Shown here: one piece after another, positions 1 to 64,000 of the stretch
Numbering within the stretch: the stretch's first letter is position 1
Layout: each line of letters begins with the position of its first letter
NCBI GenBank assembly: GCA_004369045.1
Contig: ML213540.1
Span: 38,498-102,497, forward strand
Source of the DNA: Heliocybe sulcata
Taxonomy: Eukaryota > Basidiomycota > Agaricomycetes > Gloeophyllales > Gloeophyllaceae
DNA: 64,000 nt
Direction: 5' to 3'
Position numbers and translations under genes: made by a program
The notes under the pieces: model-generated
Database searches by the model: none
What the model was told of the DNA's origin: nothing
Seen by the model: only the letters and a program-made list of their open reading frames with translations

Positions 1-1
1 A

Positions 2-1620
2 CCGACGTGGAGCGTTAACTTGGGCTCTGAAGCCGTAATACAGACTGACACCAACTCAAAAGACTTGTCGCTCACTTCACAAGACGATACCGGCTCGCAA
101 CTGCCATACCAATACGGGAGCAACAGACTGGATGGCTTTCCAGAGACTACGATAGTTGCACACGTCCCAGGTTAGTCGATCGTTTGTTCCTCCCCGTCTT
201 TAATACACAGATTAACAGGTGCCTTGCAGGCTGGACGATATTCGATAAATTATACATCTGTAATGGCACAGCTTATGTTGTTACCGACCACCCGGATAGC
301 ATCCCTGACAGGAATCACATCATCTCTACCGGGAAGGATATTCACAATGGGCCTGAGGAGGTAGCAAGCAGACTGCCGACGGACAAGGAGATGCGTATCG
401 TCAGCAGGAAGGAGGCTGCGGAGATTTTTGGGGTAGAGAGTTCGAGCAGGATAGATGGTGTCTCGGTGGGTCTTTTCAAAGAGTGATCCATGACTGCTCA
501 CGAACGAGATGCAGTGGTGGGTGAATGACCCGTCGCAATTGTAAGTCTCCCTCTGTTCTACGTACGTTTCATGCACTAAACACCGGTGACAGCATCATGC
601 ACTATTACCACTGGTCCGCAGAGCTCTTCTTCGGCCTTTGGCGCACGTACTCCTCGCTCGACCCCACCATTCCCGCAAATGGCACCACACACCTCCCCCC
701 TCCTCGTCGGATGGTCTTCACCCACATTGACGCACACCACTGGCGCGACTACGCGAGCATGAGCGAGTGGGTGACGCGCTCGGCCTTCCCGTCCATCTCG
801 TTCGAGTTCAACCAGGACTGGCAGGAGAGGACGAGCATGGCGCGCCCGTTCGTGTTCGACCGGGTCGTCCTGGCGGACCGGAGCGCTGCGATGAAGAGTT
901 ATAATTTCCTGCGGACTCAAAGGACGGCGAGCGTGCCCTTTGCGCTGCCGGGTAGCCCGCATTGGTGGGCGACGATCCGGCATAGCGTGATGCTGTTCAG
1001 TGGGTACAGGCCGGAGGCGCAGGAGAAGGATAAATATGTGATCACGTATATTTCCCGGCAGGAGTGGGGAAGAAGGATGCTGATTCAGAGAGACCATGAG
1101 AGGCTCGTGGAGGAACTGTATAAGCTGAGAGATACGTACGGGTATGAGGTGAATGTGGTGGCGTCGGAGAAGCTGAGCAGGGTGGAGCAGCTTCAGTTGG
1201 CTGGGCGCACGACGGTGAGTAGGATAATGCCTTTTGGGTGGGTAGTGCACTGATAAATTGGATAGATTATGATGGGCGTGCATGGGAACGGCCTGACGTC
1301 GCTTGTGTGGATGCAGCCCACGCGAAGGTCGACAGTGATGGAGTTCTTCTTCCCGGGAGGGTTCGCGCACGACTATGAGTGGACAACACGGGCGCTTGGG
1401 ATGGTGCACTTTGGGTTCTGGGGAGACAGGTACGTTCAACTCCCTACTCCCGAGTCGTTCTCGACATGGATTTTCGCCAAATAGGTCCTTTACGAGGCCG
1501 AATGTGCCGGAGGTGAAGTACCCGGAGGGATTCCAAGGCAATGAGATCCCAATAGACGGTGCGGCCGTGGCGAGACTCTGTCATCAGCGATTGACGTTGG
1601 CGGAGGAGACGGACGATTAG
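2..1620 (+). CDS. GT61-family glycosyltransferase, 3' part (5' end outside window)
   Basis: Spliced model: exons 2-170, 230-465, 515-540, 593-1214, 1266-1429 and 1485-1620. They join to 1353 nt, an unbroken frame of 450 residues plus stop. Family marks are HYYHWSAELFFG just after the 541-592 intron, the GVHGNGLTSL motif near residue 355, and a C-terminal YPEGFQG stretch. These are typical of fungal GT61 (DUF563, EOGT-like) enzymes, which transfer a sugar from a nucleotide-sugar donor to protein or glycan in the secretory pathway. The precise donor and acceptor cannot be read from sequence. The N-terminus, where a membrane anchor or signal peptide would lie, is off the window. All five introns are 49-59 nt with GT..AG borders. 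The 466-514 intron is inferred because it removes an in-frame TGA and restores the DGVSWWVNDPSQF junction. Confidence 0.82.
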
Positions 1621-2938
1621 ACGGGTTGGGCTGTAGGTTATTTTCAGGTAATTGATTGAAGTAATTCTTGGAGGTGGTACAAAATGTTGCTTGGGTTGAT
1701 TTCTCTTGCATTTCCTCGGCACTTGAAGTCTCGTTCACCTCTCTAGCTGGTATGTCCACGAGCTCACTATGCATATACAACGTCTCCCTGCATTTGCTTC
1801 CCGATCTGGAGGTATCAGTCTGGTTGCCTCGCAATCATGTATGGACGAGCAACGACGCGCATAAGTGCACGTCCGGTACTGGTATACATACACAGAACCC
1901 ATCATCCGGTACCTCCCAGCGTGGAATGGTTATCAAACTTGAAATGGCCATTCTTTGGACATTGGACCTCGCGCCCTTAAGCCGAATAAAGAAGCTCATA
2001 TGCGCCATCTTGGAACACCCCTCGCCTGTTTCTCGCCTGTGTCATTGCTGGCAAGCTCCAGCGAGTGTGTTGGCGGAATAAGGACCTAGAATGAAAACAC
2101 CGGTGTATGTCCAAGGCCCCTGGTCGAGCGCCGTACGTGTGAAGGTCTATGCAAATCAACCCGTGTGTTCTTCCGTCTTTGACACTCGCTGAGACAGCCG
2201 TCTAGACACAGGACGGCGTAAACATTGAGGTCGCCCATGCGTCTCTAGAGTTTGCGCTCATAATAGGAATAAGCCTTGGATAGAATACGCCGCAGGCGAG
2301 CAAGGGCAGCGTGCAGCGGTCGACGTCTTCGCGTAAAGATGGACGTCGACGGTACTGATTACTTCAGAAATTGCGGTTCGAGTGGCATATGCATCGGCTT
2401 CATTTTGGAATGACTCCTCCATGGATGGAAAGCTTGTATAAGCATCCCAGGAATAGGCGTCAGCCTCTTTTACGACGAGACTCTGCGCCTGGGCGAGTCC
2501 TCTTCGCTAGGGACGAATGCGGTCCAAATGAGGAGAAAGTCGCGGGTAGTAGTGGGCACCTCGTTTTTCATTGCGTGGCGATCAGAGATTTTATCACCAG
2601 CTAGAAATCTGCTGAACCGTGGCGTCTCACTGGCAACTTACATGACAGCACATTTTCAATAAGAAGGCCTATGCACCGATATCGACATGTAAAGCGTACG
2701 TACACTCCTGATAAAAATTCCTGGGAGGACTCTGTCTGTCCTACCTGCCTTGAGGGAGTTCTGGCCAAGCTTCAAGAGGCGTCGTGGCCATGCCACACGT
2801 GACGGTAAACTCACGCTCGCGTGACAAGTCGCACCTGGAATTCGCGCGACCGCGTCAGTGGCTGTGCACCCGCGGTTGAAAACGCCAGACGTCTCCTCGT
2901 CCATGCATCCGCCTCTCTCTTCATTCTGACGCCTGCTC
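1621..2938. other. Intergenic region between the GT61 and Spt21-like genes
   Basis: About 1.3 kb without a supportable gene. The reading frames here are short and show no recognisable domain. It should hold the 3' UTR of the upstream gene and the promoter of the downstream gene. I see no clear TATA box close to 2939. Confidence 0.6.
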
Positions 2939-5900
2939 ATGGATTCATCAATGCTACCCTGTGAGTGTGCTTTGCAGATGGACTCAGTCATTCTCAGGCG
3001 GCTGATATCTTCTATAGTGCGGGTCCTCTACACCATCAATAGTTCGCCGCAGTATATCCTCGCGCGGTCGCAAAGGAAGACCGCCGTTAATGTCGTTCAA
3101 CAGGCTCAGTCGAGCTCTCTGCGGGGTGCAGCGGCGCCGACGTACGCGACGGTGCCTCTCAAAGCGTGTCTAAACGTGATATGTCGCTGCAGGTACGTCA
3201 TCTGCCACCTCTGACGACTCCATTGAAATTTTATTGACTCCCGGCGTTTCCAGCCCTGAACTGACGCAATTCAAGTCTCGAGACTTCTCGATATACCTCC
3301 TGGACCCGCTCGAAGCGTCGTGTTCGGCCTCATCATTTGCCCCAGCGCCGACGAGGCAGGGGGTGGCGGTCGGCATGGGGCTGTTGTCGTGGGCGATGGT
3401 GGCGGAGGATCAGGATGATCAGAGTGTTACGGGGACGATTGTTAGTACAGGCCACGGTGAGACGCTGGAGATCGTGTTCGCGTTGAGAGAGGTAAGTGAT
3501 GCATTCAGCTTTTACGCTATGGGGCCCCTTTCTCTCGCGCCGACTTGCATTTTTCCCTCGTTCAGTTTTTACTGTTCCCAATTCGAGATGAATGCTTATA
3601 TTGATTGACAACCAGACGACTCCCGTAGAGCGTATCCACTCTTCACGCTCGTCTGCCGGCCAGTCCCGGTCTCTGTTACATTCCGCGGTACCCACAAGGC
3701 CACAACCGTCCTGGGAAAACAGAGCATGTTCTTCTCAATTATCTCACTATTCCTCTACCATCCCGTCCAGTTCCCAAGAATCTTCTGCCTCGCGGGAATC
3801 CTCTGTCACCTCCACCTCCACAGCCTCACGCGAATCATCCACAATCCCTTCTTCCTCGCAAGACCGTCAAGGTACCCCTACGAAACCCCATGCGCAATCA
3901 CAGTACTCCAAGGCAGCCGACTGGCCCATCGTGTACGTCGGTCCGCCAAGACCACGCGGCCGGCCCTCCTCCTACTCTGAATACCCGCCTACGCTTCCTG
4001 AGTACGCACCCTTCGACCTGCAGTCCTATCCCTGGAACCCGTACACCCGTGAGCGTGCACCCTTGTTTGCCACTGCACCTCTGAGGCGGGAGGGGGGTGA
4101 GAGTGGGGAAAGGAAGGAGAAGGGGAGGGAAGGGAGGGACTCAGTGGGGAGGGACACGTTGCCGCCGGAGGAGAGGTTTAACCTAGTGAAGCCGGGGAAG
4201 GAGGAGGCAGTGGAGGCGTTGAGGGGGTTGTTGCGCCGGAGAGGGGATGCGGCGTCTGATCCGAATATTGCGCTGCTCTCTATCCTATCCGCCATTGACA
4301 CGTCGAATTCTGCCGCGACCTCTTCTGCTGGGTCCGGAAATCAGCTGAACCCAGTTCTGCTCAAGGCGCTTGCGGAGTTGCTTACCTCCTCTGCCTCTTC
4401 CTCGGCGTCGACACAACCGGCTTCGTCTGCCTCTTCCACACACGCGTCTTCTTCCTCTGCCCAACATGGGCAGGGCAAGAGAAAACGTAAATCGCTGGGC
4501 GAGGAGGAGGTCGTGTGTTTGGACAAGGAGAACGTTAACCCGGGTGCCTTTCGGAGGAAGGAGAAGGCGGCGAAGGTGGAGAAGGCTCGCCGCGATGCGC
4601 GTGCAGGCGAAAGTCACCCGTCTTCTGAGGGTGACGTTGAGAGTGGAGGTGGAGGGCGGAAACGGACGCTCAGCGAGATGTATAATGGCAAGACTGCGCC
4701 CTCGGGCTCGGCTTCGTTGCAGCGTGCCCAGACAGCTCCGTCCATATCTGCAGCTTCGCAGAGCTCCTCATCAACGCAGCAGCCGTCGTTCATCGAACAC
4801 CTTTTGTCCTCACTCGCTTCTGCTTCTTCTGCGTCCCCACACCCGCGTGCCTCCTCCACCGCCCCACTTGTGGCCCAGTCGGACCCTGTCCTCCCGTCCC
4901 GTTCGCAGTCTGCCTACATCGATCTAACGGCGAGCCCGCCCCGACGAAGGGAGGAGAGAGACACAGAGGAAAGAGTAGGCCCGCGCCCGCCCGACCTCCC
5001 GGACTCGTCGATGGAGGCGCTGAGAATTGAGCCGGGCGGGAGGAGGATGGGGGGGTTTGTGTTGCCGGAGTGGGCGGTTGCGCGGTCTGAGCCGCCGGCT
5101 GTGCAGGATGACTCGCGGTCTGCTGTGAAGCGGGCTGCGTCGTCTGGGAAGGCGAGCGGGAAGGGGAGGGAGAGGGAGAGGCGGCAACGCGCGAAGGAGA
5201 GCAAGGGGACGCAGAAGAGGTTCCCCCTCCCTTTCCACAAATCTACGCCTTCGAGAACGGTTTCGATGCCTGTTCTGCCCGTGTCAGTGCCTGCGTTGCC
5301 TGTGTTGGCTTCGGATGCGCCTGTGCTCCCTGGTTCTGAGAAGGAGGCAGGGGAGTCGCCGTTGCCGTGTTCGAGCCCGCCGTCGCCCAGTCCGGTGCCT
5401 CTGGCCGGAGAGGACACTGACGCTACCATCATTGCTAGGGTTGGGGATGGGGAGAGGGAAGCGCGCACGCCTTCTCCCCCGCCTTGTGAAGGTGGCGGGA
5501 GTTTGTTCACACCTTCGCCGAGGAAGCTGTCTACATATGGCCTGCCTCGAGATGGGTCGCCATGCAGGCGCACCTCGTCAAGTTTTAAGACATCTCCGTT
5601 TGGCAGAGCAGGGAATGGTAGAATGCGGACGGAGGAGCCGCCTTCGAGTTCTCTCCCGATTGCGTCGAGCGATTTTGATCCCGCGCCGACGGGGCCGCAT
5701 TGGAGTGTGGGGCTGCCGCCTTCGTCGCCGTTGCCGCCATCTAGTCCTGCTTTGGGACCTGTATTTGACTCTGAGTGTGATGTAGACGCGGACTTGGAGC
5801 TGGGCGTGGAAGGGGAAGGGACAGAGGGGGAGGAGGAAGTGGACTTTTTGGAGGCTGCATTGTGCTCCGAGCCAGCACAGGAGATGTGTGACTCAGTTGC

Positions 5901-6315
5901 TGCGGAGGCGGGGTCGGATGAGAGCGCGAGGGCGTTCGGAGCGCCTGGCGTGGATGATATTTTTGAGGATTTTCAGCTTGATTTTGGGGCCGCGGTGGAT
6001 GCGGCGTTTACGTCGACAGAGCTGGGCTCGCTGGACGTCGCCTCGTTTACCGAGATTGATCCAGCTCCGGACTTTGGGCTGAACTCGACCAACAGCGCTG
6101 ACGTGGGCCTTTCATATTTGACGGGACCCGAGCTCGACTTTCGCGAGTTTTGGGAGTGTGTGAGGCCCCTTGCAGAGCAGCCTGGTAGGGATGGCGGTGT
6201 GGATGCTGCACCAGGTAGTGATGATTTGTTTGTGGGTGGAGGCATCCTGAGCGAGGGTGATCAGGCAAAGCTTGCGGAGGAGCTGCAGAGTTTGCTGGGT
6301 GGGTGTTTGGTGTGA
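2939..6315 (+). CDS. Spt21/Ams2-type regulator (N-terminal Ams2/SPT21 domain plus long disordered tail)
   Basis: Exons 2939-2960, 3018-3192, 3254-3491 and 3616-6315 join to 1044 residues in a single frame. The first exon codes only seven codons plus one base; it was chosen because it splices cleanly into RVLYTINSSPQYILARS. Residues ~8-150 look like the Ams2/SPT21 N-terminal domain: YTINSSPQY, the SPEL block, an RDFSIYLLDPLE strand, GLLSWAM and VTGTIVS...ETLEIVFALRE. In yeasts Spt21 and Ams2 act in the nucleus to drive histone gene expression in S phase and affect silencing or centromeres. The remaining ~900 residues are Ser/Pro/Glu-rich and low-complexity, with basic patches (KRKRK near 4480) and an acidic C-terminus ending in a DFREFWECVRPLAEQ block. 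I see no GATA zinc finger, unlike S. pombe Ams2. The 124-nt last intron has an alternative acceptor near 3565 that would give a short isoform stopping at 3605. Confidence 0.72.
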
Positions 6316-7815
6316 AGCGCGTCGGACATGGGAAGCTGGGAGTTGCCAGCATGTTTTTGCTGCAATGTACATACGCTCCTCAACATTACAATACAAATCT
6401 TTGCTATGATGTGTTTTCATACCTTACAGTCAGGGACTGTGGCAAGGCATGTGACTGGTTGACGCGTCTTACACGTGCATGGGACTCACGTGATGGGACG
6501 CGAGCACGCCATCGTCGCGCAATCGAGGACGCCGGGATAAAAGGTACCAGCGGTTCGACGCTTGGTCGTTCTTTTCTTTTGCCCCCAGATTCTTGTCCCT
6601 GCGTCGGACAGTCGTCTCTTCGTCAGGTGGTTGTCTCTGCGTGTCTCAAGTCCTGTCTGCGGCCGGTCTCTGTGTGATATCCTCTTCTATTCCCGCTCGC
6701 CAGTGCCTACCGCCGACCGTCTCGAGGCTATCGTCGGACTCCCAGAAATATGTCCATTTGGGTACGCGCAGGTCATTAATGCATCACTACCTGCGAGACT
6801 TGCTCATGGCAATGGCGGATGGGTTCTCATGCCCTCTCAGAGGCTGTCGAGTCGCACCGAGTCGCATCACTTCTGCCGCTCTCTCGTGTCCTCTCGCAGC
6901 ACCCTGCTGTCATGCTCTGGCCCTCAGAACAAGTGTGTCTCGCATTCCTCTCGAATGTCCGTCGAGCGCGGTGCTCACCCTCGTCATCCCCCAACGCCCG
7001 CGATGTCACTGCTGAGCGCTGAGCAGTGATGGCTTCTGGGTGTTAATGCCCCCCTTTCTCCCGCCCTCGCCTGACCCTGACATCGTGCCCTCTGCCCAAG
7101 ACCACCTGGACCGCCTTTCAATCTCCGATCAATCACCCGAATTCCGAATGCCTTTGACCCAATTCCGAATTGTGTCGGATATCCGCCCGAGACGACTGGT
7201 CACCCGCGCTCGATGTGTCTTAAGCGTCTCCTATCTGGTCGCTGCTCATCAGCAATTGCGTATTCCGACGATGTTTGGGATTCTATCTTGTCTTACTCCG
7301 TGTCTTATCACGTCGCTGCTGGTATTCTTGGCTTCGATCTGCCAGTGTCACAATCGTCGCCATTCCATGACTTTCTGATGGGCCGTCTCTTCTGGGGGTA
7401 CGGATTCAGAGTTACCGTTTACGTCTGGGTGTCCCCCACCGCTTTACCACATTTGCCATGAGTGTCTCGGCGACCCTGATTCTCTCCCGACCGACACTTT
7501 ATTCTCGAAATGCGATTGGATACGGGCTAGTGATTATCGGACACGGTCTCCTATCCCGTCCTCGTGGTTGGACGCTCTCTTGGCTGGTGCATTATCTGGG
7601 GCTGCAGGGGAGATCGGATGTCAGAGAGTGCGTGGGATAAGAATGAATGGGTCAATGCGCAGGTGTCGAGTTGGGTCGTTTATTACGTTTATTGTATATT
7701 ACTGAAACGTATAAATGGACGGATCTTGGCCTTTAATTCCATATCTTCTGATTCCATATTGCACTCCTCCCAGCAATTCCGTATTCTAGCCCTGCCAACG
7801 AGCTGACTTGAGAAA
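6316..7815. other. Intergenic region, 1.5 kb
   Basis: Pyrimidine-rich, T/C-biased sequence with many overlapping short frames in all phases but no recognisable protein. It includes the 3' flank of the Spt21-like gene and the promoter of the Egt1-like gene. I looked for the missing methyltransferase half of the downstream Egt1-like gene here and found no trace. Confidence 0.6.
7710..7716 (+). promoter_or_regulatory. TATA-box-like element (TATAAAT) upstream of the Egt1-like gene
   Basis: TATAAAT lies 100 bp upstream of the ATG at 7816, a plausible TATA distance if the 5' UTR is ~70 nt. The start context GAAAATGGC has A at -3 and G at +4, a good initiation context. Confidence 0.4.
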
Positions 7816-10489
7816 ATGGCTGAATCGCTCGTCAACACTCGATCCTCCTCTCCATCTTCTATAACCTCGTCGCCTTCTCTCTCCGCGGCGTCCGACTCCT
7901 CTGACGCGACCTCTGTATCGTCCGCGCCCGCCCAGAAGACTATTGTTCTCCCCTCGTCTGCCTTCGCGAATGCTGCGTTTCTCTCCAAGATCGCAGAAGA
8001 ACTCGAGAGGGGCTCTGGCGAGCTCGTCGTCCTCCAGGCTGGGAAGGCTGACCTCCTCGGGCTCAGGGAGCTCGGGAGGGAGTGGGGTGGCGATGAGAGT
8101 GTCCTCGTGCCTGCAGGGACGCAGTGGGCAGTTGAGGGAGGTGAGGGTTTCGTTTGTGCTCTCGGTGGAGAGGAGGTGCTGATGTGAGGTATAGATGAGA
8201 GTGGGAGATGGTACGTCAAGGGCAGTGCCGTGAGCGCAGGGGAGGTGGAGTTTGAGGTACCCGAGGCTGCAGGAGGAGAGGCGGTGAGTCGCAGGTGGTT
8301 CGTCGTCTGGTATGGCGTGCTTATACCTATTTCGTAGATGTCGCGCGTGGAGATGTTGAATGTGCTCGCCGCGGCGGGGTTGAGGGCGGTGTATGAGACG
8401 AAGGGGTGGTATGTGTGTGAGCGGGCGGCGGTGGCGTTCCCGCCTTTGAGTCTCGGTGAGTTTTTCCTTTCGTTATGTATGCATCGCCATTGGGTTCTTG
8501 GAGTGAAGCGGTGCTTCCTCGAACAACCGTTTGCGGCTAATGTGCCGCGCCTTTCGCGCTTGCCTACCTATCCGTCCGTGCTACTTCGATACCCATGCTG
8601 ATTTGGCTCACCCTGAAGCAGTGAAGCCGTTTGGCCTCCCGACCCCGGCGGACTGGCATCATCTGTGGCGCGCCTGGGACACGGTCACGCTGGGGATGAT
8701 CCCGTCCGCGATGCTGCACACGAAGCCAATTGATTTGAGGCACGTGTGCGTGTTTTATATAGGGCATATCCCGATGTAAGCGTTACTTTTTTCTTTTGTG
8801 GTGCAGACAAACTAGATGCTGATGTTTTGACGTTGCTCAGGTTCCTCGATATGTTGCTGTCGAAGACGCTCGAGGAGGACTTGTCGGAGCCGAGGTATTT
8901 TAAGGATATTTTTGAGGTGGGTAGGTTTTCGCTGTATTTGATCGACTTGTACTCAGATGCACGTCACCTACAGCGCGGTATCGACCCGAACATCGACGAC
9001 CCGGAGCATTGTCACGTACGTCCTCTCCCCTGCTTTTCTTTTCCCTTATGCTAACCACCTATTTGACCCTACAGCCGCACTCTATCGTACCCACCCGCGC
9101 GGAAGATTGGCCCACTCTCGCCACCATCCTCCAGTTCCGCGACACCGTACGCAGCCGCCTACTCTCCATTTACCAAGATGTCGAGGGAGGGAAGAGGGCG
9201 ATGACGAGGCGCCTGGCGAGGACGATCGTGCTGTGTCTGGAGCATGAGGGGTTCCACGTCGAGGTAAGCTTTCTTATCTCATTTCTGCTGATGTATTCTA
9301 ATATTTCCTGTTTTCGCGGATATAGACCCTTCTGTATATGTTGCTGCAGCGTGCGGGGTCCGGTACGATCCCTCCACCAGGCCCCGTACCGCCGTTCGAA
9401 GCGCTCGCGAAGCAGTGGGCGGCGGCTCCGGCGCCGTGCGCGGAGAGGGCCGTGCTGGGTCCGGCCGAGGTGGAGTTGGGGCATGATGACCAGGAGAACG
9501 AGGACCTACTCGAGGTGAGCTTCGCGTCAATACACTTAAAAACAGGTGCTGAGGGAGGGATATTGTAGGAGAACGTGCATGAGTTCGAGAATCATGAGTT
9601 TGGGTGGGATAACGAGAGCCCGCGACGGGTTGTGCAGGTCGGCAAGGTCGAGTTTGAGTGGAGGCCCGTGTCGAATGGAGAGTTCCGCGCGTTCCTCGAG
9701 AGGGAGGCAACTAAGGAGGAATCGAAGGTGAAGATGCCGGCGAGCTGGGTGGAGGAGGACGGGCAGGTCAAGGTGCGCTTCCGTGCCCATACGCGGCTCG
9801 CCGCTGTTGACATTTGTCTGGTGTGTTTTTCAGGTCCGCACACTGTACGGCCCTGTCGCCTTCCATATTGCCGAGCACTGGCCCGTTCTGACGTCGTACG
9901 ACAACCTTTTCGCGTACGCGCAGAGTAAGGGAGGGCGTCTGCCGACCGAGCCTGAGCTGCGCTTGTTCCTCGACAAGTACGAGGTTGGGTATGAAGGAGG
10001 CGGGAATGTTGGGTTTAGAAATTGGCATCCGGTTCCGTGAGTGCGAGTCATACTTACACGGATGGAAGTATCTCATAGGCTCGGGTACGGTAGGTCGACG
10101 ATGGGCATTATGGATGTCGATGGCGGGCGTGGGTCGAACGGAGGGGTCTGGGAGTGGACGTCAACGCTGTTCGATGGGCATGACGGACTCGATCCAACTA
10201 CGTTGTTCACGGGGCATGTTTTCTGTTCCACTACCTCTCATTTCGCCGTGTACTGACTTAGTCCCTCGTAGGTACTCGACGGACTTCTTTGACGAGGTGC
10301 ATCACGTTGTGGTAAGTTTTCCATAGTACTGCTCTACTGTCAGAGTTGTTAATCAGGACATTATGAATTCAGCTTGGTGCCTCATATGCTACAATCCCTC
10401 GGCTCGCTGGTCGTCGCACGCTGCGCAACTTCTATCAGCATAACTATCCGTATCCGTGGGTTGCGGGCAGGATTGTGTACGATGCTTGA
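7816..10489 (+). CDS. Egt1-like ergothioneine sulfoxide synthase (EgtB part), methyltransferase core apparently absent
   Basis: Thirteen exons: 7816-8140, 8195-8283, 8338-8455, 8622-8775, 8841-8916, 8974-9015, 9075-9263, 9326-9514, 9569-9772, 9834-10036, 10079-10213, 10272-10311 and 10373-10489. They join to 626 residues in one frame. Residues ~180-345 form a DinB-like helical domain with GHIP (H226) and HEGFH (H325/H329), the expected non-haem iron ligands. The C-terminal half is an FGE-sulfatase/EgtB fold with NGGVWEWTS and a GYSTDFFDE...LRNFY...NYPYPWVAGR ending. In fungal Egt1 this half joins trimethyl-histidine (hercynine) and cysteine using O2. Full fungal Egt1 has an EgtD methyltransferase in front; here only its last strand and helix seem to remain (~residues 110-175), after a Ser-rich, unrecognised ~108-residue start without a glycine-rich SAM motif. 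The 10214-10271 intron uses a GC donor. Confidence 0.8.
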
Positions 10490-12056
10490 GTTGAATGATG
10501 CTATCATAACTTGTGATATCTTCTGTATTGTTGTCTCTTTGGTCTGTGTCTTGTATTTATATGAAGAGAAATTCTGATTCCCCCGGAATTAATTATCAGG
10601 GGAGTTGACACTTTGATATTGGTCGGGCTATGAGTCCTGGGTTTACGAGGATGACACGGCGCAAAGCAGGCGTCGAATTTCGCAGTGGCACCGAAATTCA
10701 AGGGAGGTTACCGATAGAGTTGCGATAATTGAGTGTGGGAATATCATTACCCTGCGAACATGTCCTCGTGGCGCGCCTGCCGCGCTGGCTCGTACACTCG
10801 CACTCGCACAGTAGATGGCTTGCCGTGACCGCATACGAAATACCGTTAGGAATCAATCTCATTGTATAAAGTGTACAGCGCACAGCTCAAGATCCTCGTT
10901 TGATGCTCATCCAAATACACAGTACTCCGCGCCTGGGTAATTCACACTCCGATCAGTGTCGAGTGTGGCCTATTACTGCTATGCCAGGGAAAGTAGAATA
11001 CCCAGGAGCTCAAAATGATACAAAAGGTGATACGTGAGTGACTTATAAGATATTTAGCTTAAAGACTGAGCCTATAGCCGGATGCTCCTTGTCACAGCGA
11101 TTGAACACAGAAGAGTGGAGTTTAAAAGCTCCCATTCCTCCTCTGAAGTTCTGGTCAGATAGTGTTTCTCTCACCTCAGGCAGGGCCAGATGAGTGACAT
11201 CATACACCCCGAGGTCCATTGTTGTACATACCAGAATGTCCTTCTGAGGCCTCATCTTTGCAGATGGCCTCCCTAGAGTCCCAATAATAGCTTTGCCTGC
11301 ATTTGGACCCGACTCGGTCACATCTGGAGTTCCTTCACTGAGGTTGCGCGTCCCCTCACAACACCATCCTTTGATGCTATTGGCCTCCTCTGCATCAACC
11401 CTCTGGCATTCATCCAGTGCTGCTCAGTGACATCTGCTACGTCTGCCTCAGACCTCTGGCATTCATCCAGCATATCTGGCGACATATCTGCTCAGATGGA
11501 TAAGGATGTTTGGAATATGACTGATCATACATCAATTACTGGGAGATGGCACAGCCACCAGTGTATTCGGACACAGAATTAGATATGTTTTAGGAATGAG
11601 ACACCGGACAGTCAAATTTCTTTGACAGATATAATCTACCTTGATGTATCACAGCACAAAGCCACTTAAGATGCTGAGGGCAGAATTTCATCAGAATCAG
11701 AAAGTATATGTAAAATATGCTGTCATTCTGTCAGCAATGTCTGTGTCCCATAATGTAATCGAAATAGGCCAGTTCCATCAAGTAATACCTGCAATATGAC
11801 ATGGGTTTTACTGCCATTTTTTCGCAATTGTCCGAGCCCGACCTTGCTATGGCACCCTCAGTGATACTTATTCAGTAATCAGGCTGCCAAACAGATATGT
11901 ATATATATATACCATTGCTTGGACAATAGATACAAAATGCAATGCAATCAAGGACGATCACATATCAGGATATGGCACAAACTTGTGTCCAATTCAACCC
12001 AAGTCGAAACCAATCCTGCTCACTGTAGCACGTTCTGCGCTCTAGATTGAGGTTGC
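10490..12056. other. AT-rich transition from genes to repeat-rich DNA
   Basis: The composition changes from GC-rich to AT-rich after about 10.9 kb. No gene is supportable; one 92-codon minus-strand frame (11043-11321) resembles nothing I know. A short duplication, with CTCTGGCATTCATCCAG occurring twice, lies at about 11400-11475. Probably decayed transposon sequence. Confidence 0.5.
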
Positions 12057-14590
12057 TATGGTGCCGCCAGTCTCTACTGGCAAGTCCTCAAAGACTCAGG
12101 CCAAGAATGCCACCAGTAGAGCAGCAGTCCAGAAGATCTCTGACATCGAAGACAAGCTAGAGCAGGTTCAGCAGACAATCAAGTGCCTTGAAAAGGAATC
12201 TTTGAAGCAGCAAAACTGAATCAAAGAGCTTGAGCTTGAGAACCGAGACTTGGGGGGTGAGGTATTGGACTTGCATGTAAAGATCAAGGCTGTTGAAGAC
12301 CGTGTTGAAGAAGAACTAGAGCACCGGAGCGAGCACAGGTCAGACTGCACTGGGGAGGAAGCTGCTGACGAGTCTGAAGAGGCTGAAGAGGATGAGGAAG
12401 TTGTACGGCTTTGTGAGCAGCTTGAGTGTAGTGAGGCTGCTTGTACATGCCTCACAAGTGAGCTTGCAAACGATGAGGTGTGGGTGTGCTTGCCACGCAT
12501 GATGCTTAGTCAGTGATGATTTTCTGGGTAGGATGCGTTGCATCCCAGCTTGTGCATATCCTCCTTGTCTTCCTCATCAGCCTATGATTTTCTTTGTTAA
12601 GCTTACTAGGCAATTTACATTGCACCAATGTCTCTTCTGCAGGGACTAACAATCATTCCGTACTCAATCCTGACAGATCTACTGTTCAGCTGACTGCGAC
12701 TGCCCAGGTCTTGGCAACATACTATTCTAGGGGTCTCCAATCTGACGGATCTCGCTACCTGAGGGCCATGCGTAAGGCTATGAAGGATCTGATCACGGAC
12801 AGGAATCGGATCAGGCACAGTAGATGGGAACAAGGTGAAACCGATGTATCTGATGATGAAGTAGATCTCATTGAAATGACGCCGGGACCTTCAAGGACCA
12901 CCACGCCGGAAAAAAATCCAGGGAGTTTGTATCTGGGACGTGTGATGGTGCAGTTATCCCCATCATCTCGGTGACACGCAGAAGATAATTGGATAAAATC
13001 TCTTCTCAGATCAAAGAGGCCTGGTGGGAATGACAACAATAGCAACTCAGATGAGGAGGTAGTATCTAATAAGAAACCTAAGATTCAGGAGGAAGTAGAT
13101 ATTGATATCGAAATGGATAACATTGTCGGCTGGCATCCGCATCTGAAGGACTTGGCAGTGAACAGTGAATACATCCCACTCTCCTTATTCCTGAACGATA
13201 CTCGTTGACTTATGCTAAGGCAGCACAACAAGGTCACACTTATAACCAGTGTTTGTGAGGATGGCAAGAAGAGGCAGGTTCTCGATACCTCAAAATATAG
13301 GGACGAAACCATGCTGTCCACTGAGGAATGGCGGGAAGCCATGGAGAACATGGTGGCCTTTGCTTTGGAGGTTCTCAGCCAGGAACATGCGGAGCACTGG
13401 GACAAGCACAGGAGATGGTTTCTTTCGCTTCTAATGTTTGCCAAGGACTTTGAAATACTGAAGCAGATGGACATCAAGTTATGCAGACTCTATGTATGGA
13501 CCCCATTCACGTTCAAACCTGAACAATACCATCAGAGGTTCGAGCACATGTGTGCGGACCACATCAGCACTAGTTGGACTGGGGCAATGGAAGAACTGTG
13601 TTCCATGAAGATCCAGACCACTTCATCTTTGGCAGTCAACAGCTCGTTCTCAGGCAGAGGTGCTTCGTGGTATGGAGCAGGCGGGTTGTACTCCAGTGCT
13701 GGCAGCTCGCAATCATCTGTTAACGGCTACACTCACTCACGAAATGCTGGATCCTCGTCTGGCAATCATTCCTTTTGTGATCAGGGCAGCAAGAAGCAGC
13801 CAACCTGTCTCATCTGTGTGAGAGAAGGTCATCGCGCCAGTATCTTCCCAGGTGGCAGACCAGTATATGTGAGATGGGCAGAACAGTCGAGATGACTCAT
13901 CTCCATCAAGACGGGTGACAGCATCTGTACATCCTGGAACATGGTGGGCAACAGAACGGAATATGGTGGATGTTCCAGACACGGTAGTGAACTCTGTCAC
14001 ATCTGTTCCTTCTGTGAATCGGCCAACCATATTGTGCTCACTCGAGACTGCGGACAGTCTGCGTGGCTCTGATCCTACTTCCATACTGCATCAAGAGATG
14101 CCATACTCGGCTGGCGCATATCAAAAACTTCTGGCCGAATGCAGTCTTCTTGAACAATATCCAGAATTAGTATCAAAGCTGATCAATGGCTTCCCTCTCA
14201 GCGACATGGCTTCACCGATGGAGACTATCATACACAAAAACTCATCGAATTGCACACTATATTCTGAACATGTCAAAGCTTACATTGATAAGGAAGTTGC
14301 TGCAGGTCGGATGTTGCCGGTGATGACTAGAGAAGAATGCGAGCGAGCTTGCAGGCGGCCGTTTATCGTCTCTCCCCTGGTTTGTGCTATCACCCCGAGA
14401 GGCGACAGGGAACCAGACAAGGTCCAAGTATGTCAAAACCTATCTGTGGGAACGATACACGATCCATGCGTGAACAGCAATATTGACCCAAAGGATTTCC
14501 TGACATGCTGGTCTATGGCAGTGGATTGCGCAGAAGTGGTGAGTCTCGATTTAATCAATATCCCTTTATACACTCCACATCTTTGAATGC
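12057..14590 (+). pseudogene. Decayed RT-element coding region (coiled-coil/Cys-rich ORF1 plus start of reverse transcriptase)
   Basis: Several plus-strand blocks in changing frames read as one protein order. First is a Glu/Lys-rich coiled coil (~12120-12500). A region with WHPHLKDLAVN follows (~13120). Then comes a conserved 13212-13895 block ending in a Cys/His cluster (CLICVREGHRAS, continued by CSRHGSELCHICSFC around 13965-14015 in another frame). The 13915-14586 frame contains VSPLVCAITPRGD and VCQNLSVG. The last block resembles the lead-in to the RT palm in Agaricomycete DIRS-like elements (family assignment from memory, moderate certainty). The RT is cut off before its catalytic motifs, and stops or frameshifts lie near 12218, 12520-12590, 13206 and 13893, so it is non-functional. 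Confidence 0.5.
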
Positions 14591-14902
14591 GCTGTTGCGC
14601 CCATTGATACACTTTCATTTCTCACATGCAGCGCATGATTTGGACCAAGATTGGGTTCGCGACCAAGCATTGAATGTGACATCATACCATGATGGGCGAT
14701 GTCAAGGACAGAGGTCCTTGGTATCCAGATGGATATGCGTGATGTTTGCGCAAGACATGAGTCCCGATTGGGTAGTGTCCAGAGCGATGCTCTATGTAAT
14801 CCAGATGGATCTTGATGCCAGTTGCATTCCCAGATGGGTCTCGTATCATGATTTCATGGGTGTCAGACAGCGATCTGACATGAACCATTCAGTGTGCAAA
14901 CA
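14591..14902. other. Spacer between RT remnant and fold-back element
   Basis: Nothing recognisable. The last 8 bases (TGCAAACA, 14895-14902) may be a target-site duplication of the following element. Confidence 0.4.
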
Positions 14903-16741
14903 AGTCGTGGGCCCTAAAAATATACACATTTTACCACAACTATGGTAAACTCATATGCACCACTTTAGTACTCCATATATGTTTATGGTTGTAGTCACAT
15001 TATACTGGATATAATTTGACCACATTATGGTATGCTTATACATGATTGAGCCAGGATTATACAGGATGTATATATTGACTGTATATGGTTAAGGGGACAT
15101 TATACTGTGTGTGTATAGGATTGCTCTGGATTTATACCAGAATTGTAGGGTATGTCAGGCTATTTATACTGTGTTTATGAGATGTGGCAGGGGGTTTGTA
15201 CTAAATTTGTATGCTCTGTTTGTTAGTTCATATGGGATTGTATACTGCACTGCTATATTTATATATGGGGTATATGATATTGAGGTGCCTTTGTATAAAC
15301 TTGCAGGGCAGTTATACTAGATACATGCCATCTGGTGGTGCATTTATATAGTGTTATACCAAATCTGGCTCATATTATATAAGCTATATACCTTTGCAGG
15401 TTGCTTTATATTGAATTTATATGAAATGTATGGGCACTTTGTATAACTATAGGGGAGATCTGGTCACATTATATGAGATTTATATCCAAATTGGGGGGGC
15501 TCTGCTGAGTGGAACCTTCCACAAATCAGGGATCCCTATGAGCCTATATGGGACTACAGTTTGACCCAATAACATGGGGAATATCTCCCAGGATAGAATT
15601 AGTGCACCCCATCACCCTTCCAGCTGGTTCTCTGCCCACCTCCAGCCTCCTAGAATGCTACTCTCCACCTATTCTGCTGCTTGGAGGTCTGATTCCATGT
15701 CAATAGTGTTGTACCTTAATTTACATGGCTTCCAACAGCAGGTCCTGCTACAACAGACACTGTTTCCAGTCCAGTATGCACACATATGGACTGGATTCCA
15801 GACAAGTTTCAGATGCTTACTAAAGTGCTGTGGGCTTCCCATTGTGCTCCCCCAAGCCAACCCAAGTCTCCACTTGTGCTTTCTGATAGCTGGGGCTGGT
15901 GCTGGAAGCCATGTAAATTAAGGTACATCACTATAGAGATGAAATCAGACTTCCAAGTGGCAGAATAGGTGGATGGTAACAGTCTAGGAGGCTGGAGGTG
16001 GGGGGAGAACCAGCTGGAAGGGTAGGGGGGTGCACTAATTCTATCCTGAGAGATATTGCCCATGTTATTGGGTCAAACTGTAGTCCCCTATAGGGTCATA
16101 AGGATCCCTGATTTGTGGGAGATTCCACCCAGCAGGGCCCCCCCCCATTTTCATATAAATCTCATATAATGTGACCAGATCTCCCCTATAGTTATACAAA
16201 GTGCCCATACATTTTATATAAATTCAATATAAAGCAACCTGCAAAGGTATATAGCTTATATAATATGAGCCAGATTTGGTATAACACTATATAAATGCAC
16301 CACCAGATGGCATGTATCTAGTATAACTGCCCTGCAAGTTTATACAAAGGCACCTCAATATCATATACCCCATATATAAATATAGCAGTGCAGTATACAA
16401 TCCCATATGAACTAACAAACAGAGCATACAAATTCAGTACAAACCCCCTGCCACATCTCATAAACACAGTATAAATAGCCTGACATACCCTACAATTCTG
16501 GTATAAATCCAGAGCAATCCTATACACACACAGTATAATGTCCCCTTAACCATATACAGTCAATATATACATCCTGTATAATCCTGGCTCAATCATGTAT
16601 AAGCATACCATAATGTGGTCAAATTATATCCAGTATAATGTGACTACAACCATAAACATATATGGAGTACTAAAGTGGTGCATATGAGTTTACCATAGTT
16701 GTGGTAATATATATATATATATGAGTTAGGGCCCACTAGTG
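14903..16741. mobile_element. Fold-back element, complete copy with ~830-bp terminal inverted repeats
   Basis: The arm at 14903-15735 is repeated in inverse orientation at 15904-16741, leaving only ~170 bp between arms. The two tips differ outside a shared core. The left begins AGTCGTGGGCCCTAAAAATA, the right (read inward) begins CACTAGTGGGCCCTAACTCA; the shared core is GTGGGCCCTAA. The arms are AT-rich and studded with TATAC/TATAT words every ~20-30 nt, like subterminal transposase sites. No transposase gene is inside; short frames in the arms are not convincing. The octamer TGCAAACA occurs directly before the left tip (14895) and 3 bp after the right tip (16745), a possible target duplication. 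Family unknown. Confidence 0.85.
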
Positions 16742-17598
16742 TCTTGCAAACATCTATATACTGTTCCTACACCTGGTAAACAAAGGTGTATTCGTCCCAA
16801 TGAATGCAAAGATCCTGAAGATATAATACTTTGCTATAATACTCTATCATACATTAGCATTGTACACAAATATTTATGGCATTTGTGTGATTTGTGCTGA
16901 CCTTCCAGGAGCTGTTCTACTACATTTTCTCATATCCATATGTTCTTCCCACACTCCCATATCAGGCTATGAATGCACTGCCACTGAAACAACAATGCAC
17001 GTTATGTCAGCACCGCTGAAGTGCTGGGTATGAGCAGGCCCTATTATGTGGACAAGACATTATTTTATGATTTTAAAGGCATTGCGTGAATTTGTATGTC
17101 TAGCAGATAGTGTATACTCAACATCATGCGCAACTTGTCAGTGGCCTAATCAGGCAATCAGGACTGTCACCAATGTTGATGGGGAGCACCAGTATTGTAG
17201 ATATACTCTACTACTGTACCACTTTGTATGGTGGCAACGGCCTGGCGAGCGTGACACTTGCTGTTGCTAACTCGATGAGCAACCAGAGTCTTGTGACAAG
17301 TGACAATTGTTCATGTTGGCGACCCTTGTGGACTGGCAGCCACCAACAATTTATTTTAGATCTGGCTTCAGAGACTTTGTCTGACTGGAATATGTACAAC
17401 TCAATTTTTTATGTACTTTTGTCACAGTATTGTTATGCATGACCTGGGAGCAAATTAGCAATGCAACAGGTGCCATGTGACATGTGACCATTGCCACCAT
17501 ACAAAGTACTACAGTATAGGACTCTGGAGCCAAGTGAAGTCCTGGTCCCGGTACCACTGCTGGTATTAGCAGAATGCAGGCATAAGCCTTGCTAGGCT
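16742..17598. other. AT-rich region, no gene seen
   Basis: No supportable coding sequence. It probably contains decayed transposon DNA belonging to the minus-strand transposase remnant that follows. Confidence 0.4.
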
Positions 17599-18729
17599 CT
17601 ACCAGGAGCTGCATGCCTCAACCTTATATGGCTCATAGCGTGGGATGTCTAGGTGGTAGCAATGCATCAACTTCCTCTGATATTTCATTGATATTGACAT
17701 CCATAAAATAATGAGCTGAGAGCACAGCAGCAGCAGCCAGTGTGGTATCTTCACTGTCATTGGCATTGGAGCCAGACTCAATCCCATGCCCCATTTGTGC
17801 CGAGCATGGTGCTGGAGACTACCTTCCATCCAGTTGTGTATACCACCAAGGACTGTGTGTTGGACAAGATCACAGTAATTGAGTGACAACCAACGAACAC
17901 TGTACTGATCAAATAGCGCTTTTCCTTTATCTTCACATCATGCTAGTGGCCATCCAGACTTTGATGCCATTTCATCGTCTCCAGCTCAGATAGTCCAGAA
18001 TTCAATTTGAGTTTTTAAAGCATTCATGGAATGAGCAGATGTTCTCGGCAGTGTGAGATGCTAAACCCGCACACTTCCAGATAGCGACAATATCTGATGA
18101 AGGCAAGGGCATACACTTTGTACAGCCTTCTGAATGTTTGTATGTGTGAACACACTTGCCAATGTTGATGATGTGAGTGATGGTTGTTACCATTGGCTCA
18201 TTGGGTGGCAGGGTCATTCCTGAAAAGAAGGTATTAATACCTTCTTTTTAGGAATGAGGTTTGCGGGGAAGTATCGGGGTGCTTCACTACAACCTGCATG
18301 CGTGATATGTCTAGCAAATTCATGCACAGGAGCATTCAACAGTGTGTGCATGTGGGTCTTTCAACACGACGGGATTGATCAAAATTTCCATCGATTCTGG
18401 TATTGCAGGCCACTCAATTTCTGGGCCCAAGGAGCATAGGCAGTTGATGAATATGGCTTCGATGCCGTCTTGGTGGAGGGTAACCTGATGATAAGTACCA
18501 TGAGCGATAATTGTTTGGAGGGGTGCTTGGGAAGTGCTCACCTGGAAGGGGTACCTGGCAGTGGGTGGGTTGATGTCCGGCACACGTCCAGTGCAGTGGA
18601 TGCTGCCTTGTGGGCTGGGGTTGTAGCAGGCCTATCCTTTGCATGAGCAGATGTTGGGGGGGTATGCTCTGGATGTATAGCATAGGATTTTAGTTTACAT
18701 ATTAGACAACGGAGGCACTGAGTGTACAA
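17599..18729 (-). pseudogene. DDE-type transposase remnant (Agaricomycete KDZ/Plavaka-like)
   Basis: Read on the minus strand, blocks in order suggest one protein. First is a His/Pro-rich N-terminal segment (18538-18729). Next is LPPNEPMVTTITHIIN ... HTYKHSEGC ... IVAIWKCAGLASHTA (18002-18217). Last is VLGGIHNWMEGSLQHHARHKWG (17599-17889), continuing in a shifted frame with AAAVLSAHYFMDVNINEIS. The MHNWxEG..HH..KWG type of motif and the preceding 'ALLPLIGDL-A-R...GFASHSA' type of block recur in Agaricomycete DDE transposases as I remember them. Multiple frameshifts make it a pseudogene. I cannot place it firmly in one superfamily. Confidence 0.4.
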
Positions 18730-20237
18730 GTAACAACTTTCAAGAAAAACACAACTATTTACTTGAAATTATACTTCTTCTTGTTGTATTCAACACCAGC
18801 ACCGATGTACCAGTGCAAATATGCACAGTCAGATGCAGCTTATCACCTGTGTCATGTGCATTGCCCCTGCCACAATGACATCAATATCAATTGGATGTTA
18901 CAAACTCAGAGGATGTACTCACATAACAAGCCCATCGTGAGCCTTGTCCTTCAGCAATGGATGAGACTTGATCTCCTCCAGGATTTTCTTTTCCTCCTCT
19001 GGCAACTGGGTGGCTCAGCCCCCTTCATAGTGAATTGGTGGGAGAACAGGGTGAGAAAAGCCCTCCTTCCAAGTGCTATCCTTTGCCTATATGCAAAGAG
19101 ATGAATATATCCATTCTGTGATTTTAGAGTACTCACTGCAGGAGAAACATGAACAGTGAACAGGAGGGAGAGAATGAGGAAATGCATTTGTTGGATGAAT
19201 GCAACAAGCACAACACAAGCCAGGCCGATCGAAGATGATGAGGAGCAAAGAGGGTTAGAACCATTGCTGTGAGAAGATACACAAAACCTCACCACAGAAT
19301 CACCCAGATGGTGAGGAATGGCAGTTGCTGGATGAATGCAGAGTGAGGCTGATTGAAGATGGGGGCTGAAACTGAGCTATGACAACATATTCATCAACCC
19401 TGCAGAGGAGGCCGCCATCATGGAAAAAGGACCTATGTATGTAGTCCCACATTGTCACAGTAGTGCAGGTAGCCCCAGTAGTTACCCCTCGGGTATATAG
19501 CACTGTGTATAAGCATCAATTATGTAAGGCAACAAAATGCTATGACAATTGGCCAGTGCAACATAGTTGTTGTAGTGTCATAGCCCTGTAGTAGCTTGGG
19601 TACAACATAGCATCAGTAGCTCCATAGACATGTAGCTTTGTAGATTAATGTAGTATGTCATAGATCTCTATCAGTATCTCATAGATGCTCATCATGATCT
19701 GGGACTACTATCCTGAGTGACATGCAGTGAAAGTCTATATTATGGAGACCGAGCTGACACAGTGATGAACACAAACACACAACAAAACCCGGAAAGAGGA
19801 AGACCTAAACAAACAATAACAACCGCACACCAGCACGCTGCCAGGCCCCGGGGATCGAAGGGTATGAATGTAGTTCAGATGGAGTCAATGGGAAGGGTAG
19901 GACCGAGACCACAAGCCACAAGAGTGACGTAGTGAAGTGCTAAAAATAGAACAAGCAGCAAAAGCGACCGGTAGCGACAGAGCGCGCTATAGAAGCGAAA
20001 TGCGCTAAATGCTAAAAATAGATGTAGACTCTAAAAATGGAACAAAGCAAAAAGACCTCTGGTGTCTGGCAAAACACAGACAGCAAAAGCTCTGAAAGGA
20101 ACAGGCAGAAAGCGCACAATGAGCGAGATAGCGATGCATGGGAAAATATGACGAAGCGACAGCAGCGGGTGTAGCGACAGTGCCCAAACACTGGCAATAG
20201 CTTGGGATGACTAGGGATGCAGAGTGGCAATGATTCC
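18730..20237. other. Repeat-derived region without a recognisable gene
   Basis: Short frames in both strands only. From ~19920 to 20240 the text is rich in 'GCGACAG/TAGCGA' words and leads straight into the repeat at 20238, so it may be the 5' part of that element. Confidence 0.35.
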
Positions 20238-21053
20238 GAGAAGCGCAGGATAGTGAGCAATGCTTGCCGGCAATTAGTGATGAACAGCGGGTTTAGCGAC
20301 GAGTAGCAGGTTTAGCAACAATGAGTGGGATTAGCGACGGAGATGCAGGAAAGACAGGGGAACACTGGATTGCGCAGGGAGGACGAGATACAGGCTCTGG
20401 GGGGACTCTGGTAGCCTTGGTAACCTAAATTACGAGTACAAGAGGTGCTACTCTAGTAGTCTACCTGCCTAAACCAAATATCCGAAGGCCCATGTGCTAA
20501 ACAATAAGAACAATAGCTATACGCGAAACAATAAGACAGGCTAGACTAAACCCCTAACCTCGGAACAAGCTCCAGGAGCTGCAGCGTCCATATACAGAGG
20601 CGGCCGCTGTCCAACGCAAGTGTGGGAATGTGCGCTCATTGCATCAAAAGCACTGCCAGATGACGAACAGTGCCGGCGAGGCACGCACAGTCCTGGAAAT
20701 GACTCGAGCTGACTGAGACGACCTAGAACAAGACTGCCGGCCATTGCCGAAGCATCGCTGCACCGCGCCGCTACAATGTGCCGCCAGCGCCAACACCAAC
20801 AGCAACATAGTGCGGCTGCAGTGCTGCATATCAAGAGGCCAGCGACGGCCTGTGGAACGATTCAGAGAGGCTGTCGGGTGAGGTTGGAGCTCGGGAAAAA
20901 CCAGGAAATAACAGAAAAATCCATAGAAACTTGAATATTGCTCGTAGCACAACACCACAGATACGCTCACTATCGCACAAAGCGTGTGCATCTGTGCAAA
21001 TAGCCTCAAAATGAGTTTTCAATGCTCAGAGACACGTAGGGTGTATTAACGGT
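20238..21053. repeat. Unclassified dispersed repeat, copy 1 (~815 bp)
   Basis: Matches 44252-45058 in the same orientation along its whole length. Examples are GCGCAGGATAGTGAGC at the left, CTACTCTAGTAGTCTACCTG and AACAAGCTCCAGGAGCTGCAG in the middle, and AGACACGTAGGG near the right end. Neither copy has long open frames. I see no TG..CA LTR ends and no terminal inverted repeats. Confidence 0.75.
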
Positions 21054-21072
21054 CAGCGATGTGTAGAGTCAG

Positions 21073-21904
21073 CTATCGGGCTACAGTATCACCCATCCCG
21101 TCTTCCTCCTCCTCCTCCTCCTCCTCCGAGCTCCCATCATACAGTCTGCCATGTGCATGGTAATCTTGGATAGCAGCTGCGATGGTGTCCATGGACATTG
21201 GACCCTTCCAATGCTCTACATCTACATTGAGACCAGGATGGAATCTGTAGTGAGCAATGATATCTGTGACCGGAACCAAAGCACACACCATCCATTCTCA
21301 ACCAGAGATTTCTCAATAGCTGAGAGGAGCTCCTCACTGTCTTTGCCCTTGAAGTGAGTATGTCGAGACTGTCTTCATACCATTCTTTGTATCCCTGAGC
21401 ACTGAAGTTGATACTGCATTTCTTGCCCATCTGCCATTCCTCGATCCAACATTCGATCTATCACAGACTAGAAATGCTCGTGAGTCTGAATAATTACACA
21501 TATTGCGGTGAACACCAACGCAAGGCACTGGTGCAATATTGTGTCAAAATATACTTTGTATCTGATACCTTTATCATCCGGCCCATTGAACCACATGGCA
21601 TTTTTTGGCTCTGCATATTCTGGTGCTGGAGTTCTGAGAAATTAAGTGGCTGCTGTAACTATTGTAGACAGATACTTGCCCAGTAAAGATAGTTATAATC
21701 ATCAAGTAGTGCCTCAGCACAACTGTGGTTCTGAGGTATAGCGGCCGGCCATTGGCTGCTTTCAAACTCATACAGGGTCTCAACAAATGGCTGAGCCTTT
21801 GTCTTGAGCTCTCCATGAACATGAGAGTCCCATGTCATGATCTCCAGTGCAACTGTCAATAACAAAACTGTGTGATGGTTAAGGCCTGCACACTGGATTC
21901 TCAT
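21073..21904 (-). pseudogene. Unrecognised protein remnant with acidic C-terminus
   Basis: Minus-strand frames in sequence carry protein-like text: TWDSHVHGELKTKAQPF and NYLYWASIC (21659-21904), then NAMWFNGPDDKGIRYKVYF (~21540-21600, other frame). The final block is VPVTDIIAHYRFHPGLNVD ... DTIAAAIQDYHAHGRLYDG and a run of eight Glu before the stop (21073-21291). The (TCC)n microsatellite at 21101-21126 encodes the Glu run. I do not recognise the family; frameshifts suggest a broken copy of a repeated gene. Confidence 0.35.
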
Positions 21905-22910
21905 TCCTTATCTGTCTTATGTTTAATAACACACAACTATGTAATGGCAGCCAAAGGCTCATCGTGCAACACAGTATCTATGTAGGGGCGCGTACCTGGT
22001 TCCTGGTATTTAGGAGTGTCCCTGATACACTGTATCAGCTTGTACCTGGTTCACTTTGTCAAATCAATGCCAGTATCGGTCTTGCACTCACTCATTTCAT
22101 TGTTCTCAAGCTTAGTCCTTGCATAACAGCACCTTGCCTGTTACAAACTGAAGGTGTATGGGACAGATGCACTAGCTTTCAGATCTCGGCATCAAGTGGT
22201 ATATCGACTTCTCAAGTCTTGCATGCCTCGGCCCATGACTGCTTTGCCATCTTCATGACATCAACTCATTTGGACATGGGGAGCAGATTCTTACAAATGA
22301 TGAGGCATCTGAGTGGCCAATAGCTTCCTCGATGACATTGTGAATGTCATTGTCATCATTGAGGTGCTTATGGCATGGGCGGTCATCAGTAGGAGCTGAA
22401 GAATCTTCATGCACCACATATTCATTCTGCTTTTTGTCCTCATCTTTGCCCTCATTACCCTCATTTGAGTCCTTGCATCCTCGGCAGCAGTCATTCCTAC
22501 CATCCTTGGCCTGAACCTGGCTACGAGTCAGCAGAGATGACCAACCTTGGATTGATGATCATCAGGTCCTTGAGACAAAGAGTGGGCATGCTTTCCTGAA
22601 GGGTACGTGGTTGGATGTTCATTAGAGTTTGTAAGGTACACAAATGACCAACTATAATCACTGCATGCTTGAGTATGTTGAGGATCGATGATGTGAGGGG
22701 ACCCACCTTCACACACATGACAGTGACTCGCAGGTATATATATGGACGACTTTTCCTTCTCTCTTTTCCCTGAGTCATTATGCAGGAGTTGACTGAGGTA
22801 AGCTATAATGTATCCAGTGTATTGTATGATACCTGACAATTTTCCTCTTATTATAGGTACTGTCCAATACACCAGTCATTATGCAGGAGTCAACTGAGTT
22901 CCGGGGTCAT
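21905..22910. other. Region with only weak coding traces
   Basis: The minus strand holds a possible acidic stretch (22300-22500). A near-exact direct repeat of CATTATGCAGGAGT lies ~100 bp apart (22776 and 22877), just left of the fold-back arm. No gene call. Confidence 0.35.
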
Positions 22911-23573
22911 GGGCCCTAAAAATATACACATTTTACCACAACTGTGGTAAACTCATATACACTACTTTAGTACTCCATATATGTTTATGCTTGTAGTCGC
23001 ATTATACTGGATATAATGTGACCATGTTATGGTATGCTTATACATGGTTGAGCCAGGATTATATAGGATGTATATATTGACTGTATATGGTTAAGGGGAC
23101 ATTATACTGTGCATGTATAGGATTGCTCTGGATTTATACCAGAATTGTAGGGTGTCTCAGGCTATTTATACTGGGTTTATGAGATGTGGCAGGGGGTTTG
23201 TACTGCATTTGTATGCTCTGTTTGTCAGTTTATATGGGATTGTATACTGCACTGCTATATTGATACATAGGGTATATGATATTGAGTATAAACTTGCAGG
23301 GCAGTTATACTGGATATATGCCATTTGCTGGTGCATTTATATAGGGTTATACCGGATCTGGCTCATATTATATGCATATATATAAGCTATATACCTTTGC
23401 TGGATGCTTTATATTAGATTTGTGTAAAATGTATGGGCACTTTGTATAACTGTAGGGGAGATCTGGTCACATTATATGAGATTTATTTCCAAATGGGGTG
23501 GGGGCCTGCTGGGTGGAATCCCCCATAAATCAGGGATCCTTATGACCCCATATGGGACCACAGTTTGACCCAG
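22911..23573 (+). repeat. Fold-back element, single left arm (copy 2)
   Basis: Starts GGGCCCTAAAAATATACACA like the left tip of the copy at 14903 and follows that arm for ~660 bp to the CAGTTTGACCCA block, then stops abruptly. The second arm and the centre are missing. Confidence 0.8.
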
Positions 23574-24436
23574 TCCAATTTAATCTCCGACCTCTGGGTG
23601 TCATCAAGCAGGGAGAAGGCTTAGGGAATCTACTGACAAGTGCTGTTTGCCATCTGATATAGCTTAAATTTGAGTTTAACAGTATGGAAAACATTTTCAT
23701 AGAGAGGTCTGAATATATAGGTAATTCTTGAATCTAAAATGCTGATACAGGTCCCAGCCATCCTATTGAGCTTAGAGGTACAGCACTCACATTTACTTTC
23801 CAGCCATATGTACTGCTATAATACCATTATCAATCCTCTGTCTTTAATGAGCTTGAGGGATCTCTGTCACTGGGAACCAACCAACAGAGAGCCTTCATGC
23901 TGCAGCCAGAGACAATGCCACATTCAGCATTTGAAATGTCTTACATAACTCGGCTCATTATCATTATCTCACAGCACAATGAGTAGTGTCCCTGTATAAG
24001 TGCCCCGTATCTGTTGGCCCAGCTACTCCCACCTTCTAAAAGTACCAGGAATGTCTCTGAGATGGAGTGCCCACACCGGCACCAAACCATTGTATAAGGA
24101 GCATGTGCATGCGTCTTCTGTCAATACCATAGACGTCCTGAACCACAAAAGCTTTCCTGTCACATCATACTCTGCTGTTGATTACATTGTTATGTTCTCA
24201 TTATTTGCCACAAAGCACCATCTAAAGTCATACAGAGCTTATTTTCCACCCCAGACAGCTGGCCAGCCTTGCCATGTCTCAGCAGCCGATGGGTGTGTGG
24301 CATAGCAAAGATATGCTATGGGCTGATATCATGGAATAAACTGACACTAGAGCAGTGCAAGTGTGTGTCAGAGGTGCTAATGGGGCATTACCTGTTCTTG
24401 TTCAAAGACTGCAAGACTACAGTGCTGCAGCAGTGA
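23574..24436. other. No gene recognised; possible 5' part of the SET-domain remnant
   Basis: A 101-codon plus-strand frame (24000-24305) has no recognisable motif. It lies directly upstream of the SET-domain block and could be a decayed exon. Confidence 0.3.
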
Positions 24437-25147
24437 GTGTTTGCTAGGGACTTGTTGTGTAACAGCGCTGACCTGACCGTAGTCTGCTCTTTCACTACAT
24501 ACTTCCCTATTCACCTGAGTCAAACATGCAGCTCGAAAAGATGTCTTTTGATGGTAGGGCAACTATACAATTGGGCCTTAAAGCAACTTGTGACATTCTG
24601 GCGGGTATTGGTGACATTTACAAGCAGCTCTATGTCATCTGCCCTGGCTCACTCTGGGGGAGTGTCTGTTAACCAACCTCACAAGCTACAACTAGAGTCG
24701 AAGGATCCTTGGGCAATTCTAGGCCCCTTTCATTTCATCAACCATGACTGCAATCCGAATTGTCAGGTAGGCTATAGTCTTCTGTGTCCTGTATGTTATG
24801 AACAGGCTCATGTCTGAGACTGCCTGTAGTTTGAACCGATCCATGGCACTCATGCTTTTAGAGTGATCACTCTATGTAATGTCCAGTGCCAGGAAAGCTT
24901 AACCTGTTTATACACACCTCAAGGATATTATGGTGACCTAATGAGTTGTCAATGTGCAATGTGTAACCCTCATCTGTTAATTGCACTACAATATGAAACT
25001 CCAACTGTAAAACTGTCCAGTTTAGGACAAGGAGTGGCCAAGGGAAGGAAATGTGGCAGCAAGGCCTGCAGGAGAAGGAAAAAGGTGCACTTGGCATATC
25101 TGGCCTCCCAGTCTGAGAACAATCAGTGCATAACTGATGGACAATGA
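24437..25147 (+). pseudogene. SET-domain histone-lysine methyltransferase remnant (Suv4-20-like?)
   Basis: The frame ending at the intron 24767-24829 contains ILGPFHFINHDCNPNC, the SET-domain catalytic/cofactor signature (FINHDCxPNC). After the 63-nt intron the same frame continues FEPIHGTHAFRVITL..., then YTPQGYYG (24910s) and a post-SET-like CQCAMCNP. It ends in a basic KCGSKACRRRKK tail and a stop at 25147. Order and spacing fit the second half of a SET domain, which transfers methyl groups from SAM to histone lysines. The first half is not recognisable, so this looks like a 5'-decayed or captured gene inside repeat DNA. The residues around the motif are intact. Assignment to Suv4-20 rather than another SET class is a guess. 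Confidence 0.6.
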
Positions 25148-27055
25148 GTGCCCAGTACTTGTCAGCAGAGAGCAGCTGCACAGATTGAACCCTTGAGGCC
25201 GAGACACATGCATAATATTGACACAAATCACTGGTTGCAGGGTTCGAAGCAATGGGAGCAACGACAGCATTCTTTACATTGATGGATTATGTAGCAGGCT
25301 ATCAGAAAAAACCAATGTACATTTTCCATATTCTCTAGCTCAAGGCAATCAAACCGAGGAAGAAGCCTGTCGATTTCCGATGCTGAGCAACCCACAGTCT
25401 GCTTGGTTGAGGTGTAGTCAAAACATGTCACATTTACATTTGTATGTATGGACATGTATTTGAGTATCTAGTCAGAAGTTCTGCGCTCTCCCGACCACAT
25501 CCAAGCGGACATTGAAAGGTCCTCAGTTGAGGCAACACAATCTCACACGAATTACATGCACTATAGTAATGGTTGAAACATAGGTACTGGCGATCCTACT
25601 AGTACCCCAGTTTCACAATGCTTCCATTGGCCCTGCCGCCTGAATATCAAATGATGAAAACTGTAAGCTGAATATTCTTGATGTGTACAAGAATTACTGA
25701 GGTGACACTGTCAGGTACATGCTTCAATACCTACTGGCAAACACATTGTATCCATGGTCTACCAAGGCAGAATTAGTATGCTACTCCATCGTATAGCTAC
25801 TGATTCTCACACCACATGAATTTCTGGGCTTCAAGAAAAAGTACAAGCAATTACGGAGTTACAACTTCACATTGTAAGCCAGGTAGTGATGCTTATCAAT
25901 GCTCTGGAGGACTGTTGCGATGAATTCTTTTTGCTTCCCTTGGGGAAGACTCTGGCGCTTGCAGAGGTTCATGCATGATCGTTGTCAGTCTTCATTCGAC
26001 TTTTTTTCTCTCCTTTCTGGCTTTGTTCTTTTGCTTCCTAGCTAATGACTGCTTGAAGTCCTTGAGTTCCTTGTATGATGTCGAGCCAGTTTCTGGCAGC
26101 ACCAAGGATTCAGAGGGCCTCTTAAATCAAGATGCTCCTGACATGATACTCACACTACACTCACATTTTGGAAACTGCTTCTAGGACCTTCGGAGCAGAC
26201 CTTGACATCCATCTATACATATTTAGGTGCTCAAGCGACATATTAGTAATGGGATGCCCATACCTGCTCAGTTTCGCCTTGGCTGTCCTCGACTAGAATG
26301 GACCAGCCCTGTGAACAATATCTAGTATATCAAAACTGATGTAACAGTATGCAGGCAATGAAACGTACCATCCCAGATCCACATCGAGACAACTTGTCAT
26401 GATCTACCTTGCTGACAGCATCACTCCGGCCTTCCCAAGCAGGATCTGTGCCTCCCTGTGCCAAGGCCAAGGGTGAGAATAGGAACAAAAGCATCACTGT
26501 CATGCCTTCATAGTCACTGTTCCATGCATGCACATGGGCATTTCTGGTAACCTCTTGATCCTCCTGCTTCATCAGGTAACAGTTTTAGCTGGCTGTCATC
26601 AAGCTCAGTTGGCTGGCTCACCAAGAGGTCCTTGCCTTTCTTGGGTTCACTGGCTTTTGTTTTGAGCCCATGGGACTGGTCAGGCACATAGTCTGCATTC
26701 TCACTCTTCCGTGCAAAAGACGGTAAGGTCAGAAGGAAATGTCGGCTATATCACTGACATACTCTACTCGTCATCAGCCTATCACAATATGTGGTCATAG
26801 TCTGCACAAAGTAAAGCAGGTGGTTACGCACACCATTTGACACCTCCTTGCCTTCACCAGGAGCTGCCTGAAAAGTGTTTTGGGGCTGGAGAAACACAGC
26901 TTGAGTGTACCACTTTGGACACTCATTACCAAGATAGACCTTTGTGATAGTCTAAAAGCTGCTATCAGAGTTGTGAGCAGTTTATTTGTTAACAAATGGC
27001 CTATCCTATCCATAAGTCCATTGTTGAGATAAGATCTACATAGCTAGCAAGGTTG
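25148..27055. other. AT-rich region, no gene recognised
   Basis: 1.9 kb with short frames only. Nothing on either strand resembles a known domain. Confidence 0.4.
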
Positions 27056-27391
27056 TAAAGGCCTGAAGGCTTGTAGCTTTGTAGATGGCTTGTAGCCCTC
27101 TTATGGCCCTTCTTGTAATGGGCTTGTAACTGCCTTGTAGGCTCTTGTAGCTCTGAAAGGACTTTTGTAGATGGCTTGTAGCTCCATACTGGTCCTTGTA
27201 ACTGGTCTTGTAGACCCCTTGTGGACCTCTTGTAGCTGCTTGTAAGTGGTTTGTAGGCCTTTTGTAGACCTCTTGTAGCTTCTTGTAAGCATTTGTAGAC
27301 CTGTTTGTAGACCCTTTGTAGCTTCTTGTAGCTCCTTGTAAGCAGTTTGTAGGCCCTTTGTAGACCTCTTGTAGACCACCCCTTGTAGGGA
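27056..27391. repeat. Degenerate tandem repeat built on CTTGTAG
   Basis: About 335 bp made of variants of CTTGTAG plus 8-14 nt (TTTGTAGACC, CTTGTAGCTTCTTGTAAGC). It creates two long overlapping minus-strand frames rich in LQ/YK that are by-products of the repeat. Confidence 0.85.
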
Positions 27392-27530
27392 CCCAGGGTG
27401 GGAATCCTGTCCCAAATAGGCAAAACAGCTCCCAGAACTGCTATAAAATCAGGAAAAAATCGGAAAAACTCAGAAAAATTTGTATGGGTCTATGATGTCA
27501 TGGCCTCTGTGTACCCTTGTTTACTAGACT

Positions 27531-27685
27531 CTAAAAATAGTACATATGCAATAGGGTAGCCATTTAGACCCAAATTTTTCATAGATCTTGTATTTGATGG
27601 CTGTTGCTTAGTTACTACAGTCTAAAAATAGTTCATATGCAACAGGGTCATCACCTAGATCCAAATTTCTTGCTGATCCTGGATC
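27531..27685 (+). repeat. Imperfect direct repeat, two units 91 bp apart
   Basis: CTAAAAATAG followed by T(A/T)CATATGCAA(T/C)AGGGT and CCAAATTT starts at 27531 and again at 27622, with ~65 bp similar in each unit. Confidence 0.65.
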
Positions 27686-28936
27686 TAACAGTGGTTTCTT
27701 GTGATCAAGATGATTTGAGGTAGCTGCAGGGATTCAGCTATGGGGCCTACTGATGTGGGATTTCTCAGGGTCATTGCAGACAAAACTTGATTTCAACTGC
27801 CGGCTCCAAAAATGTATTTTCGATTTTGCCACCCCTACAGGGGGATACAGGCTGGGATATTTTGAGAGCATGATCTTCCCATATGACCCTCCATACTTGC
27901 TTAAGACCCCAGGTGGATCCATTCACTATATCACCAGATACCACTTTTGCCTAGTGCCCCTTCTAGGGCACCTCCAGGGGTGGTTCTGTACAGTATAGCA
28001 GACTGAGTGCTTCATTTACATCTGGTACTAGTATAATTAGAGTGAGCAGTAACATCTATCTAACAGCCAGGGCAGTATACCTGGATACCACTGTCTTGGC
28101 GATGTTGAGCATGTTTGTAATCACTGAGGACCAACCCGATGGCTTTGCTATACAAGATCACTCAATAATACATCCTACTGTATGTTTCTTAATTTACATT
28201 ACTCACCCATCCACCCCAGGCCATTCTGTCCACTATTTGACACTCATACCAGGCTGAGTGCATGCAGACAGTGGTCAGTGTCTGAGACTCGACTGTCCCA
28301 ACAGTTGTGCAGTATTGAGGTCAGATGGTGAGTCATGTAAACTAAGGTGCATCACTATAGAGATAAAATCAGACTTCCAAGTGGCACTAAAGGTAGGGGA
28401 AAACCAGCTGGAAGGGTAGGGGGTTGTACTAATTCTATCCTGGGAGATATTGCCTATGTTATGCTCGATGGCAAATCCTGGACATGTGGCGGGAGATAGA
28501 AATGCAGCCTTGTAGCAGACCAGGCTATGTTGCATACTATACATGTACCTATAAATCTTCTAAAATGCAGTTAAGTAGATGGTGCCAATTTTAATATCAC
28601 TTGATACTGAGCATATGTGAAGACAGGGTCCCTCAGCCGCGGATGAGTAGCAGGCTGAGGGGCAACACATACATGTGCTGCATTCTAATGACTGAGCCAC
28701 ATGCACAACAGCCAATAGGAATGCTAGATCAATACTGAGGAAGAAGGAATGCTTCTGCCTATTCTGGCTCAACGCCACAATACCTTTTTAAGCTGGGAAG
28801 CCTGGAGGTCGCAAACAATCCACAGGGAAGCCTGAGTCAAGCTCTATTAAGTTGAATGAAGAAGAGAGCTCGACTCAGCGCCATTTTCGCTCTTTGCAGA
28901 GCGTGGGAAGTGGCTTGGAACTGTACAGATGAAATA
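27686..28936. other. Spacer with one internal fold-back fragment
   Basis: No gene seen. It contains the fold-back fragment at 28333-28470. At 28790-28920 it holds AAGCTGGGAAGCCTGGAGGT ... AAGCTCTATTAAGTTG, which matches the internal end of the Copia LTRs at 34760 and 39524, so it is a Copia LTR fragment. Confidence 0.55.
28333..28470 (-). repeat. Fold-back element, inner-arm fragment
   Basis: ~140 bp matching the inner part of the right arm of the copy at 14903-16741 (CACTATAGAGATAAAATCAG, CCAGCTGGAAGGGTAGGGGG). Confidence 0.75.
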
Positions 28937-30289
28937 TTTGCAGGTTGCTTTATATTGAATTTATATGAAATGTATGGGCACTTTGTATAACTATAGGGGA
29001 GATCTGGTCACATTATATGAGATTTATATGAAAATTGGGGGGGCCCTGCTGGGTGGAATCTCCTGCAAATCAGGGATCCTTATGACCCTATAGGGGACTA
29101 CAGTTTGACCCAATAACATGGGCAATATCTCTCAGGATAGAATTAGTGCACCCCCCTACCCTTCCAGCTGGTTCTCCCCCCACCTCCAGCCTCCTAGAAT
29201 GTTACCATCTACCTATTCTGCCACTTGGAAGTCTGATTGCATTTCTATACTGATGTACCTTAATTTAGATGGCCTCCAACAGCCCCCCCAGCTATTAGAA
29301 AGCACAAGTAGAGACCTGGGTTAGCTTATGGGACACAATGGGATGCACACAGCACTGCAGTAAGCACCTGACACTTGTCTGGATTCCAGTCCAGATGTGT
29401 GCATACTGGACTGGAAAGAGTGTCTATTGTAGCAGGACCTGCTGTTGGAAGCCATGTAAATTAAGGTACATAACTATAGAGATAAAATCAGACTTCCAAG
29501 TGGCAGAATAGGTGGATGGTAACATTCTAGGACGCTGGAGGTGGGGGGAGAACCAGCTGGAAGGGTAGGGGGGTGCACTAATTCTATCCTGAGAGATATT
29601 GCCCATGTTATTGGGTCAAACTGTAGTCCCCTATAGGGTCATAAGGATCCCTGATTTGCAGGAGATTCCACCCAGCAGGGCCCCCCCAATTTTCATATAA
29701 ATCTCATATAATGTGACCAGATCTCCCCTATAGTTATACAAAGTGCCCATACATTTTATATAAATCCAATATAAAGCAACCTGCAAAAGTATATAGCTTA
29801 TATATATGCATATAATATGAGCCAGATTCGGTATAACACTATATAAATGCACCACCAGATGGCATCTATCCAGTATAACTGCCCGGCAAGTTTATACAAA
29901 GGCACCTCAATATCATATACCCCATATATAAATATAGCAGTGCAGTATACAATCCCGTATAAACTGACAAACAGAGCATACAAATTCAGTACAAACCCCC
30001 TGCCACATCTCATAAACACAGTATAAATAGCCTGACATACCCTACAATTCTGGTATAAATCCAGAGCAATCCTATACACACACAGTATAATGTCCCCTTA
30101 ACCATATACAGTCAATATATACATCCTGTATAATCCTGGCTCAATCATGTATAAGCATACCATCATGTGGTCAAATTATATCCAGTATAATGCGACTACA
30201 ACCATAAACATATATGGAGTACTAAAGTGGTGCATATGAGTTTACTATAGTTGTGGTAAAATATATATATGAGTTAGGGCCCACTAGTG
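28937..30289. mobile_element. Fold-back element, copy 3 (left arm 5'-truncated)
   Basis: The left arm begins inside the consensus (TTTGCAGGTTGCTTTATATT, equivalent to ~15395) and lacks the outer ~490 bp. The right arm (29430-30289) is complete and ends GGGCCCACTAGTG, the same tip as the copy at 16741. Copia sequence starts immediately after. Confidence 0.82.
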
Positions 30290-30290
30290 C

Positions 30291-33257
30291 ACCATTCGCT
30301 CTTCTGCCACTCCAGAACCCATCTGCGAGCCATGTATTGCTGGTAAGCAGCACCGTCATGACATCCCACAGCATGCCACACGCCCTTGGACTCCGCTCAA
30401 CCTTGTTGTCCCTGATCTCAAAGGTCCACTGCCTGTTGCGTCATACGAAGGTTTCCGCTACCAGATCACCTTTATCGACGCTCATAGGCGCTACTGGACT
30501 GTCGCATTTCTGCGGGAGAAGAGCGACACCTTTGCTGCCTTCAAGGTCTTCAAGGCGCAGGTTGAAAATGAGCTAGGAGCGAAGATTGATTGCACTATGG
30601 ACAATAAGGGTGGCAAGTATGTGGCACGCGAGTGGGAGGAGTTCTGCCGCAAGGAGGGGATTGTGCGCAAACACACTGAGATGGACGAGCCGTATCAGAA
30701 CGGTATTGCGGAGTGTGCTAACCAGACGATTCAGGCTGCCGTGACTGCGATGCTCTTCGAGGCGAAGCTCCCGGCTTCCTTCTGGTCTGTTGCCGTGTGC
30801 TGCTTCGTACACATCCAGAACCGTGTTCCTCGCGCAACGCTCTCTGGTGCTATTCCCTACTCGCTCTGGAAGAAAGGCAAGAAGCCAGACGTGTCCTATC
30901 TTTGTGTCTTCGGCTCTCTGGCCTACGTCCTCATATGCAAGAAGCAGCGCAAAGCGCTTCAGCCTCACACACGCAAGTGCATTTTTGTTGGCTACGCTGC
31001 TGGTACTCGTGCTTGGGTGTTCTGGGATCCTGCGGAGTGCAAGTTCTTCAATAGTTCCAACGCGGTCTTCGACGAGCGCTGCTTCCCTGGCAACCACCGG
31101 AACATTAGCCCGTTCGGTGAGCCTGTTGAGTCAGTGGATGTACCCGATCCGGGGGGAGATAACGAGCTCCCTGTGGATGTACCGGATCAGGGGGGAGACG
31201 ACGACGATGACGATGCTCCGTTACCTCCACCTAGACCTCGCACTCCTTCGCCGGCACCTGCTCAACCTCCTGCACCCCCACAAATCGATCCGGTGCCATT
31301 GCCACCTCCTGCAAGACGCTCGACACGCTCTACACGTCAGCGCGGCTCATTGAACAAGAGCATGCTCCAACGCCACAATGCAGCTCCTCCTGGTACCAGA
31401 GTCTCTCCTGCTGTGCCGTATGCTCGTATCAAGTCTGAATCACCGTCTCCGGATCCCCTTGTGCTCCCAACACCTCCTCCCGCCTCAGTCGAAGAGTTCT
31501 TGCCTCCAGACGATTCCGTGGACGAGGACGAGCTCAACATCAGACCTGAGGATGAGGGCGAGACCAACTCAGCAGCTGCAATGTCTGCGGTACTGGACTA
31601 CCTTCTGGACGGCCAAACTGTCGAGTACTGGTCTTTAGATGAGGCGCTGAACTTCGCTTTCGAGTCTGCTGTCCAGAATGCTTGTGAGGGCCGGGAACAT
31701 GCTGGAGAGCCGCATACGTTCCATGAAGCGATGCAGCGCCCAGAGGAAGAGCGCCAGCAGTGGTTGAAGGCTGCACAAGATGAGATCCAGTCTCTAGTCG
31801 AGAACGGCACGTTTGAGCTCGTCGAGTGCCCTCCTGGCCGTAAGGCTATTGGCAGCCGCTGGGTGTTTCATGTTAAGTGCAACGCGGATGGATCCATCGA
31901 GCGCTACAAGGGGCGACTGGTCGCGAAGGGCTTCTTTGACTACGAGACGTTTGCTCCTACGCCCAAATGGGTTTCGCTACGCACTACGTTGGCACTAGCT
32001 GCTCTGGAGGACTTGGAGCTCGAGAGCATCGATATCTCGACTGCGTATCTGAATGGTACGCTGGAGGAGGACGTCTGCATGAAGCAGCCGGAGGGTTTTG
32101 AGGAGAAGGGACCAGAGTGGGTTTGGAAGCTCCGTAAGTCGCTGTATGGACTGAAGCAGGCTGGGCGTCGCTGGCATGAGAAGCTAAATGAGGTCTTGAC
32201 TGCAAAGCTGGACTTCACTCGTCTCACCTGCGAGCACAGTGTCTGGGTCTATCGCAAGGGCAACGTACGTATCATTGTTCCTGTCTTTGTCGATGATATG
32301 ACCATTGCCGCTAAGTCTAAGGCCGCCATCCAGCAGGTCAAGGATGATCTCCGGCAACACTTCAAGCTGCGCGACCTTGGTCCAACCTCGTGGCTTCTAG
32401 GTGTCGAGATTACTCGTGACCGCTCTGCCCGATCCCTTTCCATCTCCCAGCGCCAGTACATCCTCGACATCTTGCAGCGCTTCAACATGGCTGACTGCGA
32501 CTCGGTGTCAACGCCTATGGACCCTGGTCTCAAGTTGAGCGTGTCCATGGCTCCTCAGACCAAGGCCAAGGTTGAGGAGATGCGGTCTGTGCTGTATATC
32601 AATGCTGTCGGTGCCCTTGCCTACCTATCTGTTGCTACGCGGCCGGACATTGCCTATACTGTTGGAGTCTTAGCGCGCTTCAGCAAGATCCCTGGCAAGC
32701 GTCACTGGAAGGCGGTGAAGCACCTCTTTCGCTATCTGAAGGGGACTGTCGACTACAAGCTCACTTATGCTCCCTCGTCGTCGACTGCTCTTTTCACCAC
32801 CTTCACGGACGCTGACCATGCTGGCAACCCGGACAACGGTCGCTCCACTAGCGGCTACATTGTCAAGATGGGCACTGGTGCTATCTCCTGGTCTAGCCGA
32901 CTTCAGTCGACCGTAACGCTGTCCACCACTGAGGCTGAGTATGTTGCCGCCGTCTCTGCTGCTCAAGAGATATTCTGGCTTCGCAATTTCCTTGAGGAAC
33001 TCGGCTACCCCACTTCTGGTCCTTCTATGCTCCACATGGACAACCAGTCGGCACTACAAGTCGCCAAGAACCCGGAACACCATGGATGCATGAAGCACTT
33101 GGACTTGCAGTTCTACTGGCTGCGCGACGAGGTTGCACGTGGGTGGATCACGCTGGCACATCTTAGGACGGATGTGATGCCGGCGGATGTGATGACGAAG
33201 GGGCTGGTGAAGGTGAAGGTGGAGGCGATGGTTAGGTTGCTTGGGCTGGGTGTCTGA
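30291..33257 (+). pseudogene. Copia pol, copy 1: integrase, RT and RNase H (5' truncated)
   Basis: An open frame of 886 codons (30597-33257) is preceded by coding-like text back to ~30291 in another frame. Integrase: CTMDNKGG holds the second Asp and NGIAECANQ the catalytic Glu. The RT carries VPVFVDDMTIAA (copia usually has YVDDM). RNase H shows DADHAG, EAEYVA and MDNQSAL. Gag and protease are absent, and RT motif text LVAKGF-FDYETF lacks five residues present in the minus-strand copy (SQRPG). A long frame with most catalytic residues suggests recent insertion, but it cannot be autonomous. It ends just before a polypurine tract and an LTR start. Confidence 0.9.
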
Positions 33258-33272
33258 GAGAGGTGCCGCATC

Positions 33273-33400
33273 AGGGGGGAGTGTTGGCATCTGTGCCTAC
33301 GAGGTCAGCAACACTCAAGACTAGTGCAAAACAAAATGCGCTCTTGCCCGGGATTGAACCTGCAGCCTCCAGGCTGCAGGTAGGTGCTCTTACCACTACA
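33273..33400 (+). repeat. Polypurine tract and start of Copia LTR, cut by the assembly gap
   Basis: AGGGGGGAG (33273-33281) is the plus-strand primer, and the LTR begins at 33282 with TGTTGGCATC. The LTR contains the antisense of a tRNA-like unit (B-box complement GGGATTGAACC at ~33351; A-box complement CTTACCACTACA at the gap edge). Confidence 0.8.
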
Positions 33401-33895
33401 NNNNNNNNNNNNNNNNNNNNNNNNNNNNNNNNNNNNNNNNNNNNNNNNNNNNNNNNNNNNNNNNNNNNNNNNNNNNNNNNNNNNNNNNNNNNNNNNNNNN
33501 NNNNNNNNNNNNNNNNNNNNNNNNNNNNNNNNNNNNNNNNNNNNNNNNNNNNNNNNNNNNNNNNNNNNNNNNNNNNNNNNNNNNNNNNNNNNNNNNNNNN
33601 NNNNNNNNNNNNNNNNNNNNNNNNNNNNNNNNNNNNNNNNNNNNNNNNNNNNNNNNNNNNNNNNNNNNNNNNNNNNNNNNNNNNNNNNNNNNNNNNNNNN
33701 NNNNNNNNNNNNNNNNNNNNNNNNNNNNNNNNNNNNNNNNNNNNNNNNNNNNNNNNNNNNNNNNNNNNNNNNNNNNNNNNNNNNNNNNNNNNNNNNNNNN
33801 NNNNNNNNNNNNNNNNNNNNNNNNNNNNNNNNNNNNNNNNNNNNNNNNNNNNNNNNNNNNNNNNNNNNNNNNNNNNNNNNNNNNNNNNNNNNNNN
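33401..33895. other. Assembly gap (495 N)
   Basis: Run of N. By context it hides the rest of the Copia LTR and the primer-binding site of the gag fragment that follows. Confidence 1.
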
Positions 33896-34759
33896 TACGC
33901 TTTTTCGCTGCGCGATTTCGCCTAGGAACGCTTCTGGACGCCCCAGGACCGCTTTCTGAGCTTCTACTCTTCTGCTTTCGCTCCAACTCGTCTTTCTGAG
34001 CTCCTAGCACTCCCTGCTGCACTCCCATCGCTTCCATCACCGCCCCATCGTTCTACATCGCCCTACGTCGTTCCATCGTCATGTCTACCACGAAACGAAC
34101 GTTCCCTGACCTCGGGGAGGGCAACTACGGTGCCTGGGCTGACAACATGAAGGCCTTCCTGAAGACTTAACCCCAGCGCTGCGCCATTGCCCGCTGACAC
34201 GACCAACGTCACCCCGGAGGAGCGTAAGGAGATTAGGGACTGGGAGAAGCGCAAGGCGCAGGCGGCAGGGCATATATGGTTGGCGATTGAGGATGTGCAG
34301 AAGGTGCATGTGAAGGAGGTGAAGGACAAGCCGGAGTTGATGTGGCAGCGGTTGCGGGACGTGCACGTCCAGCAGAAACCAGGTGCGCACTTCAACGCCT
34401 ATGACTCGCTCCTCAGCCTCCGCAAGGAGGAAGGGGAGACACTCGTCGCTCTCGCTGCTCGCGGGGACAAGGCGCTGCAGGATATCAAGGCCCTGTGCCC
34501 TGCTACCTTCACCATCGACCAACTCGACGATGATCTCGCTGCTATGGCTCTCATCCGCGCTCTCCCTTCCGAGTACAACAGCTTCGTCTCCTCCCTGCTC
34601 CTCCTTGACTCCCTCGACCGCACCAAGCTTCACGCTGCGTTCCAGAACGAGGAGTCCCAGCACACCACCCGCAACATCGACACCACGCTCGCTATGCGCG
34701 CCGTTCCCGCCACTGGCCCCAGCACCTCTTCAGGCGTACGCTGCATGTTCTGCGACTAC
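33896..34759 (+). pseudogene. Copia leader and gag fragment (copy 3)
   Basis: The sequence after the gap matches the leader of the minus-strand copy. ATG at 34081 opens gag with FPDLGEGNYGAWADNM. A ~25-bp deletion at 34170 (relative to the other copy) causes a stop, after which the frame resumes at 34187 and continues to 34759. The UBN2-type gag domain (AYDSLLSLRKEEGETL ... LIRALPSEY) ends in CMFCDYY, the start of a CCHC zinc knuckle. There it is cut off by an LTR in the opposite orientation. Confidence 0.85.
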
Positions 34760-35093
34760 TATCAAGCTGGGAAGCCTGGAGGTCTCAAACAGCGCACAGG
34801 GAAGCCTGAGTCAAGCTCTATTAAGTTGGATGAAGAAGAGAGGTTGACTCAGCGCCGTTTTCGCTCTTTGCAGAGCGTGGGAAGTGGCTTGGAACTGTAT
34901 AGACGAAATAGGAAAGTGAGGAAGAAAGAATAGCTAAAAGGTCCAAGTCAAAGAGGTAAGCAACACTTGAATGATGTAGTGGTAAGAGCACCTACCTGCA
35001 GCCTGGAGGCTGCAGGTTCAATCCCGGGCAAGAGCGCATTTTGTTTTGCACTAGTCTTGAGTGTTGCTGACCTCGTAGACACGAATGCCGATA
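34760..35093 (-). repeat. 3' LTR of Copia copy 2 (minus), 334 bp
   Basis: Matches 39524-39809 in the same orientation: inner-end TATCAAGCTGGGAAGCCTGG, then AAGCTCTATTAAGTTGGATG, and start (minus) TATCGGCATTCG after a GGGGGGAG polypurine tract at 35094-35101. It contains a plus-strand tRNA-like unit at ~34970-35035 (A-box-like TGTAGTGGTAAGAG; B-box-like GGTTCAATCCC). Confidence 0.85.
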
Positions 35094-35115
35094 CTCCCCC
35101 CTGACGCGGTACCTC

Positions 35116-35243
35116 TGTTAGCATTCCAAAAGTAAGGCTAGACCGGGATTCGAACCCGGGTCACCCATTTCCGGTAGGGACACTTTAACCACTAAGCTAT
35201 CCGGCCGTACTCCGGTCTGAGTGTGAATTGTTGCATTCCAACA
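35116..35243. mobile_element. 128-bp solo-LTR-like insertion carrying a tRNA-like Pol III unit
   Basis: The insertion interrupts the segment between pol stop and polypurine tract of Copia copy 2. Comparison with copy 1 shows the uninterrupted target. It begins TGTTAGCATTCC and ends GCATTCCAACA (TG..CA ends, short inverted TGTT/AACA tips). It is flanked by the 5-bp duplication ACCTC at 35111-35115 and 35244-35248. These are the marks of an LTR-retrotransposon integrase product reduced to a solo LTR, but at 128 bp it is very short and most of it is the tRNA-like unit. Confidence 0.82.
35136..35206 (-). tRNA. tRNA-like sequence with A and B boxes (probably not a functional tRNA)
   Basis: Minus-strand 71-nt unit: A box TAGCTTAGTGG, B box GGTTCGAATCC, a perfect 5-bp T stem around TTCGAAT, and acceptor arms GGCCGGA/TCTAGCC with one C-A mismatch. 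The anticodon stem is weak and the loop ACCGGAA lacks U33 (nominal anticodon CGG). I read it as a tRNA-derived Pol III promoter inside the mini-LTR. Confidence 0.45.
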
Positions 35244-35250
35244 ACCTCTC

Positions 35251-38200
35251 TCAGACACCTAGCCCAAGCAGCCTGACCATCACCTCCACCTTCACCTTCA
35301 CCAGCCCCTTTGTCATCACATCCGCCGGCATCACATCTGTTGTAAGATGTGCCAGTGCAATCCGCCCACGCGGAACCTCGTCGTGCAGCCAGTAGAACCG
35401 CAAGTCCAAGTGCTTCATGCGTCCATGGTGTTCCGGGTTCTTGGCGACTTGTAGTGCCGACTGGTTGTCCATGTGGAGCATAGAAGGACCAGAAGTGGGG
35501 TAGCCGAGTTCTTCCAGGAAGTTGTGCAGCCAGAGTATTTCTTGAGCAGCAGAGACGGCGGCAACATACTCAGCCTCAGTGGTGGACAGCGTTACGGTCG
35601 ACTGAAGTCGGCTAGACCAGGAGATAGCACCAGTGCCCATCTTGACAATGTAGCTGCTAGTAGAGCGACCGTTGTCCGGGTTGCCAGCCCGTGAAGGTGG
35701 TGAAAAGAGCAGTCGAGGACGAGGGAACATAAGTGAGCTTATAGTCGACAATCCCCTTCAGGTAACGAAAGAGGTGCTTTACCGCCTTCCAGTGACGCTT
35801 GCCAGGGATCTTGCTGAAGTGCGCTAAGACTCCAACAGTATAGGCGATGTCCGGACGCGTAGCAATGGACAGGTAGGCGAGGGCGCTGACAGCATTGATA
35901 TACGGCACAGACTGCATCTCCTCAACCTCGGCCTTGGTCTGAGGAGCCATGGAAATGCTCAACTTGAGACCAGGGTCCATAGGCGTTGACACCGAGTTGC
36001 AGTCAGCCATGTTGAAGTGCTGCAAGATGTCAAGGATATACTGGCGCTGGGAGATGGAAAGGGATCGGGCAGAGCGGTCACGGGTAATCTCGACGCCTAG
36101 AAGCCAAGAGGTTGGACCAAGGTCGTGCAGCTTGAAGTGTTGCCGGAGATCGTCCTGGACCTGCTGGATGGCGGCCTTAGACTTAGCAGCAATGGTCATA
36201 TCGTCGACAAAGACAGGAACAATGATAGGTGTGTCGTGCTTGCGATAGACCCAGACACTGTGCTCGCAGGTGAGTCGAGTGAAGCCCAGCTTTGCAGTCA
36301 AGACCTCGTTCAGCTTCTCGTGCCAGCGATGCCCAGCCTGCTTCAGTCCGTACAGCGACTTATGCAGCTTCCAAACCCACTCGGGTCCCTTCTCCTCAAA
36401 ACCCTCCAGCTGCTTCATGTAGACGTCTTCCTCCAACGTACCATTCAGATACGCGGTCGAGATATCGATGCTCTCAAGCTCCAAATCCTCCAGAGCAGCC
36501 AGTGCCAACGTAGTGCGCAGCGAGACCCATTTGGGTGTAGGAGCAAACATCTCATTGTAGTCAAAGCCAGGACGCTGTGAGAAGCCCTTCGCGACCAGTC
36601 GCCCCTTGTAGCACTTGATGGATCCATCCGCGTTGTGCTTAACACCAAACACCCAGCGGCTGCCAATAGCCTTACGGCCAGGAGGGCACTTGACGAGCTC
36701 AAACGTGCCGTTCTCGACTAGAGACTGGATCTCGTCTTGTGCAGCCTTCAACCACTGCTGGCGCTCTTCCTCCGGACGCTGCATCGCTTCGTGGAACGTA
36801 TGCGGCTCTCCAGCATGTTCCCGGCCCTCACAAGCATTCTAGACAGCAGACTCGAAAGCGAAGTTCAGCGCCTCATCTAAAGACCAGTACTCGACAGTTT
36901 GGCCGTCCAGAAGGTAGTCCAGTGCCGCAGACATAGCAGCTGCTGAGTTGGTCTTGCCCTCATCCTCAGGTCTGATATTGAGCTCGTCCTCGTCCACGGA
37001 ATCGTCTGGAGGCAAGAACTCTTCGACTGAGGCGGGAGGAGGTGTTGGGAGCGCGAGGGGATCCGGAGACGGTGATTCGGACTTGATACGAGCATACGGC
37101 ACAGCAGGAGAGACTCTGGTACCAGGAGGAGCTGCATTGTGGCGTTGGAGCATGCTCTTGTTCAATGAGCTGCGCTGACGTGTAGAGCGTGTCGAGCGTC
37201 TTGCGGGAGGTGGCAATGGCGCCGGATCGATTTGTGGGGGTGCAGGAGGTTGAGCAGGTGCCGGCGAAGGAGTGCGAGGTCTAGGTGGAGGTAACGGAGC
37301 ATCGTCATCGTCGTCGTCTCCCCCCTGATCCGGTACATCCACAGGGAGCTCGTTATCTCCCCCCAGATCGGGTACATCCACTGACTCAACAGGCTCACCG
37401 AACGGGCTAATGTTCCGGTGGTTGCCAGGGAAGCAGCGCTCGTCGAAGACCGCGTTGGAACTGTTGAAGAACTTGCACTCCGCAGCATCCCAGAATACCC
37501 AAGCACGTGTACCAGTAGCATACCCAACGAAGATGCACTTGCGCGTGTGGGGTTGAAGCGCTTTGCGCTGCTTCTTGCGTATGAGGACGTAGGCCAGAGA
37601 GCCGAAGACACGGAGATAGGACACATCCAGCTTCTTGCCTTTCTTCCAGAGTGAGTAGGGAATAGCACCAGAGAGCGTTGCGCGAGGAACACGGTTCTGG
37701 ACATGGACAAAACAGCACACAGCAACAGACCAGAAGGAAGCCGGGAGCTTCGCCTCGAAGAGCATCGCAGTCACGGCAGCCTGAATCGTCTGGTTAGCAC
37801 GCTCCGCAATACCGTTCTGATATGGCTCGTCCGTCTCAGTGTGTTTGCGCACAATCCCCTCCTTGCGGCAGAACTCGTCCCACTCACGTCCCACGCACTG
37901 GCCACCCTTATTGTCCATAGTGCAATCAATCTTTGCTCCCAGCTCATTCTCAACCTGCGCCCTGAAGACCTTGAAGACAGCAAAGGCATCGCTCTTCTCC
38001 CGCAGGAATGCGGCAGTCCAGTAGCGCATATGAGTGTCAATGAAAGTGATCCAGGAGCAGAAGCCTTTGTACGATGCGACAGGCATTGGACCTTTGAGAT
38101 CGGAGATAATGAGGTCAAGTGGACAGGAGGGGCGTGTGGCGTGCTGTGGAACATCATGACAATGCTGCTTACCAGCAATGCATGGTTCACAGATGGGATC

Positions 38201-39127
38201 TGGAGCAGCAGAGGACCAGATAGCAAGGCCTTGGACAAGCTGCTTTTCCTTCATGCGCTGGACGTAGTCGTAGTTCACATTAGACAAACGACAGTGCCAA
38301 AGCGCTAAGTTGAGTGGTGCAGCGTCCGCTAGTGAAGCATCATGCGATGCGCCAACCAGAGTACGGCCATCCAAGTACCCGGTCTTGCGAGCGTTGACAG
38401 AGGCAGTGAAGACCAGCATATCATTGAGATAAAACGCAGATAAAACACAGCAGAGGTGCCCTGGATCTTACAGCGATAGCCCTTGGCCTTGCTAAGATGG
38501 TAAACAAATCGTAGATTGGATCCAAGCTGAGGAACATGAAGAACATCGTGTAGAAGTACAATTGCCGCCTTTGACCCTCTAATGACCAGCTCAAACATCA
38601 CAGACCCCATTCCAGCAGAGTAGATGATCGAGTGATTGGCGAGACGGACTGGGATGATGTGGGGCGAGTAAGAGACAAACCAGTGACGATGAGGCGTCAT
38701 GTGTGAAGTAGCACCTGTATCCGTGTTCCAGTTAGCCACTGCCAGAGACGAGAGCCAGGAGGAGCGCTGTTTCTTCCTCCTTGCGGAGGCTGAGGAGGGA
38801 GTCATAGGCGTTGAAATGCACACCTGGCTTCTGCTGGATGTGCACATTCCGCAACCACTGCCACATCACGTCCGGCATGGCCTTCACCTCCTTCACATGC
38901 ACCTTCTGCGCGTCCTCAATCGCCAACTAAATGTGCCCTGCCGCCAGCCCCTTGCACTTCTCCCAGTCTCTAACCTCCTTACGCTCCTCGAGGGTGACAT
39001 TGGTCGCGTCAGCGGGCAACAGCGCAGCACTGGGGTTGCTGGTGACATCCCAGAAGTCGAGGGTCTTCAGGAAAGCCTCCATGTTGTCAGCCCAGGCACC
39101 ATAGTTGCCCTCCCCGAGGTCAGGCAA
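35251..39127 (-). pseudogene. Copia element copy 2: gag, protease, integrase, RT, RNase H (broken)
   Basis: All domains are in order on the minus strand. Gag starts at 39127 (FPDLGEGNYGAWADNM) and has lost its second half and zinc knuckle by internal deletion at ~38780. Protease has NTDTGATSHM (~38710). A ~10-bp tandem duplication at ~38425 shifts the frame. The gag-pre-integrase and integrase region (36839-38419) carries CTMDNKGG and NGIAERANQ. Codon CAG of copy 1 is TAG at 36839. The RT (36784 to ~35690) is intact with VPVFVDDM and SQRPGFDYNEMF. An ~11-bp deletion at ~35690 removes the RNase H DADH motif and shifts the frame; RNase H then runs to 35251 with MDNQSAL. Not autonomous. Confidence 0.92.
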
Positions 39128-39510
39128 CGTTCGCTTGGGTGTAGATAGGACAACGGAACAATGTAGAGGGATGCAGAACGATGGGGTGACAATGGGAGCG
39201 ATAGGGGTGTAGGATGAGCGTGGAGCACAGTAAGGAGTGCTAGGAGCTCAGAAGGATGAGTTGGAGCAAAAGCAGGAGAGTAGGAGCTCAGAAAGCGGTC
39301 CTGGGGCGTCCCGAAGCGTTCCTAGGCAAAATCGCGCAGCGGGAAGGCGTAGAGCAGCAAATTCGACGTTCTGCAGTCTGGATGGACCACTAGAAGGCGT
39401 GAAAAGTCGGATTGGAGATGGATGGAGGATGGATGGGTCCAGATGAGGTTGGATGTACCTCTAGAGCGCAGATGACGGGCTAAAAGTGCCATTTGAGAGT
39501 CCTAAAGCGT

Positions 39511-39523
39511 TGGGCTCATAACC
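39511..39523 (-). promoter_or_regulatory. Copia primer-binding site matching the initiator-tRNA(Met) anticodon arm
   Basis: Immediately inside the 5' LTR, the plus strand reads TGGGCTCATAACC. This is the anticodon stem-loop sequence of eukaryotic initiator tRNA-Met (CAU anticodon), so the element strand is complementary to it. Priming from an internally cleaved (half) tRNA-iMet is established for Drosophila copia and Ty5; here it is inferred. Confidence 0.65.
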
Positions 39524-39809
39524 TATCAAGCTGGGAAGCCTGGAGGTCTCAAACAGCGCACAGGGAAGCCTGAGTCAAGCTCTATTAAGTTGGATGAAGA
39601 AGAGAGGTTGACTTGGCGCTGTTTTCGCTCTTGGCAGAGCATGAGAAGTGAATCGGAACTATATAGACAGACAGGAAAGTGAGAAGGAAACAGTAGCTAA
39701 GAGGTCCAAGTCCAAAGAGGTAAGCAATGACCAAATGGTGTAGTGGTAAGAGCACATTTTGTTTTGCACTAGTCAAGTGTTGCTGACCTCGTAGGCACGA
39801 ATGCCGACA
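39524..39809 (-). repeat. 5' LTR of Copia copy 2, 286 bp
   Basis: Same sequence as 34760-35093 but lacks ~41 bp from the middle of the tRNA-like unit (GTGTAGTGGTAAGAGCAC joins directly to ATTTTGTTTTGC). On the minus strand it begins TGTCGGCATTCG, 10 bp inside the LTR start of another Copia family. Confidence 0.82.
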
Positions 39810-40780
39810 CACCTCAACACCCCCCCTTTGTGTCGAGTTCCAATGCACCAATATGCTTTTGAAGTATGGGTGCCGTCAAAGGTTTCATGAAAATATCAGC
39901 AGGATTTTCGTGCCCCGGTATGTGTTCAACTGCCAGTGGTGTCATACCCGAAGATGGTGTAGCCAACTGAAATTTGCCATTTGTTTCGCCAAGCTTTCTC
40001 CACCCGAGCTGTCTGAGTAGATGATGATTGGAAGAATCGGTGGATGCATCAAGTTGCATAGGAATTTCATGAACCAGTATGCCGTCTGACCTGCATGCAC
40101 CATTGCAATAGCTTCTGATTCCATCATTGACAATGCGACTACTTCCTGTTGCTTCGAGCTCCAGGACACCGGCCCTCTGGTGCGGATGGTAACATGGCTG
40201 TGAGTTGATCTAGCAGTATCCACACAGTCGGCATGAGAAGCGTCCGAATCCAAGACCGGTTGTATAGATGAGCTAGCATGCTTGCATCTATAATACGTGA
40301 TTCCGTAGTCGAGCATACCCCTGATATGTCGCAAGACCCATCTCAGCACGCACCAGTGAGCATAGCCGGGGTTTGACATAAACCAACTAAGTATTCCAAC
40401 AGAGTAAGCCAGGTCCGGATGAGTCGCGTATGTCAAGTACATGATCACGCCCAAGCATTCACCGTATGGTATCGTCCTCATCTCTGCCTCTTTGGCAGGC
40501 ATGGCTGGCTCAGTCTCCCATGACAATTTCAGTCCTGGTTCCATTGGCATCAGTACTGGGTGTGCGTCTTGCATGTGGAAACACTTGAGGATCCACTCAG
40601 CATACTGCTTTTTGGTTCAGTTGCAGAGTCTGTGCCTCTCGGTCCCTCTTGATCTGGATGATGAGTATCCATTTTAGCTCCCCCCCTGTGCTGAGGCGGT
40701 ACCTGCTAGCCAAATCCTGACGAGCTTCCTGTAGCCCTTGGACGGTGTGGACGCACTTGTGGGCACATATGTGCTGATAC
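39810..40780 (-). pseudogene. Second Copia family: RT end and RNase H remnant
   Basis: Minus-strand blocks, separated by frameshifts and stops. RT connection: QEARQDLASRY ... ELKWIL and QIKRDREAQ, then QDAHPVLMPMEPGLKLS (~40600-40530). RNase H: YATHPDLAYSVGIL, DSDASHADC, VSWSSKQQEVVALSMMESE. C-terminal tail: VEHIPGHENPADIF ... DTKGGC, stop at 39814. A G-tract and TGTTGAGGTG (LTR start) follow, then the 5' LTR of copy 2. Clearly distinct from the other Copia family. Truncated at ~40780 before the RT active site. Confidence 0.75.
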
Positions 40781-42268
40781 GGCCGATAAGGGCTTAGGGC
40801 TCTGAAAATGTGTTTTAGGGTTGTTTCGCGATCACAGCGACGTCACAACTCTATTGCGTGTACGCTCACCACTGACAGCACCTTGGAAGGCGAGTGACTA
40901 CTCTACTGGCAACCCCAACCATTCACTCTGGCAGCGAACTCGCAACTCTATTCCCCGCAGCGCGGCGACACTTTGTCTATTCAGCGGGCCACAGTTCAAA
41001 ATGATCTATTCTCGTCTCCTTCAACAACACAAGCTCCGGCGGCCGGATCTTTCTGATTGAGTCACCGGCAACTCGGCACAACACAGCCCGTTTGGTTCCG
41101 AGGAGTCTAGGCCCTCAAGTCATTCTAGAGCGACCATCCCACTCAGTGTCCCACCTGTCGTTACCATCATCGCCACTGCTGCCTGTTGGGGTGCGTGCTC
41201 AGGGGCACTCATACACATCAATCATTGCCTCCATAATCAGTCTCTGGCTCCCTCTGTGTGACGCATCACCTGCCTGACCCACTTCCTCTTTCGGCACATC
41301 CGTGCCCCTCTTCGGGCAACTACACACGCCACTCAAGTTACTGTGTCATCACCGTGTCGACACAAGGTCTTGTACAGCATGGCACGAGGACAAGACATAC
41401 TGCATGTTTCAAGCTAGACTATGAGCGTACTCATGCAGGCACCGCGCCATGAGGAGATGGCTGGATTGGTAGGAGGAGTTAGGTACAGGCCAGTTGGGGC
41501 GATGTGCGCCTTGTGGACGAGCGCGTGGTGCAGGAGATGGATTGCGGGAGTTGGTTTTCTGTTCATGTTTGACTGCAAGTAGTGTAGCGGCGATGTTTGT
41601 ATTTAATCTCTGTCTCTTTGTCTCAGAAATATAAGTTATCTTCACCCTTCGCATTTCATTCTCGGCGCCAGAGTTTCCTCCAGAGAATAAGGCTTTCATC
41701 TGCCTTCCAACTTCACCCAGAGTTTATTGCAAACCTTCCAACAGCATGCTCGGTGAGTAAGTCCCTCAAGTTCGAGCTTTGCTAAGTCCGGCCTCATGTG
41801 CCAATAGTATTGTTGATTGTGTTCGAGTCCATTTGAGTTTTAAAGTTACACGCAGCACACCAACGGCGTTGTATGCGTGCCTTGATCGCATCGCGTAGGT
41901 GACCCCGAATCCACTCCCTCCGAGTCCATGCAACCAGCATGTGTTCTGCAACAGCTCAAGAAGTTATTTCTAGAAGCACACACTGAGTGCATTAGACTTG
42001 CATTGTCAAGCAGAGTACGATACAAGCAACTCCCGAAGTGAGTGTATCGCATTGAGACTGCCGCACGATCGCGACCGGTCTGCGCCAAACTACCTTTAGC
42101 CCCACCTATGTGTCTTACCACACCCTATCCCTCCAAATATTTATCATACCCCTTGTTACCCCGGACCTCGCATCCATCTAGCACCAAGGGATTGGTGCTA
42201 CGCTTTGTGGGTGTGTCACCTCTTAGGTCTCATTTTGCGGCTTTTGTTGCATGTTTAGTGCCTTTCAT
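40781..42268. other. No gene recognised; probably holds the 5' LTR of the following Gypsy element
   Basis: Only short frames. The 3' end (to ~42268) directly precedes TTTTGGAGCCCACCGCGAGG, a leader/primer-site type sequence common in basidiomycete Gypsy elements, so part of this stretch is likely LTR. I could not find its left boundary. Confidence 0.4.
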
Positions 42269-43860
42269 TTTGGAGCCCACCGCGAGGGGGATTTTACAAG
42301 ACATCGGGGCACAATGAAGAAGATAGAGAGTCACTCCAGAGGCAGTACGAGCGCCAACAAGAAATCTACTGCGAGCTTTCCGAACACAGGCGCACTGCTG
42401 GCACAGTAGTAGATGAGGCTTATTGCACAGTGTTATCTCTTGCACACTGGTTACACCCCAAGCTCTTCTCTGATACCCAGTCCAAACTCTCCTACACAGA
42501 CTCCGATTCATCTGATGACATCCCACTGGCAGCACCAGTTACAGGTCACCGCTCTGCTTGTATCACCGCTAGAAACAATCCTATCGCGCAGCCTCCTGCA
42601 TCCATTTCCCCTCCCTCCACACCAGTCGAGCCCACTCCTTCTACCATCGATTCCCACACGCCTGATCACACAATGCCTGACGTCACTTCCCTTCCGTCAC
42701 GCCGCAACAAGTCCGCGCCCATCTTCGATCCTGAGAATCCCCGCTCCCTCCTTTGATACCTCAAGGATCTCGAGGATTTGTTCAAGTCTCACATGATGCT
42801 CATTCAGAACGAGGCTGACAAGAAGTGCGCGGCGGTCAAATATGTTCCTATGCACAAGGAAGAGATGTGGAAAGGCCTTCCTGAGTACAACAACACTAAA
42901 AACTCCTACAACGACTCTGTTGCGGCGCTCAAAACATTGTATCCCGCTGTGCGCGAGGATCAGCAGTACTCCGTCAATGACATGGACAGGCTAGTAGGTG
43001 AGCACGTGCACATTGGCATTCACAATCTCACTGACCTCTCTGTGTTCTACCGTGTGTTCCTCCTCATCACCCACTTCCTTTGACACCGAGATCTCATCTC
43101 CAAGCGCGAGCAGAACTGTGCATTCCAGTGTGCGTTCAGCCAGGACTTGTGGACGAAGGTCTTCACGGGCCTCCAGATCAAGAACCCCAATCAGCCCGCT
43201 GATACACCTTATGGTGTCGCCACTGTGTTTGAGGCCACCTCTTTCTTTCTGGCTGGGATGCCCACCACCACCGTGACCAAGACGAAGACCGAGTCGGCTG
43301 AGGCCAAGGTCAAGGTCGAGGAATACACATCGCTCATTGATATCATTATGAAGGCAGTCTCTCAGTCGCTTGCGCCCACTCTCGCACCTATGGCGCAGGG
43401 AAGCACAGCGGCAGCAGCAGCTGGCAATGTGGCAGCACATCCTCCCACCCACGCAGCGCCCTATCAGTGCCACTATTGCAGCACAAATGACCACTCTATA
43501 CGGCAATGCCCATGGGTGGATGAGGACCAGTGTGCAGGGCGTGTAAATCGGAACGTCGAAGGCAAGGTGGTGCTTCTGTTGGGTGTGATGGTACCGCAGA
43601 GCATGCCTGGCGTGAACATGCACGATCAGATCATGGAGTGGCATAGATGCAACCCAGGTCAGATGGCGGCAGCAAACCTCATGGAGCAGCTGATCTACGA
43701 GGATGTGAAGATGGTCAATGCACTGCGCAATATATTCCAGTTAGACGTGGGTGAGCGCATCGAGTCTCTGGAGTGCGAACTCTATGCACTGCAGTCGCGT
43801 CTGACATTTGATGGCATCTACATGCCCCTGATCCCCAAGGTGGACAAAGGCAAGGGACTA
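42269..43860 (+). pseudogene. Gypsy gag remnant
   Basis: Plus-strand text is nearly continuous from ~42430 to 43860 and interrupted by stops at 42754 and 43081. It includes MPDVTSLPSRRNKSAPIFDP, a gag helical domain (YLKDLEDLFKSHMMLIQNEA, MWKGLPEYNN, ALKTLYPAVREDQQYSVNDM, LWTKVFTGLQIKNPNQPADT) and a CCHC-like knuckle (CHYCSTNDHSIRQCP). This is Ty3/Gypsy-type capsid and nucleocapsid of an Agaricomycete element. It ends abruptly where fold-back sequence begins at 43861; no pol follows. Confidence 0.75.
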
Positions 43861-44251
43861 CAAAGGCACCTCAATATTGTATACCCCATGTATAAATATA
43901 GCAGTGCAGTATACCATCCTATATTACTGACAAACAGAGCATACAAATGCACTACAAACCCCCTGCCACAGCTCATGAACCCAGTATAAATGTCCTGAGA
44001 GACCCTACAATTCTGATATAAATCCAGTGCCATCCTATACATGCCCTGTATAATGTCCCCTTAACATTATACAGTCAATATATACATCCTATATAATCCT
44101 GGCTCAATCATGTATAAGCATACCATAATGTAGTCACATTATATCCAGTACAATGTGACTACAAGCATAAACATATATGGCGTACTAAAGTAGTGTATAT
44201 GAGTTTACCATAGTTGTGGTAAAATGTGTATATTTTTAGGACCCACGACTT
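43861..44251 (-). repeat. Fold-back element, outer right arm fragment (copy 4)
   Basis: ~390 bp of the outer arm ending GGACCCACGACT, the same tip as the right end at 49302 and the left tip at 14903. It joins Gypsy gag on one side and the unclassified repeat on the other without spacer. Confidence 0.8.
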
Positions 44252-45058
44252 GCGCAGGATAGTGAGCGATGCTTGCCGGTGATTAGCAATGAGTAGCGAA
44301 TTTAGCAATGATTAGCAGTAAAGCGAGGGGGGATGCAGGAGACTCAGATGGAGATGCAGAGAAGAGAAGGAATATACTGGATTGCACATGGAGGACGGGA
44401 TACAAGCTCTGGGGGACTCTGGTAGCCTCAGTAACCTGGAGATCCTGTACAGGAGGTGCTACTCTAGTAGTCTACCTGCCTAAACCAGATATCCGAGGTC
44501 CCTGTGCTAAACAATAAGAACAATAGCTATATGCAAAACAATAAGACAAGCTAGACCAAAACCCGAACCTCAGAACAAGCTCCAGGAGCTGCAGCATCCA
44601 TATACAGAGGCAGCTGTTGTCTGACACAAGCATGGGAATGTGCGCGCGTTGCATCAAAAGCAATGCTGGATGACAAATGGTGCCGGCAAGCCATGCACAG
44701 CCTCAGAGATGACCCAAGCTGACAGAGACGAGAATGTTGGCTGATGCCAAAGTGTCGCTGTGTCGCTGCACCGCGCTGCTACCATGTGCCCCCAATGCGG
44801 ATGCCGACAGGAACACAGCACCGCTGCACTGCTGCATATTGAGAGGCCAGCGATAGCCTGTAGAATGATTCGGAGAGGCTGTCGGGTGAGGTCAGAGCTC
44901 CAGAAAAGCCAGGAAATAATGGAAAAATCCATAGAAACTTGAATATCACCCATAGAGCAATGCTGCGGATACGCTCACTATCACACAGGGCGTAGGAATC
45001 TGCGTAAATAGTCTGAAAATGTGTTTGCAGAGCTTAGAGACACGTAGGGCATATTAGC
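44252..45058. repeat. Unclassified dispersed repeat, copy 2
   Basis: Same orientation and boundaries as 20238-21053. The left end begins 1-2 bp after the fold-back tip, so the fold-back element probably inserted into, or recombined with, this repeat. Confidence 0.75.
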
Positions 45059-45650
45059 AGATGAAGACTTCTGACAGATCACCAGGTGATGATGCACCTG
45101 TGAGTAGTACTGCAGCCCAAAGATTATGGACTCTGATAAAAATGTTTGTATACAGATCAATTGCTGAAGGCAAGGACAACTTCTGCGAAGGAAACATTGG
45201 CCAAGCTGTCCTAGACTTCCCAAACAAGCATTGCTGAAATAAGTATTGCTTGTGGTTTGGGTTGGAGAGCTTTGTAGATCTCAGCAATATGCACGACATG
45301 ACTGAGTGATTGGCTAGTTGGATTGCAAAATGGTAGAGATGGGTGATCATGCATAGTCTTGGTAGTCTTGCTGTTGTTATGATCTTGGGTTCACCTATCC
45401 TTGTCAGAGGACCCTTTGTTTCTCACAACCCTCTTGTTCTTGATCATAGAGCTTGCATATGAATCCTGTGGCTATGACCTGTTGAACACACCTGCTTGTA
45501 ATGCAGCAGTTCCTCCTGTACAAGACATCATGGCTGACAAGTGTGATCCCATGCATGAGCTAAAGGCTCACCTCCTGGATTGACACCAGCACATCAATGC
45601 TCATGTCAGATTCATCAAAGAGTTTGATGTAATCCCCACTGTCTTTGATC
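45059..45650. other. Spacer, no gene recognised
   Basis: Short frames only. The right part (from ~45530, MADKCDPMHELKAHLLD) may be the decayed 5' side of the Gypsy pol remnant that follows. Confidence 0.35.
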
Positions 45651-46600
45651 GAATTGACAAACTCAACACTGCCCAGCATCTGAAAGACATAGACATCAAG
45701 TATAAATCCTGTGACCTGCTATCTTGCTGATCAAGTGATCATCCCACAATATGACAGCCTCCATGAGATCTTCTATCAACTGGCCATGATGCTCTTGGCC
45801 ATTTCAGTTTCAACAAATCATATGCATCTCTTTGCAGTGAACACTACTGGCCACACATGCATTGTGACCTGGAAGCTGCATATATTCTCTCCTGTGGTAG
45901 AGCAGGTCCTGTCTGCCCACTGCCTGTACCTGATGTGCACAGCAACTCCATGGCCATCTTGGCACAGATATCTGCCTGGTTGCCACTCACACTGACATCA
46001 CACCTGATACCCTCACTGTCCTCTTCTGCAATGTCTGGTACTGTTAAAATGGTTTACCACTTGACATTCGGGATCACCTTTTCTTGGACAAGTTCTGGGC
46101 CACCTTCAGCAAGGTCACTGACATCAAACTCAAGGTGTCAACCTTGTTTCATCCCAAAACAGATGGCTCAAGTGAACAAACCAACAAGACTGTAAACCAC
46201 TATATCTGATACCATGTAGACTGACATCAGAAGGGCTGGACTAATTTCGTTTCACTTGTATGATTCACACTTATGAATACACTAAATGCATACACAGGAC
46301 ATTCCCCATTCCAACTATGACATGGCTGCTCACCCACCTTATACCTTCACTGATCATCCCTCCTGCTGGTGCCCCACAGCTGATGTTGATGCTTATGCCC
46401 ATCACCCAATGACTGGAAAACAATGCCACAGAAGCACACAACCACCTCCTCCCTGCAAAGGTGGTCCACGCACATTCCATGAACAAGGGCAGGTGGTGAG
46501 GTAGGGGCTGGCAATCCCTGGTTCTCTGGGTTGGTTATAATGAGGCTGACAGCACATGGCTCCCCAGACATGAACTACAAGACTCTGCTGCCCTTGATTG
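45651..46600 (+). pseudogene. Gypsy integrase-region remnant
   Basis: Plus-strand fragments in alternating frames read in order. YDSLHEIFYQLAHDALGHFS and SEHYWPHM..DLEAAYI form the HHCC zinc domain. PLPVPDVHSNSMAI and DKFWATFSKVTDIKLKVS plus FHPKTDGSSEQTNKT represent the integrase core with its PxTDG...E-x-N-K signature. Many stops and shifts. It ends in decayed C-terminal text by ~46600. Confidence 0.55.
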
Positions 46601-47271
46601 CTGGCTCAAAGAACATCATCAAGATCAGTAGGCTGGTTATGAGATTGTTTTGGAGGGAGGGGATGAGTGTAAGTGTTATCCAGACAAACTGAAATAAATC
46701 ATAGCAAACAGGGGCCTACAGCTACGCAAAATGGACCTCATACATGTATCTAGATGTACTCCACACTGTCTCCCAGATAGAACAATCAGTTTGCATTGCT
46801 GCAGTTAAGTGGATATGAAGCTTTGATATGTGCTCCTTTAGCCTCAGCCACAGGCATTGCCACATCCAGACATCAATGAGGTCCCTTTCACATCTGCAAT
46901 CTTACTTCCATTTCTGACAAATGAGGGAGCTCAGGCTGATCAGAGACCATGTCACATAAGACAAGATCTTCTGCCATGCCACAAACTCAACAATCCAGCT
47001 TTCCATAGAGGTTGCCCCATGTATACGTGAGTGAGACCATAGCTCTACTTGATACACTGGCAGAACACAGGTCACCTCCATATATGCAAAGTGATCTGAC
47101 AGTGGGCCAATTGCAGACTGGCCTGTCTCTGACACACTTCACCTTGTGCAAGTGCACTTTCTTCATCATTCAGGCCCCTGCTAGTGGCAATGATATCTGG
47201 CTCCACAAGGCAATGGATGTCCGTCACCTTATTCAATGGTATTCTGACACCAAGCCTGATCTCATTGACCA
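46601..47271. other. Decayed region between integrase remnant and solo LTR
   Basis: A plus-strand frame up to 47362 contains HLIQWYSDTKPDLIDHV, but I recognise no domain. Confidence 0.35.
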
Positions 47272-47482
47272 TGTAAGGGCTACCTTAACAACCAGTGAGC
47301 TGGCAAGGCTGCACATTGTTGAAGGGAGTTCCAAAGCAAATATATACACTTATGAGCACTAGATACATCCACTAATAATATCTAAGGGCTCACCTGCATG
47401 TTGTTGAAGGGAGTTCCAAAGAGGAACAGGTTAAAGAACCCTTCAACAAGTGCAAAACACAAAGTGGCCGCACCGCATGACA
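47272..47482 (-). repeat. Gypsy solo LTR, 211 bp
   Basis: Same length and sequence as 54886-55096, including the doubled TGTTGAAGGGAGTTCCAAAG. Minus-strand ends are TGTCATGC ... CCTTACA (TG..CA). No internal region is attached and no clear 5-bp duplication is seen (gacca / tgtga). Confidence 0.8.
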
Positions 47483-47512
47483 TGTGACATCACGTCATGG
47501 TAGCTGAAAGCG

Positions 47513-49302
47513 CACTAGTGGGCCCTAACTCATATATATATTTTACCACAAGTATGGTAAACTCATATGCACCACTTTAGTACTCCATATATGTTTATGG
47601 TTGTAGTCACATTATACTGGATATAATTTGACCACATGATGGTATGCTTATACATGATTGAGCCAGGATTATACAGGATGTATATATTGACTGTATATGG
47701 TTAAGGGGACATTATACTGTGTGTGTATAGGATTGCTCTGGATTTATACCAGAATTGTAGGGTATGTCAGGCTATTTATACTGTGTTTATGAGATGTGGC
47801 AGGGGGTTTGTACTGAATTTGTATGCTCTGTTTGTCAGTTTATATGGGATTGTATACTGCACTGCTATATTTGTATATGGGGTATATGATATTGAGGTGC
47901 CTTTGTATAAACTTGCAGGGCAGTTATACTGGATACATGCCATCTGGTGGTGCATTTATATAGTGTTATACCGAATCTGGCTCATATTATATGCATATAT
48001 ATAAGCTATATACTTTTGCAGGTTGCTTTGTATTGGATTTATATAAAATGTATGGGCACTTTGTATAACTATAGGGGAGATCTGGTCATATTATATGAGA
48101 TTTATATCCAAATTGGGGGGGCCCTGCTGGGTGGAATCTCCCATAAATCAGGGATCCTTATGACCCCATATGGGACCACAGTTTGACCCAATAACATGGG
48201 CAATATCTCNNNNNNNNNNNNNNNNNNNNNNNNNNNNNNNNNNNNNNNNNNNNNNNNNNNNNNNNNNNNNNNNNNNNNNNNNNNNNNNNNNNNNNNNNNN
48301 NNNNNNNNNNNNNNNNNNNNNNNNNNNNNNNNNNNNNNNNNNNNNNNNNNNNNNNNNNNNNNNNNNNNNNNNNNNNNNNNNNNNNNNNNNNNNNNNNNNN
48401 NNNNNNNNNNNNNNNNNNNNNNNNNNNNNNNNNNNNNNNNNNNNNNNNNNNNNNNNNNNNNNNNNNNNNNNNNNNNNNNNNNNNNNNNNNNNNNNNNNNN
48501 NNNNNNNNNNNNNNNNNNNNNNNNNNNNNNNNNNNNNNNNNNNNNNNNNNNNNNNNNNNNNNNNNNNNNNNNNNNNNNNNNNNNNNNNNNNNNNNNNNNN
48601 NNNNNNNNNNNNNNNNNNNNNNNNNNNNNNNNNNNNNNNNNNNNNNNNNNNNNNNNNNNNNNNNNNNNNNNNNNNNNNNNNNNNNNNNNNNNNNNNNNNN
48701 NNNNNNNNNNNNNNNNNNNNNNNNNNNNNNNNNNNNNNNNNNNNNNNNNNNNNNNNNNNNNNNNNNNNNNNNNNNNNNNNNNNNNNNNNNNNNNNNNNNN
48801 NNNNNNNNNNNNNNNNNNNNNNNNNNNNNNNNNNNNNNNNNNNNNNNNNNNNNNNNNNNNNNNNNNNNNNNNNNNNNNNNNNNNNNNNNNNNNNNNNNNN
48901 NNNNNNNNNNNNNNNNNNNNNNNNNNNNNNNNNNNNNNNNNNNNNNNNNNNNNNNNNNNNNNNNNNNNNNNNNNNNNNNNNNNNNNNNNNNNNNNNNNNN
49001 NNNNNNNNNNNNNNNNNNNNNNNNNNNNNNNNNNNNNNNNNNNNNNNNNNNNNNNNNNNNNNNNNNNNNNNNNNNNNNNNNNNNNNNNNNNNNNNNNNNN
49101 NNNNNNNNNNNNNNNNNNNNNNNNNNNNNNNNNNNNNNNNNNNNNNNNNNNNNNNNNNNNNNNNNNNNNNNNNNNNNNNNNNNNNNNNNNNNNNNNNNNN
49201 NNNNNNNTGACTACAACCATAAACATATATGGAGTACTAAAGTGGTGCATATGAGTCTACCACAGTTGTGGTAAAATGTGTATATTTTTAGGGCCCACGA
49301 CT
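47513..49302. mobile_element. Fold-back element, copy 5 (centre hidden by gap)
   Basis: The left tip CACTAGTGGGCCCTAACTCA and the right tip GGGCCCACGACT are the two tip types of this family in reverse order relative to 14903-16741. The span of 1790 bp is close to the 1839 bp of the complete copy, so the N run appears sized correctly. The right tip lies 2 bp before the ATG of the MULE gene. Confidence 0.85.
48210..49207. other. Assembly gap (998 N)
   Basis: Run of N inside the inverted-repeat element. Long hairpins are a common cause of assembly failure. Confidence 1.
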
Positions 49303-49304
49303 CA

Positions 49305-52154
49305 ATGCCTGGCAATAACCAATCCAAGAAAGTCCGTCCTTCCCGGAAGCAACCCTGGATTATTGTGACCCCTGAGGAAGCCCGAGGAGATAAAGTACCC
49401 CTCCGAGCGCTTCGACAGGCAGCGGGGATCTACACCGACCAATTAGTGCTCACCCTGAAGCAAAAGATGGAGATAGAAGACTTGTATACCTCCAATAAGG
49501 TTGAAGATCACCAATTCAGCCACGATACAGATGAACAGGTGCAGGCGGCGACGGAATTGGCTTGCCTCAGACTGGATTTTGATACAAGGGTGTCGATGGG
49601 GTATCGGTGGACGAATAGATGGGTTAATACCAGTGGGAGTGGTGTGCAGGAGACTAAAAGGATTCTATATCAATGGTATGCCATCATATCGAAGTAAAAA
49701 CAGAACATTTGATGAGTTCACGTACCAGTCACTGCGCATACGATCATGCTGTCAAGGGCAAAAAAGTACGGCATGTACCATTCGACTTCACGGGATGCTT
49801 AGTGCATGTCGAAGTCACATACCATCTACACGCCAAGCATATTCTCCGGATACAAGGCCGCCTTGACCACAATGCAGCATGTCAAGCAGCCGAAATAGCT
49901 CGTATGCCTGTAATGCTGCTCCACCCCTCTGCAAGATGGAGCAACACTTACCGATATTCAAAGCAAGAATCGCAAGATGGTAGTTGCTCACACTTACCCT
50001 GGACAACTGAAGAGTCTGGAACACTCGCCGTACCGTTGGATACTCAAGCAGGCAGATACCCGCTCTCTTTATCGGCAATTCAACCAGATACAGGGTGTGG
50101 AGGTCCGTCAGCAAGCTCATATCAATATAGACGAATGGCTGGACCAGGACTCACCGCGATACAATAAGATACTCGCTGATGCTGTGTTCCATTACTCGCC
50201 AAGGGCTGCGAAAGGGGAACGCTTCGAGATCTGTGTCGCAATGGATAAAATGCGAGAGGCGGCTTGGCAGTACGCACACCACTTGCAAATCATTCTTGAT
50301 GGAACCTTCGGGATCTGCAACAAGAAGTTACTGTTATTCATTTTCATGGGCATCAATGGGAAGAGGAAGGGCATACCTCTGGCATTTCTATTGTTCTCTG
50401 CACCCTCTGGAAACAAGCAGACATCAGCCGGCTACAACACCGACATAATCGCGTCCTTGCTGGACAAGTGGAGACGGGTGCTGGGAGCAAGGGACGGCGC
50501 GGGTTTTGAGCCGCTCGTTGCCATCACCGACACTGACTTAATGGAGCGCAGAGCTTTGATTCAAATCTTCCCGAGGATTTGGCTGCTGATCTGCAAGTTC
50601 CATCTTCGTCAGTCCTGGAGAAACCACCGAAATTGGCTCATAAAGGGTAACTCGCCTGTTCACATGACGGTGAAGAACCGTCTCCGACGCGTTGAAGAAG
50701 CCTTAGTGACCACACTTGATATCAATGATGCCCGAGCCATTATCGAGCAAGAGCAGCAGTTCTTGACTGCAATGCTTGAAGGCATGCATGCCGGCATTGC
50801 AAAAAATGCACTTGAGCATCTGATCAGCTACCTACTTGGGTACTGGGTCCGTGACAGCCTATGGTGCAATTGGTCCGATTACAGGTGACAGGTGGCCGCT
50901 TGGCTCATGAAGTGCCCGTTCGAGGGTGTCCTACCAACAACAAATCACCTCGAATCGTTCAATGGCGTCTTCAAGCGGAAACACCTGCGTCGCTGGCAGC
51001 GTAATGGCAAGCGGCTTCGCGAAGACCAGTTCTTGAAGATAAGTGTTATCCATGTTCTACCTGCGATATTCATGCAACGTACCATGGAGGACAACAAAGA
51101 GGCTCGTCGCATTGCACAGATCTGTCTCCTGCCCGGAGGGTGTGCATTACTTGCACGCCAAGCAGAGAACATGGATCTGTCAGTGCTTCCTACGGTCGCT
51201 TACCTCCTCCCAGACGAAACCAGGCACCATGCAGCTTTGGATATTGTCGGGAATGCTCAGATCAGTACCCCAAGCCTAAGCAACTGCGGTCTGGTCTTCG
51301 AATGTTATTCGACGCTTGCTACGGACTTCGATCCTTCGCCACGCAAATACGCCGTGTTTCTAGGCTTCAATGGCACTGCAACTTGTGACTGCCATGATTT
51401 TACTCACCGCGGCAGGGCCTGCAAGCACATCCGTGCTGCATTGATTCAATCAGATCGACTCCGGGTGTTGAAGTTCCGATCCCTGCCCCTGATCCCTATT
51501 CCAACTAGTCCTGAGCACGCTCGGGCGCTGCAGGCCAGTCTATCTGTATCCACGGAGCCAGCAAGTGTCCAAAGTCCTAGTGCGGTGCAGGATGCATCTC
51601 TTGAGGTAGAGAAGATACTACAGGAGCTGGAGGAGAGCATGGACCGGGAGAACGGGGCTGAAGAAGACAGTGATGATGTTGAGGATGAGGACATCGATGA
51701 CAATGAGAGCGTCGCGACCGACGCGCCCGAAGATGATGAAGCCAAAGGCGGGCAGCCTTCGGGATTCTCTTACTCTTTCACAGATATGCCGACGGGAGGA
51801 AGCGTGAAGGCCGGAATTGACCAGCAAGCTGTCTCACGGGTGTTCCATGAATTATCTCAAGTTGCGTCGAAGTTTGGCAACATGGCGTTCTACTTGAGGG
51901 ATGTGAGCTCGGCAACAGCAGACGATGTCAATAACATGATCACGTTCAAGTTGCAGATCAACCTTCTTTCTGATGCTCTCGATCAAATGATCTTATCTTG
52001 CCGGGACCCTGTACCTTCTGAGGATAATCTCAGTACGCCTACTGATCGCTCACGACCATCCACCCCACCCCCGAATAAACGTCCTCGGCTTGAGATCATG
52101 GGCCCGTCCCCCGAGAAAGCACAGCAGAGGAAGCCTTCATGGGCACCCCACTAG
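49305..52154 (+). pseudogene. Mutator-like (MULE) transposase with SWIM finger, inactivated
   Basis: Coding text runs from ATG 49305 to the stop at 52154. A +1 shift lies at ~49672 (YQ/CHHIEV junction), a small deletion shift at ~49930 (restored at LTDIQSKNRKMVV), and an in-frame TGA at 50886. Domains: an N-terminal basic segment and a zinc/DNA-binding-type region; the MULE transposase core (ILDGTFGICNKKLLLFIFM, LVAITDTD, WLLICKFHLRQSW); TTNHLESFNGVFKRKHLRRW after the TGA; a SWIM zinc finger CDCHDFTHRGRACKH (~51390-51430); and an acidic region and proline-rich tail. The ATG lies just outside the fold-back tip. No TIR of its own was found downstream to ~52345. Three lesions in ~950 codons suggest fairly recent inactivation. 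Confidence 0.9.
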
Positions 52155-52345
52155 CATAGATCTGCTGATTCACCATGTACTTGATTGAATATCATACACT
52201 GACACCTAGCACGTAACGAGTCATACAATATTTTATCATACTACTCTATGAGGTTCACTAGAGTCGGACTTAGCGAAATGCATGGTCGATAATGACATGT
52301 CCGGCACATCTCCGACATATCACGTGAAAAACACGTGGTTCCCAA
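52155..52345. other. Short spacer between MULE and Gypsy remnants
   Basis: No MULE terminal inverted repeat seen. A small palindrome, CACGTGAAAAACACGTG, lies at ~52321. Confidence 0.5.
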
Positions 52346-54745
52346 TTAGGCAGTTAAGTGGTACGGCCTTGCCTCCCTGCAGTTGGTACAGAAAGCCGCC
52401 TTCCACTCATTGCCGTCCTTGATCCAGACGTTGTTGAAGCCCCAGCGAACATCAAGCTTGGTGAAGTACTTCACACCTCGCAAGTGATTGATGAGGTCAC
52501 CAATGAGAGGGAGAGGGTACCAGTTCTTCACCGTCATGGCATTCAGCTTGAGGTAGTCCTGGACGAAGTGAAGGCCACCATCCTTCTTCTTAACGAAGAA
52601 GACGGGGGAGGTGATGGGATACTTGGAGGGCTGGATATGCCCCGTCACAAGGTTCTCTTCCAGGAATTCGTCGAGCGCGACTTGTTCGACTGGAGAGAGC
52701 AGGTAGACCTTGGACTTGAACAGCTCTGCATCCGGGGTGACCTCGATTGTGTGGTCCCAGTGCTTGCAGCCTGGCAGGGTGTTGAAGGACTCCTTCTCGA
52801 AGACATCCTGGAACTCGAAGAACTGCTCGCGGAGGCCGTCTGAGGGATCGCGGACGGTATTCTTTGCATGGGCTTCCGCGAGGCGCTGTGAGACAGTCGA
52901 GTTGCCTGGATGAACTCCTCGTCGGGTGCGATGGTGGTGACAAAGATGCGATCACCTTCCTCCAAGACTTCCTCATCTATGCCATGCTCAGTGGGTAGAG
53001 GGTCAAACTTGGGTTCTTCGTCCTCCTCATCCTCGACGTGGGCATTAGGGGCAGGTCCCGACTGCAGAGCCAGCTTGTGCTTCTGATCAAGGCGATGAGC
53101 AGCAAGGCGTAACTTCCTCTCCTGCTGTACCTCCAGTCTGCATGCCTGGCAATGAGCAGGGCAGCGCATCATGGCAACCTTGCCAGTTGGCCAGTCCACA
53201 TCTGGGTTGTGCTCACGGAGCCAGCCATGCCCAAGAATGATGTTGTGCTTCCCAAGCCTGGTCACTGCAAGGTTGATACATTCTGTATGGTTGCGGTAGC
53301 AGAGGACCATGTCGAAGATCTCCTCAATCAAGCCAGCCTCGTTTGGGGTACTGTCCACATTGAATACAGGTATCGGCTGGAGTAGCTTGCAGGTGGGCAG
53401 ACCCTGTCCGTGAACATAGGCCAGACTGATGTACCCAGCACTAGTTGCACCACTGTCAATCAGAGCATCGGTCGAAACAACCTTCGCCATCTGCGTAGAC
53501 TCTAGCTCCACCTCAATTCTGGTAGAATGTGGTCCAGGGATGGCAGAGACAGTGTACTTGCGCGCAGAAGCTTACGCTCCCAATGTGGTAGCAGGTGGTA
53601 TGGGACAAGCTTCTGCTGAACAACTGGGGGTGGAGGCGCAAGCGTGGAAGTGACTGCCTCAGAAGCAATTTCTGCCAAAGGGGACTCTAGGGAGTTGGAG
53701 ACCTCTTTGACAGGGAGTGAGGTGAAGCAGTTGGTGGATTCAAGGGCTGGCTGAGGGGTTACAATGACTGCAGGTGCTGGTGGTGGTTCCATGATCGGGG
53801 CAGGCTCAGGAGGGGTCTGATCCACAACCATTAAGCTGAAAACTTCACTCTCGCGAATGCTTCGAGTGTGGCGCTTTGCTGCAGAGATCCACCCTTCAAG
53901 GTCCGAGTCAGAAGGGCAGCCCAACAAGGTGGCTAGCGGGGTCTCAATACCCGGGTGAAGACTGCGGCGGAAGTTCAGGACATTCAGGGATGCACATCCT
54001 GGATCCAAAGAGCGTAACTGGGCAAGGCGGAGCAACCGACGGAATGAGTCGATATACTCCTCGATTGAAGACGAACCCTGGTAGTAATCAATACCTACCA
54101 AGGTTAAGCATCTGCACATTCATAGGGGGAAATGAACTCGCATGTGAACTCATCCTCGAAACCAGCCCAGTCCTCAAAGTAGGGGCTGCCAGTCTCACGC
54201 TCGACCTTGTAGAGGTTCGTCACAAAGTCTGCAGCTCGCCCAGACTTGAAGAAGCCGAGCGCACATCAGATCTTCGTCTGGTCATTGGGGAAATGACTGG
54301 GGTTGGATCAGACGAGATTCCAGATGTGCCAAGCATGCTCCCGCTTCCCATCAAAGTTAGGGGGATTGGGGAAGCATAGAGGTGTGAATGGGGAAGTGTT
54401 TCCAGGCCCAGGAGTAGGGGACTGGAAGCGCGACGGCACTCCACCATAAAATGATGGGGTAACTGAGGGGGTAGGTGTAGGGGGTGTGAAGGGTGTGTGG
54501 GAAAGGTCACCAGGGTGCGGGGAGACTGGTTCACTAACAAAAGAGTAGGGGGTATTCGCACCAGAAGCCAGACCAGAGACCAACGACAACAACTGATCCA
54601 ACTTCTCTCTCACACCAACTTCGTCAACAGCAGCGGCAGAGCTGCAAGCCTCTAACTGTTCCAGCCTAGCTAGGATACTGGAGGTGGTCACAGTGTCCAT
54701 AGTTGGCCCAGGGAACGGGTAGAGAGGCTGTATGCTTCTGCACAA
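52346..54745 (-). pseudogene. Gypsy element: gag, protease and first part of RT (minus), 3' truncated
   Basis: Gag starts near 54704 (MDTVTTSSILARLEQL), carries Pro/Thr-rich spacer text and, after frameshifts, a capsid-like domain (YYQGSSSIEEYIDSFRRL, LRSLDPGCASLNVLNFRRSL) at ~54080-53900. Protease has ALIDSGATS (~53460) and LGHGWLREHNPDVDW. A 1-nt shift at ~52905 leads into RT: SPVEQ..LDEFLEENLVTG, SPVFFVKKKDGG, LNAMTVKNWYPLPLI and KLDVRWGFNNV, stopping at 52346 before the YxDD motif. RNase H and integrase are missing. The 5' LTR is at 54886-55096. Confidence 0.88.
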
Positions 54746-54885
54746 AGGAGGGGGCTATATGATCCCACTGGAATGGCCACTGGGTCTTGACTAACTGTAG
54801 CAAAGGAACACTAACAGCCAGATGCCAGTAGCAGCCTCTAAGTGTGGAATAAAGCCCAGTCCTTCAAAGAGAAACCTGTTCCTGC
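54746..54885 (-). other. Gypsy leader / primer-site region
   Basis: Between LTR end (54886) and gag. The first bases inside the LTR on the minus strand are GCAGGAACAGGTTTC, the expected place for the tRNA primer site; I cannot name the tRNA. Confidence 0.5.
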
Positions 54886-55096
54886 TGTAAGGGCTACCTT
54901 AACAACCAGTGAGCTGGCAAGGCTGCACGTTGTTGAAGGGAGTTCCAAAGCAGATATATACACTCATAAGCACTAGATACATCCACTAATGATATCTAAG
55001 GGCTCACCTGCATGTTGTTGAAGGGAGTTCCAAAGAGGAACAGGTTAAAGAGCCCTTCAACAAGTGCAAAACACAAAGTGGCCGCACTGCATGACA
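54886..55096 (-). repeat. Gypsy 5' LTR, 211 bp
   Basis: Minus-strand TGTCATGCAGTGCGGCC ... CCTTACA. Same element family as the solo LTR at 47272-47482, with few differences (for example GTTAAAGAGC versus GTTAAAGAAC). Confidence 0.85.
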
Positions 55097-56095
55097 CAAA
55101 GAGTGAATTTTAAATATTAGCTTGTCATGTAGCTCTGGCTGTATTCCAGATCTAACAAAAGATATCCATATACAGCAGAAGTTTGTTAAAAATTTTAAAT
55201 TGTTCGCTTACAAAGAATGATGGCCAACATTTCTTTCAGCACCAGTCAGACAAATGTAAAATTAAAACCAGCGACCAACATTTGTCATGATCATATACTT
55301 GATATATGGGTTCTCATTTGGGTCTGTTGCAGTATCCTGAAGTAAATTTGAAATTCTGAACATCAAGCATATTTTGTAAGATATACCAGATATGGGTGAT
55401 AATCCCTTTGCAATGCAATGTTGGAAATTGTAATCAATTAAAAACCTCGGTGCAAATAAGGATTATACTTATAGCTGCACATCAGACAATATTCATAATC
55501 CACTCCAACATATTCTAACACAATGTAGCTCCATATGTATTTCATATATGTGAATTCCTATACAAAATATAACATATATCAAAGATAGTCTGCTATTTCT
55601 GGTGAATATTATATATCAAAGCTCACACCTCAATTTAGGTCGTCGTTTACAGTGACCACGTATATTTGGTGGCGAGTAAGGGCGCCCAAAGTTCGCATGT
55701 ATTACTAAGCGCATATTTTTAGTCGCGCCTTGATATCATCAGGCGCCTCCATGCTTCCGTCCAATTTCGGGTACCCCGCCAATCTTATTTCCCTATCCAG
55801 AGTGCTACGCCACTCTGGCATTCAAACTTCAAATCAGGCAATCTGCAAGCACATCGCCCTCATCGCCATCCCCTCCGTCTTCAACGATGGATTCTACCGC
55901 CGATCCTCTCTTGCCCTCGAGGCTGTCCTTGTGCCATGGAGCTCGACGGCCACCTGATGCCTCGATGAAAACCTTTTCACTGCGGGCCTCTGGTCTCAAG
56001 ACGTGCTGGATGGTCCTTGTCAGGGTAATGGGCGTGTATAAATGCTGAGCTGGGTTTCGGTCTGCAACCAGCATCTTCCCTCAACGTCTTACCAC
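55097..56095. other. Strongly AT-rich spacer grading into GC-richer promoter region
   Basis: 55100-55640 is very AT-rich and free of coding signal. From ~55640 the base composition returns to normal. A TATA-like GTATAAATG at 56035-56043 lies ~55 bp before the ATG at 56096. Confidence 0.45.
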
Positions 56096-57678
56096 ATGCC
56101 TCAGCAAATTTTGCGCTCTCGCTCTCTCCCTGGTGGCCCTGCATTATCAGCCCTGTCTACCCCCTCCCCCAGCACTCTTCGTCACCCCGAGGGCATGTCC
56201 AAGTGGGAGAAGACCTTGCTTAAGCACGACCTAGTCAAGGTTAAGAACCTTGCGACCTGCGACTTTTCGGGCGCTGTCTGTAAAATCAAGACCTTCACCT
56301 AGTACGTGTATGGCTTGTCCTTCATTAACATTGTCCTCATGTATTTCTCTCGCTTTGCTAGCCCAGTTAATGCAGCCGGTGCACCCATCCCCCCGAACAT
56401 GCTTGCATGTCATATGCGCCAGACAACATGCCCATTCCCAGTATGTATGTGTGGTGCAGAGTGCAAGCTCTTGCGTGTTGCCAGTGGGGAGTTCCGGGAC
56501 AAACACGCCTTCTGCTGCATCATTCGTGGATGCTCCTTCTGGTGTATGTGGTTTATTCATCCTTCTTGACTCCCAGCTGCTTATTATTCTCACTCCAGTG
56601 GTCGTTGATGATGTTTTATCTAACGAGTCCGGGGAACTTAGCTTCGAAGAGTACCAGCCAAGTAAGTCTGCCTCAGTCGTGCTGAAGTCTTCATACACTG
56701 AGGTTCATCTCTCATTCAGTCGGAGCAATGACACGGAAGCGTCACGCTCATTCTTCTGCCCAGGAGGCTGAAGATGCATCGTCCAGCCTTGCGGAGCAGG
56801 CTGCTATTGGCGTGGCATTCAAGGACGGTGAGGAGGGTCATGAAGGTGCGTTGACAGTGTATAGGTCTTGATAGCTGTATTGACCCTTAACATTGGCAGG
56901 CATGCAACATGCAGCGCTGAAGTGCGAGACCCCGCCTCCCTCCAACAACGTACCTGTCCCAGCGTTTTTGTGGAGCTCAAGCCCTGACGGTGGCCCTGCT
57001 CTGCCCAAGAGAAAGAAGAAGATCAATGTCTGGCACCCCTTGCATGTCCCAAAGCTGGACCTCTCAATGCCTTCCACTCCGGTTGACGGTATGTCCTTCA
57101 GCTGCAGGAAAGAGCTCGTATGACTCATTCCCATACAGGCTCATCGCTGAGTAGCAACAGTACTAGCGATGCGACCTTCTCTACTCCCTCCTCGACCGGT
57201 ATGTCTTCTTTTACATCCTTTCTTATTGAAGCATTAGTCATGCCTGTCATTCAGGCTCCTTGTCCACCATCTCCTCAGAGGGCAGGGGTCCGATTTATGG
57301 AGCAAGTGCGTAACCTGGTTTGTTTCACTTTCTATGCCGCTTAAGTACCTTCTCTATCTAGGGTATCTCTGGTCCGGCTACAGCCTTCAATTTCCGACCA
57401 CTCCTCTATCACACTCACGTGCATACAACTTGTGGAGCCCTCCTACAGCTGCCCCGCCTGTTGCCCCGGCTGCCTGCACCATCAAAGAACTCGCCTCTCA
57501 GCATGGCGTTGCTACCTCCAAGTTCTGGAATTCATGGGCTCAGTGTCCATCCTGTGGGCGTGTTGTACATGCTGATCTACTGATTTCCGCTGCTGCAGGT
57601 CATGGCGGCAACAGAGCTCTTCCTTCTGGCACTTCTACGCATATGTGCTTTATTGACTTGACTTCAGACAGTGAGTAA
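56096..57678 (+). CDS. Nine-exon gene of unknown function
   Basis: Proposed exons: 56096-56301, 56362-56444, 56485-56541, 56599-56661, 56720-56845, 56900-57088, 57139-57198, 57255-57305 and 57362-57678. All have GT..AG borders and consistent phases, joining to 1152 nt (383 residues plus stop). That many phase-compatible short introns (40-66 nt) is strong evidence of a real gene or a recent copy of one. The protein starts MPQQILRSRSLPGG and has a charged block MSKWEKTLLKHDLVKVK. It is Ser/Pro-rich and disordered in the middle, with PALPKRKKKINVW. I see no known domain or membrane segment. The last exon may instead be spliced at 57671 (GTGAGT) and the gene may run on towards the TET/JBP block. 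The second exon has two possible donors (56441, 56445); the second keeps frame. Confidence 0.55.
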
Positions 57679-60598
57679 TGCAGCCAGCTTATTGCTTCAG
57701 TTAAATGTATTACCTATATCCCGTACTACTACAAAAATCTTGTAATGCGTAGCTTGGCCGTGCTGGCATATGTAATATACCCTATTCAGCGCGAGAACGA
57801 TTAAGTGCCTGAATCGGCAATGCACCTTTCACGCCGGCGCTGTGGCTATCTTCCAATGCACAGTGTTCTATGCGATCGCCCTCGTTGCAGTCATCTGGAC
57901 TCCTTTGCTACTTCCTTAAGCTTCAACTCTTGACGCGCTGGCAACAGTGAATAACAGGCCGGCATCTCGCCCTCTTCGCATCAACATCCCCGGCGGCGTG
58001 GCCTTTGATTCCTCCTCTTTGTCTTACAGAAGTAGCCTTCTACTCCTCACAAAGCCTATGGAATGTTGGCCATCCGCTAGACTGATGTTGGAAGGCCACG
58101 GGACCAGATTTTGGAGAGGCCTGGGTGGTGGGATCGCAGGGTAGAGCTCGTCCTAGAGTCGTGGCGAAACTTTCCAGGTATGTCGCTCGCATTCACTTCC
58201 TTCCTTCCTTTGAGCAGATTAGTGAAACATCTTGAGTGGTGAATTTCATGCAAAGCCATTCGCACCACCCGTATGCTGATGCAGTGATTTATTGTCACCA
58301 GAAACCGGTGCTTCGTGCTTCTGAATGCTGCAGCAACAGCTGTACTCATTGACGCCCTTCGAATGAGGGACATTTCCCCGGGTCTCCTGTCCTCCTGCTC
58401 TCCTCTCCAGCACTGACGTGACTCGTGTTCTGAACTTCTGCCGTATCGCCGCAAATAGACGTATTCCTGTGAGGGAAGCAGTACTCAAGCACCGAGCAGC
58501 CTGACGAGCCCACCACATCCACGACACTGCCGCCGCAAATTCTGCCCTCATCATCTGCCCTGTCGACACCGCCACAGCCGGGGACCCCTGTGCACAGCCA
58601 TTCCCAGTCTATTCGACGACTTTCCTTCTCGTTTCGCAGCAGAAAACACAGTCAGGCACAAGTGTACTATCACCAGCAACATCATTCAGCGGCGTTGGCA
58701 CCACAGCCTCCGCCTCCTGGCTGTCCTAGCGCCTTGAACGTGTCTACGCTAGCACGAACCACGGCTGACGAATTCGATCACCGTGCAACACGAACGGATG
58801 GCCAAGAGCCCGCGCCTCACTGTGGTGAAGTCGCTCTGTTTGCTGTGTGCGTGCGCATTGCTGATTTCGGCACCAGTCATGCTCCCTCTCCACCCCGACT
58901 GTGGAATACAGGCATACCGGCGTCCGGCGAGATGTTTCTCATGGCCAGACTCTCCCATCGCACGCTCTTCGTCGGCTGCTCCCTGTCTCCTGTTGCGTTG
59001 AAGCCTTTTGTTGCGACGGAGCCTCGATGCCGCGATCTGTGCATGCTTCTTTGTTGGCCTGGGGAAGCAACAGCTCTAGGAAGGGCGTTGGAAAGGAGCG
59101 AGGAGAGACGGATCATCGTTGTGCGAGCAGCGTTAGCCTGCTTTTCGTAAGTCTACGTTGTCCTTTGTCGAGTGAACAGGTTGCTGACATCGATACAGCC
59201 ACTCGACGGCGGTGACCGGCCTTAGGACTTCACGCAGCCTCCCTCTTCACCCGCGCTTCCGCACTTGCCGTCTCTCGTCACCGACACCTGTCACATCCCA
59301 CGATGCACGCAGCCTCCCTCTTCACCCGTGCTTCCGCACTCGCCATCTCTCGTCACCGACACCTGTCACATCCCACGCTGGTCTGGCATCGCGATGGATA
59401 GCCCCAGTCGTGCAGCCTTCTCTCACACGTTGGTCAGCTTCGAAAATCAACGGCGCGAGAGAGGGCGTACCAAGGAGGGGGACGATGATGGGTATACAGG
59501 TCGACACTGCACGAGTGGTGTCTCTGTGCTTGGTGAGTCCACTTTCTGTTTGCCGGGTATCAATGGTGCTGACTTAGCCTGCAGCGTTCCTCCTTCCCGC
59601 TTCCCTCTTCCACTTCCTGCATCCCATCCAGCCTTGTCTGGACCATTTACCGGCACCCTTCACTGTCTCTCCCACTCCGCTCGCCACTGTGTTAAGGTCT
59701 GGGGGTCTGATGTGGTGTCCAGCTCGTGCACCGCGTGTTCGCTGAGAGCAACTGACCTGGTTTAGTATAGTAGTGCGGTGCTGGCCAGCCGCCGTCTCCA
59801 TCGATGTAGGTACAGATTGGCGTCTGCGTTGAGGTGTCAAGGCATCGACAGCAGTGAAAGTGTCTGTGGCGGAAGTGGGAGTGTGTCTAGGATGCAAGCA
59901 GGGCCAGGAATGCAGTGCTTTGCTTCGCCGCACTTGGGACTTGTATACACTCGACGTATCGACTGTAATATGATTTTAGGGCCAGTCTACATATGCCCTG
60001 CATCACTAAAGCAGTCTGTACAGATGCTAAAGAACTTGCGAGGCAGTTGTTTTTGTCAAATATCCAGCCAATACCACGCCGGCTGCACCCTGCAAATCGC
60101 ACTATTGTGTGTCGGAGTTTGCACACTCTGCGCTCTAATGTTCATTACACGTATCTGCTAAGGCTTTGGACCTGTCTCCTGTATATCGGTGCTGCTCTGG
60201 TTCTCCACAGACGGCGTGGCTCTTCGGGCACTCAGGATCTAATGCAGTCAGATATCTGGGACCCTGGGTAGTGGAGAGGTGTGTTTTGCACCTCTTATGT
60301 AAGGGACGGTGCGCTCAATTTAAAAAAATTCGCCAGCCTATCCTCTGAATACAACTCTCTCTTCTTTCCCCTCGTCTTGGCTATGTGCCTGCCTGCGCTG
60401 TCTGCAGCTTCATAGGCGAGCATGGGCATACTTGGTAAGTCACCGCTTTGCCTTGCATCTCCATCTGCTTCGCATGCAGCTCTGCCATTGCCTTCTCGAC
60501 CACAGCCTTGGGGACCTGAGGGCAATGCCTGGGTGATTGCACTGTAGCATACCATCTATTCCACTTCGGCGTGCTCCCGAGCCTCCCTTGCTGATGCT
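57679..60598. other. 2.9 kb with splice-like signals but no resolved gene
   Basis: Normal GC content and several donor/acceptor pairs (for example ATGGGCATACTTG|GTAAGT at 60422-60439 with acceptor GCAG at ~60477). I could not build a frame-consistent model into the dioxygenase ORF at 60599. It may hold 5' exons or the promoter of that gene. It includes the tandem duplication at 59231-59375. Confidence 0.35.
59231..59375 (+). repeat. Tandem duplication, period 75 bp
   Basis: CACGCAGCCTCCCTCTTCAC at 59231 and again at 59306, each continuing for ~70 bp to CACATCCCA with a few transitions. Confidence 0.85.
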
Positions 60599-62277
60599 TT
60601 GCCTCTAGGCTTCGTTCTACGGGCTTTTCACGTCACGCGCTCTGGGGCTGCATTTTCTCCGTATGCACTAGCTCCCCAGCCTCCGGTCATTGTCTCTGAG
60701 CCTTTTGATGTCATTGAGACGCTATGTCGTGCTGATGAGGCTGCCTATGCTCGTGAAATCGCCAGCGATGAGGCTCCGCTGGATGAGGATGACGTTGAAC
60801 TTATGGATGAGTCCCCGTACCTTGCTGCCAACATTCCTGGGCCAGCTGCACCTTCAAGAGCAGAGCCTGCGCCAGCTACATCCTCGAGTGCACCCTCATT
60901 TCGTCCTGCCCTGCCCGACTCCTGCACCCCGGCTGCATCTGGCTCTATCTCCCCAGCCAGCCTGCCATCGTCAGCTTCAAAAAAGAAGAGCTATGATAGG
61001 CAAAGGTACCGTGAGAGACACAGGGTGAAGCAGAGGGCTGTGCAGGTTGAGGAAGGTACCACACAGAAGGAGGTTGGAAAGAAGTGCGCTTATACAGAGG
61101 CGTTCCTCTCAGCTGAGGCAGATGTCGAAGATATGCATGGGAGCACATCAGGCTACCAGGCACAGCGTCACTCAGTGGGGTCAGAGGAGCGGCACCCATA
61201 CACTTTGGATGACCCAGAGGTGCAGGGATTGAGGCAGGTCAATTGGGATGGCCGGTAAGCGGCCTGTATCCAGGATTATGACTGCTGCTTACTCTTGGCT
61301 GTGGCAGGTCTGTTATGCCCATTGCCCTCGGCAACTCTGATGACTCCATTGTCATTGCGATGCTGGCAGGAGCACCGAGGAACGAAGAAGACTGGCAAGG
61401 AGTCACCAGCCGTGCTGCATCAGCCCTTGTCAAAGCAGCAGGCAAGTTCTGATTTACGCCGAATCGAAGCAATCAGCGCCGAGGTGATTTTCCTGCTGCA
61501 AGCTTTGGGATTTCGTATGGTGGCGGCTGAAAAGTAAGCATGTCCTCTTGGTCACCTTTCATTAGCTGACTGGCTTCTAGGTGCCTGGGAATATTGCGGT
61601 CCACTCAGCTGTGAATGCAGCGGTGTTTGCGACTCTGTTTTCAAACCCCGATGTTCTGCAGATATTGTGCTTTGTGGACCGTGAGTGCTGGGCCTCCCTC
61701 TGCCAGCGAGCATTGTGCCTGACGAGTTCGATGGCACTCTCCAGGCTCTTTGGACCTGTTTGCCCCTCTTCTCTACACATATATGGCTGCAGTCATGGCA
61801 GGTATATGCAGCAACTATCCCCTCCTAGAGAGGTTCTCAGACACATCATTTGCATATGCCTGCTGCTGTTTCAACCTGGGGATGCAGGTATGGGCTTATA
61901 TCCACACCGACCATCTTAACCTACCCTTTGCATGGTGTGCAATAACCGCTCTGGGTGATTTTGATCCTGACTATGGCGGTCACCTTATCCTTTGGTCATT
62001 AGGCCTCGTTGTGCGGTTCCCCCCTGGCTCAACTATATACATCCCATCTGCCCTCGTACGACATTCAAACATCCCTGTTCGGCAGCATGAAAGGCGATTC
62101 TCTATCGTCCAGTGGATGCCTGGGGCTCTCTGTCGATGGCACGACTTTGGCTTCAAGCCTGCTAAAGCCTTTGAGGCAGAGCATGGGAAGGAAGCTGCAT
62201 CAGAGGCTAACAGAGCCAGGTGGAAGAGTGGAGTGGACCTCTTTCCAAGGCTGGCATATTTTCGATGCAAAATGTAG
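60599..62277 (+). pseudogene. TET/JBP-type 2-oxoglutarate/Fe(II) dioxygenase, two in-frame TGA codons
   Basis: Exons 60599-61254, 61308-61533, 61581-61680 and 61745-62277 join phase-perfectly to 505 codons. The N-terminal ~200 residues are acidic and disordered with a basic KKKSYDRQRYRERHR segment. The C-terminal domain matches the fungal TET/JBP pattern. It reads FNLGMQVWAYIHTDHLNLPF, the H-x-D iron ligands at ~61903-61911. Next comes WCAITALGDFDPDYGGHLILW, then PPGSTIYIPSALVRHSN with the distal His at ~62062. ERRFSIVQW provides the likely 2-oxoglutarate Arg. Known members oxidise 5-methylcytosine and are expanded next to DNA transposons in Agaricomycetes. TGA codons at ~61452 and ~61528 interrupt an otherwise intact frame, and both are one C-to-T step from CGA. 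The 5' end may lie further upstream. Function, if any, depends on those codons being real. Confidence 0.8.
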
Positions 62278-62365
62278 GTAGCAAAATGCAATGTATTTTA
62301 TGGCAAAGCTGCCCTTGATTGCGCTAGCTATGCTACAATACATGATAGCTATAAGGATGAAGGCA

Positions 62366-63752
62366 TTATAGGGTGCTGCATGATTTTTTCCGGTGCTGCT
62401 TCCACTCTGGAGATGGAGGCAAGAGATTGGATCTCCTGCCTGATCGTTTCTTTGTCCTTCCAGAGTGAGTCTCTGCTAGCAATTGCGCACCTTGAATGGC
62501 TGGAATTTCTGAGCCTTCCCCTAACATTTCACTTGTCCCAAGCACCGCAGCGAGGTTCGCCTGGAGCGATGGAAGAAGCTGCTGTAACTCAAGAATGTTG
62601 GGAGAGGAGGAGATGTGTGCGTCAGAGAGGAGCAATGAGAGGCCATGAAGTCGAGGAAGCAGGGAGTCGATGGACTGCTCAGCATGCTGCTGGATTTGCA
62701 GCTGGATGGCAGAGGAGTTTGCAGTGAGGAGCCCAATCTGTATGAAAGAAATAAGACAAGAGCTACTTGCTGGCTGAGAAGGCGCACCCCATCTGGAAGA
62801 GCCTCTTGCTCATTATCCTCATGCTCGCAGTCAACTGCACTCTCTAGCTCAACAATATCGCTGCCATCCTGCTCATCTGGAGTGGGGAATTTACTGGCAG
62901 CATGGTGCCAAGCGTCAGGATTGCATCAATGACACCTGCTGGGTCGTCACAACTTGGCACATAGCCAGCTGGACCTAGCACGTGCCGGAGCTGCTCATCT
63001 CGCAGCTGCTTGGCTGCTTGGAGCGTAGAAGGGTAGCAAAAGGAAGGAGCATGGCCTTGCGATACCCAATGGTCAACATATAGATGTAGAGCACGAAGAT
63101 GCTTGCATGCACCACCACGATGCATGAAATCCAGGCAGGTGCATGCAGCATAGCCAGAGTGCTGCATTGTAAGGCTGTAGCTGTCATCTGGATGGGATGT
63201 CGAGCGACATAGTGCAGTGTACTGGAAGGTGTCGCCCGATTGGTGGAAGTTGTGCAATAGGCGCGCATGGAAGATTGCCTGTGCTGCATCATCCCGCACT
63301 GCATCTGGTTCCCACCAACAAGCCGCTGCAGATGTCCGTGCTCTCTCTTTCAACTGGTGCTCCTCTCTTAGCACTTCAACAAGGTTTACACCCCCGGCGT
63401 ATCTGCGGAATCATTCAGCAAGCCAACCATGGTACCGATCCAGGTGTCGATGGGCTGCAAACATGTCTGGCAGGATGCTGGTGATGAGAACGTGGATAAG
63501 GAAATCGAAGCGCATGCGACTTCGTGAATACTGGAGTTGGGGGATATACTTGCTCTTTAGTAGGCTATTAAACGATTCTAGATGGTTTGTTGTCGTGACG
63601 ATGGCGTCTACTGGTTTGTTCAGCAGTACAGATGCAATGATCCGACCCTTCATTGACCAACTCTGCCATAGCGCTTCTGGCATCCACGTCACACATAGGT
63701 AGTCAAGGAATGCAAGTCCAGGAGGCCATGCTGTAGGCGTATTGTAGTACAT
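62366..63752 (-). pseudogene. Second MULE transposase, C-terminal part with SWIM finger
   Basis: Minus strand. 63411-63752 codes the end of the transposase core (WQSWSMKGRIIA, VTTTNHLESFNSLLKSKY), equivalent to TTNHLESFNGVFKRK in the 49.3-kb copy. After an in-frame TGA (63411-63413) the same frame continues (62844-63374) with a SWIM finger CTCLDFMHRGGACKH. The tail is shifted in frame (62366-62635) and ends KKSCSTL. It is a different MULE subfamily from the first. The N-terminal half is not recognisable between 63753 and the window end, so it is truncated or interrupted there. It lies tail-to-tail with the TET/JBP gene, the stops 89 bp apart. Confidence 0.8.
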
Positions 63753-64000
63753 ACCAGTAAGCTGTTGGCAGCAAGTTACGAGTTGAGCAGTAGTTACTGT
63801 GGATGGTTACTGGCCAGCATTATAATGCAGCAGCTACCCAAATAAAAGTGAATAAAATGGGGGAAAATGCGAAAATGGGTGCAGATGGATTAGATATCCC
63901 AAAGAGGATTGATGTGAGGAGGACAAACATATCCTGGGTGGGACAAAAACATATGGACATGGAGGAACATATGACATAAGCCTAAAAATGCGAAAAAGAA
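63753..64000. other. Window edge; no coding sequence recognised
   Basis: A/G-rich text with AAAATGCGAAAA words. Either an intron or spacer of the MULE gene, or unrelated flank. Confidence 0.4.

What the first reader, a model, noticed from the sequence alone, without database searches (positions are those of the whole stretch)
60599..62277. TET/JBP DNA dioxygenase gene beside a MULE transposase
The C-terminal frame holds every ligand expected of TET/JBP enzymes (HTD, distal RHSN, ERR). In Agaricomycetes such genes are known to be expanded in association with KDZ transposons; here the immediate neighbour is a SWIM-bearing MULE transposase, tail-to-tail with 89 bp between stops. An oxidised-methylcytosine writer carried with a MULE would be an unusual pairing and could let an element counter host DNA methylation. 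Two TGA codons suggest this copy is dead, but the family may be live elsewhere.
Basis: partly seen in the sequence, partly recalled or inferred. Interest (0 to 1): 0.75.

Follow-up and report, generated by a model that had tools for sequence, protein, structure and literature searches.

The report
Dead TET-like gene beside MULE transposase
In a fungal genome, a broken gene for an enzyme resembling those that oxidise methylated DNA lies tail-to-tail with a broken Mutator-like transposase; two of its relatives in the same genome sit beside a different transposase, so this looks like a variation on the known habit of fungal transposons to carry such enzymes, with the Mutator link not proven.

Summary
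A 2OG-Fe(II) dioxygenase gene (about 60599-62277, +) has HTD, RHSN and ERR motifs and in-frame TGAs at 61450 and 61528. Its stop is 88 bp from the stop of a convergent frame of a MULE transposase gene. Profile comparison still links it (hhalign 90%; 40 shuffles at most 1.6%) to a second family in this genome that matches Tet_JBP below cut-off. I call it a divergent TET/JBP-like enzyme.

Four loci of this family and five MULE loci were found (lower bounds); this is the only adjacent pair. The C2 and C6 copies share a convergent arrangement with an rva_4 integrase and a third gene. All four copies look inactive. TET and MULE are equally CpG-depleted, but so is an unrelated Gypsy-like fragment nearby. 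I found no terminal repeats, target duplication or second copy, so "TET-carrying MULE" is unproven.

Transposon-borne TET/JBP genes in fungi are published; MULE is not among the 11 carrier lineages in the one survey I could read. Ordinary in kind, mildly interesting in the pairing.

The parts
60599..61254 (+). TET-like gene, N-terminal exon (start codon not determined; frame open from 60548)
   Evidence: ORF; tblastn to C2 and C6 copies; donor GTAAGC at 61255 read from sequence
61308..61533 (+). TET-like gene, exon 2, interrupted by in-frame TGA at 61450-61452 and 61528-61530
   Evidence: intron borders read from sequence, no transcript data
61581..61680 (+). TET-like gene, exon 3
   Evidence: ORF 61581-61919; splice sites inferred from sequence
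61745..62277 (+). TET-like gene, C-terminal exon with HTD, RHSN and ERR motifs and stop
62278..62365 (.). 88-bp spacer between the two convergent stop codons
62366..62809 (-). open frame, possible C-terminal tail of the MULE transposase; homology to other MULE tails not shown
   Evidence: ORF; no tblastn match
62844..63735 (-). 3' part of a MULE transposase gene (MULE-A): SWIM region and TTTNHLESFN region; continues beyond the window to about C38:106490
63739..63888 (.). left arm of a 150-bp, 98% inverted repeat; right arm C38:104623-104772, N run of 2125 bases between; splits the MULE-A gene
49275..52154 (+). second MULE transposase gene (MULE-B), no TET beside it; comparison copy

Best explanation
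A decayed DNA transposon of the MULE type carried a divergent TET/JBP-like 2OG-Fe(II) dioxygenase as cargo, convergent with the transposase. When alive, the enzyme would have oxidised methylcytosine on the element's DNA and weakened the host's CpG-methylation silencing (inferred from the published fungal proposals, not shown here). This copy is dead: two stop codons in the dioxygenase, an insertion in the transposase, and CpG loss in both. Shown: the two genes, their arrangement, their decay, the relatives. Inferred: one shared element, the TET activity, the anti-silencing role.
For: Only 88 bp lie between the two convergent stops. CpG observed/expected is alike in TET 0.50 (0.40-0.62), MULE 3' part 0.53 (0.43-0.65) and MULE 5' part 0.59 (0.51-0.67), against 0.82 in the nearby MULE-B and 1.07 in the gene to the right. 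Family-1 relatives on C2 and C6 are also convergent with a transposase-type integrase, in a conserved three-gene block, so the gene family travels with transposons. The integrase and third-gene pieces used as queries find nothing on C38:38498-143580 (3618 of these bases are N). The genome has PF00145 DNA methylase hits at four places, and the transposon genes measured elsewhere are CpG-poor (C2 and C6 TET 0.25, C22 TET 0.31, integrases 0.39 and 0.35), so there was probably methylation to counter. hhalign links the family to Tet_JBP-matching copies. The mechanism rests on PMC12730594.
Against: No terminal inverted repeat or target duplication found. Single copy: the left flank finds only itself. 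The other 4 of 5 MULE loci and 3 of 4 TET loci found lack the pairing. The MULE's true C-terminus is not established, so the 88-bp spacing carries less weight. Equal CpG loss is not specific: a Gypsy-like fragment at 52346-54754 has 0.53 and the stretch 56040-57680 has 0.57, while 57700-60390, just upstream of the TET, has 0.85. In the same window MULE-B ends 191 bp from a convergent RVT_1-like frame (24.3 bits, below cut-off), and on C24 a KDZ and a Plavaka hit lie 4.7 kb apart, so close neighbours of unrelated type do arise here.
Confidence: 0.38

Rival explanations
1. The TET-like gene and the MULE are neighbours by accident in a repeat-rich stretch: the TET came as cargo of another element (such as the rva_4 integrase type on C2 and C6), and the MULE inserted beside it, or the reverse.
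For: 2 of 4 family-1 loci are with rva_4, 1 of 4 with MULE. Neighbouring transposon genes of different type occur within 200 bp and 5 kb. No shared termini found. A Gypsy-like fragment nearby has the same CpG depletion. The MULE's own end is uncertain.
Against: No match to the integrase or third-gene pieces on the part of C38 read here. Only 88 bp between the stops, with no terminus recognised there. CpG loss alike in both genes.
Confidence: 0.46
2. The dioxygenase is not TET/JBP but another 2OG-Fe(II) family (2OG-FeII_Oxy_3-like) carried by transposons, acting on some other substrate.
For: No Tet_JBP match, best Pfam match 2OG-FeII_Oxy_3 at E 0.025, below its cut-off. Against single fragments, hhalign scores a PKHD-type hydroxylase (17%) above the Naegleria Tet (4%). 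The family-1 profile alone finds no dioxygenase of known structure, nor does the family-2 profile.
Against: hhalign to the Tet_JBP-matching family 2: probability 90%, E 1.6e-6, with HxD and the distal His in register; 40 column-shuffled controls reach at most 1.6% and twelve other pieces from these loci at most 1.2%. The mixed profile A1 ranks the Naegleria Tet first (E 0.0026), though it contains family 2.
Confidence: 0.14
3. The dioxygenase is a host gene, next to which a MULE landed.
For: A large open gene (1087-aa frame, no Pfam match at E up to 0.1) lies to the right of the MULE; the subtype has a single locus.
Against: CpG depleted, unlike the gene on the right; three relatives are CpG-poor too, two with an integrase.
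Confidence: 0.02

Closest known systems
TET+ DNA transposons of fungi (Kyakuja, Zisupton, Dileera, Plavaka, EnSpm, IS3EU, hAT, Harbinger/PHISTA, ESTA, Helitron1, Helitron2); PMC12730594, text parts 1-5 of 7 read
   Same: A TET/JBP-type gene beside a DNA transposase in a fungus; several transposase types in one genome
   Different: MULE/MuDR is not among the 11 carrier lineages there (MuDR occurs twice, both in the introduction; MULE and Mutator do not occur). Complete elements with termini are shown there, not here.
IS3EU-type integrase elements carrying TET (same paper)
   Same: The C2 and C6 relatives pair TET with an rve-like integrase (rva_4)
   Different: There the TET lies between transposase and alpha-kinase genes; here the order is TET, integrase, unknown gene. 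That rva_4 is the IS3EU transposase was not tested. IS3EU TET+ elements are reported there from Pucciniales and Tuber, not Agaricomycotina.
MULE (Mutator-like) transposons with SWIM
   Same: MULE domain over cut-off, SWIM region, TTTNHLESFN block aligned with C21 and MULE-B
   Different: No terminal repeats or target duplication identified; gene disrupted; C-terminus uncertain
Plant Vandal MuDR anti-silencing proteins and oomycete MuDR with SET domain (introduction of PMC12730594)
   Same: MuDR-type elements with a protein that counters or alters silencing
   Different: Other protein types; no dioxygenase

Membership tests
TET/JBP dioxygenase | Fe(II) ligands HxD and distal His, plus Arg for 2OG | tested here: met
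   HTD, RHSN, ERR in window copy; the role of each residue is recalled
   No match at E up to 1; nor in the genome search with PF12851
TET/JBP dioxygenase | Profile homology to members | tested here: met
   hhalign 90% to family 2, which scores 24-27 bits against Tet_JBP, below its 34.9 cut-off
TET/JBP dioxygenase | Closest fold TET/NgTet | tested here: inconclusive
   Both models unusable, mean pLDDT 37 and 43; no fold search made
TET/JBP dioxygenase | Oxidises 5mC in DNA | not testable with these tools
   needs biochemistry
MULE transposon | MULE transposase domain | tested here: met
   PF10551 36 bits against cut-off 27.6
MULE transposon | SWIM zinc finger | tested here: inconclusive
   16.9 bits, below 19.6; homologues 28 bits
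MULE transposon | Terminal repeats with 8-11 bp target duplication | tested here: not met
   none beyond shuffled level
TET-carrying transposon | TET gene and transposase inside one pair of termini | tested here: not met
   no termini found; so not filed as a TET+ MULE
TET-carrying transposon | Repeated pairing at independent loci | tested here: not met
   MULE pairing 1 of 4 TET loci, 1 of 5 MULE loci; rva_4 pairing 2 of 4 TET loci, 2 of 5 rva_4 loci; counts are lower bounds

The most novel reading that the evidence does not exclude
MULE (MuDR) transposons are a further, unreported lineage that captured a TET/JBP-type dioxygenase, and this genome holds one TET subfamily carried by two unrelated transposases (MULE and an rva_4 integrase) in the same convergent arrangement.
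Probability: 0.33. Interest if true: 0.55.

Novelty: new member of a known kind. Interest (0 to 1): 0.36.

Why it matters
If the pairing is real, the Mutator-like superfamily would join those that carry a putative eraser of DNA methylation, and one enzyme subfamily would have moved between a MULE and an integrase element. The genome shows a matching pressure: CpG observed/expected is 0.25-0.6 in most of the transposon genes measured, against about 1 in the gene beside the locus and at the left end of the window; two other MULEs are less affected, 0.81-0.82 and 0.92, and a family-2 TET gene has 0.72.

Tried and rejected
Terminal repeats: ungapped inverted-repeat search, exact and one-mismatch target duplications of 8-11 bp with 14-20 bp ends, and 24-base comparison. 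The best pair, window 57737-57756 with C38:108066-108085 (18 of 20), is reached or beaten by 5 of 30 shuffles and by 6 of 20, has no matching target duplication by eye, and was rejected. The same 24-base test on the C6 and C2 blocks gave nothing above shuffles (C2 is cut by the contig end). Flank DNA as a probe for other copies: the left flank finds only itself; the right flank finds a separate short element and a 41-base stretch at five places, not identified (no tRNA, no Rfam match). Structure prediction twice, both unusable. Viral contigs: no relative. NCBIfam none, PHROGs E 0.41 at best for the window piece. Structure-sequence search with the window piece or family-1 profile: only chance matches. 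An intron removing the first TGA was considered by eye and rejected: the frame is conserved through it.

Literature: Iyer et al. 2014 (PNAS) is not held, so what it says about MULEs is unknown to me. Paper searches: (listings, 8 empty). The statement that MULE is not a reported carrier rests on PMC12730594 (parts 1-5 of 7 and passages; figures and supplements not seen) and on those searches only. PMC8290104 and PMC12477816 were seen as passages.

Full report
What is there. The window lies in a 31.6-Mb genome of 51 contigs (C38:38498-102497). The plus-strand gene at about 60599-62277 has four exons by inspection: up to 61254, 61308-61533, 61581-61680, 61745-62277. The C-terminal exon holds HTD, RHSN and ERR. 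On the minus strand, 88 bp away stop to stop, frames of a MULE transposase gene run from 62366 out of the window to about C38:106490. Its MULE domain, at C38:105065-105391, scores over the Pfam cut-off. The last frame, 62366-62809, has no shown homology to other MULE tails (best alignments reached by 61 and 37 of 500 shuffles), so the protein's true end is open. The gene is split by a sequence with 150-bp arms, 98% identical and inverted, window 63739-63888 and C38:104623-104772, with an N run between; an assembly fold-back is not excluded.

Is it TET/JBP? Those three (C37, C27, C5: family 2) score 24-27 bits, under the 34.9 cut-off. hhalign between the window's family (five rows from four loci) and family 2 (three rows) gives probability 90% and E 1.6e-6, with HxD and the distal His in register. 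In a repeat of this comparison (89%), 40 column shuffles reached at most 1.6% and a reversed profile 0.1%. Twelve other pieces from these loci (MULE, integrase, third gene, N-terminal or upstream TET frames) scored at most 1.2% against either profile. Against: single rows alone give 48% for the window and 0.3-27% for the other four. Neither the family-1 nor the family-2 profile finds a dioxygenase of known structure, and a PKHD hydroxylase fragment scores slightly above a Naegleria Tet fragment. Only the mixed profile ranks the Naegleria Tet first (E 0.0026). Both structure models were unusable. I take it as a divergent TET/JBP-like dioxygenase, not settled.

Relatives in the genome. The C-terminal frame finds five hits at four loci: the window, C2:2155886, C22:193581 and C6:1348883-1349387; rows are 41-49% identical to the window over the alignment. 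On C2 and C6 the gene is convergent with an integrase gene (PF24764, rva_4) followed by a third, unnamed gene; the three genes keep order and orientation. rva_4 has 11 hits at five loci, two of them these. The 10 kb around the C22 copy (2648 of them N) show no integrase or MULE match to my query pieces. All four copies look inactive: window, two TGAs; C2, ERR replaced by EIW; C6, EKQ and a broken frame; C22, distal His replaced and the frame cut short (residue roles recalled). Codon positions 1, 2, 3 differ by 0.39, 0.26, 0.58 between window and C2, and the third position differs most in every pair compared, so the family evolved as protein.

Is the MULE its carrier? PF10551 hits five loci: C21 end, C38:88786 (MULE-B, window 49275-52154), C38:105065, C22:115184, C25:96603 (lower bound). 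Only C38:105065 has a family-1 TET beside it; MULE-B lies 11 kb from the same TET. By my own arithmetic, uniform placement of five MULEs and four TETs in 31.6 Mb gives about a 0.4% chance of one pair within some 3 kb, but transposons cluster, so the real chance is higher. Controls for clustering: MULE-B ends 191 bp from a convergent RVT_1-like frame (24.3 bits, below cut-off), and a KDZ and a Plavaka hit are 4.7 kb apart on C24. The anchors are loci that I merged by hand from the hit lists (KDZ 21 hits to 11, Plavaka 39 to 21, rva_4 11 to 5). For a single element: alike CpG depletion in TET (0.50) and both MULE parts (0.53, 0.59) against 0.82 in MULE-B and 1.07 in the large open gene to the right, with a step near C38:108000; no match to the integrase or third-gene pieces on C38:38498-143580; and only 88 bp between the stops. 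Against: the Gypsy-like fragment (0.53) and the stretch 56040-57680 (0.57) are as depleted, and 57700-60390 between that stretch and the TET is not (0.85); the MULE's end is uncertain; no termini, no target duplication, no second copy. I put chance neighbours slightly ahead of one element (0.46 to 0.38); the single element is stated as the best explanation because it is the one with a mechanism, not because it is proven.

Mechanism. In the published proposal a transposon-borne TET oxidises methylcytosine and so loosens silencing (PMC12730594; the author notes that this function is not experimentally validated for the transposon genes). Here the background is visible in part: PF00145 hits at four places, and CpG observed/expected of 0.25-0.39 in the C2, C6 and C22 genes measured, against 0.9-1.1 at the left end of the window. 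No methylation data were available. CpG loss by deamination tends to make TGA stops (general knowledge). The role of this enzyme is inferred, and this copy cannot perform it.

Known or new. That survey lists 11 carrier lineages in fungi, and MuDR is mentioned only in its introduction. My paper searches listed no other paper that I recognised as reporting a TET+ MULE; Iyer et al. 2014 could not be read. So the kind is known, this locus is a new member, and a MULE carrier would be a new variant if proven.

Noticed in passing
C2:2154600-2159700 (L015) and C6:1345700-1350600 (L017): Two decayed copies of a three-gene block: TET-like gene, convergent rva_4 integrase, third gene of unknown family; 37-73% protein identity between the main matching pieces, CpG 0.25-0.39 of expectation in the four pieces measured. 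Possibly an undescribed TET-carrying integrase element.
   Followed up: partly
C37:39237, C27:3471, C5:598326 (L018-L020): A second TET family, the only Tet_JBP-matching one found in the genome, at three loci, each within 15 kb of a Plavaka hit; one member also matches phrog_24024 (unknown function) at E 1.2e-7.
   Followed up: partly
C38:107281-107826 (right of the MULE, outside the window): 546-bp element with about 55-bp terminal inverted repeats and 8-bp target duplications (clear in two of three copies read), relatives 81-93% identical on C19, C26, C12, C15 and C6.
   Followed up: partly
window 63739-63888 and C38:104623-104772: 150-bp, 98% inverted repeat around an N run inside the MULE gene; a nested insertion or an assembly fold-back.
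   Followed up: partly
window 12000-30000 and 44000-48000: Long stretches with CpG observed/expected 0.12-0.62 and TpG/CpA up to 1.56, a mark of methylation-driven decay; their genes were not annotated here.
   Followed up: no
window 59231-59380: 75-bp tandem duplication, 95% identical, upstream of the TET-like gene.
   Followed up: no
C21:549529-551670 (L021): A MULE transposase with a 713-aa open frame, CpG near normal (0.92), running off the contig end.
   Followed up: no
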